Below are positions 1 to 55,261 of a DNA stretch of 55,261 nucleotides, one piece after another (the stretch's first letter is position 1; each line of letters starts with the position of its first letter). The stretch is taken from contig JAJDUK010000005.1 of assembly GCA_022826665.1 (NCBI GenBank), positions 1 through 55,261 on the forward strand. Reading direction: 5' to 3'. The position numbers and the translations under genes are program-made. The notes beneath the pieces are model-generated. The model was not told where the DNA came from. It worked only from the letters and a program-made list of their open reading frames with translations, and did no database searches. The DNA comes from Alphaproteobacteria bacterium (GTDB lineage Bacteria; Pseudomonadota; Alphaproteobacteria; UBA828).

Positions 1-37
1 GAGGCCGAGTTCGGACAACTCGGGGAGCGGTGTCATC
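1..37 (-). CDS. N-terminus of an unidentified gene, cut by the window edge
   Basis: Only the first 12 codons are visible (MTPLPELSELGL). The start is supported by a GGAGG at 42-46 on the minus strand, about 7 nt before the ATG at 37-35. The gene is divergent from aceB, so a local regulator of the glyoxylate shunt would fit the position, but nothing in 12 residues identifies it. An inverted repeat at 50-72 lies immediately upstream of its ribosome binding site. Confidence 0.4.
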
Positions 38-49
38 GGGGCCTCCGTG

Positions 50-72
50 CTGACAGCAAAATACACTGTCAG
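50..72. promoter_or_regulatory. Inverted repeat upstream of the divergent minus-strand gene
   Basis: CTGACAG (50-56) and CTGTCAG (66-72) are perfect reverse complements separated by 9 nt. The site abuts the Shine-Dalgarno of the minus-strand gene starting at 37, so it may be an operator or a leader stem-loop. The ligand is unknown. Confidence 0.35.
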
Positions 73-214
73 AACAATACCCGAAAACGACCGAAGACCA
101 CACACTTCGTTCAAATCTCACAATCCCGACGTACACCCATGACCTTGCCTTGCATGGCCTTCTCCGTATTGTAGCGGCGGCCGCGCCCCGTGCGCGGCCA
201 CGCAATTTTACCGA

Positions 215-253
215 ATTCACATTACCACAACAATTCACATACTAAATGTGAAT
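215..253. promoter_or_regulatory. Repeated ATTCACAT operator-like sites upstream of aceB
   Basis: ATTCACAT occurs at 215-222 and 233-240, 18 bp apart. The second copy pairs with ATGTGAAT at 246-253 to form a palindrome with a 5-bp centre. The stretch is far more AT-rich than the surroundings and lies about 100 bp before the aceB start. A possible -10 (TATAGA, 280-285) would put the palindrome just upstream of the core promoter. I infer binding by a dimeric regulator of acetate or fatty-acid carbon use; I do not recognise the motif. Confidence 0.5.
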
Positions 254-350
254 GAAATACACGTTTTTTTACAACAAGTTATAGACATTTCCACCGCGTC
301 GCGCGACATTCATGTCGTATTGCGATGCAACACGCAAGGAGTAGCTCGCA

Positions 351-1997
351 ATGCCGGAGAGCCGTAATGGGGACGACCAAGCGCCCATGAACGCTGGAAT
401 CGAGATCAACGGGCCCGCCGTCCCCGGCCTCGCCGAAATCCTGACCGACGAGGCCTGCGCCTTCGTCGCCATGCTGGAGCGCCGCTTCGGCGACGAGCGA
501 CGGCGTCTCCTCGAGGCCCGCGCGGCGTTCCAGGCCCGCATCGACGCCGGCGAAGACCCGGCCTTCCGGCCCGACACCAAGGCGATCCGCGAGGGCGACT
601 GGACCATCGCGGGCACGCCGGCGGACCTCACCGACCGGCGGGTGGAGATCACCGGCCCGGTCGATCGCAAGATGATCATCAACGCGCTCAACTGCGGTGC
701 GTCCTGCTTCATGGCCGATTTCGAGGACGCCGCCTCGCCCACCTGGGAGGCGATGATCGCGGGCCAGGTCAACCTGCGCGATGCGTCCCGCCGCACCATC
801 GCCATGACCGACCCCAACTCCGGCAAGTCCTATGCGTTGGGCGACGAGACGGCGACGCTGATCGTCCGCCCGCGCGGCTGGCATCTGGAGGAGGCGCATC
901 TCGTCGTCGACGGCCGCCCGGCCTCCGCCAGCCTGTTCGATTTCGGGCTCTATTTCTTCCACAACGCGGCGGAGCTGCGGGCGCGGGGCTCTGGCCCCTA
1001 CTTCTACCTGCCCAAGCTGGAGCACTACGAAGAAGCGGCGCTCTGGAACGACGTCTTTATCGCGGCGCAGGAGGAGCTGGGGCTTCCCGTCGGCACGATC
1101 AAGGCCACCGTGCTGATCGAGACCATCACCGCAGCCTTCGAGATGGACGAGATCCTGCACGCGCTGAAGGACCACATCGTCGGCCTCAATTGCGGCCGCT
1201 GGGACTACATCTTCAGCGTCATCAAGACCTTCCGGAACCGTCCCGGCTGGGTGCTGCCGGATCGCGGCCTCGTCACCATGACCCAGCCCTTCATGCGCGC
1301 CTACAGCCGGCTCCTGATCAAGACCTGCCACCGGCGCGGCGCGCACGCGATGGGCGGCATGGCGGCGCAGATCCCCATCAAGGGCGACGATGCGGCGAAC
1401 GAGCAGGCCTTCGGCAAGGTCCGCGCGGACAAGGAGCGCGAGGCCGGAGACGGTCACGACGGCACCTGGGTCGCCCATCCGGGGCTGGTGCCGGTCGCGC
1501 GCGAAGTCTTCGACCGGTCGATGCCGGAGGCAAATCAGGTGCCCCGGCAGCTCGGCAACGTGACCGTGACAGAGGCCGATCTGCTCGCCGTCCCGGAAGG
1601 CGAGCTTACCGAGGAGGGGCTGCGCAACAACATCCGCGTGGCCATCCAGTACATCGAGGCGTGGCTCGCAGGCCGCGGCGCCGTGCCCCTCTACAACCTG
1701 ATGGAAGACGCGGCCACCGCCGAGATCAGCCGGGCCCAGCTCTGGCAGTGCCTGCGCCACGGCGCGCGGCTCACGGACGGCCGCGCGGTCGACTGGGCGC
1801 TGGTTGACCGGCTGGTCGCCGAGGAGGTCGCAGCCCTCAGGGATGTGCTCGGCGAGGCCCGTTACGAGGAGGGGCACTTCGACGATGCGGTCGCCCTCTT
1901 CACCCAGGTCGGGACAGGGAATGGCTTCCCCGACTTCCTGACGCTTCCTGCTTACAAAGTGTTGAACACCATCCATGACGGCGAGAGCGCCGATTGA
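351..1997 (+). CDS. aceB: Malate synthase A
   Basis: Condenses glyoxylate with acetyl-CoA to malate, the second step of the cytoplasmic glyoxylate shunt used for growth on acetate or fatty acids. The 548-residue product has the length of the malate synthase A (not G) branch and carries the family signature [12 protein letters not shown] at about residues 278-289. The ATG at 351 has AAGGAG at 336-341, 9 nt upstream; an in-frame ATG at 387 is a possible alternative. It ends 10 bp before aceA, so the two form an operon, here in the order malate synthase then lyase. The AT-rich leader with repeated ATTCACAT sites is the likely control region. Confidence 0.96.
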
Positions 1998-2007
1998 GGA
2001 GGATGAG

Positions 2008-3309
<1,302 letters not shown>

Positions 3310-3329
3310 AGCATTATTCGCTCACGGCA

Positions 3330-3346
3330 GCCGGCCTGCGGCCGGC
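3330..3346 (+). terminator. GC-rich hairpin after aceA
   Basis: GCCGGCC (3330-3336) pairs with GGCCGGC (3340-3346) across a 3-nt loop, 20 nt after the aceA stop. No T-run follows, so intrinsic termination is uncertain; it may instead be a 3'-end stabiliser. Confidence 0.35.
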
Positions 3347-3404
3347 GCCTCCGCGTCGCGCGTCCACGCGCGCGGGCGCGCGATGGCGCCGCTGACGCGG
3401 CGGG

Positions 3405-3585
3405 CCGCGGTCGCGGCCTGTCGCGCGGACCGCAAAGCCGGACGCGCGCCCCCCAAAAACGTCGACCCAGGAGGTGTGGCCAGAAGAGGCGGCGCGGGGG
3501 GCCGGCGGCGGGCCCGCGGTCGCGGCCTGTCGCGCGTCCGTCATCGACGGACGCGCTCCCGCAATAATCGTCGACCGAGGAGTGC
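3405..3585. repeat. Two degenerate ~72-bp direct repeats with 109-bp period
   Basis: A 23-bp identical block occurs at 3405-3427 and 3514-3536. Downstream, both copies share GGACGCGC and a CGTCGACC-N-AGGAG segment (about 3460-3475 and 3569-3584), so the similarity extends about 72 bp. In the second copy an 11-bp perfect stem with a 3-nt loop forms at 3532-3556; in the first it is degenerate. The repeats fill the space between the convergent aceA and amidohydrolase genes and code for nothing I can recognise. Confidence 0.55.
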
Positions 3586-3590
3586 TGCCC

Positions 3591-5321
<1,731 letters not shown>

Positions 5322-5469
5322 CGTCCCCTTCGCACCCCTGGAGAGCGCTCCATTAGAAAGAATTCGCGCGCGGCCACAAGGGCGGAATGAACGGGAATGT
5401 GCCGGTTGCGTCCCCGCGAGCGGCCCGCGACACTCCGCAGACGTGGCGGAACCGACGGGAGGCGCACCT

Positions 5470-6657
5470 ATGTTGACCAGCGAAGACCGCATGCTCACCA
5501 CCCACGCCGGCAGCTTGCCCCGCCCGCCGACCCTTGAGACGCTGCTCATCAAGCGCGAGCGGGGCGAGGCCATCGACCAGGCGGCCTTCGCGCAGGCAGT
5601 CGCCAACGGCATCGACTGGGTCGTCGCCAAGCAGATCGAGAGCGGCGTCGATATCGGCAACGACGGTGAGGAGTCCCGCGTCGGCTTCCAGACCTACGTG
5701 CCGCAGCGCATGTCGGGCTTCGGCGGCGAATCCCAGCGCAAGATGCTCACCGATATGGTCAAGTTCCCTGGCTACGCGCAGATGTTCAGCGAGCGCACCT
5801 GGAGCCGGGACAAGGAGCGACCGAAGGTCTGGAACGCGCCGCAGGCGCAGACCGCCGTCGAGTACGAGCCCGATCTCGCCGATGTGACCTTCGAGCTCGA
5901 CCACTTCGCGGCGTCGCTGGAACGCTCCGCAGAAAGCTTCGCCGAGACCTTCATGACCGCCGCCTCGCCCGGCATCGTCTCCACCACCATGCTGCGCGCC
6001 GAGGACAATCCCGATTATCCGAGCGACGAGGATTACGTCATGGCGCTCGGCCACGAGCTCAAGAAGGAGTACGACGCGATCGTGGGATCGGGCCACCTGC
6101 TGCAGATCGACGCGCCCGACCTCGCCATGGAGCGCCAATTCATGTTCCAGGACCGCCCGCTCGACGAGTTCCTGGAGCGGGTGGAACTGCACATCAGGGC
6201 GCTCAACGTGGCCGTCGCCGACATCCCGGCGGAGAAGAGCCGCCTCCACGTCTGCTTCGGCAACTGGGACGGCCCCCACATCGACGACTGCGACCTCGCG
6301 CCGCTGCTGCCGCTCCTCTACGAGGCCAGGGTCGGCGCGCTCAGCCTCGCCTGCTCCAACCCGCGCCATCAGCACGAGTGGAAGGTGCTCAAGGCGAACC
6401 CGCCGCCCGAGCCCATGATCCTGATTCCGGGCGTCATCGACGTGACCACCAACTATCTGGAGCACCCGGAGGTGGTGGCCGACCGCATCTGCCTCTATGC
6501 CGAGGTGATGGGCGACAAGCGGCGCGTGATCGCCGGCACCGACTGCGGCTTCAGCACCTTCGCGAGCTACCAGTTCGTGGCCGACGACGTGGCCTGGGCT
6601 AAGCTCCGCATGCTCGCAGACGGCGCCGCGCTCGCCACCGAGCGGCTGTGGGGGTAG
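5470..6657 (+). CDS. MetE C-terminal-domain (UROD/MetE-like) methyltransferase family protein
   Basis: A 395-residue protein related to the C-terminal catalytic barrel of cobalamin-independent methionine synthase. It begins with the typical TTHAGSLPRP motif and keeps the VCFGNWDG and IAGTDCGF segments that carry zinc-ligand type His and Cys positions. It lacks the N-terminal MetE half, so it is not a full methionine synthase; stand-alone members are usually of unknown substrate and may demethylate methylated compounds. The ATG at 5470 is chosen over an upstream GTG at 5443 because GGGAGG at 5457-5462 precedes it by 7 nt. Divergent from the amidohydrolase gene. Confidence 0.8.
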   Translation: MLTSEDRMLTTHAGSLPRPPTLETLLIKRERGEAIDQAAFAQAVANGIDWVVAKQIESGVDIGNDGEESRVGFQTYVPQRMSGFGGESQRKMLTDMVKFPGYAQMFSERTWSRDKERPKVWNAPQAQTAVEYEPDLADVTFELDHFAASLERSAESFAETFMTAASPGIVSTTMLRAEDNPDYPSDEDYVMALGHELKKEYDAIVGSGHLLQIDAPDLAMERQFMFQDRPLDEFLERVELHIRALNVAVADIPAEKSRLHVCFGNWDGPHIDDCDLAPLLPLLYEARVGALSLACSNPRHQHEWKVLKANPPPEPMILIPGVIDVTTNYLEHPEVVADRICLYAEVMGDKRRVIAGTDCGFSTFASYQFVADDVAWAKLRMLADGAALATERLWG

Positions 6658-6817
6658 AGAGATACAGCCTAGGGATTGAGCCCCACGCCGGACCAGCTCA
6701 TGTAAACCGACTTTTAGCAATGGAACAGACCAGTACAGGACATGATTTTCTCAGCAAATTCTTGTGAGTATTGTTGTAAAAGATGAGCAGTGAGAACAAC
6801 CGCTACCATAGGATGAA

Positions 6818-7687
6818 TTGAATTTGATTTACTGCCCTTATACTGATCAGGAGATTTCAGAAGATAAAGCTAATTCAGAACATATTATTCCGCTCTCTCT
6901 TGGAGGAACAGGAGGATTAGAAATTGACGTTGATAAAACTTTCAATTCAATGCTCGGCAGTGAACTTGATGGTGCGCTAGCGAACGACTTCTTTGTGGCG
7001 CTTCGCCGGACAGAATTTGGCGCGCGCGGGCACAGCCGCAAAGACCCTTGGTTGAAGGTCAAGAGAGCAACTTATGGCGATGAGGATCGGCCGGCGCAAG
7101 TGCGTATTCACCGTCAACACGGACTCGAACTGTGGGACGCAAAAGATCAGAAATCGGTAAAGGGCTCTGTAACCCTCCATATTCAGACCAACTTGGATAT
7201 GAATCTGCCGATTCGCTTTGCAGCAAAGGTAGCCCTAGCCGCAGGCTATTTCGTTTACGGTAACAAATTTCGTAGCCATGTGGATCATCAACAGCTGCGC
7301 GAAATTATGCGAATTGATCTTGCGAGTCTCAACCAAACAGATACTGCACATAAGCTAGGTGAAGACCGTTTTACCGCGTTAGCAGATGATTACCTTAGCG
7401 ACAAACCCTCGCCGGAAGATTGGAGACTTCGATGTATTCGGGCGTTTTGTGATGGGCTGCAAGGATCCGTAATCGTTCTCATACCCAGCACATCTCGTCT
7501 AACAGTTGCGGTTGGAATTCTAGGAAAATATCTCGCAATGATAAATGTTCCTGCTGACACACAGACCTTACCAAACGAGGGAGACCGCGAGTGGGGCCAC
7601 GTTCTTGCGGTCATAGATAAGAGGCTAATACGATGCTCCTGGGCAGAGGGGCTTAGGCGGTATGTAGCTACTCATAGGAAGAAGTGA
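6818..7687 (+). CDS. HNH endonuclease-like protein, AT-rich and isolated
   Basis: The 289-residue product opens with YCPYTDQEIS followed by SEHIIPLSLGG (H22), the His of an HNH/beta-beta-alpha-metal fold, then FNSMLGSELD where related proteins have a C-N-x-x-x-G motif. The first zinc-type CxxC is reduced to one Cys (C6). The rest of the protein has no domain I recognise. An upstream stop in frame at 6809 leaves TTG at 6818 as the start, with AGGA at 6810-6813. Codons are clearly AT-rich against the neighbouring GC-rich genes, pointing to recent transfer. It stands alone between the MetE-like gene and the SDR operon, with no partner that would assign it to a known defence system. Confidence 0.7.
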   Translation: MNLIYCPYTDQEISEDKANSEHIIPLSLGGTGGLEIDVDKTFNSMLGSELDGALANDFFVALRRTEFGARGHSRKDPWLKVKRATYGDEDRPAQVRIHRQHGLELWDAKDQKSVKGSVTLHIQTNLDMNLPIRFAAKVALAAGYFVYGNKFRSHVDHQQLREIMRIDLASLNQTDTAHKLGEDRFTALADDYLSDKPSPEDWRLRCIRAFCDGLQGSVIVLIPSTSRLTVAVGILGKYLAMINVPADTQTLPNEGDREWGHVLAVIDKRLIRCSWAEGLRRYVATHRKK

Positions 7688-7707
7688 TCACGGTAACTGC
7701 ACCTCTA

Positions 7708-7738
7708 TACCCTGTTGGGTAGGATATGACATTGTCAT
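7708..7738. promoter_or_regulatory. Hairpin and 13-bp palindrome before the SDR operon
   Basis: TACCC (7708-7712) pairs with GGGTA (7717-7721) just after the HNH gene; no T-run follows. Next to it ATGACA-T-TGTCAT (7726-7738) is a perfect palindrome about 120 bp before the SDR start, a plausible dimer-binding operator for the SDR-rhodanese-TauD operon. Inference only. Confidence 0.35.
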
Positions 7739-7856
7739 GTCGTGGGGTTTCCCCTTCCAGCGTCACCATGCTCTTGTCCTGTTGTCGCGAGGCGATTTGA
7801 ATGCGCGCTGACCATATGACGGTGTCAACCTGCTTGAAGTGGATGAGGAGGCGTCG

Positions 7857-8630
7857 ATGCGTTTGGCAGGCAAACGCGCGCTGGTGACCGGCGCTGCTTC
7901 GGGCATCGGCGCTGCGACTGCCGAGCGCTTCGCGGCGGAGGGCGCGGCCGTTGTGATCGCCGATCTCAACGGCGCCGGCGCGGACGAGCACGCAGCCGCG
8001 ATCCGCGCTCAGGGAGGAACGGCCGTCGGCCTCACCGCTGACGTGGGAGACGACGCCTCCGTCGCCGCCATGACGGAGCGCGCGTGGGAGACGCTGGGAG
8101 GCGTCGACATCCTCGTCAACAACGCGGCGATTCCGACAATCGGCACCGTCGAGACCCTCGCCGCCGACGAATGGGATCGCGTCATCGACCTCGACCTGTC
8201 GAGCATCTACCGGGCCAGCCGGGCGATATGGCCGCGCTTCGTCGAGGCCGGCGGCGGAACCATTCTGAATACGGCGTCGGTCGCCGGGGTCATCGGCATG
8301 GCCGGTCAACACGGCTATTCCGCCGCCAAGGCGGGGGTGGTGATGCTGACCAAGTGCATAGCCCTCGACGGCGCCGCCCACGGCATCCGCGCGAACTGTG
8401 TCTGTCCCGGCTTCGTCGAGACGCCGATGGTCAATGAGTACTTCGACGCGCAGGACGACCCGGCGGCGAGCCGCGCGGCGGTCAATGCCGCGCATCCTCT
8501 GGGCCGCATGGGCCAACCCGACGAGATCGCGGCGGCGTTCCTCTATCTCGCCTCCGACGAGGCCCGCTGGGTCACCGGCACGGCGCTCGTGATCGACGGC
8601 GGGCTCACCGCCGGGCTGCCGCCGGGTTAG
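7857..8630 (+). CDS. Short-chain dehydrogenase/reductase
   Basis: Classical SDR of 257 residues that should use NAD(P)H to interconvert an alcohol and a carbonyl. It has the cofactor motif TGAASGIG (11-18), NNAA (88-91) and the catalytic S141-Y154-x-x-x-K158 set; D36 after the second beta strand suggests NAD preference. An upstream in-frame GTG (7839) is disfavoured because GAGGAGG lies directly before the ATG at 7857. It is first in an operon with a sulfurtransferase and a TauD-type dioxygenase. The substrate is unknown; annotation as 3-oxoacyl-ACP reductase would be by family resemblance only. Confidence 0.88.
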   Translation: MRLAGKRALVTGAASGIGAATAERFAAEGAAVVIADLNGAGADEHAAAIRAQGGTAVGLTADVGDDASVAAMTERAWETLGGVDILVNNAAIPTIGTVETLAADEWDRVIDLDLSSIYRASRAIWPRFVEAGGGTILNTASVAGVIGMAGQHGYSAAKAGVVMLTKCIALDGAAHGIRANCVCPGFVETPMVNEYFDAQDDPAASRAAVNAAHPLGRMGQPDEIAAAFLYLASDEARWVTGTALVIDGGLTAGLPPG

Positions 8631-8662
8631 CCGCGCCAACCAGAAGACAAGGGAGACCGTCG

Positions 8663-9583
8663 ATGACCGATGGCCGAGCCGACCTCTCGCATTGGCGCGA
8701 GCCGGGCGCACTCATCGAGACCGCCGCGCTCGAGGCGAGCCTCGGTGCACCCGAGCTTCGCATCGTGGACTGCACCACGTGGCTCAAGCCGGCCGAGCCC
8801 GGCGACGACGCCCCCTACCGCGTCGTTCCAGGCCGGGCCGAGTACGACGCGGCGCATATCCCCGGCGCCGTCTTCCTCGACATCCAGGGAACGATTTCCG
8901 ACCCGGACACGCGTCTCAAATTCATGGCGCCGTCGGCCGCGCGCTTCGCAGAGGCCATGGGTGGGCTTGGCATCGGCGACGATTCCCGCGTCGTGCTCTA
9001 TTCCGCCGGCAGCATCATGTGGGCGACGCGGGTCTGGTGGATGCTGCGTGCCTTCGGCTTCGACCGTGCGGCGGTGCTCGATGGCGGCTGGGAGAAGTGG
9101 CAGGCGGAGGAACGCCCCGTCTCCTCCACGCCGGGCCGGTACCCGCCGGCGCGCTTCACCGCTCGGCTCAAGCCGGGTCAATTCGTGGACAGCGACTACG
9201 TGCTCTCCCGGCTCGGCGATACCGACACCGTCGCGGTGAATGCGCTCGCGCCCGAGTTCCATCTCGGCGAAGGCCCGAGCCGCTACGGTCGTCCGGGCCG
9301 GATTCCGGGGAGCGTCAACGTGCCTGCCGCGACGCTCCTCGATCCGTCGGACGGGGCATTCGTGCCGCTGGACGAGGCGCGGCGCCTTCACGAAGACGCT
9401 GGGATTACCCCGGACCGCCACGTCGTCGCCTATTGCGGCGGCGGCATCTCCGCCACCGTGAGCCTCTTCCTCCTTCACCAACTCGGCTACACTGACCTCA
9501 CCCTCTACGACGGGTCGATGGGCGAGTGGGCGCACGACTCCGACTTGCCGATCGAGACGGGTCCTCAAGAGAGCACGAGCTGA
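8663..9583 (+). CDS. Two-domain rhodanese, 3-mercaptopyruvate/thiosulfate sulfurtransferase
   Basis: Transfers a sulfane sulfur from 3-mercaptopyruvate or thiosulfate to a thiophilic acceptor. The 306-residue protein has the two tandem rhodanese domains of the SseA/TST group; the C-terminal active-site loop is CGGGISA with the persulfide-forming cysteine at C258. That loop is neither the CRKGVT of thiosulfate enzymes nor the usual CGSGVTA of mercaptopyruvate enzymes, so the donor is uncertain. AGGGAG precedes the ATG. The stop overlaps the next start by 1 bp (TGATG), implying translational coupling to the TauD-type gene. Confidence 0.87.
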   Translation: MTDGRADLSHWREPGALIETAALEASLGAPELRIVDCTTWLKPAEPGDDAPYRVVPGRAEYDAAHIPGAVFLDIQGTISDPDTRLKFMAPSAARFAEAMGGLGIGDDSRVVLYSAGSIMWATRVWWMLRAFGFDRAAVLDGGWEKWQAEERPVSSTPGRYPPARFTARLKPGQFVDSDYVLSRLGDTDTVAVNALAPEFHLGEGPSRYGRPGRIPGSVNVPAATLLDPSDGAFVPLDEARRLHEDAGITPDRHVVAYCGGGISATVSLFLLHQLGYTDLTLYDGSMGEWAHDSDLPIETGPQESTS

Positions 9584-10470
9584 TGACACTCGAGTTCCGC
9601 AAGCTCCACCCGCTCTTCGCCGCCGAAGTGAGCGCGCTCGATCTGCGCGACGTGCACGACGAGGGGAACCTGGAGCGCATCCGGGCCGGCATGGACGAGC
9701 ACGCGGTGCTCGTGTTCCGGGACCAGGCGTTCTCCAGCGAGGAGCAGCGCGACTTCGCCACCCGGCTCGACGGCGAGCTTCACCGCAAGACCGGCATCAG
9801 CGTCCTGCAGAAGAGCCGCTTCGGCGACGAGGCCATCACCGATGTCTCGAACGTCGATGCGAGCGGAGAAGTCCTGGAATCGGACAGCCGGAAGCGCCTG
9901 TACGGCCTCGCGAACCGCCTCTGGCACACCGATGCGTCGTTTCAGGACCCGCGCGGCCGCTATTCGATGCTGGCCGCCGTCGCACTGCCGCCGGTCGCGG
10001 CCGACACGGAGTTCGCGGACATGCGGGCCGCCTACGATGCGCTAGCCGACGAGACGAAGGCGAAGCTCGAAGGCCTCCGCGTGCACCATTCGATCGCCTA
10101 TTCGCGCATCACGCTCGGCTTCGACTTCTCGGAGGAGGAGAGCGACCAACTCAAGGGGGCCATCCAGCCCATGGTGCTGGAGAACCCGCGCACCGGGCGG
10201 CGCTCCCTCTACCTTGCCTCACACGCGTCGCGGATCCTCGACCGACCGATCCCGGACGGCCGGCTCCTGCTCCGCGACCTCATGGAGCACGCGACAGCGC
10301 CCGAGTTCGTCTACCGGCACTCGTGGCGCCGCGGGGACTTCGTGATCTGGGACAACCGCGCCACGATGCACCGTGCCCGCCCGTTCGAGGACACCCGGCA
10401 CCGGCGCGAGATGCGCCGCGTCACCACCCTCGACATCGGCGATCCGGCCCGGATTGCACAGGCCGTCTAA
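9583..10470 (+). CDS. TauD/TfdA-family Fe(II)/2-oxoglutarate dioxygenase
   Basis: Oxidises an organic substrate with O2 and 2-oxoglutarate; family members attack taurine and other sulfonates, 2,4-D and various acids. In this 295-residue protein the iron triad is H115-x-D117 (in LWHTDASF) and H263 (in NRATMHRARPF), followed by the arginine-rich segment that binds 2-oxoglutarate. The ATG overlaps the stop of the sulfurtransferase gene by 1 bp. At the 3' end its stop codon overlaps the stop of the convergent GMC gene by 4 bp. With a sulfurtransferase beside it an organosulfur substrate is possible, but this is inference. Confidence 0.88.
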   Translation: MTLEFRKLHPLFAAEVSALDLRDVHDEGNLERIRAGMDEHAVLVFRDQAFSSEEQRDFATRLDGELHRKTGISVLQKSRFGDEAITDVSNVDASGEVLESDSRKRLYGLANRLWHTDASFQDPRGRYSMLAAVALPPVAADTEFADMRAAYDALADETKAKLEGLRVHHSIAYSRITLGFDFSEEESDQLKGAIQPMVLENPRTGRRSLYLASHASRILDRPIPDGRLLLRDLMEHATAPEFVYRHSWRRGDFVIWDNRATMHRARPFEDTRHRREMRRVTTLDIGDPARIAQAV

Positions 10471-12062
10471 CCGCCCAGCACCAGGTCCGAGCCCTTCTCG
10501 CCGACCATGATGGACGGCGCATTGGTGTTGGCGCTCGGCACGACCGGCATGATCGAGGCGTCGATCACGCGAAGCCCCTGCACGCCCCGAACCCGGAGCT
10601 CGGGGTCGACCACCGCCATGTCGTCGATGCCCATCTTGCAGGTGCCGACGGGGTGATAGGCGGGCAGCGTGTATTGCCGGACGTAAGCTTCGAGTTCGTC
10701 GTCGCTCCGCACGTCGGGCGCGGGCAGGAACAGGCCCTGGAAGTGCGGCTTGAAGGCCGCGCTCTCGAAGATGCCGCGCGAAACCTTGCAGCCATCCACC
10801 ATGCGCCGCACGTCGTCCTCGTCGTCGAGCAGCTTGGAGAAGATGCGCGGCGGCTCGTTGGGGTCGGCCGAGCGGAGCGTGAGCCTGCTGCGGCTCTTGG
10901 GCCGGCAGACGTTGGCCGGAATGGTGACTCCGGGGCGGTTCAGCAGCTTGATTCCGTCCGGGCCGAACTCGTAGCCGGTCGGCGTGAAGTGGAGCTGGAT
11001 GTCCGGGCGGTCCTCCTCCTCCGGCCGGGTGCGGACGAAGGCCACCGCCTGGGAGATGGGGCTCGCCGCCGGCCCCTTGCCGCGCAGCAGCCAGTTGAGG
11101 CCGTGCTTCACCCAGCCGGCGGCCGTGACCTCGGTGTTGTAGGTGCTGATGTCGACGTAACCTGCCACCCAAGCGACCGGATGCTCCTGCAGGTTGCGGC
11201 CCACCCCCGGTGAATCAGCGACCACGGGGATGCCGAAATCGGAGAGATCGGCTGCGGGCCCGATGCCTGAGCGCAGCAGGATCGCCGGCGAGGCGATGGC
11301 GCCGGCGGAAAGGATGATCTCGCCGTCCGCCCTTGCCTCGCGCTTTTCGCCGCCCCGGCTGTAGACGACCGCGCAGGCGCGCCCCTCTTCGAACAGCACC
11401 TTGTCCACCCGCGCCTCGGTCTCGACGCTGAGATTGAGCCTGTCCATCACCGGCCTCAGATACGCGCGCGCCGTGCTGTTGCGGCGGCCAAAGCGAATCG
11501 TCCCCTGATGCGGGCCGGCGCCTTCCTGGCGCTCGCCGTTCACATCCGGATTGAAGGGGATGCCGAGCTCCTTGGCTGCCTCGATGAAGGTGCGGACCAG
11601 CGGATGGGGCGTCGGCACGTCGGAAACGACGAGCGGGCCGCTGTCCCCGTGATACTCGCTCGGGCCGAGCGGGTTGGTCTCCATGCGCTTGAAGTAGGGC
11701 AGCACGTCGCGGTAGCTCCACGCGCCGGTGTTGCCGATGAGGCGGGCCCAGTCGTCGTAGTCCTCGTGCTGGCCGCGCAGGTAGATCATGCCGTTGATGG
11801 AGCTCGACCCGCCGAGCACCTTGCCGCCCGGCCACATGGCGTCGCGCCCGTTAAGCGTGGGGTCGGGCTCGCTAATGTACATCCAGTTGAAGCGGGGATT
11901 GAGGATGGCCTTGATCTCGCCGGCGGGAATCCGAACGAGCGGGGACGTATCGTTGCCGCCACCTTCCAGCAGCAGGACCTTGTTTCCCGGCTTGGCGGAG
12001 AGCCGATGCGCCAGCACGCACCCGGCCGAGCCCGCGCCGACGATGATGTAATCCCACGCCAT
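10467..12062 (-). CDS. GMC-family FAD oxidoreductase, choline-dehydrogenase-like
   Basis: Flavoprotein alcohol dehydrogenase of the glucose-methanol-choline family. The 531-residue product starts with the FAD-binding motif GAGSAGC, has the first GMC signature around [14 protein letters not shown], and ends with the active-site region HPVGTCKMG and a late N-T-N-A-P-S-I-M block. The ATG at 12062 is chosen because the FAD motif normally begins within about 10 residues of the start. BetA-type choline dehydrogenase is one option, but no betaine-aldehyde dehydrogenase lies nearby, so other alcohols are equally possible. It is monocistronic and convergent with the TauD-type gene. Confidence 0.88.
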
Positions 12063-12165
12063 CCCTCTCTCCCCTCGAACGAGTCGCGTGCTTAGTCTCG
12101 CCTGCCATCTGCGCGCGGGCAAAGCTGCCCAGTGCTGGGCGGATTGGGCGACGGCTGCAGAAGTC

Positions 12166-12201
12166 TTGACGGCCTGCCCAACCTACCATATTGGTAGGTT
12201 G
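12166..12201 (+). promoter_or_regulatory. Promoter with 23-bp perfect palindrome before the toxin-antitoxin-like pair
   Basis: CAACCTACCA (12179-12188) and TGGTAGGTTG (12192-12201) are perfect reverse complements around TAT. A TTGACG at 12166-12171 is a good -35, and the -10 would fall inside the palindrome (near 12187-12192), the usual layout for an autorepressed toxin-antitoxin promoter. The palindrome's last base is the first base of the GTG at 12201, so the transcript may be nearly leaderless. Confidence 0.6.
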
Positions 12202-12530
12202 TGTCGGACTCACCGTTTGTCCCCTTTTCCAGGTCAGGGGCAGAGGCCCCATCGGCAGATCAACTGGTGAGCCGGGTTCATTCGCTCGCTTTGGCGGACA
12301 GCCTGAACGTTCGCATGAGCGAGCCACACTTCAGGCAGCGTATGAGAGAGCGGGGTATCGCCGTGCGGCTAGTGATGGAGGTGCTGAAATCGGGAAGAGC
12401 GGTCGGTCGCCCGGAGCTCGACGAGTTCGGAGATTGGCGGATCCACATGCGCCGCAAGGTTGCAGGCCAGCGTGTCAACGTGGTCGTGGCCGTGTGCGCG
12501 GATCACGTCGAATGCATCACCGCATGGTGA
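12201..12530 (+). CDS. DUF4258-type putative toxin
   Basis: Small basic protein of up to 109 residues. The segment from HFRQRMRERGI to the end, including VNVVVAVCADHVECITAW, matches the DUF4258 pattern, a RelE-like small fold often encoded before an MqsA-type HTH gene. The start is uncertain: GTG 12201 keeps an N-terminal stretch (ADQLVSRVHSL) resembling relatives, but it sits at the edge of the palindromic promoter. GTG 12267 and ATG 12315 are alternatives without clear ribosome binding sites. The next gene encodes an HTH protein with HTH-antitoxin features. I infer a toxin role from the pairing; catalytic residues are not defined for this family. Confidence 0.68.
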   Translation: MSDSPFVPFSRSGAEAPSADQLVSRVHSLALADSLNVRMSEPHFRQRMRERGIAVRLVMEVLKSGRAVGRPELDEFGDWRIHMRRKVAGQRVNVVVAVCADHVECITAW

Positions 12531-12553
12531 CGACGAAGACCGGATGGAGGTCC

Positions 12554-13021
12554 ATGCCTGACAGACGATACCATTACACGGAATGCGGTCTGGACCATGT
12601 CTTTCTGCTGAACGGCTTCGAGCGGAACTCGTCCCCGCGCGGCAGAACCATCGCGATCAGGGACATCGATGCACTGCATCGGGCCATCGGCGAGCACGTG
12701 AGCCGCCACAAGAAGGCCCTGAGCGGCAAGGAGCTGAGGTTCCTGCGTCAGGAGATGCTCATGTCCCAGGCGACGCTCGCGCACCTGCTGGACGTGAGCG
12801 AGCAGACCGTCCACAGGTGGGAGGCCGAGAAGACAAGCTGCCCGAGAGCGGCGGAAGCCCTCATCAGGAGGCTCTATCTCGAGCATGGCAATGCCGCCGA
12901 TGAAACGCTCCGGGATGCTTTACGCAGCATCGCCGAGCGTGAGGACGCGTTGGACCGCAAGCAGGAACTGACCTTCGCGCTCTCCAGCGGCCCTAAGGCG
13001 GAGTGGGCACTGGCCGCATAG
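12554..13021 (+). CDS. HTH protein, likely antitoxin/autorepressor
   Basis: The 155-residue product has an N-terminal domain with the recurring family pattern YHYTECGLDHVFLLNGF and an Xre/MqsA-type HTH at about 59-92 (RFLRQEMLMSQ ... VSEQTVHRWE). The N-terminal domain lacks the zinc CxxC pairs of true MqsA. TGGAGG at 12545-12550 precedes the ATG; an in-frame ATG at 12524 overlapping the DUF4258 gene is an alternative. As the only DNA-binding protein of the pair it probably binds the palindrome at 12179-12201 and neutralises its neighbour. It is encoded second, the reverse of most toxin-antitoxin operons but normal for HigBA/MqsRA types. Confidence 0.7.
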   Translation: MPDRRYHYTECGLDHVFLLNGFERNSSPRGRTIAIRDIDALHRAIGEHVSRHKKALSGKELRFLRQEMLMSQATLAHLLDVSEQTVHRWEAEKTSCPRAAEALIRRLYLEHGNAADETLRDALRSIAEREDALDRKQELTFALSSGPKAEWALAA

Positions 13022-13061
13022 TGCCGCCGGTGCTCTTTCCATCACACCACGGCCCGGAACG

Positions 13062-15509
13062 TCAGGCCTTGATGCGGCTCGACGTGGGGTCGTAGAGGGG
13101 GCGGAGGGAGGCCTTCGCCGGGTAGCGGACGCCCGCGACCTCGATCTCGTAGCGGCCGGCGGTCACGTAGTCGGCGTCGACGCCATCCGCGTTCTCCACG
13201 TAGCCGAGGCCGACCGCGCCACCCAGGGTATGGCCGTACATGCCTGAGCGCACGTAGCCGCAGATCGCATCGTCCCGCCAGATCGGCTCGTTGTGGTAGA
13301 GCAGCGGCTCCGGGTCTTCCAGGAGGAACTGGACCAGCCGCTGCGCCACGCCTTGCTCCCGCTGGCGCTGCAGCGCGTCGCGGCCGATGAAACCTCCGGG
13401 CTTGTCGAGCTTGACCGCGAAGCCGAGCCCCGCCTCCAGCGGCGTGTCGGCGTCGCTAATGTCGTGGCCGTAATGCCGGTAGGCCTTCTCGATCCTGAGT
13501 GAGTTCATGGCGTGCATGCCGATGTGGCAGAGCCCCACATCCTCCCCCGCCTCCACCAGCGCGTCGTAGATGCCGGCCGCGAACTCGGTGAGGACGTAGA
13601 GCTCCCAGCCGAGCTCGCCCACGTAGGTGATGCGCGAGGCGCGGACGCGGGCATAGCCGAGCTCGATTTCGCGGCTGGTGCCGAAGGGGAAGGCCTCGTT
13701 GCCGAGGTCGTCGGGACTCAGCAACTGCAACAGATCGCGCGCCAGCGGGCCCATGACGCCGAGCACGGCGATCCCCGAGGTCACATCGGTGAGCACCGCG
13801 TGCGCGCCGTCCGGCGTGTGGCGCTGGAGCCAGAGGGCATCCCGCACCTGGAACTCGCCGGAGGTCACGATCAGGTAGTCATCCTCTGCGAGCCGGGTGA
13901 CGGTGAGGTCGGCCTCGATGCCGCCATCGTCGTTGAGCCACTGGGTGTAGACGATACGGCCGGGCGCCACGTCCACCTCGTTGGCGCAAACGCGGCCCAG
14001 CACCTTCGCGGCATCGCGGCCCTGGAGGCGGAACTTGGCGAAGGAGGTCTGGTCGAACAGGCCCACACCCTCCCGCACCGCGCGGTGCTCCGCGGCGGAC
14101 GCATCGAACCAGTTCTGCCGGCCAAAACTGTATTCGTAGCGGGGCTCCATGCCGTCCGCCGCGTACCAATTGGGCCGCTCCCAGCCGAAGGCCTCGCCAT
14201 GGCAGGCACCGCGCGCCACAAGGCGATCGTGGAAGGGCGAGCGGCGCACGCCCCGCGCGGTCGCGAATTGGCGGAAGGGCCAGTGGTCGTCGTAGAGCAG
14301 GCCGAGGGTCTCGCTCACCCGCTCCCGCAAATAGCGCCGGTTGGTCTGGAAGGGCAGGTTGCGGCGGATATCCACGTCCCACATGTCGAGGAGCGGCCGG
14401 CCGGTCTTGATGCACTCCGCCAGCACCTTCCCCGCGCCGCCGGCCGACTGGATGCCGATGGAGTTGAACCCGGCCGCGATGTAGCAGCCCGAGAGCCCCG
14501 GCGCCTCGCCGAGATGGTAGCGATCGTCCGGCGTGAAGCTCTCGGGCCCGCAGAAGAAGGTCTGGATGCCCGCGTCCGCCAGCGCCGGCATACGCTTCAG
14601 CGCGTGCATCAGCACCGGCTCGAAGTGCTCGAAGTCGTCGGGCAGCTGGTCGAAGCAGAAGTCCTCGGGGATGCCGTCCATGCCCCAGGGCTTGGCGTCG
14701 GGCTCGAAGGCGCCGAGCAGGATCTTGCCGGCGTCCTCCTTGTAGTAGGCGCAGCCGTCGTAATCGCGCAGCACGGGCAGGTCCGGGGTCACGCCCTCGA
14801 ACGGATCGGTCATGATGTAGAAGTGTTCGCAGGCATGCAGCGGCACGTGGACGCCGATGGTGGCCGCAAGCTCGCGGGTCCACATGCCGGCGGACAGCAC
14901 CACCGTCTCCGCCGCGATGGGGCCTTCCGGCGTTTCCACGCCCGTGACCCGCTCGCCGTCGTGACTGATGCCGGTGACAGGTGTGTTTTCGCGAATCAGC
15001 ACCCCGCCGTCCCGCGCCCCGTTGGCGAGCGCGCGGCTCACGTCGATGGGGTTGGTCTGGCCGTCGGAGGGGATGAAGATCCCGCCCACCACGTCGTCGA
15101 CGCTGATCAGCGGGTAGCGCTCCTTGATCTCGTCCGGGCCGAGCACGTCGACTCGGAGGTCGAACACCTTGGCCATCGAGGCGCTGCGCTTCAGCTCCTC
15201 GAAGCGGCCCTCGTGGGTGGCGAGCGAGATCGAGCCGCTCTGCTTGAAGCCGGTCGCCTGGCCGGTCTCTGCTTCGAGGCCGGTGTAAAGCTCGGCGGTG
15301 TACTTGGCGAGCTCGGTCATGCGCTTCGACGGGCGCAGCTGGCCGATGAGGCCGGCTGCGTGCCAGGTGGTGCCGCAGGTGAGCTCGCGGCGCTCCAGCA
15401 GCACCACGTCGGAGACACCTGCGCGCGCCAGGTGATAGGCCACGGAGCAGCCCACCACCCCGCCGCCGACGATGACGACACGGGCCGAGCGCGGCAGATC
15501 GGCAGCCAT
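13062..15509 (-). CDS. FAD-dependent oxidoreductase fused to GcvT-like domain (dimethylglycine/sarcosine dehydrogenase family)
   Basis: Predicted to oxidatively demethylate an N-methylated amine such as dimethylglycine or sarcosine and pass the one-carbon unit to tetrahydrofolate. The 815-residue protein has an N-terminal DAO domain with VVIVGGGVVGCS; H50 in TTWHAAG aligns with the histidine that carries covalent FAD in DMGDH. A short FAO_M linker follows, then GCV_T and GCV_T_C domains from about 440 to the end. Size and order match dimethylglycine dehydrogenase. Its ATG overlaps the stop of the upstream cysteine hydrolase by 1 bp, so the two are coupled. Which N-methyl substrate is used is not determined. 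Confidence 0.87.
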   Translation of the reverse strand: MAADLPRSARVVIVGGGVVGCSVAYHLARAGVSDVVLLERRELTCGTTWHAAGLIGQLRPSKRMTELAKYTAELYTGLEAETGQATGFKQSGSISLATHEGRFEELKRSASMAKVFDLRVDVLGPDEIKERYPLISVDDVVGGIFIPSDGQTNPIDVSRALANGARDGGVLIRENTPVTGISHDGERVTGVETPEGPIAAETVVLSAGMWTRELAATIGVHVPLHACEHFYIMTDPFEGVTPDLPVLRDYDGCAYYKEDAGKILLGAFEPDAKPWGMDGIPEDFCFDQLPDDFEHFEPVLMHALKRMPALADAGIQTFFCGPESFTPDDRYHLGEAPGLSGCYIAAGFNSIGIQSAGGAGKVLAECIKTGRPLLDMWDVDIRRNLPFQTNRRYLRERVSETLGLLYDDHWPFRQFATARGVRRSPFHDRLVARGACHGEAFGWERPNWYAADGMEPRYEYSFGRQNWFDASAAEHRAVREGVGLFDQTSFAKFRLQGRDAAKVLGRVCANEVDVAPGRIVYTQWLNDDGGIEADLTVTRLAEDDYLIVTSGEFQVRDALWLQRHTPDGAHAVLTDVTSGIAVLGVMGPLARDLLQLLSPDDLGNEAFPFGTSREIELGYARVRASRITYVGELGWELYVLTEFAAGIYDALVEAGEDVGLCHIGMHAMNSLRIEKAYRHYGHDISDADTPLEAGLGFAVKLDKPGGFIGRDALQRQREQGVAQRLVQFLLEDPEPLLYHNEPIWRDDAICGYVRSGMYGHTLGGAVGLGYVENADGVDADYVTAGRYEIEVAGVRYPAKASLRPLYDPTSSRIKA

Positions 15510-16180
15510 CAGGAAGCCCCCGCTGCGCGTGACGGCGCGAGCTGCCTGATCTCGCTCAGCGCGGACTCCAGGTCGCGGACCTCGGCCCAGCCCACCCGCA
15601 TCATCTCGATCGCGGGCTCATGCAGATGCGGCATGGTCGTACCTGTGCATTCCTCGATCACGATGGGCTTGAAGTCTCGGAACATCGCGTCCTTCGAGGT
15701 CGCCGCGACGCATTGATTGGTGAGCACGCCCGTCATCAGCACCGTCTCCGCCCTAAGCCCCCGCAATACCACCTCCAGATCCGTGCCGTAGAAGGCGCTG
15801 AGCCGCGTCTTCGCCACATACCAGTCCTCCGGCGCGGGCGCGAGGTCCGCCAGCACCTCCCAGCCCCAGGTCTCGCGCCTGAGCCCGCCCTCCTTGAGGA
15901 AGGGGCGGAGTTGCATGAACGGCCCGCCGTCCCCGACGCCCCGGATGCCGTGGCGGGTCCAGACGACGGGGATGCCCGTCGCGCGCACAGCCGCGAGCAG
16001 CGCCTTCAGCGGCTCGATGCAGCGCTGCATGTGGCCGATGTCGATGCCCTGCGCGGAATACCAGCCGTCCGCGTGCAGAAAATCATTCTGTGCGTCGATG
16101 ACGACGAGCGCCGTCCGCCCCGGCACGAGGTCCCAGTGCGCCGCCTCGAAAGGGGCGGCCTGCACATCTTCGCCTGTCAT
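15509..16180 (-). CDS. Isochorismatase-fold cysteine hydrolase
   Basis: Amidase-type hydrolase of 223 residues with the D29-K124-C157 triad (VVIDAQNDF, AKTRLSAFYGT, GVLTNQCVAAT). The extended N-terminal region and the LRPFLKEGG segment resemble the N-carbamoylsarcosine amidase/biuret hydrolase group more than PncA. It is upstream of, and overlaps by 1 bp, an FAD/GcvT demethylase. N-carbamoylsarcosine amidase would release sarcosine, a substrate type suited to that enzyme, so a short creatine- or carbamoyl-amine route is plausible. Biuret, peroxyureidoacrylate and other amides remain alternatives; no creatininase or hydantoinase lies in this cluster. Confidence 0.8.
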   Translation of the reverse strand: MTGEDVQAAPFEAAHWDLVPGRTALVVIDAQNDFLHADGWYSAQGIDIGHMQRCIEPLKALLAAVRATGIPVVWTRHGIRGVGDGGPFMQLRPFLKEGGLRRETWGWEVLADLAPAPEDWYVAKTRLSAFYGTDLEVVLRGLRAETVLMTGVLTNQCVAATSKDAMFRDFKPIVIEECTGTTMPHLHEPAIEMMRVGWAEVRDLESALSEIRQLAPSRAAGAS

Positions 16181-16314
16181 GAGCTGCCTTTCCGCCGTCG
16201 CGTCGTCCGTCGCGCGGAGCGTATCACCCGGCCCGGCAAAGTTTGAGGGCGCGTCCCGCCCGCGACGGCGGCTTGACGTGTCAGCACCAGCGAAATGGCG
16301 TATTTCCGGTCTCC

Positions 16315-17547
16315 ATGAGCGAGGGCAGGAGCGGTACAGGCGGCGGGAGCGGCGCGGGGCGAGAGCCTGCGGCGCGCGTCTTCGTGGCCTTTCTCCTGCT
16401 GGGGCTGACCTCGTTCGGCGGGCCTGTCGCCCATATCGGCTACTTCCGCGAGACCTTCGTCGCGCGCCGGCGCTGGGTCGATGACCGCGCCTACGCCGAC
16501 CTCGTCGCGCTCTGCCAGATGCTGCCGGGGCCGACCTCCAGCCAGGTGGGGATCGGCATCGGGCTCGCGAAGGCGGGGCTCCCCGGCGCGGTGGCGGCGT
16601 GGGTCGGCTTCACGCTGCCCTCGGCGATCCTCATGGTGGCCTTCGGCTACGGCGTCGCGGCCTATGAGGACGTGATCCCCGCCGGCGCCCTGCAGGGGTT
16701 GAAGGTGGTCGCCGCCGCCGTGGTGGCGCAGGCCGTCTGGGGCATGGCGCGCACCCTCTGCCCGGATGCGCCGCGTGCCACGGTGGCGGTGCTCGCCGCG
16801 ATCGCCGCCGTGCTGGCGCCCTCGGTGGTGACGCACGTCGCTATCATCGCCGCCGGCGCGCTCGCAGGGCTGTTCATCCTTCGGCCCGCCGAGAGTGACC
16901 ACGACGCATCGCTCGGCATCGCCGTGGATCGCCGCTTGGCGGTCCTTCTGATCGCCCTCTTCATCGCGCTGCTGGTCGCGCTGCCGATCCTCGCCGCTGC
17001 CTGGCCGGCGGAGGCGCTCCGGCTGGTAGACGGCTTCTACCGCTCCGCCTCGCTGGTCTTCGGCGGCGGCCACGTGCTGCTGCCACTGCTTCAGGCGGAG
17101 GTGGTGCCGCCCGGCTGGGTCACGAACGAGACGTTTATCGTGGGTTACGGCGCAGCCCAGGCGGTGCCGGGGCCGCTCTTCACCTTCGCCGCCTATCTCG
17201 GCGCCGTCGCCGGCATCGGGCCGGGCGGCGTGCTGGGCGGCCTGCTCTGCCTGGCGGCGGTCTTCCTGCCGTCGTTCCTCCTGGTGGTGGGCGCGCTCCC
17301 CTTCTGGGAGCGGCTGCGGCGCTTCGCGCTGGCGGAGCGCGCGATGCTCGGCGTCAACGCGGCGGTGGTGGGCCTGCTGGGCGCCGCCTTCTACGACCCG
17401 ATCTGGATCGGCGGCATCCGCACGACCGCCGATCTCGCGCTCGGGCTCGCCGCCTTCGTGCTGCTCGCGTTCTGGAAGGTGCCGCCCTGGGCCGTGGTGA
17501 TCCTGGGCGCGCTGGCCGGTTGGGGGATTAGTGAACTCGTCGGCTGA
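16315..17547 (+). CDS. chrA: Chromate transporter, two-domain ChrA
   Basis: Inner-membrane CHR-family protein that expels chromate in characterised members; many homologues have other or unknown anions. The 410-residue product is the long form with two homologous halves. The first has FGGPVAHIGYFRETFV and LPGPTSSQ, the second FGGGHVLLPLL and VPGPLFTFAAYLGAV, each followed by hydrophobic segments. The ATG at 16315 is chosen; the frame extends upstream but the family begins near the AARVFVAFLLLGLTSFGGP segment. It overlaps the following MFS gene by 17 bp, implying co-transcription. Confidence 0.9.
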   Translation: MSEGRSGTGGGSGAGREPAARVFVAFLLLGLTSFGGPVAHIGYFRETFVARRRWVDDRAYADLVALCQMLPGPTSSQVGIGIGLAKAGLPGAVAAWVGFTLPSAILMVAFGYGVAAYEDVIPAGALQGLKVVAAAVVAQAVWGMARTLCPDAPRATVAVLAAIAAVLAPSVVTHVAIIAAGALAGLFILRPAESDHDASLGIAVDRRLAVLLIALFIALLVALPILAAAWPAEALRLVDGFYRSASLVFGGGHVLLPLLQAEVVPPGWVTNETFIVGYGAAQAVPGPLFTFAAYLGAVAGIGPGGVLGGLLCLAAVFLPSFLLVVGALPFWERLRRFALAERAMLGVNAAVVGLLGAAFYDPIWIGGIRTTADLALGLAAFVLLAFWKVPPWAVVILGALAGWGISELVG

Positions 17548-18847
17548 CAACCTGCGGGGAGGCGGCGAATCGCGCCCCGGCCTGCTGCATCCGCTGGTCG
17601 CGGTCGTCGTCTGCTTCGGCGCGGTGTTCGTGCTGAGCCAGTTCTTCCGCGCGTCGAACGCCGTCATCGCCAAGACGCTGAGCGCCGAGTTCGGCCTCTC
17701 GCCGGAAGCCCTCGGGCTGCTCACCGGCATGTTCTTCCTTTCCTTCGGCGCGGCGCAAATCCCGGTGGGCATGCTGTTCGACCGCTTCGGCGCGCGCCGC
17801 ACGGCGCCGGTGGTGCTCACCGCCGCCATCGCAGGCTCGATCCTCTACGGCCTCGCGGACGGCGAAGCGATGCTGATTGCGGGCCGCCTGCTGCTCGGCA
17901 TCGGCTGCTCGGTGGTGCTGATGGGCTCGCTCTTCCTCTTCGGCCAGTGGGCCCCCGCCGCCGCCTTCAGCACCTGGATGGGGCGGATGATCGCCATCGG
18001 CGGCGCCGGCGGGCTGCTCTCCACCACGCCGCTCGCCGCCATTGCGGAGACGCTCGGCTGGCGCACCGCCTTCTGGGGCGCGGCTGCGCTGACGGCGGCG
18101 GGCGCCATCGCTATCTACGCGATGGCCCGCGACCGCCCGTCGGCCGACCTTGGTGGCGCGGCGCCGGCAGAGGGGATTCGCGAGAGCCTGCGCGGCGTCC
18201 CCGCTGCGCTGGCGACGCCGGGCTTCCCCACGCTCATCCTGATGGGATTTGCGTCCTATCCCGTGGTCATCACCGTCCTCGGCCTCTGGGGCGGGCCCTT
18301 TCTCGCGGACCGGCACGGTCTCGAGCCGGTGGAAGCCGGCAACGCGCTCCTCGTGATGGCAGCCACGCTGATCGTGGCGAACCTCGTACTCGGCCCCCTG
18401 GAGCGCCGGCTGGATATGCGCAAGTGGCTCATTCTCGTCCTTGCCGCTGTCGTCGTCGCGGCCTTGGGATTGCTCGCCGCGCTGCCGGCGCTGCCCACCT
18501 GGGCGGTGATCCTCCTCCTCGCTCTCGTCGGCGCCTGCGGCTCCTACAACATCATCCTCGCGGGCCACGCGCGCTCGCTGCTGCCCGACCGGCTCGCCGG
18601 GCGCGGCATGGCACTGATGGCCATCGCCTTCATGGGCGGGCCTGCGGTGCTGCAGAGCGTGAGCGGCGTCATCGTCGGCGCCTTTCCTGCGACGAACGGC
18701 GCGGCGCCGGCCATCGCCTACCAGGCATTCTTCGCCTTCCTCGCCGCCCTGGTCGCGGTGGCGTGCCTCGCCTACCTGCGGCTGCCGGACGCGAAGCCGA
18801 GCGCAGGCTTCGCCACGGAGCCCGCCCGGCCAGCCGCCTCAACGTAG
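17531..18847 (+). CDS. MFS transporter
   Basis: Major facilitator superfamily carrier of 438 residues with about 12 hydrophobic segments. The loop after helix 2 has the family motif GMLFDRFGARR, and LLGIGCSVVLMGS lies in helix 4. The start is GTG at 17531 with GGGGGA at 17522-17527, inside the 3' end of chrA. Its 3' end overlaps the convergent M14 carboxypeptidase gene by 9 bp. The substrate is unknown; pairing with a CHR transporter does not by itself mean metal resistance. Confidence 0.88.
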   Translation: MNSSADNLRGGGESRPGLLHPLVAVVVCFGAVFVLSQFFRASNAVIAKTLSAEFGLSPEALGLLTGMFFLSFGAAQIPVGMLFDRFGARRTAPVVLTAAIAGSILYGLADGEAMLIAGRLLLGIGCSVVLMGSLFLFGQWAPAAAFSTWMGRMIAIGGAGGLLSTTPLAAIAETLGWRTAFWGAAALTAAGAIAIYAMARDRPSADLGGAAPAEGIRESLRGVPAALATPGFPTLILMGFASYPVVITVLGLWGGPFLADRHGLEPVEAGNALLVMAATLIVANLVLGPLERRLDMRKWLILVLAAVVVAALGLLAALPALPTWAVILLLALVGACGSYNIILAGHARSLLPDRLAGRGMALMAIAFMGGPAVLQSVSGVIVGAFPATNGAAPAIAYQAFFAFLAALVAVACLAYLRLPDAKPSAGFATEPARPAAST

Positions 18848-19966
18848 CGTGTCGATGACGGCGGCGAGCGCTTCCACGCAGCCGTGGCCGAGCCTGCGGC
18901 AGTGCGCCGGCGACCAGCCGTGGCGGGCATCGGGCGCGTTGGCCGCGTCCTTGAAGGGCTGCTCCAGGGTCATGGCGAGGCAGCCGTAGGTCTCCGCCAC
19001 GTAGTTGGCGCAGATGCCGAGATTGGCCTTGCCGGGCGGCGTCGGCGGATAGCCGTACTCGGTCTGGAAGTCCGGGCTCGCCGCCGCGAGTGCATCTTGG
19101 AAGCGCGCCTGCTTCTGCGCCAGCGCGTGCGTGTAGGACGGGATGCCCTCGGGCCCGGCGATGAAGGCGTAGGGGAGCGCCTCGTCGCCGTGCACGTCGA
19201 GGCAGAAGTCGACGCCGGTGCGCGCCATCTCGGCACCGACGAGGTAGACCTCCGGGCTCTCCTTCATGCTGGGCTCGGCCCAGGCGCGGTTGAGGTTGAC
19301 GCCCGCCGCGTTGGTCCTGAGATGGCCGCGGCTGCTGCCGTCGGGGTTCATGTTGGGCACCACGCAGATGCGCGCCTTCTCAAGCAGCGTGCGGGCGGCA
19401 GCATCGAAGGGATCCAGCAGCCCATCGAGAAACCCCTCCATCCACCACTCGGCCATGGTCTCGCCTGGATGCTGACGCCCGATGATCCAGCAAGTCCGCT
19501 CCCGTGCCCCACCGATCTCCAGCAGGTCGAGCGGCGCGCCGTCGAGGGTGGTGCCGAGCCGGCGCACTGCGACCAGGGGCGAGCGCCCGACGCGGGCGAT
19601 AAGCGACGCATGGCGCGCCATCGGGTAGGGCGCGAAGTAGGCGAAGCGCACCTCGTCGCCGGCGGGGCGGTGCCGAATGGTCAGCACCGTGCCGTCGTAC
19701 TCGGTCGCGACGCGGAGCCAATCCTCGCCATCCTCCGATGCGACCGCCCGATAGCCCTTCCAGCCCTCGGGGTAGGTGGCGCCACTGGCGTTCTCGATCC
19801 GGAGCACGCAGTCCTCACCCGCCCCGCCGCACAGCCGGAAGTAGAACCACTGGAAGAACGCGCCGCCTTCATCGGGCACGATCTCGAGCCTGATCGGGCC
19901 GGTCTTGGGCAGGGCGAGGCAGCGGATGTTGCCGCCGTCGAAGTTGCAGTCGATGGTGCGGCTCAC
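18839..19966 (-). CDS. M14-type zinc carboxypeptidase, cytosolic CCP-like
   Basis: Zinc metallopeptidase of 375 residues. The N-terminal ~125 residues form the beta-rich domain typical of cytosolic M14 carboxypeptidases, followed by the catalytic domain with zinc ligands H166-x-x-E169 (GRQHPGE) and H259 (LDVHGDE), and a late glutamate E335 in AMTLEQPF as general base. NMNPDG and NLNRAW are characteristic of the CCP/AGBL-like (M14B/D) group. No signal peptide is evident. The start is GTG at 19966, 24 bp after the PLP-enzyme gene, with which it is probably co-transcribed. The substrate is unknown; bacterial members are poorly studied. Confidence 0.87.
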   Translation of the reverse strand: MSRTIDCNFDGGNIRCLALPKTGPIRLEIVPDEGGAFFQWFYFRLCGGAGEDCVLRIENASGATYPEGWKGYRAVASEDGEDWLRVATEYDGTVLTIRHRPAGDEVRFAYFAPYPMARHASLIARVGRSPLVAVRRLGTTLDGAPLDLLEIGGARERTCWIIGRQHPGETMAEWWMEGFLDGLLDPFDAAARTLLEKARICVVPNMNPDGSSRGHLRTNAAGVNLNRAWAEPSMKESPEVYLVGAEMARTGVDFCLDVHGDEALPYAFIAGPEGIPSYTHALAQKQARFQDALAAASPDFQTEYGYPPTPPGKANLGICANYVAETYGCLAMTLEQPFKDAANAPDARHGWSPAHCRRLGHGCVEALAAVIDTLR

Positions 19967-19990
19967 GGCCGGCCCCGCCGTCGGCCGTTA

Positions 19991-21274
19991 TCAGGTCGCA
20001 TAGTTGGAGGCGCCGCGCGTTGTCGCGGTGAGGCCGCCGGAGCGCACGTCCGCCGTGACCTCGGCAAGGTCGGCGAGATAGGCGTCGATGCTCTCGGCAT
20101 GCTTCATGTTGAGCCAGAGCAGGATCGAATCCGGCTCGCGCATGCGGATCGAGCGCCAGCCCCGCGCCGCCGTCCCCTCCTCCACCGCGAAGATGTCGAA
20201 GCCCTCGGCGTAGAACGTGACGTGAAGCGCGTGGGGACGGCCGAGCACGGCGAGCCCCTCGATCGCGCCGATGCCCTCGATCAAACGCTCGCGGATGCGC
20301 CGCTGCACCTCGTAGATGCGGAGATAGCCCTCCTCCCCCAGATGGGTCATCACCGCCCAGGCGCTCGCGACCCCGCCGCCCGAGCGGGTGCCGGTGATAG
20401 TCGGCGTGGAGTAGGTGCCGGCGGGCCAACCCTCGAAGGTGGTGCGGTGGTAGCGCTCCAGCGCCTGATCGCGCAGTAGGCAGAGCGAGATGCCCTTGTG
20501 GGCGTAGCCGAACTTGTGCATGTCCACTGACATCGAGGTAACGCCGGGGACGGCGAAGTCGAACGGCGGGATCGGCTCGCCCAGCATCGTCATGAAGGGC
20601 AGGATCATGCCCCCGATGCAGCCGTCCGAGTGCATCCAGAGGTCGTGGTCTCGAGCGAGCTGCGCGATCTCCTCGATGGGGTCGGTCTCGCCGTAGGGAT
20701 AGGGCGGCGCGGAGCCCGCGATCATGACCGTGTTCTCTGTGATGGCGGCGGCCATGCCGGCGACATCGGCGCGCCAATCCTCGCTCCGGCCCATGCGCAC
20801 GACCTTCATGCCGAGCCAGGCGGCGCCCTTGTCGAAGGCCGCGTGCGCCGTCTTCGGCACCACCACCTCGGGCACGCCGGCAACCGGGCGGTTCTCCCGC
20901 GCCCAGTCCCGCGCGGCCTTCATGGCCATGAGGATGCTCTCGGTGCCGCCGGCGGTGGTGGAGCCGCCGGCGCCCTCAGGCGCGTGCAGGAGGTCGAGCA
21001 CGCCCGCGATCAGCGCGCGCTCGCAGGCGGCGAGGCTCGGATAGGCGCTCGCGGCGAAGAGGCCGTTCTCGTCCCGGTGGATGTCGTAGGCCTCGTGCGC
21101 GCAACGCAACAGGTCCTCGCCCGCGAAGTAGGCGGCGGCGAAGCTTCGCTCGTGGCACCAGGGGTTGTCGTCCGCGTGCGCCGCCAGCATTTCGGCCTTG
21201 AGGTCGTCCCAGGGCCGGCTGGCCTGGGGGAATTCCCGATTCCGCAGCATCTCGACTGCCGCCTTTGCCGCCAT
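19991..21274 (-). CDS. PLP-dependent group II decarboxylase / sphingosine-phosphate-lyase-like enzyme
   Basis: Fold-type I PLP enzyme of 427 residues. The Schiff-base lysine is K254 in SVDMHKFGYAHKG, a motif close to the one in sphingosine-1-phosphate lyase; TAGGTESILMA (about 107-117) holds the phosphate and HSDGCIGG supplies the PLP Asp. Members may be aldehyde-lyases on phosphorylated amino-alcohols or amino-acid decarboxylases. The ATG at 21274 is preceded by GGGAGGAGG; an upstream ATG (21310) is disfavoured. Downstream lies an M14 carboxypeptidase in apparent operon. The substrate cannot be decided from sequence. Confidence 0.85.
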   Translation of the reverse strand: MAAKAAVEMLRNREFPQASRPWDDLKAEMLAAHADDNPWCHERSFAAAYFAGEDLLRCAHEAYDIHRDENGLFAASAYPSLAACERALIAGVLDLLHAPEGAGGSTTAGGTESILMAMKAARDWARENRPVAGVPEVVVPKTAHAAFDKGAAWLGMKVVRMGRSEDWRADVAGMAAAITENTVMIAGSAPPYPYGETDPIEEIAQLARDHDLWMHSDGCIGGMILPFMTMLGEPIPPFDFAVPGVTSMSVDMHKFGYAHKGISLCLLRDQALERYHRTTFEGWPAGTYSTPTITGTRSGGGVASAWAVMTHLGEEGYLRIYEVQRRIRERLIEGIGAIEGLAVLGRPHALHVTFYAEGFDIFAVEEGTAARGWRSIRMREPDSILLWLNMKHAESIDAYLADLAEVTADVRSGGLTATTRGASNYAT

Positions 21275-21385
21275 CGCCTCCTCCCGCCGTGCACTGCGCC
21301 TGGGAGACATAGCAGATCGGGGGTCGGATGGAAGGGCAGAGAGGCGGTTGAAGCGGGGACGGCGCGCCCCCTACGATGCGGGCCG

Positions 21386-21408
21386 GCCCGTCCAGCGTCT
21401 AGACGGGC
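21386..21408 (+). promoter_or_regulatory. Leader stem-loop before the cytochrome c gene
   Basis: GCCCGTC (21386-21392) pairs with GACGGGC (21402-21408). The palindrome CGTCTAGACG (21397-21406) overlaps the second arm, and a pyrimidine-rich TTTCTT follows. The structure ends 26 nt before the start codon and could be an attenuator or an operator. Confidence 0.35.
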
Positions 21409-21434
21409 GCTTTCTTGGACAGGAAGAGAATGCG

Positions 21435-22247
21435 ATGCGTCTAAGGCTCACATTGCTCACCGCCGTGCTCGGGTCGGCGCTGCTGGCGGCTTTCCCCCTT
21501 CGTGCGGCGGAGATGCCATCCGTCGACGACCTTGAGGCCCAGATGGGCGCCCCGGCCGAGACAGTCACGGTCTATGAGCCGCATCTGAGCGTGGGCGATG
21601 AGCATGTCACCGTCGACTACGTGGGCTACCCGGCCGTCGATGTCCTGGCACGGCTTTTCGGTGCGGACTGGGCGAGCCAGGCCGAAACCGTCGAACTCCG
21701 CGCCCTGGACGGCTACGTCCTGCGCGTTGCCGCCGACCGCTTCCTGGCGGTGGACGCCTTCTTCGTCTTCGCGCTGGGAGACGGATCGCCGTTCACGGTC
21801 GACAATCTCTTGCAGAACCAGACCGACGTGCCACTCGGGCCCTACTACCTGGTCTGGGACAATATCGGGAACCCGGCCCTGATCGAGGAGGGTCCGGGCA
21901 CATGGATCTATCAGATAGCCGAGGCCAATCTCGTCACGCTTTCGGACACAGCGCTGTTGCCCGAAGGGCTCGACGCCCGCTTTCACGAGGGCGCGGCGCT
22001 CGCGAAAGAGCACTGCCTGAGATGCCACTTGGTGAACGGTTTCGGCGGCGAGAAGCACGAGGGCAACCTCGCGGAGATCACCAAGGACTACGAAGAGGCG
22101 GTGTTCGTGAGCGTGGTCCTGGCGCCGCTCTCCGTGTTCGAGGAGACGACGATGCCGCCCCTCTCCGACCGCCTGGCCGAGGACGAGCGCCAGCGCATCG
22201 CCAAGGCGCTGTTCGACTACCTCACCGCTATTCCGGTGCTGGATTAG
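21435..22247 (+). CDS. Secreted c-type cytochrome with N-terminal oxidoreductase-like domain
   Basis: Periplasmic protein of 270 residues. A signal peptide covers about residues 1-25 (cleavage near RAAEM). Residues ~30-180 form a domain resembling the molybdopterin-binding/SUOX-like fold found fused to cytochromes (VDYVGYPAVDVLARLFG, LGPYYLVWDN), but I see no obvious molybdenum-ligand cysteine there. The C-terminal ~80 residues carry one haem site, C194-L-R-C197-H198, with M240 in TTMPPLSDRL as probable sixth ligand. AGGAAGAG precedes the ATG. Probably an electron carrier for an unidentified periplasmic dehydrogenase; no partner enzyme is adjacent. Confidence 0.78.
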   Translation: MRLRLTLLTAVLGSALLAAFPLRAAEMPSVDDLEAQMGAPAETVTVYEPHLSVGDEHVTVDYVGYPAVDVLARLFGADWASQAETVELRALDGYVLRVAADRFLAVDAFFVFALGDGSPFTVDNLLQNQTDVPLGPYYLVWDNIGNPALIEEGPGTWIYQIAEANLVTLSDTALLPEGLDARFHEGAALAKEHCLRCHLVNGFGGEKHEGNLAEITKDYEEAVFVSVVLAPLSVFEETTMPPLSDRLAEDERQRIAKALFDYLTAIPVLD

Positions 22248-22306
22248 CAGTCGGCATGCTCTCGGCCGCGCGTCGGCGATCTTGAGGCGGGGGCAACCGG
22301 AGTTCG

Positions 22307-22939
22307 ATGCACAGCAATCCCGCCTTCCGGCGAATCTCCCGGGACCGAAACCTGAGGTTCGCCGCGCAACGCGGGTTCGGCGTCCTGGCCGTCGACGGCG
22401 CGGGCCCGCTCGTCAGCCACATTCCGTTCATTCTGGCCGAAGACGGCGCGGTGGTTCATGCCCATCTCGTTCGTGGGAATCCGATCGCGCGGCACTTGAG
22501 TGAGAAGGAATGCGCGGCCTTGCTGGCGATCAGTGGACCGGACAGCTACGTCTCGCCGGACTGGTACGGCGCCGATGCGGTGGATCAGGTCCCGACGTGG
22601 AACTATGTGGCCGTGCACATCTGGGGCACGCTCCGGCGCCGCCCGGATGAGACGCTCCGCGCCCACCTGGACGCACTGTCGGCCCGGTTCGAGAACGAGC
22701 TTCGGCCCAAGCCTCCTTGGACGCCGGCCAAGGTGTCGCCAGACCGGCTTTCCGAGCTGATGCGCTCGATCATGCCGGTCGAGCTCTCCGTGGAGAGCGT
22801 GGACGGCACCTGGAAGCTCAATCAGAACAAGGACGACCAAGTTCGTCTGCGGGCCGCGGGGCACGTCGAGAGCGACGGCTTGGGGCAAGAGGCCGCCTCG
22901 CTTGCCCACCTGATGAGAAATCCGCCGGAAGATTGTTGA
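22307..22939 (+). CDS. PaiB-like FMN-binding negative transcriptional regulator
   Basis: A 210-residue protein of the PaiB family, which has a split-barrel FMN-binding fold. Recognisable features are SHIPFIL near the N-terminus, SGPDSYVSPDWYG, VPTWNYVAVHIWG and a late WKLNQNK segment, in the family's order. In Bacillus PaiB represses sporulation and protease genes; in proteobacteria the role is undefined and a flavin-reductase-like activity is possible. It follows the cytochrome gene by 59 bp, so co-transcription is possible. GGAG sits just before the ATG. Confidence 0.85.
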   Translation: MHSNPAFRRISRDRNLRFAAQRGFGVLAVDGAGPLVSHIPFILAEDGAVVHAHLVRGNPIARHLSEKECAALLAISGPDSYVSPDWYGADAVDQVPTWNYVAVHIWGTLRRRPDETLRAHLDALSARFENELRPKPPWTPAKVSPDRLSELMRSIMPVELSVESVDGTWKLNQNKDDQVRLRAAGHVESDGLGQEAASLAHLMRNPPEDC

Positions 22940-22961
22940 TCGGCGTGGAAGAGTGATCCCC

Positions 22962-23255
22962 TATTGGAGTGGACTCCTGGTGTCGGACAGTTGGATTGAA
23001 ATGATTTGACCGGTGCGCCGGGCATTCGAAGGATCGACGCCCATGGCTGAGCGCCGAACCCACCGAATCCACAGCATCGCCTTCAAGCGCCAAGTCGTCC
23101 AGGAGCCGCGCGGACGTCGGATGGTGCACGTGCATGGACCGGACCCGCAATCGCTCGCGATCCATCTGACTGACCTCATAAATGAATTCCGACAACGAGG
23201 CTGCGATTTGCGAGCGGCACCTGAGTTCTTGGAATCTGTCGCCACTATTTTATAA
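22962..23255 (+). pseudogene. Remnant of an insertion-sequence transposase (OrfA-type N-terminus)
   Basis: The ATG at 23043 opens a 70-codon frame. Its first 21 residues (RIHSIAFKRQVVQE after MAERRT) match the N-terminus of IS-encoded OrfA/helix-turn-helix transposases, after which similarity is lost and the frame soon ends at 23255. The leader from 22962, with GGAGT-GG-ACTCC and GTCGGACAGTTGGATTGAA, looks like an IS left end. No OrfB or second end follows. I read it as a truncated, frameshifted IS relic; whether any peptide is made is unknown. Confidence 0.5.
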
Positions 23256-23399
23256 GCACCTGAGGTTTTTGGAATTCTTCGTTGAGCATTGCTCAAATGT
23301 TCAACTTTAATTGCGATACTTTAGTTATACTGAATTGTCTAACGTCTCTTGATGGTGTACGAAACGCATATTCTGAACAGATGATAGCAGGGACTAGAC

Positions 23400-24524
23400 A
23401 TGTTCAAAAGGTCAGCATTCATCTCAACGACCATTATAATTGTAGTGAGCTTGTCCGGTTGCGGCGGAGGTTTGAGTGGTCTATCATCTTCATCACAAAC
23501 TTTGTTAATTCAGGACCCAGAGGAACTCCAAGCGCTCGCTGATCGTGAACCGCCGTCCAATTCAGGATCGGAGGACATTGGTGGCCAACTTGACCGAATA
23601 AAGGACATAGCTGTCGACCATCCTCATACTGGCACACTTCTTGTTACAGTATTCCAAGAGCCCTTCGAGCATGTTGACCAACCCCTAGACCCGATAAACT
23701 GTCGTAGCACCGTTTGCATCACACCAGATGGCAGAGTACGGCTAACGGACTTTGAGTTCCGCGCAGCCGAGTACCAAAATCTTATGACACGCCATGATAT
23801 TCCGGTAATATATTTTCAGAAAAGAGATGCCAGTGGTCTCGCCAGCTTTATTGCAGTTTCTGGCAGCACTTCGAATTCACGCAGCACTTCGAACTCACAA
23901 GGTGGACGCAATGACGTTCCTGCCACCGTTGGTTACGGAGCTTGGCTTAAGCACAGTGCCTTTGCTACACTTGCTGGCCCATTCCATACAAGAGTGAGAG
24001 ATGACGGTTTCAGCGTGGCCACATTGGCAGCATTTTATTCCGGGGCGCAGCAGGGTGGCGAATACATTCCGCGAACGGGAGCATTCTCCTTTGGCAATCG
24101 AACCGAGGAAGCAATAGATGATGCGTCTGAATCGGCAACTTGGAAGGGTGTCATGACCGGTATTGACACGGTTTTCGATCATCCAATCCAAGGAGATGCC
24201 ACACTTGCGGTAGAAATGAACCGCCCGTATTCGACTGTAGATGTTACATTTTCTAGAATTTTTGATTTAGAGACGAGGACCCAACTCACTCGACCCGCTT
24301 TGCTCCCCGAGACTAGCCCTAGTGAGGCTCTGGTCATTAATTTCCCTGACCTTCCCTTAACAGAGGCCAACGGATTTGGCCGCACTTGGCCCGATCGGAA
24401 TAACCCTAATTGGTCTATAGAGGGGTGGTTCTATGGTCCCAATCATGCGGAAGCCGGCGGCGTTTTCCAACACCTGGAGTACGAGATGGTCGGTGCTTTT
24501 GGAGTTCGGCTTTCCGAAGAATGA
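23400..24524 (+). CDS. Outer-surface lipoprotein with TbpB-like beta-barrel
   Basis: Predicted lipoprotein of 374 residues with a signal peptide and lipobox LSGC (C21 lipidated). Residues ~25-80 are a Ser/Gly-rich linker. The C-terminal half is rich in short beta strands and ends with WFYGPNHAEAGGVFQ, the signature of transferrin-binding-protein-like solute-binding domains exported by Slam-type translocons in other proteobacteria. A short near-duplicate, SNSRSTSNSQ, lies near residue 160. Base composition is clearly more AT-rich than the chromosome, and it lies between an IS relic and a broken integrase. No TonB receptor or Slam gene is nearby. The ligand is unknown. Confidence 0.72.
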   Translation: MFKRSAFISTTIIIVVSLSGCGGGLSGLSSSSQTLLIQDPEELQALADREPPSNSGSEDIGGQLDRIKDIAVDHPHTGTLLVTVFQEPFEHVDQPLDPINCRSTVCITPDGRVRLTDFEFRAAEYQNLMTRHDIPVIYFQKRDASGLASFIAVSGSTSNSRSTSNSQGGRNDVPATVGYGAWLKHSAFATLAGPFHTRVRDDGFSVATLAAFYSGAQQGGEYIPRTGAFSFGNRTEEAIDDASESATWKGVMTGIDTVFDHPIQGDATLAVEMNRPYSTVDVTFSRIFDLETRTQLTRPALLPETSPSEALVINFPDLPLTEANGFGRTWPDRNNPNWSIEGWFYGPNHAEAGGVFQHLEYEMVGAFGVRLSEE

Positions 24525-24566
24525 GCCTCAAGATAGGTTTCTGGATTGAGAGAAGTCCATCGTACG

Positions 24567-25249
24567 TCAGCGATTTACCGAGTTTCTCTTGCCTGCCACT
24601 AACCTTCCAGAGCTCGGTCGGTAGCGACGCCGATGCGTTCCGCTACCGCATCGGTCTCCCGGTCGACCACATGAGCGCAGCGTCATGCTCGGGCGCTTGT
24701 GGCCGAGTAGAGAGGGGACGACCGGGAGCGGGACGCCTTGCAGAACGGCCTGGCGCATGATGACCGAAAGGATGGGGCGGAGCGGTCGATCGCGACGGGG
24801 TATTGTGCAAGGACGCGAACCACCGCCGAACGTCTTGGGCGGTGATGCCGACGATCGGACGTCCCCCGAACCAGGGGAGGATCTGGTTCTTATAGTAGCC
24901 CCGGTTGACGCTGAGCGTCGACGGCTTCGTATCACCTGAAGACTTTCTCGGCGACCGTCTCGAACGGGGTATCGGGCGGCGCGGCAGCTTCGTCTTCGTT
25001 TCCCTTCCGGATCGCGGCGACGAGTGTCCTAGCCCGCTCGCGCGCCTCGTCGGCGCCGATAGTTCCGGCGCGGCCGACGATCTTCCAGACTCGCCGCCCC
25101 TGGTGCTGGCTATGGATGAAGTAGCGCTTTGCGCCCGAGGATAGGACCCTGACGCCGAAGCCCTTGAGGTCGCGGTCGTGGATGTCGTAGGCGGACTTGC
25201 GGGGCTTGAGAGCCGTGACGCGGCGGTCGTTGAGGCGAAGCGTCGCCAT
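24567..25249 (-). pseudogene. Decayed tyrosine recombinase (phage/island integrase)
   Basis: The N-terminus is intact: ATG at 25249 with AGGAGG 7 nt upstream, then ATLRLNDRRVTALKPRKSA and GFGVRVLSSGAKRYF, the DUF4102 arm-binding domain of P4-like integrases. A stop at 24934-24932 ends that frame. The core-binding segment (VNRGYYKNQILPWFGGRP) continues in another frame, and a third holds GVPLPVVPSLLGHKRPSMTLR, the end of the catalytic domain. Most of the catalytic domain between RPILSVIMRQA and that segment is deleted, including the R-K-H-R positions. It cannot be active and marks an old island insertion. Confidence 0.8.
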
Positions 25250-25412
25250 GAAAATGCCTCCTGTGATCTGTTGCAGCCGGGGCGAGAACAAGGAGCGAAT
25301 TCGCCGTTGCCGGTCGAATCAGGAGGAAATAAGAAACGCCATATCAATGTGTTAGAACCGAAGATGCGCTGCGGGGTGTGTACACCGTAATCCGGTGAAG
25401 TCGGATCGCGCT
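25250..25412. other. Spacer between integrase relic and ybaK-like gene
   Basis: Holds the leader of the integrase relic and no tRNA or obvious attachment repeat. I see no open frame worth calling. Confidence 0.5.
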
Positions 25413-25907
25413 CTACTGTGAGACGGCGATCTCCGCTGTGACCGTCCCGTCGGTGAGGTGCTGAAGCTCGTCGATCGTGGTGGCGAAGACGCAGTGCGGG
25501 TGGCCGGCTGCGGCGTAGACGGTCTCGAAGCGCCCGAGGCTCGCGTCGATCGCGATCGGAAGCGGCGTCTCGTGAGCCAGCGGCGCAACCCCGCCAATGG
25601 AAAACCCCGTGGCGGCGCGGACAGTATCGGCATCGGCGCGGCGGACCTTTCCCTCGCGGCCGAGCGCCCGCCCTAGCGCCTTCGGGTCGCAGCGCCGATC
25701 ACCCGCGACCAGCGCCATCACCGGCGCGCCGGCGACGGTGAAGACCAGCGACTTCACGATGCTGCCCAAGGGCGTGCCGATGCTTTGGGCGGCATCCTCG
25801 GCGCTCCGCGCGGTGCTGGCGAGCGCGATCACCTGCGCCTGCGACCCAGCTTCGGCGAGCTCCGCCTGCACCCGGCGCACCGCCGGATGGGCAATCGGGT
25901 CAGCCAT
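25413..25907 (-). CDS. YbaK/EbsC-family aminoacyl-tRNA deacylase
   Basis: Single-domain editing protein of 164 residues that in characterised relatives hydrolyses mischarged Cys- or Ala-tRNA(Pro). It has the catalytic-lysine segment GSIVKSLVF (K52), VAGDRRCD, and the substrate-pocket motif GFSIGGVAPLAH. The protein starts at ATG 25907, which matches the family N-terminus. It is 10 bp from the glutathione-transferase gene on the same strand and may be the last gene of that operon. Which mischarged tRNA it edits cannot be told. Confidence 0.87.
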   Translation of the reverse strand: MADPIAHPAVRRVQAELAEAGSQAQVIALASTARSAEDAAQSIGTPLGSIVKSLVFTVAGAPVMALVAGDRRCDPKALGRALGREGKVRRADADTVRAATGFSIGGVAPLAHETPLPIAIDASLGRFETVYAAAGHPHCVFATTIDELQHLTDGTVTAEIAVSQ

Positions 25908-25917
25908 CCCCGGCTAC

Positions 25918-26535
25918 CTACTGTGGAACCTTGAGCCCCCGCTGCACCGCGGGCCTCGCCCCGATGGTCTCGAACCAGCGGTGCAGGTTCGGGTAGTCGG
26001 CCCAGTCGATGCCGTGCCACTCCCAGCGCCCGACCCAGCCGACGCAGGCGATATCGGCGATGGAATAGTCGCTCGCGAGGAAGTCGTGCTCCGCCAGCCT
26101 GCGATCCATCACGCCGTAGAGCCGGTGCGCCTCGGTGGTGTAGCGCTCGATGGCGTAGGGCACCTCCTCCTTGGCGAAGCGCCGAAAGTGGTTGGCCTGG
26201 CCGAACATCGGGCCGACACCTCCCATCTGGAACATCAGCCACTCCATCACCCGCCAGCGCCCGCGCGCGTCCTCGGGGATCAGCTGGCCGGTCTTGTCCG
26301 CGAGATAGAGCAGGATGGCGCCGGACTCGAAGAGCGAAATGGGCTCGCCGTCCGGCCCGTCGGAATCGACGATCGCGGGGATCTTGTTGTTGGGGCTGAT
26401 CTTGAGGAACTCGGGATCGAACTGCTCGTCCTCCAGGATGTTGACCGTGTGTGCCCGGTAGGGGAGCCCGACCTCCTCGAGCATGATGGAGACCTTCACG
26501 CCGTTGGGCGTGCCGAAGGTGTAGAGGTCGATCAT
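25918..26535 (-). CDS. Glutathione S-transferase family protein (copy 2)
   Basis: A 205-residue GST of the YfcG/nu-like type. The thioredoxin-fold domain begins MIDLYTFGTPNGVKV with the catalytic-region Thr/Asn-Gly, followed by NNKIPAIVD and the glutathione-binding LFESGAIL. The helical C-terminal domain contains SIADIACVGWV. It is closely related to the GST gene 11 bp upstream and shares its gene order and orientation, so the pair arose by tandem duplication. YfcG-type members have disulfide-bond reductase activity rather than classical conjugation. The start at 26535 is fixed by the family N-terminus. Confidence 0.9.
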   Translation of the reverse strand: MIDLYTFGTPNGVKVSIMLEEVGLPYRAHTVNILEDEQFDPEFLKISPNNKIPAIVDSDGPDGEPISLFESGAILLYLADKTGQLIPEDARGRWRVMEWLMFQMGGVGPMFGQANHFRRFAKEEVPYAIERYTTEAHRLYGVMDRRLAEHDFLASDYSIADIACVGWVGRWEWHGIDWADYPNLHRWFETIGARPAVQRGLKVPQ

Positions 26536-26546
26536 CGCTTCGCTCC

Positions 26547-27242
26547 CTACCGCGCTTCGAACTGCTTGGCGCCGAACATGATCGAGCGCTCTTCCTCGGT
26601 GAACACGGGCTTCTTGCGGATCTGGTCGGCCATCACATCGAGGCCGCGCCGCACCGCCGGGCGCTCCTTGTTGCGCTCCAACCAGGCGCCGAGGTGGGGA
26701 TAGTTCTCGATCTCCTGCCCCTGGTTGTACCAAAGCCGCATCCACGGAAAGATCGCCATGTCGGCGATGGAGTACTCGCCCGCGACCCACTCGCGGTCCT
26801 CAAGCCGCTTGTTCACCACCCGGTAGAGCCGGCTCGCCTCGTTGGTGTAGCGCTCCACCGCGTAGGGGAGCTGCTCCGGCGCGTAGTTGCGGAAGTGGTG
26901 GCACTGGCCGAGCATCGGCCCGACGTTGCCCATCTGGAAGAAGAGCCACTGCAGCACCTCGGCCCGGCCGCGCTCGTCGGCGGGGATGAAGCGGCCGTGC
27001 TTGTCGGCGTAGTGCAGCATGATCGCACCAGATTCGAAGAGCGAGAGCGGCTTGCCGTCCGCCCCCTCGGGGTCGACCACCGCCGGCATCCGGTTGTTGG
27101 GGGCGATGGCGAGGAAGTCCGCCTCGAACTGCTCGCCCTTGTTGATGTCCACGGGAATCACGTTGTACGGGATGCCGAGCTCCTCGAAGAGGATGGTAAG
27201 CTTCCACCCGTTCGGCGTCGGCCAGTAGTAGAGATCGATCAT
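26547..27242 (-). CDS. Glutathione S-transferase family protein (copy 1)
   Basis: A 231-residue GST related to copy 2 but with a longer C-terminal tail (ADQIRKKPVFTEEERS), as in YfcG/YghU-like proteins. It begins MIDLYYWPTPNGWKL, with NNRMPAVVD and LFESGAIM for glutathione binding and YSIADMAIFPW in the helical domain. It is the first gene of a probable three-gene operon with copy 2 and the YbaK-like gene. Likely a glutathione-dependent disulfide reductase or detoxifying enzyme; substrate unknown. Confidence 0.9.
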   Translation of the reverse strand: MIDLYYWPTPNGWKLTILFEELGIPYNVIPVDINKGEQFEADFLAIAPNNRMPAVVDPEGADGKPLSLFESGAIMLHYADKHGRFIPADERGRAEVLQWLFFQMGNVGPMLGQCHHFRNYAPEQLPYAVERYTNEASRLYRVVNKRLEDREWVAGEYSIADMAIFPWMRLWYNQGQEIENYPHLGAWLERNKERPAVRRGLDVMADQIRKKPVFTEEERSIMFGAKQFEAR

Positions 27243-27689
27243 GGCGCCCTTCTCCCTCGCCGCTTTGGGCCGGAGTTCAGCCCGACCCTCTTATGACCAG
27301 CCGGCCCCGGCCGGTCAACGTCGCCCGAACCCGCGTGGTCTTGCGCGCGGCAGGGACGGGCGCGGGCGTGCAGCGGGGGAATGCGGGACTCGCCGGGATT
27401 CCGCGGAGCCGACGGCGGCAGTCGTCTTTAGCGGCGGCGGCAACGGCGCCTACCGAAAGCGCCTGTCGCTCCTGCTGCGAGGCTCCGTGTTCTCTATCTA
27501 CTTGGGGGTTGACCTCCTTGCTGTCCGTTCATCCCATGGCGCGATGACGGCGCACCCGCCGCGCGCGGTGCACCGCACCATGGTCCGGGTCAACTCAGGT
27601 CAGCTCGACCAGCGGCCGTCGAAAGTTCCGATACGGTCTGGCCGCGTCGCCTACACGAAAGTAAACGGTCTTGGGCGCTGCCTAACCTC
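27243..27689. other. Intergenic region without recognisable genes
   Basis: About 450 bp between the GST operon and the secreted-protein gene. Plus-strand open frames here have no recognisable domain and Arg/Pro-heavy composition typical of non-coding GC-rich DNA. A palindrome CCGGCC-CC-GGCCGG lies at 27301-27314. The GST promoter should lie near 27243-27330. Confidence 0.5.
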
Positions 27690-28145
27690 TCACTTTTTGA
27701 AGCGCTTCAAAATAATTCGATGCTGAGATTGCTTCCACCGATACTCGCCACGTAACTTGTCGCCTTTCAGTTGATACTTGACGAACGCGCCGTTTGGTAA
27801 CTTGGATTTGAGCGTACCCTCTTTTATGACAGCTTTGGCACGGACAAATCCGCCCTCATTTATTCTCCACTGGGTTGCCTTTCCCCAAGCGTAAACGATT
27901 CGGGCACCGCCGCTAGACTTAATCTTCTCAACGGCCAAGCAGTGCGGCAAAACATTGCTCCACTTACTTTCTCCCCAAATTCCGCAAAAGGCGGCCTGGG
28001 TGGTCGAGAGGCTGGCAGAATCTGAACACTCGATCTTGACATCGGCTGGAAGTTCGGAGCAATCGCTCGCTTTCGCACTTTCCGACGCCAAAACACTTGC
28101 TCCGAGCAGAAACGCGAAAACACACGCAATCTTGCGAATTTGCAT
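27690..28145 (-). CDS. Small secreted protein of unknown function
   Basis: The 151-residue product has a clear signal peptide (MQIRKIACVFAFLLGASVLA, cleavage near SAKAS at about 26). The mature part has a conserved-looking block, FCGIWGESKWSNVLPHCLAV then GARIVYAWGK, and several cysteines that could pair. Lysine-rich beta-strand-like sequence fills the C-terminus (SQHRIILKRFKK). GGAGG precedes the ATG at 28145; an upstream frame start (28196) is disfavoured. AT content is higher than in flanking genes. I recognise a recurrent F-x-G-x-W...V-x-Y-x-W-G motif seen in other hypothetical proteins but no function. Confidence 0.68.
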   Translation of the reverse strand: MQIRKIACVFAFLLGASVLASESAKASDCSELPADVKIECSDSASLSTTQAAFCGIWGESKWSNVLPHCLAVEKIKSSGGARIVYAWGKATQWRINEGGFVRAKAVIKEGTLKSKLPNGAFVKYQLKGDKLRGEYRWKQSQHRIILKRFKK

Positions 28146-28480
28146 GACACGCTCCTCCCTGGGAATGGACGTCAAGCCACTATACCAATCAGGCATAGTT
28201 TAATAACAATAACTTATTGCCCCCTCTCTCACAATACGTGAAGGGCCCGTGGGTCTTGTGTAAGCCAATCAGGTTGGTCACTGCCGGCACAACTTCCAGG
28301 CCGCGAGCTCGGGTCACGTGAAAGGCACGTAAGATGCTACACTTGCTGTCACTCCCCTCTTACGCCGCATCCCTCGGATGCTTGCAAGAATATGATCGGT
28401 ACATGCTCCGAATCTGACGTGATCGCCCGTCGAGGGTACCGCACCATGGCCCGGGGGGTCTGTTCAGGGCGCTGTTGCGC
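28146..28480. other. Intergenic region between thiL and the secreted-protein gene
   Basis: Holds the presumed promoter of the secreted-protein gene in an AT-rich patch (about 28190-28230) and the 3' end of the riboflavin operon. A short hairpin GCATCC-CTC-GGATGC lies at 28367-28381 without a T-run. No gene or tRNA seen. Confidence 0.5.
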
Positions 28481-29470
28481 TCAGAAGTGCTGGTAGCCGG
28501 TCCGCCCGAGCGCGAGCGGCTGACCGTCGGCGCCCACGACCGTGACACCTCGTCCCGGCTCGACTGCACCGATGCGGGTGAGCGCCAAGCCGAGGCGGTG
28601 GCCGAGAGTATCCAGCGCCTCCCGCGCCGACGGCGGCGTGCAGAACAGCAGCTCGTAATCGTCCCCACCGGTGACGACATCGGCGATTTCGACCTCGCCC
28701 CCGTCGAGCGTGCGCCGCGCTGCATCCGACAGCGGCACGGCATCCACCCCGATACGCGCCGCGACCCCGGACTCGGCGCAGAGGTGGCCCAGGTCCGCCA
28801 CCAGCCCGTCCGAGACGTCGATGGCGCAAGAGGCGATATCCACGAGCGCCGCCCCCAGCGCAAGCCGGGGCTCCGGCAGGCGGAAGCGCGCGGCAAGCGC
28901 CCCTCGGTCCTCGGGCGAAAGCGCGGCGAGACCGCCCTGCACCGCGCGCAGGCCGAGCGTCGCATCGCCGACGGTGCCCGAAACGTAGATGTCGTCGCCC
29001 GCGCGCCCGCCCGCGCGAGTGAGGCAGGCATCGCCCGCCACCGTGCCGAAGGCCGTGAGCGAGAGCACCGTCGGCCCCGCAGTCGCCACCGTGTCGCCGC
29101 CGATCAGCGCGACGCCGAACGCCTCCTGGTCGCGGGCGAGGCCCGCGGCAAAGGCTTCCACCCAGGCGTCGTCAAAGTCGGCAGGCAGCGCGAGACCCAG
29201 CGCGTAAGATCTGGCGACCGCCCCCATGGCCGCGAGGTCCGAGAGGTTCACGCGCAGCAGCCGGCGGGCGAGAATCGCGGGATCTTCACCCTCCGGGTAG
29301 TGCACGCCGGCCACCATCAGATCCTTGGTGACGACGAGGCTGGCGCCTTCAGGCGGGGTCAGCAGTGCGCCGTCGTTGCCGAGCGCGAACGCGCCCGGCG
29401 CGGCGCGGCTCAGAGGCTCGAAGAAGCGGGCGATGAGGTCGAATTCACCGCTCTTGGGCCGGCTGGTCAT
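28481..29470 (-). CDS. thiL: Thiamine-monophosphate kinase
   Basis: Phosphorylates thiamine monophosphate to the cofactor thiamine diphosphate using ATP. The 329-residue product has the family start FDLIARFFEPL, GNDGALLTPPEG, the ATP/Mg region NLSDLAAMGA, LIGGDTVA and the late AIDVSDGLVADLGHL and VTGGDDYELLF blocks. The ATG at 29470 lies inside nusB (26-bp overlap), the usual nusB-thiL arrangement in alphaproteobacteria. It is the last gene of the rpiB-to-thiL operon. Confidence 0.95.
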   Translation of the reverse strand: MTSRPKSGEFDLIARFFEPLSRAAPGAFALGNDGALLTPPEGASLVVTKDLMVAGVHYPEGEDPAILARRLLRVNLSDLAAMGAVARSYALGLALPADFDDAWVEAFAAGLARDQEAFGVALIGGDTVATAGPTVLSLTAFGTVAGDACLTRAGGRAGDDIYVSGTVGDATLGLRAVQGGLAALSPEDRGALAARFRLPEPRLALGAALVDIASCAIDVSDGLVADLGHLCAESGVAARIGVDAVPLSDAARRTLDGGEVEIADVVTGGDDYELLFCTPPSAREALDTLGHRLGLALTRIGAVEPGRGVTVVGADGQPLALGRTGYQHF

Positions 29471-29969
29471 GGTCCGCTCCGTCCGCCATCTCCGCCGCGC
29501 GCAGCCTGCGCGCCAGGCTGTCGAGCGCGCCGTTGACGAAGGCCGGCTCACGCTCGGAGAAGAAGGCGCGCGCAAGCTCGACGTACTCGTCGATCACCAC
29601 GCGCGCCGGCACGTCCGGGCAGGCCGCGAGCTCGCAGGTGGCGGCGCGCATCAGAGCGCGCACCACGGTGCCCAGCCGCTCCATGCTCCAGTGCTGCGCG
29701 AGCGTCGCCGCCACCAGGGCGTCGAACTCGTCCGCCCGCGCGGCCGCCTCGCGCACCGTGCGCTCGAAGTGGCGGCGGTGCGGCGCCGCGTAGCGCTCGC
29801 CGTCGATCTCGTGGCCGGCGCGGTGGCTCAGAAACTCCTCGATTACCTCGTCCGCCGACTGGCCGGACATCTCGATCTGGTAGAGCGCCTGGACGCAGGC
29901 GAGCCGCGCGCTGCTCCGCCCCTGCCCCCGTGGCGCCGGGGCCTGGGCCGCGCCGGGGGCGGCGGTCAT
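29445..29969 (-). CDS. nusB: Transcription antitermination protein NusB
   Basis: All-helical protein of 174 residues that binds boxA RNA with NusE for rRNA antitermination. Motifs typical of NusB are SSARLACVQALYQIEMSG, ATCELAACPDVPARVVIDEYVELA (read in two parts) and the end FVNGALDSLARRLR. The N-terminus has an Ala/Pro-rich extension of about 20 residues before the conserved core. The start (ATG 29969) is 5 bp after the ribH stop. It overlaps thiL downstream. Confidence 0.95.
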   Translation of the reverse strand: MTAAPGAAQAPAPRGQGRSSARLACVQALYQIEMSGQSADEVIEEFLSHRAGHEIDGERYAAPHRRHFERTVREAAARADEFDALVAATLAQHWSMERLGTVVRALMRAATCELAACPDVPARVVIDEYVELARAFFSEREPAFVNGALDSLARRLRAAEMADGADHDQPAQER

Positions 29970-29974
29970 CGCGC

Positions 29975-30421
29975 CTAGCCTTGAGAGTCCGCGCCGAGGG
30001 AGGCGCGAATCGCCATCATCGCGAGGCACGCCCCGGCGGCGGCGGCGCCCTTGTTCTTGCGGTCCGTCGCCGCCCGCTCCCAGGCCTGCTCGCGGTTCTC
30101 GGCGGTCACCACGCCGAAGCCCAGCGCGATGCGGTGGCGTTCGGCCAGCATGGCCAGCCCGCGCGCACATTCGCCGCAAACGTGGTCGTAATGGCTGGTC
30201 TCGCCCCGGATCACGCAGCCGAGCGCGACGAAGCCGTCGTAGCGGCCGCTCGCGATCGCCATGGCGAGCGCCGCCGGCAGCTCGAAGGCGCCGGGCACGC
30301 TCAACCGCTCGTGGCCCACGCCGGCCCCGTCGAGTGCGCCCACAGCGCCCGCCACCAGCTGGTCGGCGATGTCTTCGTAGAAGCGCGCCTCCAGGATGAG
30401 GACCCGCCGCCCCTCAGTCAT
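29975..30421 (-). CDS. ribH: 6,7-dimethyl-8-ribityllumazine synthase
   Basis: Penultimate enzyme of riboflavin synthesis, condensing 3,4-dihydroxybutanone phosphate with the pyrimidinedione. The 148-residue protein has PGAFELPAAL, the catalytic-His loop GETSHYDHVCGE and FGVVTAENREQAW in family order; it forms icosahedral or pentameric shells in relatives. ATG 30421 overlaps the ribB stop by 8 bp, implying translational coupling between two enzymes that act in successive steps. Confidence 0.96.
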   Translation of the reverse strand: MTEGRRVLILEARFYEDIADQLVAGAVGALDGAGVGHERLSVPGAFELPAALAMAIASGRYDGFVALGCVIRGETSHYDHVCGECARGLAMLAERHRIALGFGVVTAENREQAWERAATDRKNKGAAAAGACLAMMAIRASLGADSQG

Positions 30422-31562
30422 GGCTGCTGACCATCCACGCCCGCCGCGCCTCGTCCGAGATCGGACGCTGATCGACCACCCGGAGCCCGTAGCCGTCGAG
30501 CCCGACGATGGTCCAGTGCGTGTTGTGGAGCAGGATCATGTCGCGCACGCCCAGGTCGATGAGGATTTGGGCGGCCACGCCGTAGTCCCTGAGGCCCTCG
30601 GTGTCCTCGTGGTCCGCGTCTGACTCCGCCGGTTCGGAGAGCCGCACGGGGAAGGGATTGCGCACGACGACCACGACGCCGCGTCCGAGCTCGCCGATCA
30701 TCCTGAGCGCGGCCTGGAGCTTGCCGGTGTTCTCGCTTGCCGTGTCGGCGAGCCCGTCGTCCAAAATGCTGAAGGCGTGTGCTCGCACGGGCACCGGCTC
30801 GTTGTCCCAGACGTCGCCTTTCACCAGCGCGATGTGCTCGGCCTTCTGCACGGTGTCGGCGTAGACGTACATGCGGAAGGCGCCGCCGTGATGGGAGCTG
30901 AACGTGGTCTCCCGCACGCGGCGGATGATGCTGTCGTGGCGCAGCCGGTAGGCGATCAGGTCCGCGATGGTCGCGATCCTGACGTTATGGCGCTGGGAGA
31001 AGGCCTCGAGATCGGGCATCCGCGCCATGGTCCCGTCGTCGTTCATGATCTCGCAGATCACGGCGGAGGGGTTGAGGCCCGCGAGCCGTGCCAGGTCCAC
31101 GCTCGCCTCGGTGTGGCCTGTGCGCACCAGCACGCCGCCGTCGCGCGCGACGAGGGGGAAGACGTGGCCCGGCGAGGTCAGGTCGTCCGGCCCGCGACGC
31201 GGGTCGATGGCGACCGCGATGGTGCGCGCGCGGTCGGAGGCCGAGATGCCGGTGGTGATCCCCTCGCGTGCCTCGATGGAGACCGTGAACGCCGTGTCGT
31301 GGCGGGATTCGTTACGCTTGGGCATCAGCTCGAGGCCCAGGTCGCGCACCCGATCGCTGCCGAGCGCGAGGCAGATCAGCCCGCGGCCATAGCGGGCCAT
31401 GAAGTTGATGGCCTCGGGCGTGGCCATCTGGGCCGGAATGACCAGATCGCCCTCGTTCTCCCGTTCCTCGTCGTCGGCGAGGATGACCATTCGTCCGTTT
31501 CGAAACTCCTCGACCGTCTCCTCGACGGACATGAGCTTGCAGGACGACGCGGTGCGCGACAT
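30414..31562 (-). CDS. ribB: 3,4-dihydroxy-2-butanone 4-phosphate synthase with degenerate GTP cyclohydrolase II domain
   Basis: Makes the four-carbon precursor of riboflavin from ribulose 5-phosphate. The first ~200 residues are a complete RibB domain ([37 protein letters not shown]). Residues ~205-382 fold like GTP cyclohydrolase II, but the zinc-cysteine motif of RibA (C-x2-G-x9-C-x-C) is absent: the equivalent segment reads [20 protein letters not shown]. The second domain is therefore probably catalytically dead, as in RibB-like fusions known from other alphaproteobacteria, and a separate ribA is expected elsewhere. Start at ATG 31562 (AAAGG upstream); ATG 31532 is possible. Confidence 0.93.
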
Positions 31563-31571
31563 CTCGACCTT

Positions 31572-32165
31572 TCAGCGCTCGGAATGAAGGCGCGCAAGGT
31601 AGCGCGCGATCAGGTCCACCTCAAGATTGAGCCTGCGGCCGGCGGCGCACCCTTGGAAGGTGGTCTCCGCCAGCGTATGGGGGATGAGATTGATGCCGAA
31701 CACGTCGCCCGCCACCTCGTTCACCGTGAGCGAGACGCCGTCCAGCGCCACCGATCCCTTGGAAGCAACGAAACGCGAGAATTCTGTGGGGCAACGAATC
31801 GTGAGGCGGAGCGACTCCCCTTCCCGCTCGGCGCTCTCGACCACCGCGACGCCGTCGATATGGCCGGTCACCAGGTGGCCGCCGAGCTCGTCGCCAAGCG
31901 CGAGCGCGCGTTCCAGGTTGACGCCTGAGCCCGCGCGCCAGTCGCCGAGGGTGGTCCGGTCCGCGGTCTCGCGCGACACGTCCACCGCGAACCACCCCGG
32001 CCCCCTGTCCACCACGGTGAGGCAGGGGCCCGAGCAGGCGATGGAGGCGCCGAGCGCGATGGTGTCCGTGTCGTAGGCAGTGCCGATCTCCAGCCTGTAC
32101 CCGCCGCCGGCGCTTTCGGCGACCGACCGCACGCGGCCCACGTCAGTGACGATCCCTGAGAACAT
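31572..32165 (-). CDS. ribE: Riboflavin synthase, alpha subunit
   Basis: Dismutates two 6,7-dimethyl-8-ribityllumazine molecules into riboflavin. The 197-residue protein starts [12 protein letters not shown] and shows the two lumazine-binding repeats: the first includes [10 protein letters not shown], the second includes GHIDGVAVV and [13 protein letters not shown]. Start ATG 32165 is unambiguous. It lies 9-10 bp from both neighbours in the rib operon. Confidence 0.96.
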
Positions 32166-32175
32166 GGCGCGTTCG

Positions 32176-33294
32176 TTAGTCCGCCGGCACCAGGGTGTCC
32201 AGCACGTCCTCGCCGAGCGCGGCCGAGGAGACTCGGTGGAAACGCGGCATGTCGTCGGCGCGGTCGACGCCGAGCGCGGCCAGCGCCGGCACGCCGTCGC
32301 CGCCGATGGCGCCGGGCGCGCGGAACCATTCGATGCGATCGACCAGGCCGGCGCCTAGCAACGCCGCCGCGACCCGGCCGCCCCCTTCCACCAGCACACG
32401 GGTCAAGCCACGTCCCGCCAGCGCTTCCAGCGCGGCCTTGAGCGCCGGCCGCCCGTCCGCCTCCGCCGCCACCGAGATGACGTTTGCGCCCGCCTCTCGC
32501 CAGCCCGCGTGCCGCCCGTCGCCGCCGAGTTTCTGCGTTGAAACGATCCACGTCGGCGAATCGCCGGCGCCGGCGATCAGCGCGTGGCTCGTCGGCAACC
32601 GGGCGCTGCCGTCGATCACGATGCGGATCGGGCTCCGGCCATCCAGGCCCGGCAGCCGGCAGGTGAGCGCCGGGTCGTCCGCCACCGCACTCGCCGCCCC
32701 CACCATCACGGCGTCATGGCTTGCCCGCATCAGGTGCCCGCGCGCCCGAGCCAGCGGGCCGGTGATCCAGCGGCTGTCGCCCTTATGCGTCCCGATCCGC
32801 CCGTCCAGCGTGCTCGCGAGCTTGAGCGTCACGTGGGGCCTGCCCTTCTCCACGCGCGAGAGGAAGCCCGCGTTGAGTGCCCGCGCCTCATCCTCCATGC
32901 AGCCGCGCGCGACCTCGATGCCCGCGGTTTCGAGCATGACGCTTCCGCGGCCCGCGACGCGCGGGTCCGGGTCTTCGGTCGCGACCACGGCGCGCGCGAT
33001 CCCGGCCTCGATCAGCGCGTCGGCGCAGGGGCCGGTCTCGCCGTGGTGGGCGCAGGGCTCCAGGGTCGTGTAGCAGGTGGCGCCTTGCGCGCCGTCGCCC
33101 GCGCGGGCGAGCGCCTCGGTCTCCGCATGGGGCCGGCCGCCGGGCTGGGTCCAGCCGCGGCCGAGGATGTGCCCGTCTCGCACGAGCACACAACCCACCG
33201 CCGGGTTGGGCCACACGTTGCCGAGACCCCGGCCAGCCAGCGCCAGCGCCAGCGCCATGAAGCGGCGGTCGAGTGACGGATCTGCCGCCGCCAT
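32176..33294 (-). CDS. ribD: Bifunctional riboflavin deaminase/reductase
   Basis: Deaminates and reduces the GTP-derived pyrimidine in riboflavin synthesis. The N-terminal cytidine-deaminase-like domain has zinc ligands in PHAETEAL and TLEPCAHHGETGPCADAL; the C-terminal ~220 residues are the NADPH reductase (VTLKLASTLDGRIG, RVLVEGGGRVAAALL). The 372-residue length is normal. It starts 4 bp after the nrdR stop on the minus strand, the standard nrdR-ribD order of alphaproteobacteria. Confidence 0.96.
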   Translation of the reverse strand: MAAADPSLDRRFMALALALAGRGLGNVWPNPAVGCVLVRDGHILGRGWTQPGGRPHAETEALARAGDGAQGATCYTTLEPCAHHGETGPCADALIEAGIARAVVATEDPDPRVAGRGSVMLETAGIEVARGCMEDEARALNAGFLSRVEKGRPHVTLKLASTLDGRIGTHKGDSRWITGPLARARGHLMRASHDAVMVGAASAVADDPALTCRLPGLDGRSPIRIVIDGSARLPTSHALIAGAGDSPTWIVSTQKLGGDGRHAGWREAGANVISVAAEADGRPALKAALEALAGRGLTRVLVEGGGRVAAALLGAGLVDRIEWFRAPGAIGGDGVPALAALGVDRADDMPRFHRVSSAALGEDVLDTLVPAD

Positions 33295-33298
33295 GCAC

Positions 33299-33757
33299 TT
33301 AGTCCCGTTCGTCGGCGAGGCCGCCGATGAACTCCTCGAAGTCCTTCTTCTCGCCGAAGTTCCTGTAGACCGAGGCGAAGCGCACGTATGCGACCTGATC
33401 CAGGCCCGAAAGCGCCTCCATCACCATCTCCCCGATCACCGTGCTCGGAATCTCGGTCTCGCCCAGGCTCTCCAGCCGGCGCACGATGCCGGTCACGATG
33501 TGATCGACCCGGTCGGGCTCGACCGGCCGCTTGCGCAGCGCGATCTGCATCGAGCGCGCCATCTTCTCGCGCTCGAAAGGCACCCGCTGGCCGTTGCTCT
33601 TGATGACCGAGAGCTCGCGCAGCTGGATCCTCTCGAAGGTGGTGAAGCGGCCGGCACAGTTGGTGCATTGCCGGCGGCGGCGGATCGCGGTGTTGTCTTC
33701 CGTCGGCCGCGAATCCTTCACCTGCGTGTCTTCGTTGCCACAGAAGGGACAGCGCAC
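33299..33757 (-). CDS. nrdR: Transcriptional repressor NrdR
   Basis: Zinc-ribbon and ATP-cone repressor of ribonucleotide reductase genes. The start is GTG at 33757, giving the invariant N-terminus [13 protein letters not shown] with GGAGG just upstream; the second zinc pair is in CTNCAGRF. The ATP-cone follows ([14 protein letters not shown]) and the C-terminus ends [13 protein letters not shown]. At 152 residues it is of normal size. Confidence 0.97.
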
Positions 33758-33770
33758 GGCGGGCCTCCTC

Positions 33771-35081
33771 TCAGGCGTGACCGGGGTAGACCGGGAAGGC
33801 GGCGCAGAGCGCGCGGACCTCCTCGCGAATCTCTGCCGCGAGGCTCTCGCTGCTGCCCTCTGCCTCGGCCTCGCAGTCGAGCAGGTCGGCGATCCAGCCG
33901 GCGATCCGCCGGAACTCGGCCGCGCCGAAGCCACGGCTCGTCGCCGCCGGGGTGCCGAGCCTGATGCCGGAGGTAATCCACGGCTTCTGCGGGTCGAAGG
34001 GGACACCGTTCTTGTTGCAGGTGATGCCTGCGTGCTCCAGCACCGCCTCCGCCACCTTGCCGGTGAGCTCCTTGGCGCGCAGGTCCACCAGCATCAGGTG
34101 CGTGTCGGTCCCGCCGGAGACGATGTCGTAGCCGCGCTCCATCAGCGCGCTCGCCAGCACCTCGGCGTTGTCCACCACCTGCCGGGCGTAGTCCTTGAAC
34201 GCGGGCGTCATCGCCTCGCCCAGCGCCACCGCCTTGGCCGCAATGACATGCTCCAGCGGCCCGCCCTGGAGGCCGGGGAAGACCGCCGAGTTGATCCGCT
34301 TCGCCAGCGCCTCGTCGTCGGTCAGGATCATGCCGCCGCGCGGGCCGCGCAGGGTCTTGTGGGTCGTGGTCGTGACGATATGGGCGTGGGGGAAGGGGTT
34401 CGGATGAATCCCGGCCGCGACCAGCCCTGCGAAATGGGCCATATCGACCATGAAGATCGCATTCACCGAATCCGCGATCTTGCGGAAGCGCGCGAAGTCG
34501 ATGATGCGCGGATAGGCCGACCCCCCGGCGAGAATCAGCTTGGGCCTCTCGGCCTGCGCCAGCGCCTCCACCTCGTCGAAATCGATCAGGCCGTCCTCGC
34601 GGCCCACGCCGTACTGGATCGCCCTGAACCACTTGCCGGAGAGGTTGGGCGGCGCGCCGTGGGTGAGGTGCCCGCCGGCAGCGAGCGAGAGCCCGAGAAA
34701 GGCGTCGCCGGGCTCAAGCGTCGCGAGAAAGGCCGCCTGGTTCGCCTGCGCGCCGGAATGCGGCTGCACGTTGGCGAAGCCGCAGCCGAAGATCGCGAGC
34801 GCGCGCTCGATGGCCAGGCTCTCCCCGATATCGACGTTCTCGCAGCCGCCGTAGTAGCGCCGGCCGGGATAGCCCTCGGCATACTTGTTGGTGAGCACCG
34901 AGCCCTGCGCCTCCAGCACCGCGCGGCTCACGATGTTCTCCGACGCGATCAGCTCAATGGTGGTCTGCAGGCGCTCGACCTCGCCGGAGACCGCCGCGTA
35001 CACCGCCGCATCGGCCTCCTGCAGTCCGCTGGTGAAGAACGAAGTCCCGGCCCCGCTCTCGGGGCGCGTGGAAGCAGCCAA
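33771..35081 (-). CDS. glyA: Serine hydroxymethyltransferase
   Basis: PLP enzyme converting serine to glycine with transfer of a one-carbon unit to tetrahydrofolate. The 436-residue product has [38 protein letters not shown] and the PLP-lysine motif [15 protein letters not shown]. The apparent start is TTG at 35081, preceded by AAAGGAA about 10 nt upstream; the protein then begins [10 protein letters not shown], a length consistent with the family. It lies between rpiB and nrdR in the operon, a common alphaproteobacterial order. Confidence 0.96.
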
Positions 35082-35104
35082 GATCGTATTCCTTTCTTGT
35101 TCGC

Positions 35105-35539
35105 TCAGGAGAGCTTGGCGACGCGCGCTTGGTGGCGGCCGCCCTCGAATTCGGTGTCCAGGAACGCCTGCAGGCAGCGGCGCGCTGTCTCCTCCGACAC
35201 GCGCCGCGCCCCCAGCGCGAGAACGTTGGCGTCGTTGTGGGCGCGCGCGAGCCGCGCCTCGTCTGCGTCGTGGCAGAGCGCGCCGCGCACCGCACAGCTG
35301 CGGTTGACTGCGATGCTCATGCCGATGCCGCTCCCGCAGATCAGGACGCCCCGGTCGGCACGTCCGCTCTCGATTTCACTCGCCAGCGCCTGCGCATAGT
35401 CGGGATAGTCGACCGGGCCGTCGCCGTCGGGCCCCAGGTCGACGACCTTGCGTCCCGCAGCTTCAAGCTCGGCGCGCAGCACCGCCTTGAGGCTGACGCC
35501 TGCGTGATCGGAAGCAATGGCAATTCGCTGGTCTGACAT
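35105..35539 (-). CDS. rpiB: Ribose 5-phosphate isomerase B
   Basis: Interconverts ribose 5-phosphate and ribulose 5-phosphate; the latter is the substrate of RibB encoded in the same operon. The 144-residue protein has [10 protein letters not shown], the catalytic cysteine C68 in [17 protein letters not shown] and the late [16 protein letters not shown] 35539 with AGGGG upstream is preferred to a GTG two codons earlier. First gene of the operon; a promoter candidate lies at 35573-35602. Confidence 0.95.
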
Positions 35540-35572
35540 TGCCACCCCTGGCGCGTGGCCCGTGGCCGGCCC

Positions 35573-35602
35573 TGTATACGCCTATGACCAAGAGGCGGGC
35601 AA
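35573..35602 (-). promoter_or_regulatory. Candidate promoter of the rpiB-glyA-nrdR-rib operon
   Basis: On the minus strand, TTGCCC (35602-35597) and TATACA (35578-35573) are separated by 18 nt, giving a transcription start about 25 nt before the rpiB ATG. GTATAC occurs twice (GTATACGCCTATG at 35574-35586, GTATACCTATG at 35612-35622 on the plus strand), a possible regulator repeat. Confidence 0.4.
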
Positions 35603-35650
35603 CAGTTGTGCGTATACCTATGGGTAGGGGCTGCCATGCAAAGCAGCCCT

Positions 35651-37345
35651 TCAGGATGCGTCGGGCGGGATGGTCCGATTGACGTTCAGGTAGTCGACGA
35701 CCCGGTCTGCAAGGGTGTCGGGGTCCTCTTCCCCGCCCTTCAGGACAATCTCAGCGGCCTCGGGGGGCTCATAGGGCGAATCGATGCCGGTGAAGTTGAT
35801 GAGCTCAGCCGCGCGCGCCCGCTTGTAGAGCCCCTTCGGGTCGCGCGATTCGCAAACTGCAAGCGGCGTATCGACGAAGATTTCGACAAACTCGCCTTCG
35901 CTCACAAGGTCCCGCGCCATCCGACGTTCGGACCTGAACGGCGAGATCATGGAGACGATGACGACAAGTCCCGCGTCCACCATCAGTTTTGCGACCTCGG
36001 CAACGCGCCGGACGTTCTCCACGCGGTCTTGCTCCGTGAAGCCGAGATCCCGGTTCAGGCCATGCCGCACATTGTCGCCATCCAGCAGGTAAGTGTGGAC
36101 GCCGGCAGCGTGCAGCTTCTGCTCCAGCCGGTCGGCGACCGTCGATTTCCCCGCGGCCGGCAGGCCCGTAATCCACAGCAAACGGGGCATCTGGCCCTTG
36201 GCATACGCTCGCGCTGCCCGATCGACCCTCGTGGGCTGCCAGACGACATTGGTGGCGCGGCGCAGCGGGAAGTGGATGACGCCGACACCGGCCGTGGCAC
36301 CGGTGAACTTGTCGATCAGCACGAAAGCGCCGGTGCGGCGGTTCTCGGTATGGGGGTCGAAGGCTACTCGTTGGTCGAGTGCGAGCTTGCAATAGCCGAC
36401 CTCGTCGCGCTCGAGCGTCTTCGCCGCGAGGTGCCTCAGCGAGTCCACGTCCACCCTGTGGACCAGGTCGGTGATTTGTGCCGTCCCCGACGCGGTGCCG
36501 ATCCGGATGGCGTAGGTCCTTCCGGGCAGCATCGCGGATTTGTCCAGCCAGAGCAGATGGGCTGCAAACTGGTCGGCGGCGGCCGGCGGCTGGTTCCGGT
36601 CGGCGATGACGTCGCCGCGCCCCGAGGCGATGGTGCCAACTAGACCGCGCGAGTCCGGATCGGAGCGGTCCACCCGCTGCACCGGCAGGCGGAAGGAACC
36701 GCGGGCGGGGTCGCTTTCCGGGTCGGCACCTTCCAGCGCCTCCATGAGCGTCGGGCCAGCATACCAGGACATGGCACCCCTGCCCGCGCGCACGTTCTCG
36801 CCGGTCAAGGCGGAAAGCGGGATCGCGTGGACGTTCTCGATCCCGAGTTCATGGGCGAAGGCCGCGTATTCCTCCGCGATGGCCTCGAAGACCGACTGTG
36901 CATAGCCCGCCAGGTCCATCTTGTTGACCGCGAGAACAACCTGCGGCACGCCCATGAGGGCGACGATTTGGCTGTGGAACCGGGTCTGGGTCGGAATGCC
37001 CGTGCGCGCGTCCACCAGGATGACCGCCAGGTCCGCCGACGCCGCGCCCATCGCCACGGTTCCCGTGTCTTGCTCGTGACCGGGCGCGTCCGCTGCCATG
37101 AACTTGCGCTTATCTGTCTCGAAATGGCGCCAGGTGACATCGACGGCGATGCCCAGTTCCCGATCCGACTGCGGGCTGTCCTCGAGCGCGGTCCGCGACT
37201 CGTCCAGAAGACACTTGAGCAGGGTCGATTTGCCGCCGCCCGCGGCGCCGCAAATCACGAACCGCAGCCGGTCCTTCTCCTTCGGGGTATCGGAAGAGGC
37301 GTCCGAACTGCCTGCCGCGGCGGTATTTCGTGCGCTCTGCGGCAT
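35651..37345 (-). CDS. cysNC: Fused sulfate adenylyltransferase GTPase-like (CysN) / adenylylsulfate kinase (CysC) protein
   Basis: A NodQ-type fusion of 564 residues, shorter than usual. The C-terminal APS kinase half (about 395-560) looks complete: P-loop [35 protein letters not shown] and [10 protein letters not shown]. The N-terminal GTPase half is abnormal. Its P-loop is GAAGGGKST where CysN has G-x-V-D-D-G-K-S-T, and about 30 residues before switch I are missing, with RELGIAVD replacing the R-E-Q-G-I-T-I-D motif and its magnesium threonine. DAPGHEQ and NKMD survive. Domains 2-3 are recognisable. No cysD is nearby. It may be an APS kinase with a dead or repurposed GTPase; a divergent working CysN is the alternative. 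Confidence 0.85.
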
Positions 37346-37492
37346 CGGAATTAGCCTTGCTGCCTCTCGTATTCCATCACACTGGCCCGGTCGCGGCCTT
37401 GAGTACCCAATTTCGCCGCGACTTCACACAGATACTTCGCGCGCGATAGGCCGCCGCGTGGTCCGCCAGCCGGGAGGACGAGCCTCGGCCTC

Positions 37493-38353
37493 TCAGGGTG
37501 TGTCGGGCGTGTCGGGCGTCGTGAGCGAGGCCTGATCGTCGGGATGATCTTCGGGGCGCATGAAGCGCCGGGCGATGCCGGCGTGAATGCCGCCGCGCTC
37601 CTTGACCGCACTGTCCGGCAGCTTCTCCAGCGGCGTGTAGCGCGGCATGTGATGGTCCTTGTAAGGATCGTTGCGGGCGGCGTTGTAACAGCAGAGCAGC
37701 ACGTTGCGGCTCTGCTCAGAGGTGTTCTTGGACGAGCCGTGCAGGGTGTTGCAGTGCAGGAAGAGCGCGTCGCCGGCCGCCATCTCGCAGGAGACCGCCT
37801 CAAGCCGCTCCAACGCGTGCTCCACCCGCTCCGGCTCGGCCGTGAGCTGGCCCCCTACCAACTCGTGGTCGAGCCGGCCCATCCGGGCCGAGCCCCGGAG
37901 GACCTGGAGGCACCCGTTCTCCTGCGTCGCCGGGTCGATGGCGATGAAGAGGCTGAGCATGTCGGGGAACAGATTGCCGTTGAAGTACCAGTAGCCGTAG
38001 TCCTGGTGCCAGTTCCAGGCGCCGCCGGTCTCGGGCGCCTTCAGGGTCAGCTTGGAGTGGTAGTGATAGACCTCGCCGCCCAGCAGCCGCTCGGCGGCGC
38101 CCACTACCCGCTCGCAGCGCGCGATCGCCCCGAACAGGTCGTCGCCGGGGTCGGTCCACAGCACGGTCGTGGTGACGCTGCCATCGGCGTCGTGCATCGC
38201 CATGGTGTTGCGCTGGTCGGCGATGCCCGCGTCGTTCGCGAGCGCCTGGCGCATCAGCGCGACCTCTTCGGCATCGAAGAGCGCCGGCTTGAGCAGATAG
38301 CCGTCGTCGTGGAACCGGGCCACCTCGTCGGCGCTCAGGCGGCGATCATTCAT
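37493..38353 (-). CDS. Phytanoyl-CoA-dioxygenase-family (PhyH) oxygenase
   Basis: Fe(II)/2-oxoglutarate-dependent hydroxylase of 286 residues. Iron ligands are H-x-D in AWNWHQDYGYW and the distal His in NTLHGSSKN, followed by the R of SRNVLLCCYN. LSLFIAIDPATQENGCLQVLRGS is the typical PhyH core (read in parts). GGGGGAG precedes the ATG at 38353. The C-terminus carries a short TPDTPDTP repeat. It is divergent from the HyuB-type gene with 149 bp between. The substrate is unknown; ectoine-hydroxylase motifs are not evident. Confidence 0.86.
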   Translation of the reverse strand: MNDRRLSADEVARFHDDGYLLKPALFDAEEVALMRQALANDAGIADQRNTMAMHDADGSVTTTVLWTDPGDDLFGAIARCERVVGAAERLLGGEVYHYHSKLTLKAPETGGAWNWHQDYGYWYFNGNLFPDMLSLFIAIDPATQENGCLQVLRGSARMGRLDHELVGGQLTAEPERVEHALERLEAVSCEMAAGDALFLHCNTLHGSSKNTSEQSRNVLLCCYNAARNDPYKDHHMPRYTPLEKLPDSAVKERGGIHAGIARRFMRPEDHPDDQASLTTPDTPDTP

Positions 38354-38502
38354 CGACTCCCCCGCCGCGATATTGAATTCTTTGCTCAGCATGCCCCGCG
38401 GGCGACGGCGCTGTACAGGCCGCACACTTGTTGGCGGAACTCCCGCTCTTGGGCGCCGCGATCAGCGCCCGCTAGAATAGGCGCGGGACCGAGGAGGGAG
38501 CC

Positions 38503-40203
38503 ATGGACGTCGTCACGATGAACATTGTCGAATCGACGATGCTCTCCATCTGCCGGGAGATGGGGATCACCATGATGAAGACGTCATATTCGACGATCTT
38601 CAACGAATCGCTCGACTTCAGCTGCGCCATCGCCGACGCCAACGGCGACATGATCGCGGTCGCCGATTACTGCCCGGCGCAGATCGGCGGCATGTCGCTC
38701 CTGATCAAGACCTGCATCCGCGAGATGGCGAACGAGCCGGTGCACGAGGGCGACGTCATCATGCACAACGACCCGTACCGGGGCGGGCTGCACACACCGG
38801 AACACACCTTCTTCACGCCCATTTTCGTCGACGGCAAATTCATGGGCTATGCGGCGGCGATCGGACATGTCGCCGAGGTCGGCGGCATGGTGCCCGGCGG
38901 CTTCGCCAGCGAAGCCACGGAGATCTTCCACGAGGGCTTGCGCGTCCCTCCGGTCAAGATCAAGAAGCAGGGCAAGGACGTGGACGAGGTCTGGAAGCTT
39001 TTGCTCGCGAACGTCCGCACCCCTCGCTACAACTACGGCGACTACCGGGCCATGATCAGCGCCTGCGAGCTGGGCGCCGAGCGCATGGCCGCGCTGATCC
39101 GGAAGTACGGCGTGCCGCTCTTCCAGCAGACCGTCGCCGACCTCATGGACTACTCCGAAGCCCGGATGCGGGCCGAGATCGCGGCGATCCCCGACGGCCA
39201 GTACTCCTTCGAGGACTACATGGAGGACGACGGGATCGACGCCCGGCCCTACAAGATTGCTGTCGACATGGTGGTGCAGGGCGACGAGATCATCGCCGAT
39301 TGGCGCCGCAGCGACGCCCAGGCGAAGGGCGCGATCAACGCGACCCTCGGCGTCACTTGCTCCGCCACCTACAACGCCATGCTGCACCTGACCGATCCGT
39401 CGATCCCGCGCAATGCGGGCTGTTACCGGCCGATCCGCGTGCTCGCGCGGCCGGCGACCGTGGTCAACGTGGACTACCCGGCGCCGGAGGTGGGCGGCAA
39501 CACGGAGACCCACGTCCGCATCTGCTTCACGGTGATCGGGGCGATGTCCCGCTGCCTGCCGGAGCGTGCCTTCGCCACCGACGCCGGCACCCACGGCAAC
39601 TTCCTCTTCGGCGGCCACGACCCCGAGAACGACGAGTTCTATGTCTGCTACGACTTCATGGTCGCGGGCTGGGGCGGGCGCCCCTTCGCCGACGGCAACG
39701 ACACCTGCAACTGCATCAACGGCAACTGCCGCACCGTCCCGGTCGAGGTCTACGAGAGCCGCTACCCCTGGCTCGTCGAGAACCTCTCGCTCACCGAGGA
39801 TTCGGGCGGCGCCGGCAAGTACCGGGGCGGCCTCGGCTCAACCAAGACGCTGGAATGCACGGCCGACGAAATCATCCTCAGCTACATGGGCGACCGCCAC
39901 CGGAAGGCCCCGTGGGGCCTGCTCGGCGGCGGTTCCGGGGGATCGGCCGCGCTGCTCATCAAGAAGGCGAACGAGAACGACTGGAAGGACGTCTGCGAGG
40001 GTCACGGCAAGGTCTCGCCCAGCAAGTTCGGCAACGTCTCGGTGCACCGGGGCGATCGGGTCCGCCTGCTCTCGGGCGGCGGCGGGGGCTACGGCCCAGT
40101 GGCGGAGCGGCCGCAAGAAATGGTTGACGAAGACGTGCGCGAAGGCTTCGTCTCGCGGTCCGCCGCCGCCGAGCGCTACGGCCACGCCGCCGCAGCGGAG
40201 TAG
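38503..40203 (+). CDS. Hydantoinase B / oxoprolinase family protein
   Basis: A 566-residue protein of the HyuB/N-methylhydantoinase B family, which with HyuA opens hydantoins or 5-oxoproline using ATP, or forms acetone-carboxylase-like complexes. The family pattern is seen in NESLDFSCAIADANGDM, GDVIMHNDPYRGGLHTPEHTF, YRAMISACELGAERM and the Gly-rich LSGGGGGYG near the end. GAGGAGGG precedes the ATG. HyuB normally acts with HyuA, but none lies in the window, so the partner must be elsewhere or the protein works alone. Divergent from the PhyH gene. Confidence 0.86.
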   Translation: MDVVTMNIVESTMLSICREMGITMMKTSYSTIFNESLDFSCAIADANGDMIAVADYCPAQIGGMSLLIKTCIREMANEPVHEGDVIMHNDPYRGGLHTPEHTFFTPIFVDGKFMGYAAAIGHVAEVGGMVPGGFASEATEIFHEGLRVPPVKIKKQGKDVDEVWKLLLANVRTPRYNYGDYRAMISACELGAERMAALIRKYGVPLFQQTVADLMDYSEARMRAEIAAIPDGQYSFEDYMEDDGIDARPYKIAVDMVVQGDEIIADWRRSDAQAKGAINATLGVTCSATYNAMLHLTDPSIPRNAGCYRPIRVLARPATVVNVDYPAPEVGGNTETHVRICFTVIGAMSRCLPERAFATDAGTHGNFLFGGHDPENDEFYVCYDFMVAGWGGRPFADGNDTCNCINGNCRTVPVEVYESRYPWLVENLSLTEDSGGAGKYRGGLGSTKTLECTADEIILSYMGDRHRKAPWGLLGGGSGGSAALLIKKANENDWKDVCEGHGKVSPSKFGNVSVHRGDRVRLLSGGGGGYGPVAERPQEMVDEDVREGFVSRSAAAERYGHAAAAE

Positions 40204-40246
40204 GACTCGATCCGACCTAACCGGATCCCATTGGCTCCAACGCTTG

Positions 40247-40351
40247 CCACCTCCCCCTGTCCCCCTCCCCCGAAGGCGGAGGGGGAACGTAGACGGCGCC
40301 GCCTACTCTCCCTCTCCGCCCCTGGGGGCGGAGAGGGCCGGGGTGAGGTGG
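40247..40351. repeat. Nested-hairpin intergenic repeat (REP-like)
   Basis: Outer arms CCACCTC (40247-40253) and GAGGTGG (40345-40351) enclose two hairpins. The first pairs CCCCCTCC (40261-40268) with GGAGGGGG (40278-40285). The second is a 13-bp perfect stem, CCCTCTCCGCCCC (40310-40322) with its complement (40325-40337). C- and G-rich intergenic palindromes of this look recur in many proteobacterial genomes. It sits between convergent genes and may end transcription in both directions, although T-runs are lacking. Confidence 0.6.
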
Positions 40352-40378
40352 GGGGTTTCAGGCTGCGAAATAGTGGAA

Positions 40379-40585
40379 CTACGACTCCGGCTTCACCTTG
40401 GGATGCCGGCGGGTCGCGGCCTCGACGTCGGCAGCGGTCCAGCGCCGGCCGTCGCGGGTGAGGAAGCCGCGGGCGTTGAGGTGCGCCGCCAGCGCGTCCG
40501 GATCGCGGGCGCCGCGTGAGCGCGCGAACGCAAGCTCCGCGCGGATGCGGTCGGCGAAGTAGTCACTCTTTTTTCCCGCGCCCAT
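40379..40585 (-). CDS. Small conserved-looking protein downstream of rhomboid
   Basis: A 68-residue basic protein, MGAGKKSDYFADRIRAEL then LAAHLNARGFLTRDGRRW and DVEAATRRHPK. The LNARG-x-x-TRDGRRW block resembles the small helical domain of serine recombinases and related DNA-binding peptides, but no catalytic domain is present. GGAGGG precedes the ATG at 40585, 3 bp after the rhomboid stop, so the two are co-transcribed. Function unknown. Confidence 0.62.
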   Translation of the reverse strand: MGAGKKSDYFADRIRAELAFARSRGARDPDALAAHLNARGFLTRDGRRWTAADVEAATRRHPKVKPES

Positions 40586-40588
40586 AGC

Positions 40589-41503
40589 CTATTCCCTCCG
40601 CGACCAAGGGCCCCGGGGCCGCCGCCCCCACGGGCCGCTGCGATGATCCTGCGGATCGCCGCCGTTGGGCCGGCTGGGAGGCGGCTCCTGCCACGGGGCA
40701 TCCCCGTCGGCTTCTGGATTGACGGTCGGATCCGTGGGCGGCTCCTCCCACGGCCCCGCGCCGGGGGTCTCGGCCTCAGGCGGCGGTGTATACGGCGTCC
40801 GTCTCCGGTGCCGCACGTAACCCCGGTCGAAGAGCGGCACGCCGCGCTTGCGCAGCGGCACCACCAGCAGCGCGCCGGCGGCAAAGCCGCCGATATGGGC
40901 GTACCAGGCGACGCCGCCTCCGGCCGGCCCGGCGACCAGCGCGTTGAACACCTGATAGCCGATCCAGAGCCCGAGCACGCCCCAGGCGGGGAAGCGGATC
41001 GGCATGAAGAAGACCAGAATCCAGACCCCTCGCTTCGGGTGAAGCATGAAGTAGGCCCCGAGCACGCCCGAGACCGCACCGCTCGCCCCGATGGTGGGGA
41101 CCTGCGAGGCGGGCTCCACGGCGGCGTGCGTGAGCGCCGCCACCACGCCGCAGAGCAGATAGAAGACCGCGAAGCGCCAGTGGCCCATCGCGTCTTCGAC
41201 ATTGTCCCCGAAAATCCAGAGATAGAGCATGTTGCCGAACAGGTGCATGAAGCCCCCGTGCAGGAACATGGAGGTGACGATGGTGAGCCAGGGGGTCACG
41301 GTCACCATATCGGGCTCGCGCCGGAGCTCGCCCAGCACGGTCACGGGGATCATGCCGAGGCGGAAGACCAGCTCGGCATCGAACTGATCGCCGCCCAGCC
41401 ACTGGACGACCCAGATGATGGTGCAGGCGGCGATCAGCCCCACCGTCACGAACTGGAAGCCGATCCGGTTGACCGGGTTGTCGTCCCTGAGCGGCAGAAA
41501 CAT
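40589..41503 (-). CDS. Rhomboid-family intramembrane serine protease
   Basis: Cleaves transmembrane segments within the membrane. The 304-residue protein has about six hydrophobic segments, the HGGFMHLFGNMLYL motif, catalytic S141 in GASGAVSG and H203 in YAHIGGFAAG. After the membrane domain there is a ~90-residue Pro/Gly/Arg-rich, probably disordered cytoplasmic tail, longer than in minimal rhomboids. It overlaps no neighbour; 100 bp separate it from gatB upstream and 3 bp from the small gene downstream. Confidence 0.92.
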   Translation of the reverse strand: MFLPLRDDNPVNRIGFQFVTVGLIAACTIIWVVQWLGGDQFDAELVFRLGMIPVTVLGELRREPDMVTVTPWLTIVTSMFLHGGFMHLFGNMLYLWIFGDNVEDAMGHWRFAVFYLLCGVVAALTHAAVEPASQVPTIGASGAVSGVLGAYFMLHPKRGVWILVFFMPIRFPAWGVLGLWIGYQVFNALVAGPAGGGVAWYAHIGGFAAGALLVVPLRKRGVPLFDRGYVRHRRRTPYTPPPEAETPGAGPWEEPPTDPTVNPEADGDAPWQEPPPSRPNGGDPQDHRSGPWGRRPRGPWSRRE

Positions 41504-41603
41504 CGGTCAGCTCCTGCCCCGGCAGCGGGGCCGGCCCTCGCGCGGAGGCCGCACCGGAGTCTACAGCATTACCAGGGCCACGCCTTTGGCCCGCGCCCGG
41601 CGT

Positions 41604-43067
41604 TCAGCCGTCGAGCTTGGCCCTGAGCGCCTGGTTGACCGCCTTCGGGTTGGCCTTGCCGCCAGACGCCTTCATTACCTGGCCGACGAACCAGCCCATG
41701 AGCTTCGTCTTGCCGCCGCGAAAGTCGGCCACCTTGTCGGGGTTGTCGGCAATCACCTGGTTCACCAGCGCCTCGATCGCGCCCTCGTCGCTCACCTGCC
41801 GGAGCGCCTGCTCCTCGATGATGGCGTCGGCGTCCTTCCCGGTCGAGACCATGGCCTCGAACACGTCCTTGGCCGCGCGATTGGAGACCGTGCCGTCCGC
41901 CACCCGGTCGATCAGTGCGCCGAGGGCCGCCGCCGAGACCGGGCTCTGCTCGATCCCGATTCCGGCGCGGTTCAACGCGCCGAAGAGCGTGCCCGTGACC
42001 CAGTTCGCGGCCTGCTTGCCGTCCCGGCCGGCGGTCACCGCCTCGAAATACTCCGCGATCTCGCGCTCCGCCACCAGTACGCCGGCGTCGTAGGCGGAGA
42101 GCCCGTAGTCGGCCATGAACCGCGCCTTCCTGGCGTCGGGCAGCTCGGGCAGCCGGGCGCGCTCGGCCTCCACCCAGGCGGGGTCGAGGGTGAGCGGAAG
42201 CAGGTCGGGGTCGGGGAAGTAGCGGTAGTCGTGCGCCTCCTCCTTGGAGCGCATGGAGCGCGTCTCGCCCCGCTCCGCATCGAAGAGCCGCGTCTCCAGT
42301 TCTATCTCGCCGCCGTCTTCGCGCACCGCGACCTGGCGCTCCGCCTCCACCTCGATCGCCCTCATGACGAAGCGGACCGAGTTCAGGTTCTTGACCTCGC
42401 AGCGCGTCCCCAGCTCATCCCCCGGCCGGCGCACCGAGACGTTGACGTCGGCGCGCAGCGAGCCCTGCTCCATGTTGCCGTCGCAGGTGCCGATGTAGCG
42501 CAGGATGGAGCGCAGCTTGCGCAGATAAATGCCGGCTTCCTCCGGGCTCCTGATGTCAGGCTCGGAGACGATCTCCATCAGCGCGACGCCGGCGCGGTTG
42601 AGGTCCACACAGGTGGCGTCTGCGCGCCGGTCGTGGATGCTCTTGCCGGCGTCCATCTCTAAGTGCAGCCGGGTGATGCCGATGGTCCGCTGTGAGCCGT
42701 CCTCCAGGTCGAGCACGACCCGCCCCTCGCCCACGATGGGCCGCGAATACTGCGAGATCTGATAGCCGGGCGGCAGGTCGGGATAGAAATAGTTCTTGCG
42801 GTCGAACACCGAGGTCAGGTTGATCTCGGCCTCCAGCGCGAGCCCGGTGCGCACGGCCTGCGTCACGCAATGGCGGTTGATCACCGGCAGCATGCCGGGC
42901 ATGGCGGCATCGACGAGGGAGACCTGGGTGTTGGGCTCGGCGCCGAAGGCGGTGGGCGCGGACGAGAAGAGCTTCGCCTCCGAGATCACCTGGGCGTGGA
43001 CCTCCAGCCCGACCGCGATCTCCCACTCGCCGTCGCGGCCCCTGACCCGGTAGCCGTCCGCGCTCAC
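41604..43067 (-). CDS. gatB: Asp-tRNA(Asn)/Glu-tRNA(Gln) amidotransferase subunit B
   Basis: Activates the misacylated tRNA carboxylate by phosphorylation so that GatA-derived ammonia can amidate it. The 487-residue product has the GatB start [33 protein letters not shown], the zinc-site region, and the C-terminal YqeY-like tail ([19 protein letters not shown]). The start is GTG at 43067, overlapping the gatA stop by 4 bp (GTGA). Confidence 0.97.
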
Positions 43068-44551
43068 ACCGCCCTTCCGGCCCCGCTCTGGTCGGGGCGG
43101 TGGCTGAAGCCGGCCGCGCTCTCCAGCAGCCCGGCCGCGCGGAACAGCGTCGGCTCGTCGAAGGGCCGCGCGATCAGGTGCAGGCCGAGTGGCAACCCGT
43201 CGCCCGTGAGCCCGGCCGGCACCGAGATTGCAGGCAGGCCCGCCAGGCTCGCCGGCACCGTGAACACGTCGTTCAGGTACATGGCGATGGGATCGTCCAT
43301 CTTCTCGCCGATGGCGAAGGCGGCGAAGGGCGCGGTCGGCGTCAGCACCGCGTCCACGGTCTCGAACGCGCTCTCGAAATCGCGCGCGATCAGCGTCCGC
43401 ACCTTCTGCGCCTTCAGGTAGTAGGCGTCGTAGTAGCCGGCGGACAGCACGTAGGTGCCGATCAGGATGCGCCGCCTGACCTCGCGCCCGAACCCCGCCG
43501 CGCGCGTCCTGGCGTACATCTCGGTCGGGTCGTTGCCCTCGACGCGCAGCCCGTAGCGCACCCCGTCGTAGCGCGCGAGGTTGGACGACGCCTCCGCCGG
43601 CGCCACGATGTAGTACGTGGGCAGCGCGTACTTGGTGAGCGGCAGCGAGATATCGACCACCGTCGCGCCCGCATCGCGGAACCAGCGCACGCCCTCGGCC
43701 CAGAGCGCCTCGATCTCCGCCGGCATGCCCTCCATCCGGTATTCCGCCGGCACGCCGATGGTGAGGTCGCGCACGTCGCCCGTGAGGCTCGCCGCGTAGT
43801 CGGGCACCGGGCGGTCGATGGAAGTGGAATCCTTGGAGTCGTGGCCGGCCATCGCCTGCAGCATGAGCGCCGCGTCCTCGACCGTCCGCGTGAGCGGCCC
43901 GGCCTGGTCCAGCGAGGAGGCGAAGGCGATCATGCCCCAGCGCGAGCAGCGCCCATACGTCGGCTTCATGCCGACGATGCCGCAGAAGGCCCCCGGCTGG
44001 CGGATCGAGCCGCCGGTATCGGTCCCGGTGGCGCCGAGGCAGAGACCTGCGGCCACCGCCGCCGCCGAGCCGCCGGAGCTGCCGCCCGGCACCAGCGGCT
44101 TGTCCTCGCCCCGCCGGCGCCAGGGGTTGATCACCGGGCCGTCGGCGCTGGTGACGTTGGCCGAGCCCATGGCGAACTCATCCATGTTGGTCTTGCCCAG
44201 CATGAGCGCGCCGACGGCCCAGAGATTGGCGGTGACGGTCGACTCATAGGGCGGCGCGAAGCCGTCGAGAATGTTCGAGCACGCCTGGCTGCGCACCCCG
44301 CGTGTACAGAAGAGATCCTTGACTGCGAGCGGGATGCCTTCGAGCAGCCGCCCCTCGCCCGCCGCGAGGCGCGCATCGGCGTCGTCCGCCGCGGCGCGCG
44401 CGGCGTCGAATGTCTCGGCGACGAAGGCGTTGAGGTCGCGCGCGCACTCGACCGCCGCAATGTGTGCGTCCGTCAACTCGCGCGCCGAGAACTCGCGCGC
44501 AGCCAGCCCGGCTCGGGCGTCTGCGATGGTGAGCGCGGTGAGATCGCTCAC
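43064..44551 (-). CDS. gatA: Asp-tRNA(Asn)/Glu-tRNA(Gln) amidotransferase subunit A
   Basis: Amidase-signature subunit that hydrolyses glutamine and channels ammonia to GatB. The 495-residue protein contains the Lys of [22 protein letters not shown] and the nucleophile serine in [15 protein letters not shown], forming the Ser-cisSer-Lys triad. ATG 44551 overlaps the gatC stop by 4 bp, and its own stop overlaps gatB, so gatC-gatA-gatB are translationally coupled. Confidence 0.97.
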
Positions 44552-44835
44552 TCGACCACCTTGGGCACGACGAAAAAGCCGTCGTCGGCCTCCGGCGCGT
44601 TCGCCAGCAGATCGTCGGTGGCGGTCCCCGCCTCCGCGTCGTCGTCTCGCTGCGGCAGCGTGGCGGCGATGGCGCCGGTCATCGGCTCGACGCCCTCGGT
44701 ATCCACCTCGCTCAATTGCTCGACCCAGGCGAGGATGCCGTTCAGCTCCTCCGCCATGGGCTCCAGTGCGTCGTCCTCCATGGCGATGCGCGAGAGGCGC
44801 GCGATCCGCACCACGGTGTCCTTGTCGATGCTCAT
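44548..44835 (-). CDS. gatC: Asp-tRNA(Asn)/Glu-tRNA(Gln) amidotransferase subunit C
   Basis: Small subunit of 95 residues that clamps GatA to Gat[41 protein letters not shown] (read in parts) and the end [17 protein letters not shown] match the family. ATG 44835 is 17 bp after the stop of the upstream CoA-transferase-family gene. Confidence 0.95.
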
Positions 44836-44852
44836 GGCTGCACCGCCCGCGT

Positions 44853-45977
44853 TCAGGCCTGCCAACGGGCGAGCACGTCCGGAGCGCTCATATATTCGAC
44901 CGGCGGGCGTGGCGGCGGTGGCTCGCCGTCGATCCAGCCGGGGAAGAGAATCTCGTAGGCCGGCGTCGGGTCGTCGTGCCGGCGCAGCATCTGCCGCGCC
45001 TTGATCTGCGGGTGCTCCGGCACGTCCTCCAGGCGATGGACCGGCTCGTAGCAGCAGTCGACGCCCTCCATCAGCCCGTTCATCTCGTCGAGCGTCCGCG
45101 CCTTGACGAAGGCGGCGACCTCTCTGATCAGCGCTTCCTGCGGCCGGGATTCCCACTGGCGCTTGATCCACTCCGGCCGGTCGCAGGCGGTGCAGAAGTT
45201 GGCCCAAAACTTGTCTTCGAGCGCTCCGAGCGTGATGAAGCGGCCGTCGAGGGTCTCGTAGACGTTGTAGAAGGCCGCGCCCCCGTTCGGGAACTGCGCG
45301 CCCCGCGCGGCGTCCCATTCCGCGTGGAACAGCCCGTTCAGCACCCACACCTGCCAGGGCAGCACGGTCTCGGCGATGCTGACGTCGATGGTGGCACCCC
45401 GCCCGTCTGCGTTGCGGCTGCGGCCGAGCAGCCCGCCCATGATGCTGAGCGCGGCCTGCATCCCGCTCGCGAAATCGGCGGTGGGCGGGAAGGCGACGAT
45501 CGGCCGCTCGGGCACGCCTGAGCGCTCAAGCCCGCCCATCAGCCCCATGTAGTTGATGTCGTGCCCGCCCCGCAGGCGATAGGGCCCCTCAAGCCCCCAG
45601 CCCGAGAGCGAGCAGGAGACGATGCCGGGGTTCATCTCGTGCAGCGCCTCGTGGCCAAAGCCGAGGCGGTCGAGCACGCCCGGCCGGTAGGATTCGAGAA
45701 AGGCGTCCGACTGCTCCACCAGGGAGCGGAAGTCGCGCTTGCCCTCCTCCGACTTGAGGTCGATTTCGACCACGGTCTTGCCGCCGTTCACCATCCGATA
45801 CCAGACCGAGACGCCGGCCTCGTCCTTCGGCCCCACGCCCCGCATCGGCTCCCCGCCGGGCGGCTCGACCTTGATCACCTCCGCGCCAAGGTCCGCGAGA
45901 ATCAGGCTCCCGTACGGCCCAGGGATGTACTGGCTGAGGTCGAGGACCCTCAACCCGGTGAGGAAGGGGATGGGCAC
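44853..45977 (-). CDS. CaiB/BaiF CoA-transferase family protein, alpha-methylacyl-CoA-racemase-like
   Basis: Family III CoA enzyme of 374 residues. [15 protein letters not shown] and [14 protein letters not shown] are the family start; GGHDINYMG (H139-D140) is the form seen in alpha-methylacyl-CoA racemases rather than formyl-CoA transferases. It probably epimerises 2-methyl-branched acyl-CoAs; CoA transfer is the alternative. The start is GTG at 45977, 18 bp after the clpA stop, with a weak ribosome binding site. It sits inside an otherwise housekeeping string (clpS-clpA-this gene-gatCAB). Confidence 0.87.
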
Positions 45978-45995
45978 CGCGCCGAGTGCAGTCGG

Positions 45996-48338
<2,343 letters not shown>

Positions 48339-48345
48339 GCGTCCG

Positions 48346-48672
48346 CTACTCCTTTTCCATCGTGCACTGTAGCGGATGCTCGTTGCGCCGCGCGAATTCG
48401 CAGACCTGCTTCACCTTGGTCTCGGCGACCTCGTAGGAGTAGACGCCGCAGACCCCGACACCCCGCCTGTGCACGTGGAGCATGATTGTCGTCGCCCGCT
48501 GCTCGTCCATCCCGAAGAACCGCATCAGCACGATGACCACGAACTCCATCGGCGTGTAGTCGTCATTCAGCAGCAAGACCTTGTACATCGAGGGCTTCTT
48601 GGTCTCGCTGCGCGACTTGGTGATGACCGAGGAATCGTCGCCGGGCCGACCGGTTGTCCGTTGATCCGACAT
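48346..48672 (-). CDS. clpS: ClpAP adaptor protein ClpS
   Basis: Delivers N-degron substrates to ClpAP. The 108-residue protein has the pocket motif [13 protein letters not shown] and the conserved [19 protein letters not shown] helix-loop. The N-terminal ~25 residues are a flexible tail required for delivery in the family. Standard clpS-clpA order with a 7-bp gap. Confidence 0.96.
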
Positions 48673-48751
48673 CGCTCATCACACCCCGCGCACGCCGCGT
48701 GTGCCGGCCCGCACTATACCACGGAGGCCCGCGCGCACAGATGCCGCCGCC

Positions 48752-49174
48752 TCAGCCGACGATATCGGTCTCCGCGAAGAAGAATGCAATCTCGATGGCC
48801 GCGTTTTCTGGCGAATCCGAGCCGTGCACGGAGTTGGCCTCCACCGACTCGCCGAACTCCTTGCGGATGGTGCCGTCGTCTGCGTTGGCGGGATTGGTCG
48901 CCCCCATGATCGTGCGATTGGCCTCGACCGCGTTCTCGCCCTGCAGCACCTGAACCACCACGGGGCCGGAGGTCATGTAGGCGCAGAGGTCGTCGTAGAA
49001 CGCGCGCTCCTTGTGGACCGCATAGAAGGCGCGTGCCTGCTCCGCCGTCAGCCTGACCCGGCGCTGGGCGATGATGGAAAGTCCGGACTCCTCGAAGCGC
49101 TGGTTGATGGCACCCGTGAGGTTGCGGCGGGTGGCATCGGGCTTGATGATTGAAAGGGTGCGCTGGGTCGCCAT
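48752..49174 (-). CDS. ndk: Nucleoside diphosphate kinase
   Basis: Equilibrates nucleoside tri- and diphosphates through a phosphohistidine. The 140-residue product begins [18 protein letters not shown] and has the active His H117 in [15 protein letters not shown] 49174 is preceded by GGGGGAG. Monocistronic or co-transcribed with clpS; flanks of 79 and 82 bp. Confidence 0.96.
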
Positions 49175-49256
49175 GGGTTCTCCCCCGTGCTGTGACGGCG
49201 GGCCCTTATAGAGTTTGGGCACCCGCCCGGCAACGGCGGCAATTGACGGGCTCTCT

Positions 49257-49712
49257 CTACCGGCGGGCCTCGAAGAATTCGCGAAGCAAGGCAGCGGCGC
49301 GGCTCTCCTGTATGCCGCCGATGACCTCGGGCCGGTGGTGGCAGGTGCGCTGCTGAAAGATGCGGGCGCCGTGCTCCACCCCGCCGCCCTTGGGGTCGGC
49401 GGCGCCGAAGTAGAGCCGGCGCAGGCGGGCGAAGGCGATCGCCTGCGCGCACATCGCGCAGGGCTCCAGCGTGACGTAGATGTCGCAATCGACGAGCCGC
49501 GCCGTGCCCCGCGCAGCCGCTGCGGCACGAATGGCCAGCATCTCGGCATGCGCCGTCGGGTCGTGCCTCGCTTCGACCTCGTTGCCGGCCCACGCCAGCA
49601 CTTCGCCGGTGCGTCCGTCGACCACGACGGCGCCCACCGGCACCTCGCCGCGCGCGGCCGCCGCCTCGGCTTCGGCGATGGCGAGGTCCATGGGGGAGCG
49701 CGATGCGTTCAC
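49257..49712 (-). CDS. tadA: tRNA-specific adenosine deaminase
   Basis: Converts the wobble adenosine of tRNA(Arg) ACG to inosine; essential in E. coli. The 151-residue protein has H55-A-E57 and PC85-A-M-C88, the zinc/proton-shuttle set of the deaminase fold, with [11 protein letters not shown] at the start. The best start is GTG at 49712 (AAGG upstream), which overlaps the stop of the PIN-toxin gene by 4 bp; ATG 49691 is an alternative without a clear ribosome binding site. Placement directly behind a toxin-antitoxin-like pair is unusual. Confidence 0.93.
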
Positions 49713-50131
49713 GGTGTCGCCTTGTCCAGCGACTGGATGAACTGGATGCCTTGAACATGCTTTCGGCTGAGACGGTCGTCATTGGTGACGAACAGGTCCA
49801 CGTTCGCCGCCGCGGCGCACGCAAGCTGGATAGCGTCCGGCGCTTTTATCGAACGGTCCCGGCGAATGTCCGCAAAGCGCCGCGCAGCACGCTCGTCGAA
49901 GGGCAGCACGGTTGCCCCTGCCCCGATCGCGTGCTCGTAGCGCCGCATCAGCGTCTCGTCCCCCTCCTCCATGGGCTTTACCAGAACCTCGCCGAGGGTG
50001 AGCGCGGAGGTCAGTAGCTCGTCCTCGCGCTCCATCATCCACCCGCGCAACGCCACCACCTGCTCGGCGCGCGCGCCGCGATCCTCCACCAGGTACACGA
50101 AGAGGTTGGTGTCCCAGAAAACCCTGCTCAC
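49709..50131 (-). CDS. PIN-domain ribonuclease, VapC-like toxin
   Basis: Predicted RNA-cleaving toxin of 140 residues. PIN acidic residues are D7 (VFWDTNLFVYL), E48 (LTLGEVL), D99 (APDAIQLACA) and D118/D119 (VTNDDRL), so the Mg-binding site appears complete. It overlaps the upstream partner gene by 4 bp (ATGA) and the downstream tadA by 4 bp (GTGA), giving a tightly coupled three-gene string. The target RNA of the family is usually tRNA or rRNA; here it is unknown. Confidence 0.87.
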   Translation of the reverse strand: MSRVFWDTNLFVYLVEDRGARAEQVVALRGWMMEREDELLTSALTLGEVLVKPMEEGDETLMRRYEHAIGAGATVLPFDERAARRFADIRRDRSIKAPDAIQLACAAAANVDLFVTNDDRLSRKHVQGIQFIQSLDKATP

Positions 50132-50613
50132 TGCCAGCCCTGGCGGAGCCGGTTCACGTAAGCATCCGCATCCTCCTGCGCCCAGATCGCCTTGCCCATC
50201 CCGCGCAGGGAAAGGATTGGATCAGCATCGCTTCCGCCATCCGCACCGACGTAGTTCCGGCGATACCAATCCAGCAGCGCCCCATAGGCCGGCGGAATCT
50301 CGCGTGCGTCGGGGACATCCTTGCCCGAAGCGCGCAGCGGGTGGCATGGATCACCCGGCCTGAAGAGCCGTCGTCGCCCCTTCGTCGTCTCGACCAGCAT
50401 CCGATAGCGCCCGGGATTGGGCGCCTTGTTGGCGACGCAATGCAGGTATGCGTGGACCTGCACGCCGGGCCGCAAGCGCCCCGCACCGGTGACCTTTTCC
50501 GCCTCTGCTCTCTGGACAATTTCTCCGACTGTGAAGTCGTCTTGCTGCGGGTGTTGGCGATGCAGCAGCGCGGTTGCGATCCACACCTCGTCCGCGACGC
50601 GAATGCTAGCCAT
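50128..50613 (-). CDS. Putative antitoxin with unusual N-terminal domain
   Basis: The 161-residue product has two parts. Residues ~5-120 (ADEVWIATALLHRQHP, FTVGEIVQRAEAEK, VQVHAYLHCVANKAPNPGRY) look like a winged-helix/DUF7669-type domain, not an AbrB, RHH or Phd DNA-binding domain. The last ~33 residues, DPILSLRGMGKAIW then EDADAYVNRLRQGW, closely resemble the C-terminal PIN-neutralising tail of VapB antitoxins. It is upstream of, and overlaps by 4 bp, the PIN gene. ATG 50613 has GGAGAG upstream. Best read as the antitoxin of a VapC-like pair; not a standard VapB. Confidence 0.72.
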   Translation of the reverse strand: MASIRVADEVWIATALLHRQHPQQDDFTVGEIVQRAEAEKVTGAGRLRPGVQVHAYLHCVANKAPNPGRYRMLVETTKGRRRLFRPGDPCHPLRASGKDVPDAREIPPAYGALLDWYRRNYVGADGGSDADPILSLRGMGKAIWAQEDADAYVNRLRQGWQ

Positions 50614-50749
50614 GTCAACTCTCCAACTAAAGTCTACCTTGAAAACATAGGCTAATTGGTTTGTCTTTACCACCAGAGATGTGGACGCGACGCGCCAAAC
50701 TGCGGGAGCGCGCCTCCCTTCGATCACACGTTCACGCTAGACTCGGTGC

Positions 50750-51463
50750 ATGGCGCAGCCCGTCATCGGCCTTACCCTCGATTCCGAGCCGCCCGGCGGT
50801 TATTCGGGCGAGCCCTGGTACGCGATCCGCGAGAACTACTGCACCGCGGTCGCGGCGGCGGGCGGGATTCCGATTGCGCTGCCGCACGAGCCGGAGCTCG
50901 CGGAGCGCTATCTCGAAATCGTTGATGGCCTGATCGTCACCGGCGGCGCCTTCGACGTGGATCCCGCCCTCTTCGGCGCCGCCACACGGCACGAGACTGT
51001 TACCACCAAGGACCGGCGCACCGCCTTCGAGCTTGCCATCACCCGCGCCGCGCACGCGCGCGCGGTGCCCTCCCTCGGTATCTGCGGCGGCCAGCAGCTG
51101 ATGAACGTGGCGCTCGGCGGCACCCTCATCCAGCACATCCCGGACGCGGTGCCCGATGCATTGGCCCACGAGCAGCCCAACCCCCGCACTGAGGCGGGCC
51201 ACGCGGTCTCGCTGGCGGCGGGCAGCGTGCTCAGGACCATCGTTGGCGGCGATGCCATGCAGGTGAACAGCGCCCATCACCAGGCCGTCGCTGAGGCGGC
51301 CCCCGGCCTGGTCGTCAACGCGCTCGCGCCGGACGGCGTGATCGAGGGCATCGAGGACCCGACGCACCGCTGGTTTATCGGCGTGCAGTGGCACCCGGAG
51401 TACGCGATCGACCCCGGCGACGCACGTATCTTCCGCTCGCTGATCGAGGCCTGCGCGCGTTAG
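50750..51463 (+). CDS. Class I glutamine-amidotransferase-like hydrolase (gamma-glutamyl-GABA hydrolase family)
   Basis: A 237-residue PuuD-like enzyme that in characterised relatives removes glutamate from gamma-glutamyl-amines. The nucleophile is C112 in LGICGGQQLMNVALGG, with H215-P-E217 in QWHPEY completing the triad. PVIGLTLDSEP and DGLIVTGGAFDVDPALFG are typical of the PuuD family. No polyamine-pathway genes are nearby. The ATG at 50750 lacks a strong ribosome binding site but the family start fits. Confidence 0.88.
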   Translation: MAQPVIGLTLDSEPPGGYSGEPWYAIRENYCTAVAAAGGIPIALPHEPELAERYLEIVDGLIVTGGAFDVDPALFGAATRHETVTTKDRRTAFELAITRAAHARAVPSLGICGGQQLMNVALGGTLIQHIPDAVPDALAHEQPNPRTEAGHAVSLAAGSVLRTIVGGDAMQVNSAHHQAVAEAAPGLVVNALAPDGVIEGIEDPTHRWFIGVQWHPEYAIDPGDARIFRSLIEACAR

Positions 51464-51572
51464 TCCACGCACGCGGCCTGATCGGCCCGGGTCACCCCTT
51501 GTCCGAACCGGGCGCGCCGTGGTGACATGGCCCGGAACTCGGCAATCGTGCCGTGACTTATGGGAGGACCCT

Positions 51573-52034
51573 GTGACCTTCGACCTGCCGCCCACCCATC
51601 ACTTCGTCATCGACGCCAAGGCCACCAGCCGCTGCCGGCTCGAGGCCAACACACGCCAGCACACCGTGATCATCGACGAGCCGGAGGTGCGCGGCGGGAC
51701 CGACAGCGGCGCCACACCGCTGGAGACGATGCTCTCCTCCTTCCTCGCCTGCCTCAACGTCATTTCGCACCTGATCGCCGACGAGATGGAAATCAAGATC
51801 GACGATCTCTCCATGTCCCTCGACGCCACCTTCGACACCGATGGCATCCGCAACACGACGCCGACAGCGCTCCCGTTCCCGGAGATCGATCTCACGATGA
51901 ACATCACCACGTCGGCCTCGGACGCCGAGATCGCGCGGCTCCGCGAAGACTTGGAGAAGCGTTGCCCGGTGACGGTCATCCTCACCCAGGCCGGCACAAA
52001 GATTAACGCGACCTGGAACGTGACGAGACCCTGA
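51573..52034 (+). CDS. OsmC-family protein
   Basis: OsmC/Ohr-like protein of 153 residues, a family whose members reduce organic peroxides using two cysteines. Both positions are present: C60 in SSFLACLNVISHL and C131 in LEKRCPVTVIL. The start is GTG at 51573 with GGGAGGA upstream; an in-frame GTG at 51519 is less likely. It is distinct enough from Ohr that peroxidase activity is inferred. Convergent with the TRAP genes. Confidence 0.86.
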   Translation: MTFDLPPTHHFVIDAKATSRCRLEANTRQHTVIIDEPEVRGGTDSGATPLETMLSSFLACLNVISHLIADEMEIKIDDLSMSLDATFDTDGIRNTTPTALPFPEIDLTMNITTSASDAEIARLREDLEKRCPVTVILTQAGTKINATWNVTRP

Positions 52035-52127
52035 CTCCGCAGTCCGAGACGACGCGCTGACTCCCGCTTATCGTCTCCACCCCTTTATCTGATCTCTCAG
52101 GCGCCGGGCGCTCGCTGGGCTCGCCGC

Positions 52128-53432
52128 TCACCTGTACATGAGGTTCGGAAGCCACAGGGCCAACTCCGGGAACGCGAATATGATCCCGAGCACAACGAGT
52201 TCGACCTGCAGGAACCACCAGATGCCGTGGTAAATTTCTTTGAAATTAAAGCCGGGAGACACACTCTTCAGAACGAATGCGTTCAGCCCAACGGGCGGCG
52301 TGATCAAGCCGATTTCGAGCGACTTGGTGACGAGAACGCCGATCCAGATCGGGTCCATGCCGAGCCTTGCCAAGGGCGGCAGGAAGATCGGCACTGTCAA
52401 GAACATGACCGAGATCGGGTCGATGAAGAGACCCAGCACGAGCATGAGAAGCAGATACAACAGCAACAGCACCCGTGGGTGCACGTCCATGCCGACGATG
52501 CCTTCGGTAATCGCCGAGGATGTTCCACTGACGGCGAGGTAGGACGTAAAGATCAGAGCGCCCACCAGAATTATGAAGATCACGGAGGTCGTTTTTGCCG
52601 TCTCGGTGAAAACGGAACGAAGAACCTGGAAGCTCAGACGCCCTCTGAAAAGCGCGATGAGGAATGCCCCTCCCGCTCCCATGGCGCCAGCTTCAGTCGG
52701 CGTAAAGATGCCCGCATAGATGCCGCCAACCACCACGACGGCCAGCAGCAGAGCAGCCCAGACGTCCTTGAGAGAGCGAAGTTTTTCGGACCTCGGGGCT
52801 GGCGGCAATGGAGGCGCCAGTTTGGGATTGCGGAGCACGCGTACGTAGATCATCACGGAGAAACAGAACGCGGTGAGAAGTCCGGGGACAATACCGGCGA
52901 TAAAGAGCCGCGGGATGGATTCCCGCGCGATGATGCCGAAGACGATCAGAACGACGCTGGGAGGGATCATGCCTGCGAGCGTGCCCACGGTCGCGATGCA
53001 TCCCGCCGCGAGCCGACGATCGATGTTGTTCTTGAGCATTTCGGGTAGAGCGACCCGACCGAAGACCGCGGTCGTGGACGTCGTCGAGCCCGAGCATGCG
53101 GCAAATCCGGTGGCGGCAAAGGTTGTTGCCAGCACCAGACTGCCTCTCAAATGCCCGACCCATGCGCGCGCGGCGCCGAACATGTCTTCCGTCACCCTGG
53201 ACGCGATGGCCATGTGGCCCATCAGCAGGAACAGCGGTACGGCACTCAACGAGTAGCCCGAACCGATATCGAAGAGGCGCCCGCCAAGCGTGTTCAGGGT
53301 TGAGTCGAGGCCGCGGCTGGATGCGAAACCGATTGCACCCATGAAGAGCAACGTAAATCCGACCGGCACCCTTAGTGCCAGGAGAGCCGCGACTCCTGCG
53401 ATGATGAGAATTGGGGTGATTGGATCGATCAA
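52128..53432 (-). CDS. dctM: TRAP transporter large permease subunit (DctM-like)
   Basis: Ion-coupled membrane subunit of a tripartite solute importer; 434 residues with about 12-13 hydrophobic helices. Family motifs include VPLFLLMGHMA, SGSTTSTTAVFG, GIYAGIFTPTEAGA and LITPPVGLNAFVL. The start is TTG at 53432, overlapping the dctQ stop by 4 bp (TTGA) and giving the family length; a longer frame upstream lies within dctQ. The substrate is unknown. Confidence 0.92.
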   Translation of the reverse strand: MIDPITPILIIAGVAALLALRVPVGFTLLFMGAIGFASSRGLDSTLNTLGGRLFDIGSGYSLSAVPLFLLMGHMAIASRVTEDMFGAARAWVGHLRGSLVLATTFAATGFAACSGSTTSTTAVFGRVALPEMLKNNIDRRLAAGCIATVGTLAGMIPPSVVLIVFGIIARESIPRLFIAGIVPGLLTAFCFSVMIYVRVLRNPKLAPPLPPAPRSEKLRSLKDVWAALLLAVVVVGGIYAGIFTPTEAGAMGAGGAFLIALFRGRLSFQVLRSVFTETAKTTSVIFIILVGALIFTSYLAVSGTSSAITEGIVGMDVHPRVLLLLYLLLMLVLGLFIDPISVMFLTVPIFLPPLARLGMDPIWIGVLVTKSLEIGLITPPVGLNAFVLKSVSPGFNFKEIYHGIWWFLQVELVVLGIIFAFPELALWLPNLMYR

Positions 53433-53971
53433 GATTCTTCGACGAGCGTAGTCGGCGCCTCTTCTTCGATGAGCTTGTCTAGAATTATCAAATTCAACAA
53501 CTGAATCAGGAAGCGAAACGACAGGAACAGAAAGCCTATCGAAATCGTCAGTCGTGACGGCCACGTTACGACTGAAATTGCCCCCAAGATCGTATCCCCA
53601 AAGACATAGTTATCCCAGGTTACGGCCGCGGTATACCAGGTCAATGCCGCGGCGAAGATCAAAAAAACACCCAGCTGAAACAGCTGGAGCAATTTCCGGT
53701 AGCGTCTTGGCAACCTGCTATAAAGCGCGTCGATCGCGATATGAGAATTCTCGCGCTGTGCATACGCAAGGCCGAGGTAAATAACCAATACGAACAATAG
53801 ACTAACGTATTCGTACGATCCTGGCACATTCGTGGGCGTGAGGTATCGGACTATCACGTCAGCTACGGTAATCACCATCATGGCTGCAACGGCCGCCGCC
53901 GAGACATAAGTTAATATGTCCTCGATGTGCCTCTGGGCACTCAATAGCACTCTTTTCAAGCTAGAGCCCAT
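53429..53971 (-). CDS. dctQ: TRAP transporter small permease subunit (DctQ-like)
   Basis: Four-helix membrane subunit of 180 residues that partners DctM. Hydrophobic helices lie at about 20-40, 57-75, 95-115 and 135-160, with the helix-2/loop motif QRENSHIAIDALYSRLP. ATG 53971. Its stop overlaps the dctM TTG start by 4 bp. An intrinsic terminator separates it from the binding-protein gene upstream. Confidence 0.9.
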   Translation of the reverse strand: MGSSLKRVLLSAQRHIEDILTYVSAAAVAAMMVITVADVIVRYLTPTNVPGSYEYVSLLFVLVIYLGLAYAQRENSHIAIDALYSRLPRRYRKLLQLFQLGVFLIFAAALTWYTAAVTWDNYVFGDTILGAISVVTWPSRLTISIGFLFLSFRFLIQLLNLIILDKLIEEEAPTTLVEES

Positions 53972-54071
53972 TGTTTCTTCTTGTCGATCCGTGCCGCAGC
54001 AGACGTGGTCCAGTCACGAAGATCTTCGATCGGTCGACCATGCGCCGCCCCGATCGTGCGAATTCTGCTCG

Positions 54072-54127
54072 AAAAAATGGGAAGCATTCGACGGCGCTTC
54101 GTCACGCCCCAGAGCCGAATGCTTCCC
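54072..54127 (-). terminator. Intrinsic terminator between dctP and dctQ
   Basis: On the minus strand, GGGAAGCATTCG (54127-54116) pairs perfectly over 12 bp with CGAATGCTTCCC (54090-54079) and is followed by A then six Ts (54077-54072). The 25-nt loop holds a small GGCG/CGCC hairpin. This is a textbook intrinsic terminator placed after dctP, so read-through would set a lower level of the membrane subunits than of the binding protein. Confidence 0.85.
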
Positions 54128-54183
54128 GTACGTGTTGAACGACATGCTACTCAGCCTGTGAAGCCGGCATCCGCTTCTCTCGG

Positions 54184-55200
54184 TTACCCGCCGTGCTTCT
54201 TCAGCAGCTCGAAGTATTTGTTGAGGAGAGCTTCACCGTCGATCCCCTTGTCAGCCATTTCCGCCTTCCAGTTTTCCCTGGCGCCGGCTGCGGCTGCTTC
54301 CAGTTTGTCGCGTTCGCCGAACCTGACCTTCTTTACACCGAGCTCTTCCGTCAGTTTTGCTTCGGCCTCCCCGTCCCGCAATACGGTCAGCGCCTGGGCT
54401 CGGGGAACCATTTCCTCGTTGAGCTCTTCGATGATCTGCTGGATATCTGCCGGCAGCTCTTCCCAGGCCTCCTTGTTCATGACCAGCGTCATGGGGAAGT
54501 AGTAGAACGGCATATAGGCGTACCAGTATTCGAAGATGTCGCCGAATCCGAAGTCGTATGCTGCTGCCGGAGCGCCCATGATGGCGGCGTCGACAACCCT
54601 TCTCTCCGCCGCTGCCGGAAGCTCACCCCAGGGGATCGCGTAGCCCGCGATGCCGGCGGCCTCGAGTGCATCGCCTGCGCCACCGTGAGCACGAATCTTG
54701 GCTTGGCTGAGTTCCTCCATGGTATTGTAATGTTCATACGACAGCATCTCGATCCTGGCCCACTGACCGACGAACATGAATTTCTGGTTGAGCGCATCGA
54801 ATTCTGCTTGGACTTCCGGCGTATTGAAGAACTCGTGTGACGCCAGATTGTGCGCTTCTGCGTTGTCGGTCAGAAACGTTATGACTGTCGTCGTCGCGCG
54901 CGGGTAGAGACCGGGATTGTACACGGCCGAGAGCTGCCCGATGTCGAACGAACGCGCCCTGAGACCGTCTGGCTGTCCTGCAAACTTGCCGAGCGCCCCA
55001 CCGAAGAGCCGGGTGAATGTCACCCTTCCATCGGTGCGGGCTTCGATTTCGTCCATCCACACGCGGGACGCCTCGTTGAGTGCCGCTATGCCGAAGGCTG
55101 CATGATATGTGAGATGGTAATTGTCTTCGGCCTTGGCGACTCCCGGCACCGCAAGAATCGCGACAAAGGCCGCTGCAAGCAGTTTACGTCGTAGTGTCAT
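54184..55200 (-). CDS. dctP: TRAP transporter substrate-binding protein (DctP-like)
   Basis: Periplasmic binding protein of 338 residues with a signal peptide (TLRRKLLAAAFVAILAVPG, cleavage near AKAED). DctP features include FTRLFGGALGKFAGQPDGL, FDIGQLSAVYNPGLYPRA and the hinge-helix region WEELPADIQQIIEELNEE. The ATG at 55200 is preceded by GGGAGA. It is first in the TRAP operon (P-Q-M order). Ligand residues were not assigned, so carboxylate specificity is only the family default. Confidence 0.93.
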   Translation of the reverse strand: MTLRRKLLAAAFVAILAVPGVAKAEDNYHLTYHAAFGIAALNEASRVWMDEIEARTDGRVTFTRLFGGALGKFAGQPDGLRARSFDIGQLSAVYNPGLYPRATTTVITFLTDNAEAHNLASHEFFNTPEVQAEFDALNQKFMFVGQWARIEMLSYEHYNTMEELSQAKIRAHGGAGDALEAAGIAGYAIPWGELPAAAERRVVDAAIMGAPAAAYDFGFGDIFEYWYAYMPFYYFPMTLVMNKEAWEELPADIQQIIEELNEEMVPRAQALTVLRDGEAEAKLTEELGVKKVRFGERDKLEAAAAGARENWKAEMADKGIDGEALLNKYFELLKKHGG

Positions 55201-55261
55201 GGTTCGATCTCCCTTTTTCCAACATGTGCGAAGGGTACAGAGTGCTGGTTTCCTTTTCATA
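55201..55261. other. Leader of the TRAP operon, cut by the window edge
   Basis: Contains the ribosome binding site of dctP (GGGAGA after a run of A on the minus strand) and probably part of the promoter. No gene seen in the 61 bp available. Confidence 0.4.

What the first reader, a model, noticed from the sequence alone, without database searches (positions are those of the whole stretch)
23400..24524. TbpB-like surface lipoprotein without its usual partners
The protein has a lipobox (C21) and the FYGPNHAEAGGVF end of transferrin-binding-protein-like domains, but no Slam translocon or TonB receptor is adjacent and the gene is AT-rich inside a decayed island. It could be a surface protein acquired by transfer, for binding host proteins, haem or metals.
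Basis: partly seen in the sequence, partly recalled or inferred. Interest (0 to 1): 0.5.

Follow-up and report, generated by a model that had tools for sequence, protein, structure and literature searches.

The report
Island-borne TbpB-type surface lipoprotein
An alphaproteobacterium that probably lives in marine sponges carries, on a small worn-out mobile island, a lipoprotein with the predicted fold of surface proteins that pathogens use to bind animal proteins or haem, and its genome also encodes the Slam export gate such proteins need.

Summary
Observation confirmed. Window 23400-24524 (+) is an intact 374-aa ORF with a lipobox at C21 and a TbpB-type end. By sequence alone it is marginal (Pfam TbpB_B_D 21 bits, cut-off 26), but three tandem paralogues in the genome pass. 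Its AlphaFold model is a handle plus C-terminal barrel; all 50 PDB entries listed by VIA-align are HphA-type haemophores, TbpB, fHbp or NHBA (Z up to 14.0).

'Without its usual partners' holds only locally. Two Slam (PF04575) genes lie on another contig, each beside a large cargo-like gene. The genome has seven matches to this lipoprotein family, none on that contig. Of 385 alphaproteobacterial genomes drawn, 13 match the family and all 13 have Slam, against 21 of the other 372.

The gene sits in a 2.5-kb island, absent from this site in 5 of 7 congeners, with an IS3-like remnant and a deleted tandem-integrase remnant.

Best reading: a horizontally gained, single-lobe surface lipoprotein exported by a distant Slam, in a presumed sponge-symbiont lineage; ligand unknown. 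New member of a known kind. Its setting (many unlinked barrel lipoproteins, few Slams, Slams near integrases) appeared in none of the papers my searches reached.

The parts
22935..25410 (.). Inserted island of about 2.48 kb
   Evidence: Left flank homology ends near 22934 and right flank homology starts near 25411. The two flanks lie 8-17 bases apart in G001, G002, G005, G006 and G007.
22935..23105 (+). IS3-type insertion-sequence remnant (element end plus start of orfA)
   Evidence: 91% and 86% identical to pieces in G004:C197 and G005:C129. The longer copy in G005 encodes HTH_Tnp_1 and HTH_21/rve proteins; the name 'IS3-type' is my reading of these domains.
23400..24524 (+). TbpB-type single-lobe lipoprotein gene, 374 aa, open reading frame intact
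23400..23462 (+). Lipoprotein signal peptide and lipobox with Cys21, followed by a Gly/Ser-rich stretch
   Evidence: Sequence; Cys21 is invariant in the 37 aligned proteins.
23463..23924 (+). Tether and handle domain with Cys101 and Cys106, predicted disulfide hairpin
   Evidence: Cys pair invariant in the 37 aligned proteins; strands 99-102 and 105-108 in the model. The disulfide is inferred, and much of the handle is modelled at low confidence.
23925..24521 (+). C-terminal beta-barrel of TbpB/HphA/fHbp/NHBA type
   Evidence: Strands from residue 176 to 371, ten-residue pLDDT means of 75-96 except 191-220 and 301-310. NHBA C-domain 6cuj_B Z 13.2, 141 residues, rmsd 3.1.
24630..24754 (-). C-terminal remnant of the second integrase of a tandem pair
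   Evidence: 75-82% identical to copies in L125, L132, L133 and L134. In these four, about 1.6 kb that is missing here separates this piece from the next one.
24746..25380 (-). N-terminal part of the first tyrosine integrase of the pair, broken
   Evidence: 73-77% identical to copies in L125 and L132-L135. PF13356 Arm-DNA-bind_3 E 4e-10.
22307..22939 (+). Left neighbour: FMN-binding protein gene, resident
   Evidence: PF04299 131 bits; syntenic in congeners.
25413..25907 (-). Right neighbour: aminoacyl-tRNA editing protein gene (YbaK type), resident
   Evidence: PF04073 93 bits; syntenic in congeners.

Best explanation
The gene encodes a single-lobe surface lipoprotein of the class exported by Slam (type 11 secretion). 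It would be made with a lipoprotein signal peptide, lipidated at Cys21, carried to the outer membrane, and moved to the cell surface by one of the genome's two Slam proteins, which are encoded on another contig (C56). The C-terminal barrel, the part shared with Slam-adjacent cargos, is the likely export domain. The handle, probably pinned by a Cys101-Cys106 disulfide, presents variable loops that bind something outside the cell, most likely a host or environmental macromolecule, or haem. The gene arrived by horizontal transfer on a small integrase-bearing island whose integrase has since been broken. Shown: ORF, lipobox, fold class of the model, Slam genes in the genome, co-occurrence, insertion site. 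Inferred: surface display, dependence on Slam, disulfide, binding role, direction of transfer. Unknown: ligand and donor.
For: Fold: AlphaFold2 model of the window protein (37-sequence alignment; mean pLDDT 70.2, pTM 0.74). VIA-align gives HphA 8gmm Z 14.0 (193 aa, 4.3 A), TbpB C-lobe 5kkx Z 13.3 (190 aa, 3.9 A), fHbp 8bk2 Z 13.3 (168 aa, 3.4 A), NHBA 6cuj Z 13.2 (141 aa, 3.1 A); all 50 rows shown are of these kinds. A family exemplar (L071) models at pLDDT 88.3, pTM 0.85, with the same outcome in its 50 rows, and Foldseek also lists the Slam-dependent lipoprotein PmSLP 9b3e (E 6e-4). Slam: two PF04575 genes, 89.6 and 76.1 bits; 0 of 14 control genomes. Co-occurrence: family profile in 13 of 385 class genomes, Slam in 34 of 385, all 13 in common (Fisher 1.7e-15; without own genus 11 of 11, 2.3e-13). 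Linkage: in G036 a distant member (profile E 2.8e-9) ends about 20 bp before Slam; in G307 Slam is followed by two matching ORFs (E 7e-5 and 3e-34). A profile of 12 Slam-adjacent cargos of the genus matches the family profile over the barrel (HHalign 94.7%, E 6e-8). Transfer: empty site in 5 of 7 congeners, GC 50% against 67%, at best about 30% identity to any aligned relative.
Against: The window protein misses the Pfam TbpB_B_D cut-off (21 of 26 bits) and is far below the NCBIfam slam_lipo cut-off (15.3 of 80). No Slam is adjacent. The two Slams have their own neighbouring cargo-like genes, so they may not accept this one; those two C56 proteins have no TbpB_B_D hit, and singly only 5 of the 12 Slam-adjacent cargos match the family profile at E up to 10, neither C56 protein among them. 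Foldseek TM-scores are low (query-normalised 0.22-0.36). Parts of the handle are poorly modelled. G003 (93% complete) has Slam but no family member; G007 (67% complete) has the family but no Slam; the single G004 match contains a stop. In the class search at most 6 candidates per genome were scored, and relatedness is not corrected for. The genome is a draft with 4% contamination and C56 is a 14.7-kb contig. No expression or surface data exist here.
Confidence: 0.75

Rival explanations
1. It is a TbpB-fold lipoprotein that stays on the inner face of the outer membrane and is not a Slam cargo; the co-occurrence reflects shared lineages only.
For: No Slam adjacent; NCBIfam slam_lipo cut-off not met; the genome's two Slams have their own neighbouring cargo-like genes, which singly do not match the family profile.
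Against: The overlap, 13 of 13, spans 8 taxonomic families of the class draw. Profile-matching proteins lie beside Slam in G036 and G307. As a group, the Slam-adjacent cargos share the barrel.
Confidence: 0.15
2. It is a relic: a gene carried in with a dead island, no longer used.
For: The integrase next to it is broken and the IS piece is truncated. The promoter scan shows no sigma-70-like match between the island edge and the gene. It has the longest end branch of the tree, 2.08.
Against: The ORF is open over 374 codons and keeps the lipobox Cys, the Cys pair and the other columns invariant in the 37-row alignment. This is weak, as the window row is itself one of the 37.
Confidence: 0.15
3. 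It is a haemophore of the hemophilin (HphA) type.
For: Best VIA row is HphA (Z 14.0); paralogue A1 shows a sub-cut-off HphA_C hit (20.7 of 31 bits). His185 is nearly invariant (90% or more) and could be a ligand.
Against: TbpB, fHbp and NHBA rows are tied within 1 Z. The window protein has no HphA_C hit. No His or Tyr is fully invariant in the 37 rows. No TonB receptor among the six neighbours scanned.
Confidence: 0.12

Closest known systems
TbpB/LbpB C-lobe (PF01298 TbpB_B_D)
   Same: Lipobox, handle plus C-terminal barrel, end motif; Z 13.3 to 5kkx. Neisserial TbpB is also unlinked to its Slam (PMC5449769 passage).
   Different: One lobe, not two; no TbpA-like gene among the six neighbours scanned; 16% identity to 5kkx in the structural alignment. 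Transferrin seems an unlikely ligand in a sponge (recalled, not tested).
Hemophilin HphA
   Same: Single lobe; best fold score, Z 14.0.
   Different: Haem-pocket residues were not compared; HphA_C profile not matched by the window protein.
fHbp and NHBA C-domain
   Same: Lipoproteins with one such barrel, Z 13.3 and 13.2.
   Different: Only 11% and 18% identity in the structural alignment; NHBA reaches E 0.54 by sequence. Ligand unknown.
Marine cluster 3 T11SS of Rhodobacteraceae (PMC12282271, abstract, passages and section 17 read)
   Same: Marine alphaproteobacterial Slam homologues.
   Different: There TbpBBD cargo is rare (8 of 145 loci) and DUF1194 common (102 of 145). Here one genome has seven barrel-family matches, none on the Slam contig. 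I did not assign the C56 Slams to a published cluster.

Membership tests
Slam/T11SS surface lipoprotein (broad class) | N-terminal lipoprotein signal peptide | tested here: met
   LSGC at 18-21; Cys21 invariant in the 37 aligned proteins.
Slam/T11SS surface lipoprotein (broad class) | Handle domain followed by C-terminal barrel | tested here: met
   Model and PDB matches; exemplar model at pLDDT 88.3.
Slam/T11SS surface lipoprotein (broad class) | Slam encoded in the same genome | tested here: met
   Two PF04575 genes over the cut-off, with sub-cut-off TPR_Slam hits upstream of the barrel.
Slam/T11SS surface lipoprotein (broad class) | Surface display dependent on Slam | not testable with these tools
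   Needs an expression assay.
NCBIfam NF041636 slam_lipo | Score over the curated cut-off of 80 bits | tested here: not met
   15.3 bits; paralogues 39.1, 35.5 and 27.2. Not filed under this model.
Pfam PF01298 TbpB_B_D | Score over the gathering cut-off of 26 bits | tested here: not met
   Window protein 21 bits; its three tandem paralogues pass.
TbpB proper | Two lobes | tested here: not met
   374 aa with one handle-barrel unit in the model.
TbpB proper | Paired TbpA-type TonB receptor | tested here: inconclusive
   None among six neighbours; no genome-wide search was run.
HphA hemophilin | HphA_C profile and haem binding | tested here: inconclusive
   Fold matches, no profile hit; binding not testable.
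fHbp/NHBA | Factor H or heparin binding | not testable with these tools
   Only the fold was compared.

The most novel reading that the evidence does not exclude
Sponge-associated alphaproteobacteria run a plug-in surface-protein system: a few Slam gates, themselves near integrases on what look like mobile islands, serve a large and exchangeable set of unlinked single-gene barrel lipoproteins. Some of these, like this one, move between lineages as small integrase-bearing cassettes, so that symbionts swap host-facing proteins without moving the exporter.
Probability: 0.3. Interest if true: 0.65.

Novelty: new member of a known kind. Interest (0 to 1): 0.45.

Why it matters
How bacteria that live in sponges put proteins on their surface is poorly known. 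A survey of about 1200 MAGs from seven sponge species noted that few lineages encode the genes to form secretion systems (PMC8163846, abstract start, passage). If this reading holds, Slam and its barrel lipoproteins are a candidate route in at least one presumed sponge-symbiont lineage, and a fold best known from pathogens' surface proteins would also be a symbiosis tool. The exporter-cargo pairs are small enough to test in E. coli.

Tried and rejected
Single-sequence scan of genome contigs with P0001: 23 pattern matches, no confirmed relative; a profile was needed. tblastn of P0001 against plasmids: no match. Profile scan of viral contigs: 57 pattern matches, no confirmed relative. So no phage or plasmid carrier was found. 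A DAHP-synthase (aldolase) match in the PDB sequence search (E 0.16) was judged chance. Foldseek rows outside the TbpB/HphA/fHbp/NHBA/LbpB group, BFA1 5yvf (E 2.5e-5 to 1.6e-4) and AttH 2ich (E 5.5e-4), were set aside because none is among the 50 VIA rows; that does not exclude other relatives. Early neighbour clustering was discarded because antisense shadow ORFs dominated it; integrase neighbours were counted by tblastn and Pfam instead. One search stopped on a parsing error and was rerun. One search failed on a file name and was rerun. Promoter scan: 3 sites against 1.4 expected, the two on the gene's strand inside the ORF, so uninformative. Tree placement of the window protein is unsure (long branch), so no donor is named. 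A paper search for two of the other bin names found nothing.

Full report
WHAT IS THERE. Window 23400-24524 (+) is an open 374-codon gene. Pfam gives TbpB_B_D at 21 bits (cut-off 26) over residues 335-368 only; NCBIfam slam_lipo gives 15.3 bits (cut-off 80). On the single sequence, membership is not earned. A search of the own genome found relatives on contig C32. Three tandem lipoprotein genes lie there (L006 7537-8376, 8373-9293, 9333-10220). They pass the Pfam cut-off at 29.8, 26.6 and 27.6 bits and match the window protein at about 30% identity, E 3e-14 to 4e-7. A profile of the four (alignment A1) gives seven matches in this genome: three on C32, and one each on C85 (this one), C68, C21 and C10. 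The six resident neighbours scanned are a decarboxylase, a cytochrome-c-like protein, an FMN-binding protein, a tRNA-editing protein and two glutathione S-transferases; none is a TonB receptor or a Slam.

FAMILY. A profile scan of genome contigs returned 29 loci, all titled as metagenome-assembled genomes. Most are labelled Rhodospirillales/Defluviicoccus, Boseongicola, Silicimonas or Alphaproteobacteria; three (L070, L075, L083) bear an Acidobacteria, Bryobacterales or Chloroflexi label and may be mis-binned. From 41 proteins extracted at E below 1e-25 I aligned 36 with the window protein and left out five short or ill-started ones. Fourteen columns are invariant in the 37 rows: Cys21, Cys101, Cys106, F188, G232, A246, W248, G250, G265, G342, G346, E351, G354, F367; His185 is among the nearly invariant ones. 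Cys101 and Cys106 sit on two adjacent short strands in the model, so a disulfide hairpin is likely. Its nearest kin cannot be named. The same tree groups C32 paralogue A3 with two Silicimonas proteins and one unclassified alphaproteobacterial protein (100/97), which suggests exchange between orders.

FOLD. AlphaFold2 of the window protein: mean pLDDT 70.2, pTM 0.74; C-terminal strands (176-371) at block means of 75-96 except 191-220 and 301-310; signal peptide and parts of the handle poor. Foldseek ranks HphA, TbpB and LbpB highest, E from 1.6e-6, but with low query-normalised TM-scores (0.22-0.36 in the 50 rows) and large rmsd; BFA1 5yvf also appears. In VIA-align all 50 entries shown are HphA-type haemophores, TbpB, fHbp or NHBA, best Z 14.0. 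The exemplar L071 models better (88.3, pTM 0.85), with fHbp 4z3t Z 14.1, TbpB C-lobe Z 14.0, HphA Z 13.9 and NHBA Z 13.7. Rows within 1 Z are ties, so the class is clear but not which member. Structures of known Slam-dependent lipoproteins share this handle-plus-barrel build; fHbp and HpuA have one lobe, TbpB and LbpB two (PMC5449769 section 16, read).

PARTNERS. Two Slam genes lie on contig C56, 89.6 and 76.1 bits to PF04575; 0 of 14 control genomes ring. Each is next to a large lipobox protein (697 and 846 aa). The genus has 20 PF04575 matches. The 16 stretches I took around them hold 18 Slam ORFs, of which 12 have a same-strand cargo-like ORF overlapping or within about 530 bp upstream (read; cargo-like ORFs were picked by a C-terminal GxFG-type end or by a shared signal peptide). 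The profile of the 12 cargos matches the lipoprotein family over the barrel (HHalign 94.7%, E 6e-8), yet singly only 5 of the 12 match the family profile at E up to 10, and neither C56 cargo does. In the genus, 7 of 8 genomes have Slam and 7 of 8 match the family (the single G004 match holds a stop). The exceptions are G003 (Slam only, 93% complete) and G007 (family only, 67% complete). None of the 13 genomes of other genera in the same family has either. In a class-wide draw of 385 genomes, 13 match the family, 34 have Slam, and all 13 have both (Fisher 1.7e-15, without own genus 11 of 11, 2.3e-13). These 13 fall in 8 taxonomic families. Caveats: at most 6 candidates per genome were scored, and relatedness is not corrected for. 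Linkage: in G036 a distant member ends about 20 bp before Slam; in G307 Slam is followed by two matching ORFs; in G305, G382 and G096 both lie within about 12 kb. Thus the missing neighbour in the window is ordinary: NmTbpB and NmLbpB are also encoded away from Slam1 (PMC5449769 passage).

ISLAND. DNA of window 19900-27300 against the 7 congeners: the flanks are 8-17 bases apart in 5 (G001, G002, G005, G006, G007), separated by about 2.2 kb of other DNA in G003, and not found as a pair in G004 (62% complete). The island holds an IS3-type remnant, the lipoprotein gene, and an integrase remnant made of the N-terminal part of one tyrosine integrase and the C-terminal end of its tandem partner. 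Pairs elsewhere in the genus carry about 1.6 kb more between these pieces; those in L125 and L132 are open pairs of 374-386 aa. GC of the lipoprotein gene is 50.0%, of the window 66.8%.

INTEGRASES. The genus holds 144 Arm-DNA-bind_3 matches in about 31.3 Mb. The 16 Slam stretches (134 kb) contain 13 of them, in 7 stretches, against 0.62 expected (Poisson 1.7e-13). These contigs are short and probably repeat-bounded, which inflates the figure. For the lipoprotein family itself the link is weak: of 50 family stretches searched by tblastn with four integrase queries (some overlapping each other), 4 have an integrase: the window, L083 (convergent, as in the window), L158 (adjacent) and L168 (3.3 kb away). 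Linkage of T11SS to mobile islands has been reported for cluster 1 (PMC12282271 abstract and passages), so that part is not new in kind.

HABITAT. The bin prefixes RHO, IRC, CAR and CLI fit four of the seven sponge species of a published survey (Rhopaloeides, Ircinia, Carteriospongia, Cliona; PMC8163846 passage).

IN PRINT? Searches for sponge + symbiont + surface lipoprotein + Slam, sponge + symbiont + TbpB, DUF560 + sponge and sponge + type 11 secretion each found 0 papers in the held open library, which lacks preprints and most subscription papers.

VERDICT. A TbpB-type, single-lobe lipoprotein, probably Slam-exported, gained on a now-broken mini-island. New member of a known kind; the wider setting is the interesting part.

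Noticed in passing
L009 (G000:C56) 877-4612 and 7327-11363: Two opposed cargo-Slam modules on a contig with tyrosine integrases. The two cargos share a nearly identical signal peptide (92% over 26 aa) but diverge in the mature part; close variants of that signal recur before other Slam-linked cargos of the genus.
   Followed up: partly
L006 7537-10220 (G000:C32): Tandem array of three family lipoproteins, two of them 62% identical; adjacent family members also in L068, L070, L072, L074 and L075.
   Followed up: partly
L140 2290-5658 (G001:C4): 1122-aa ORF with three separate family matches, about 13 kb from a Slam gene.
   Followed up: no
L131 (G003:C146), between the two window flanks: The same site holds about 2.2 kb of different DNA in G003, so it may be an insertion hot spot.
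   Followed up: no
window 6818-7687: ORF in an AT-richer stretch (GC 0.54 at 7001-8000) whose start looks like an HNH-type nuclease (recalled, not searched); possibly another acquired gene.
   Followed up: no
L083, L070, L075: Family members on contigs labelled Chloroflexi, Acidobacteria or Bryobacterales sit among alphaproteobacterial ones in the tree; mis-binning is likely.
   Followed up: no
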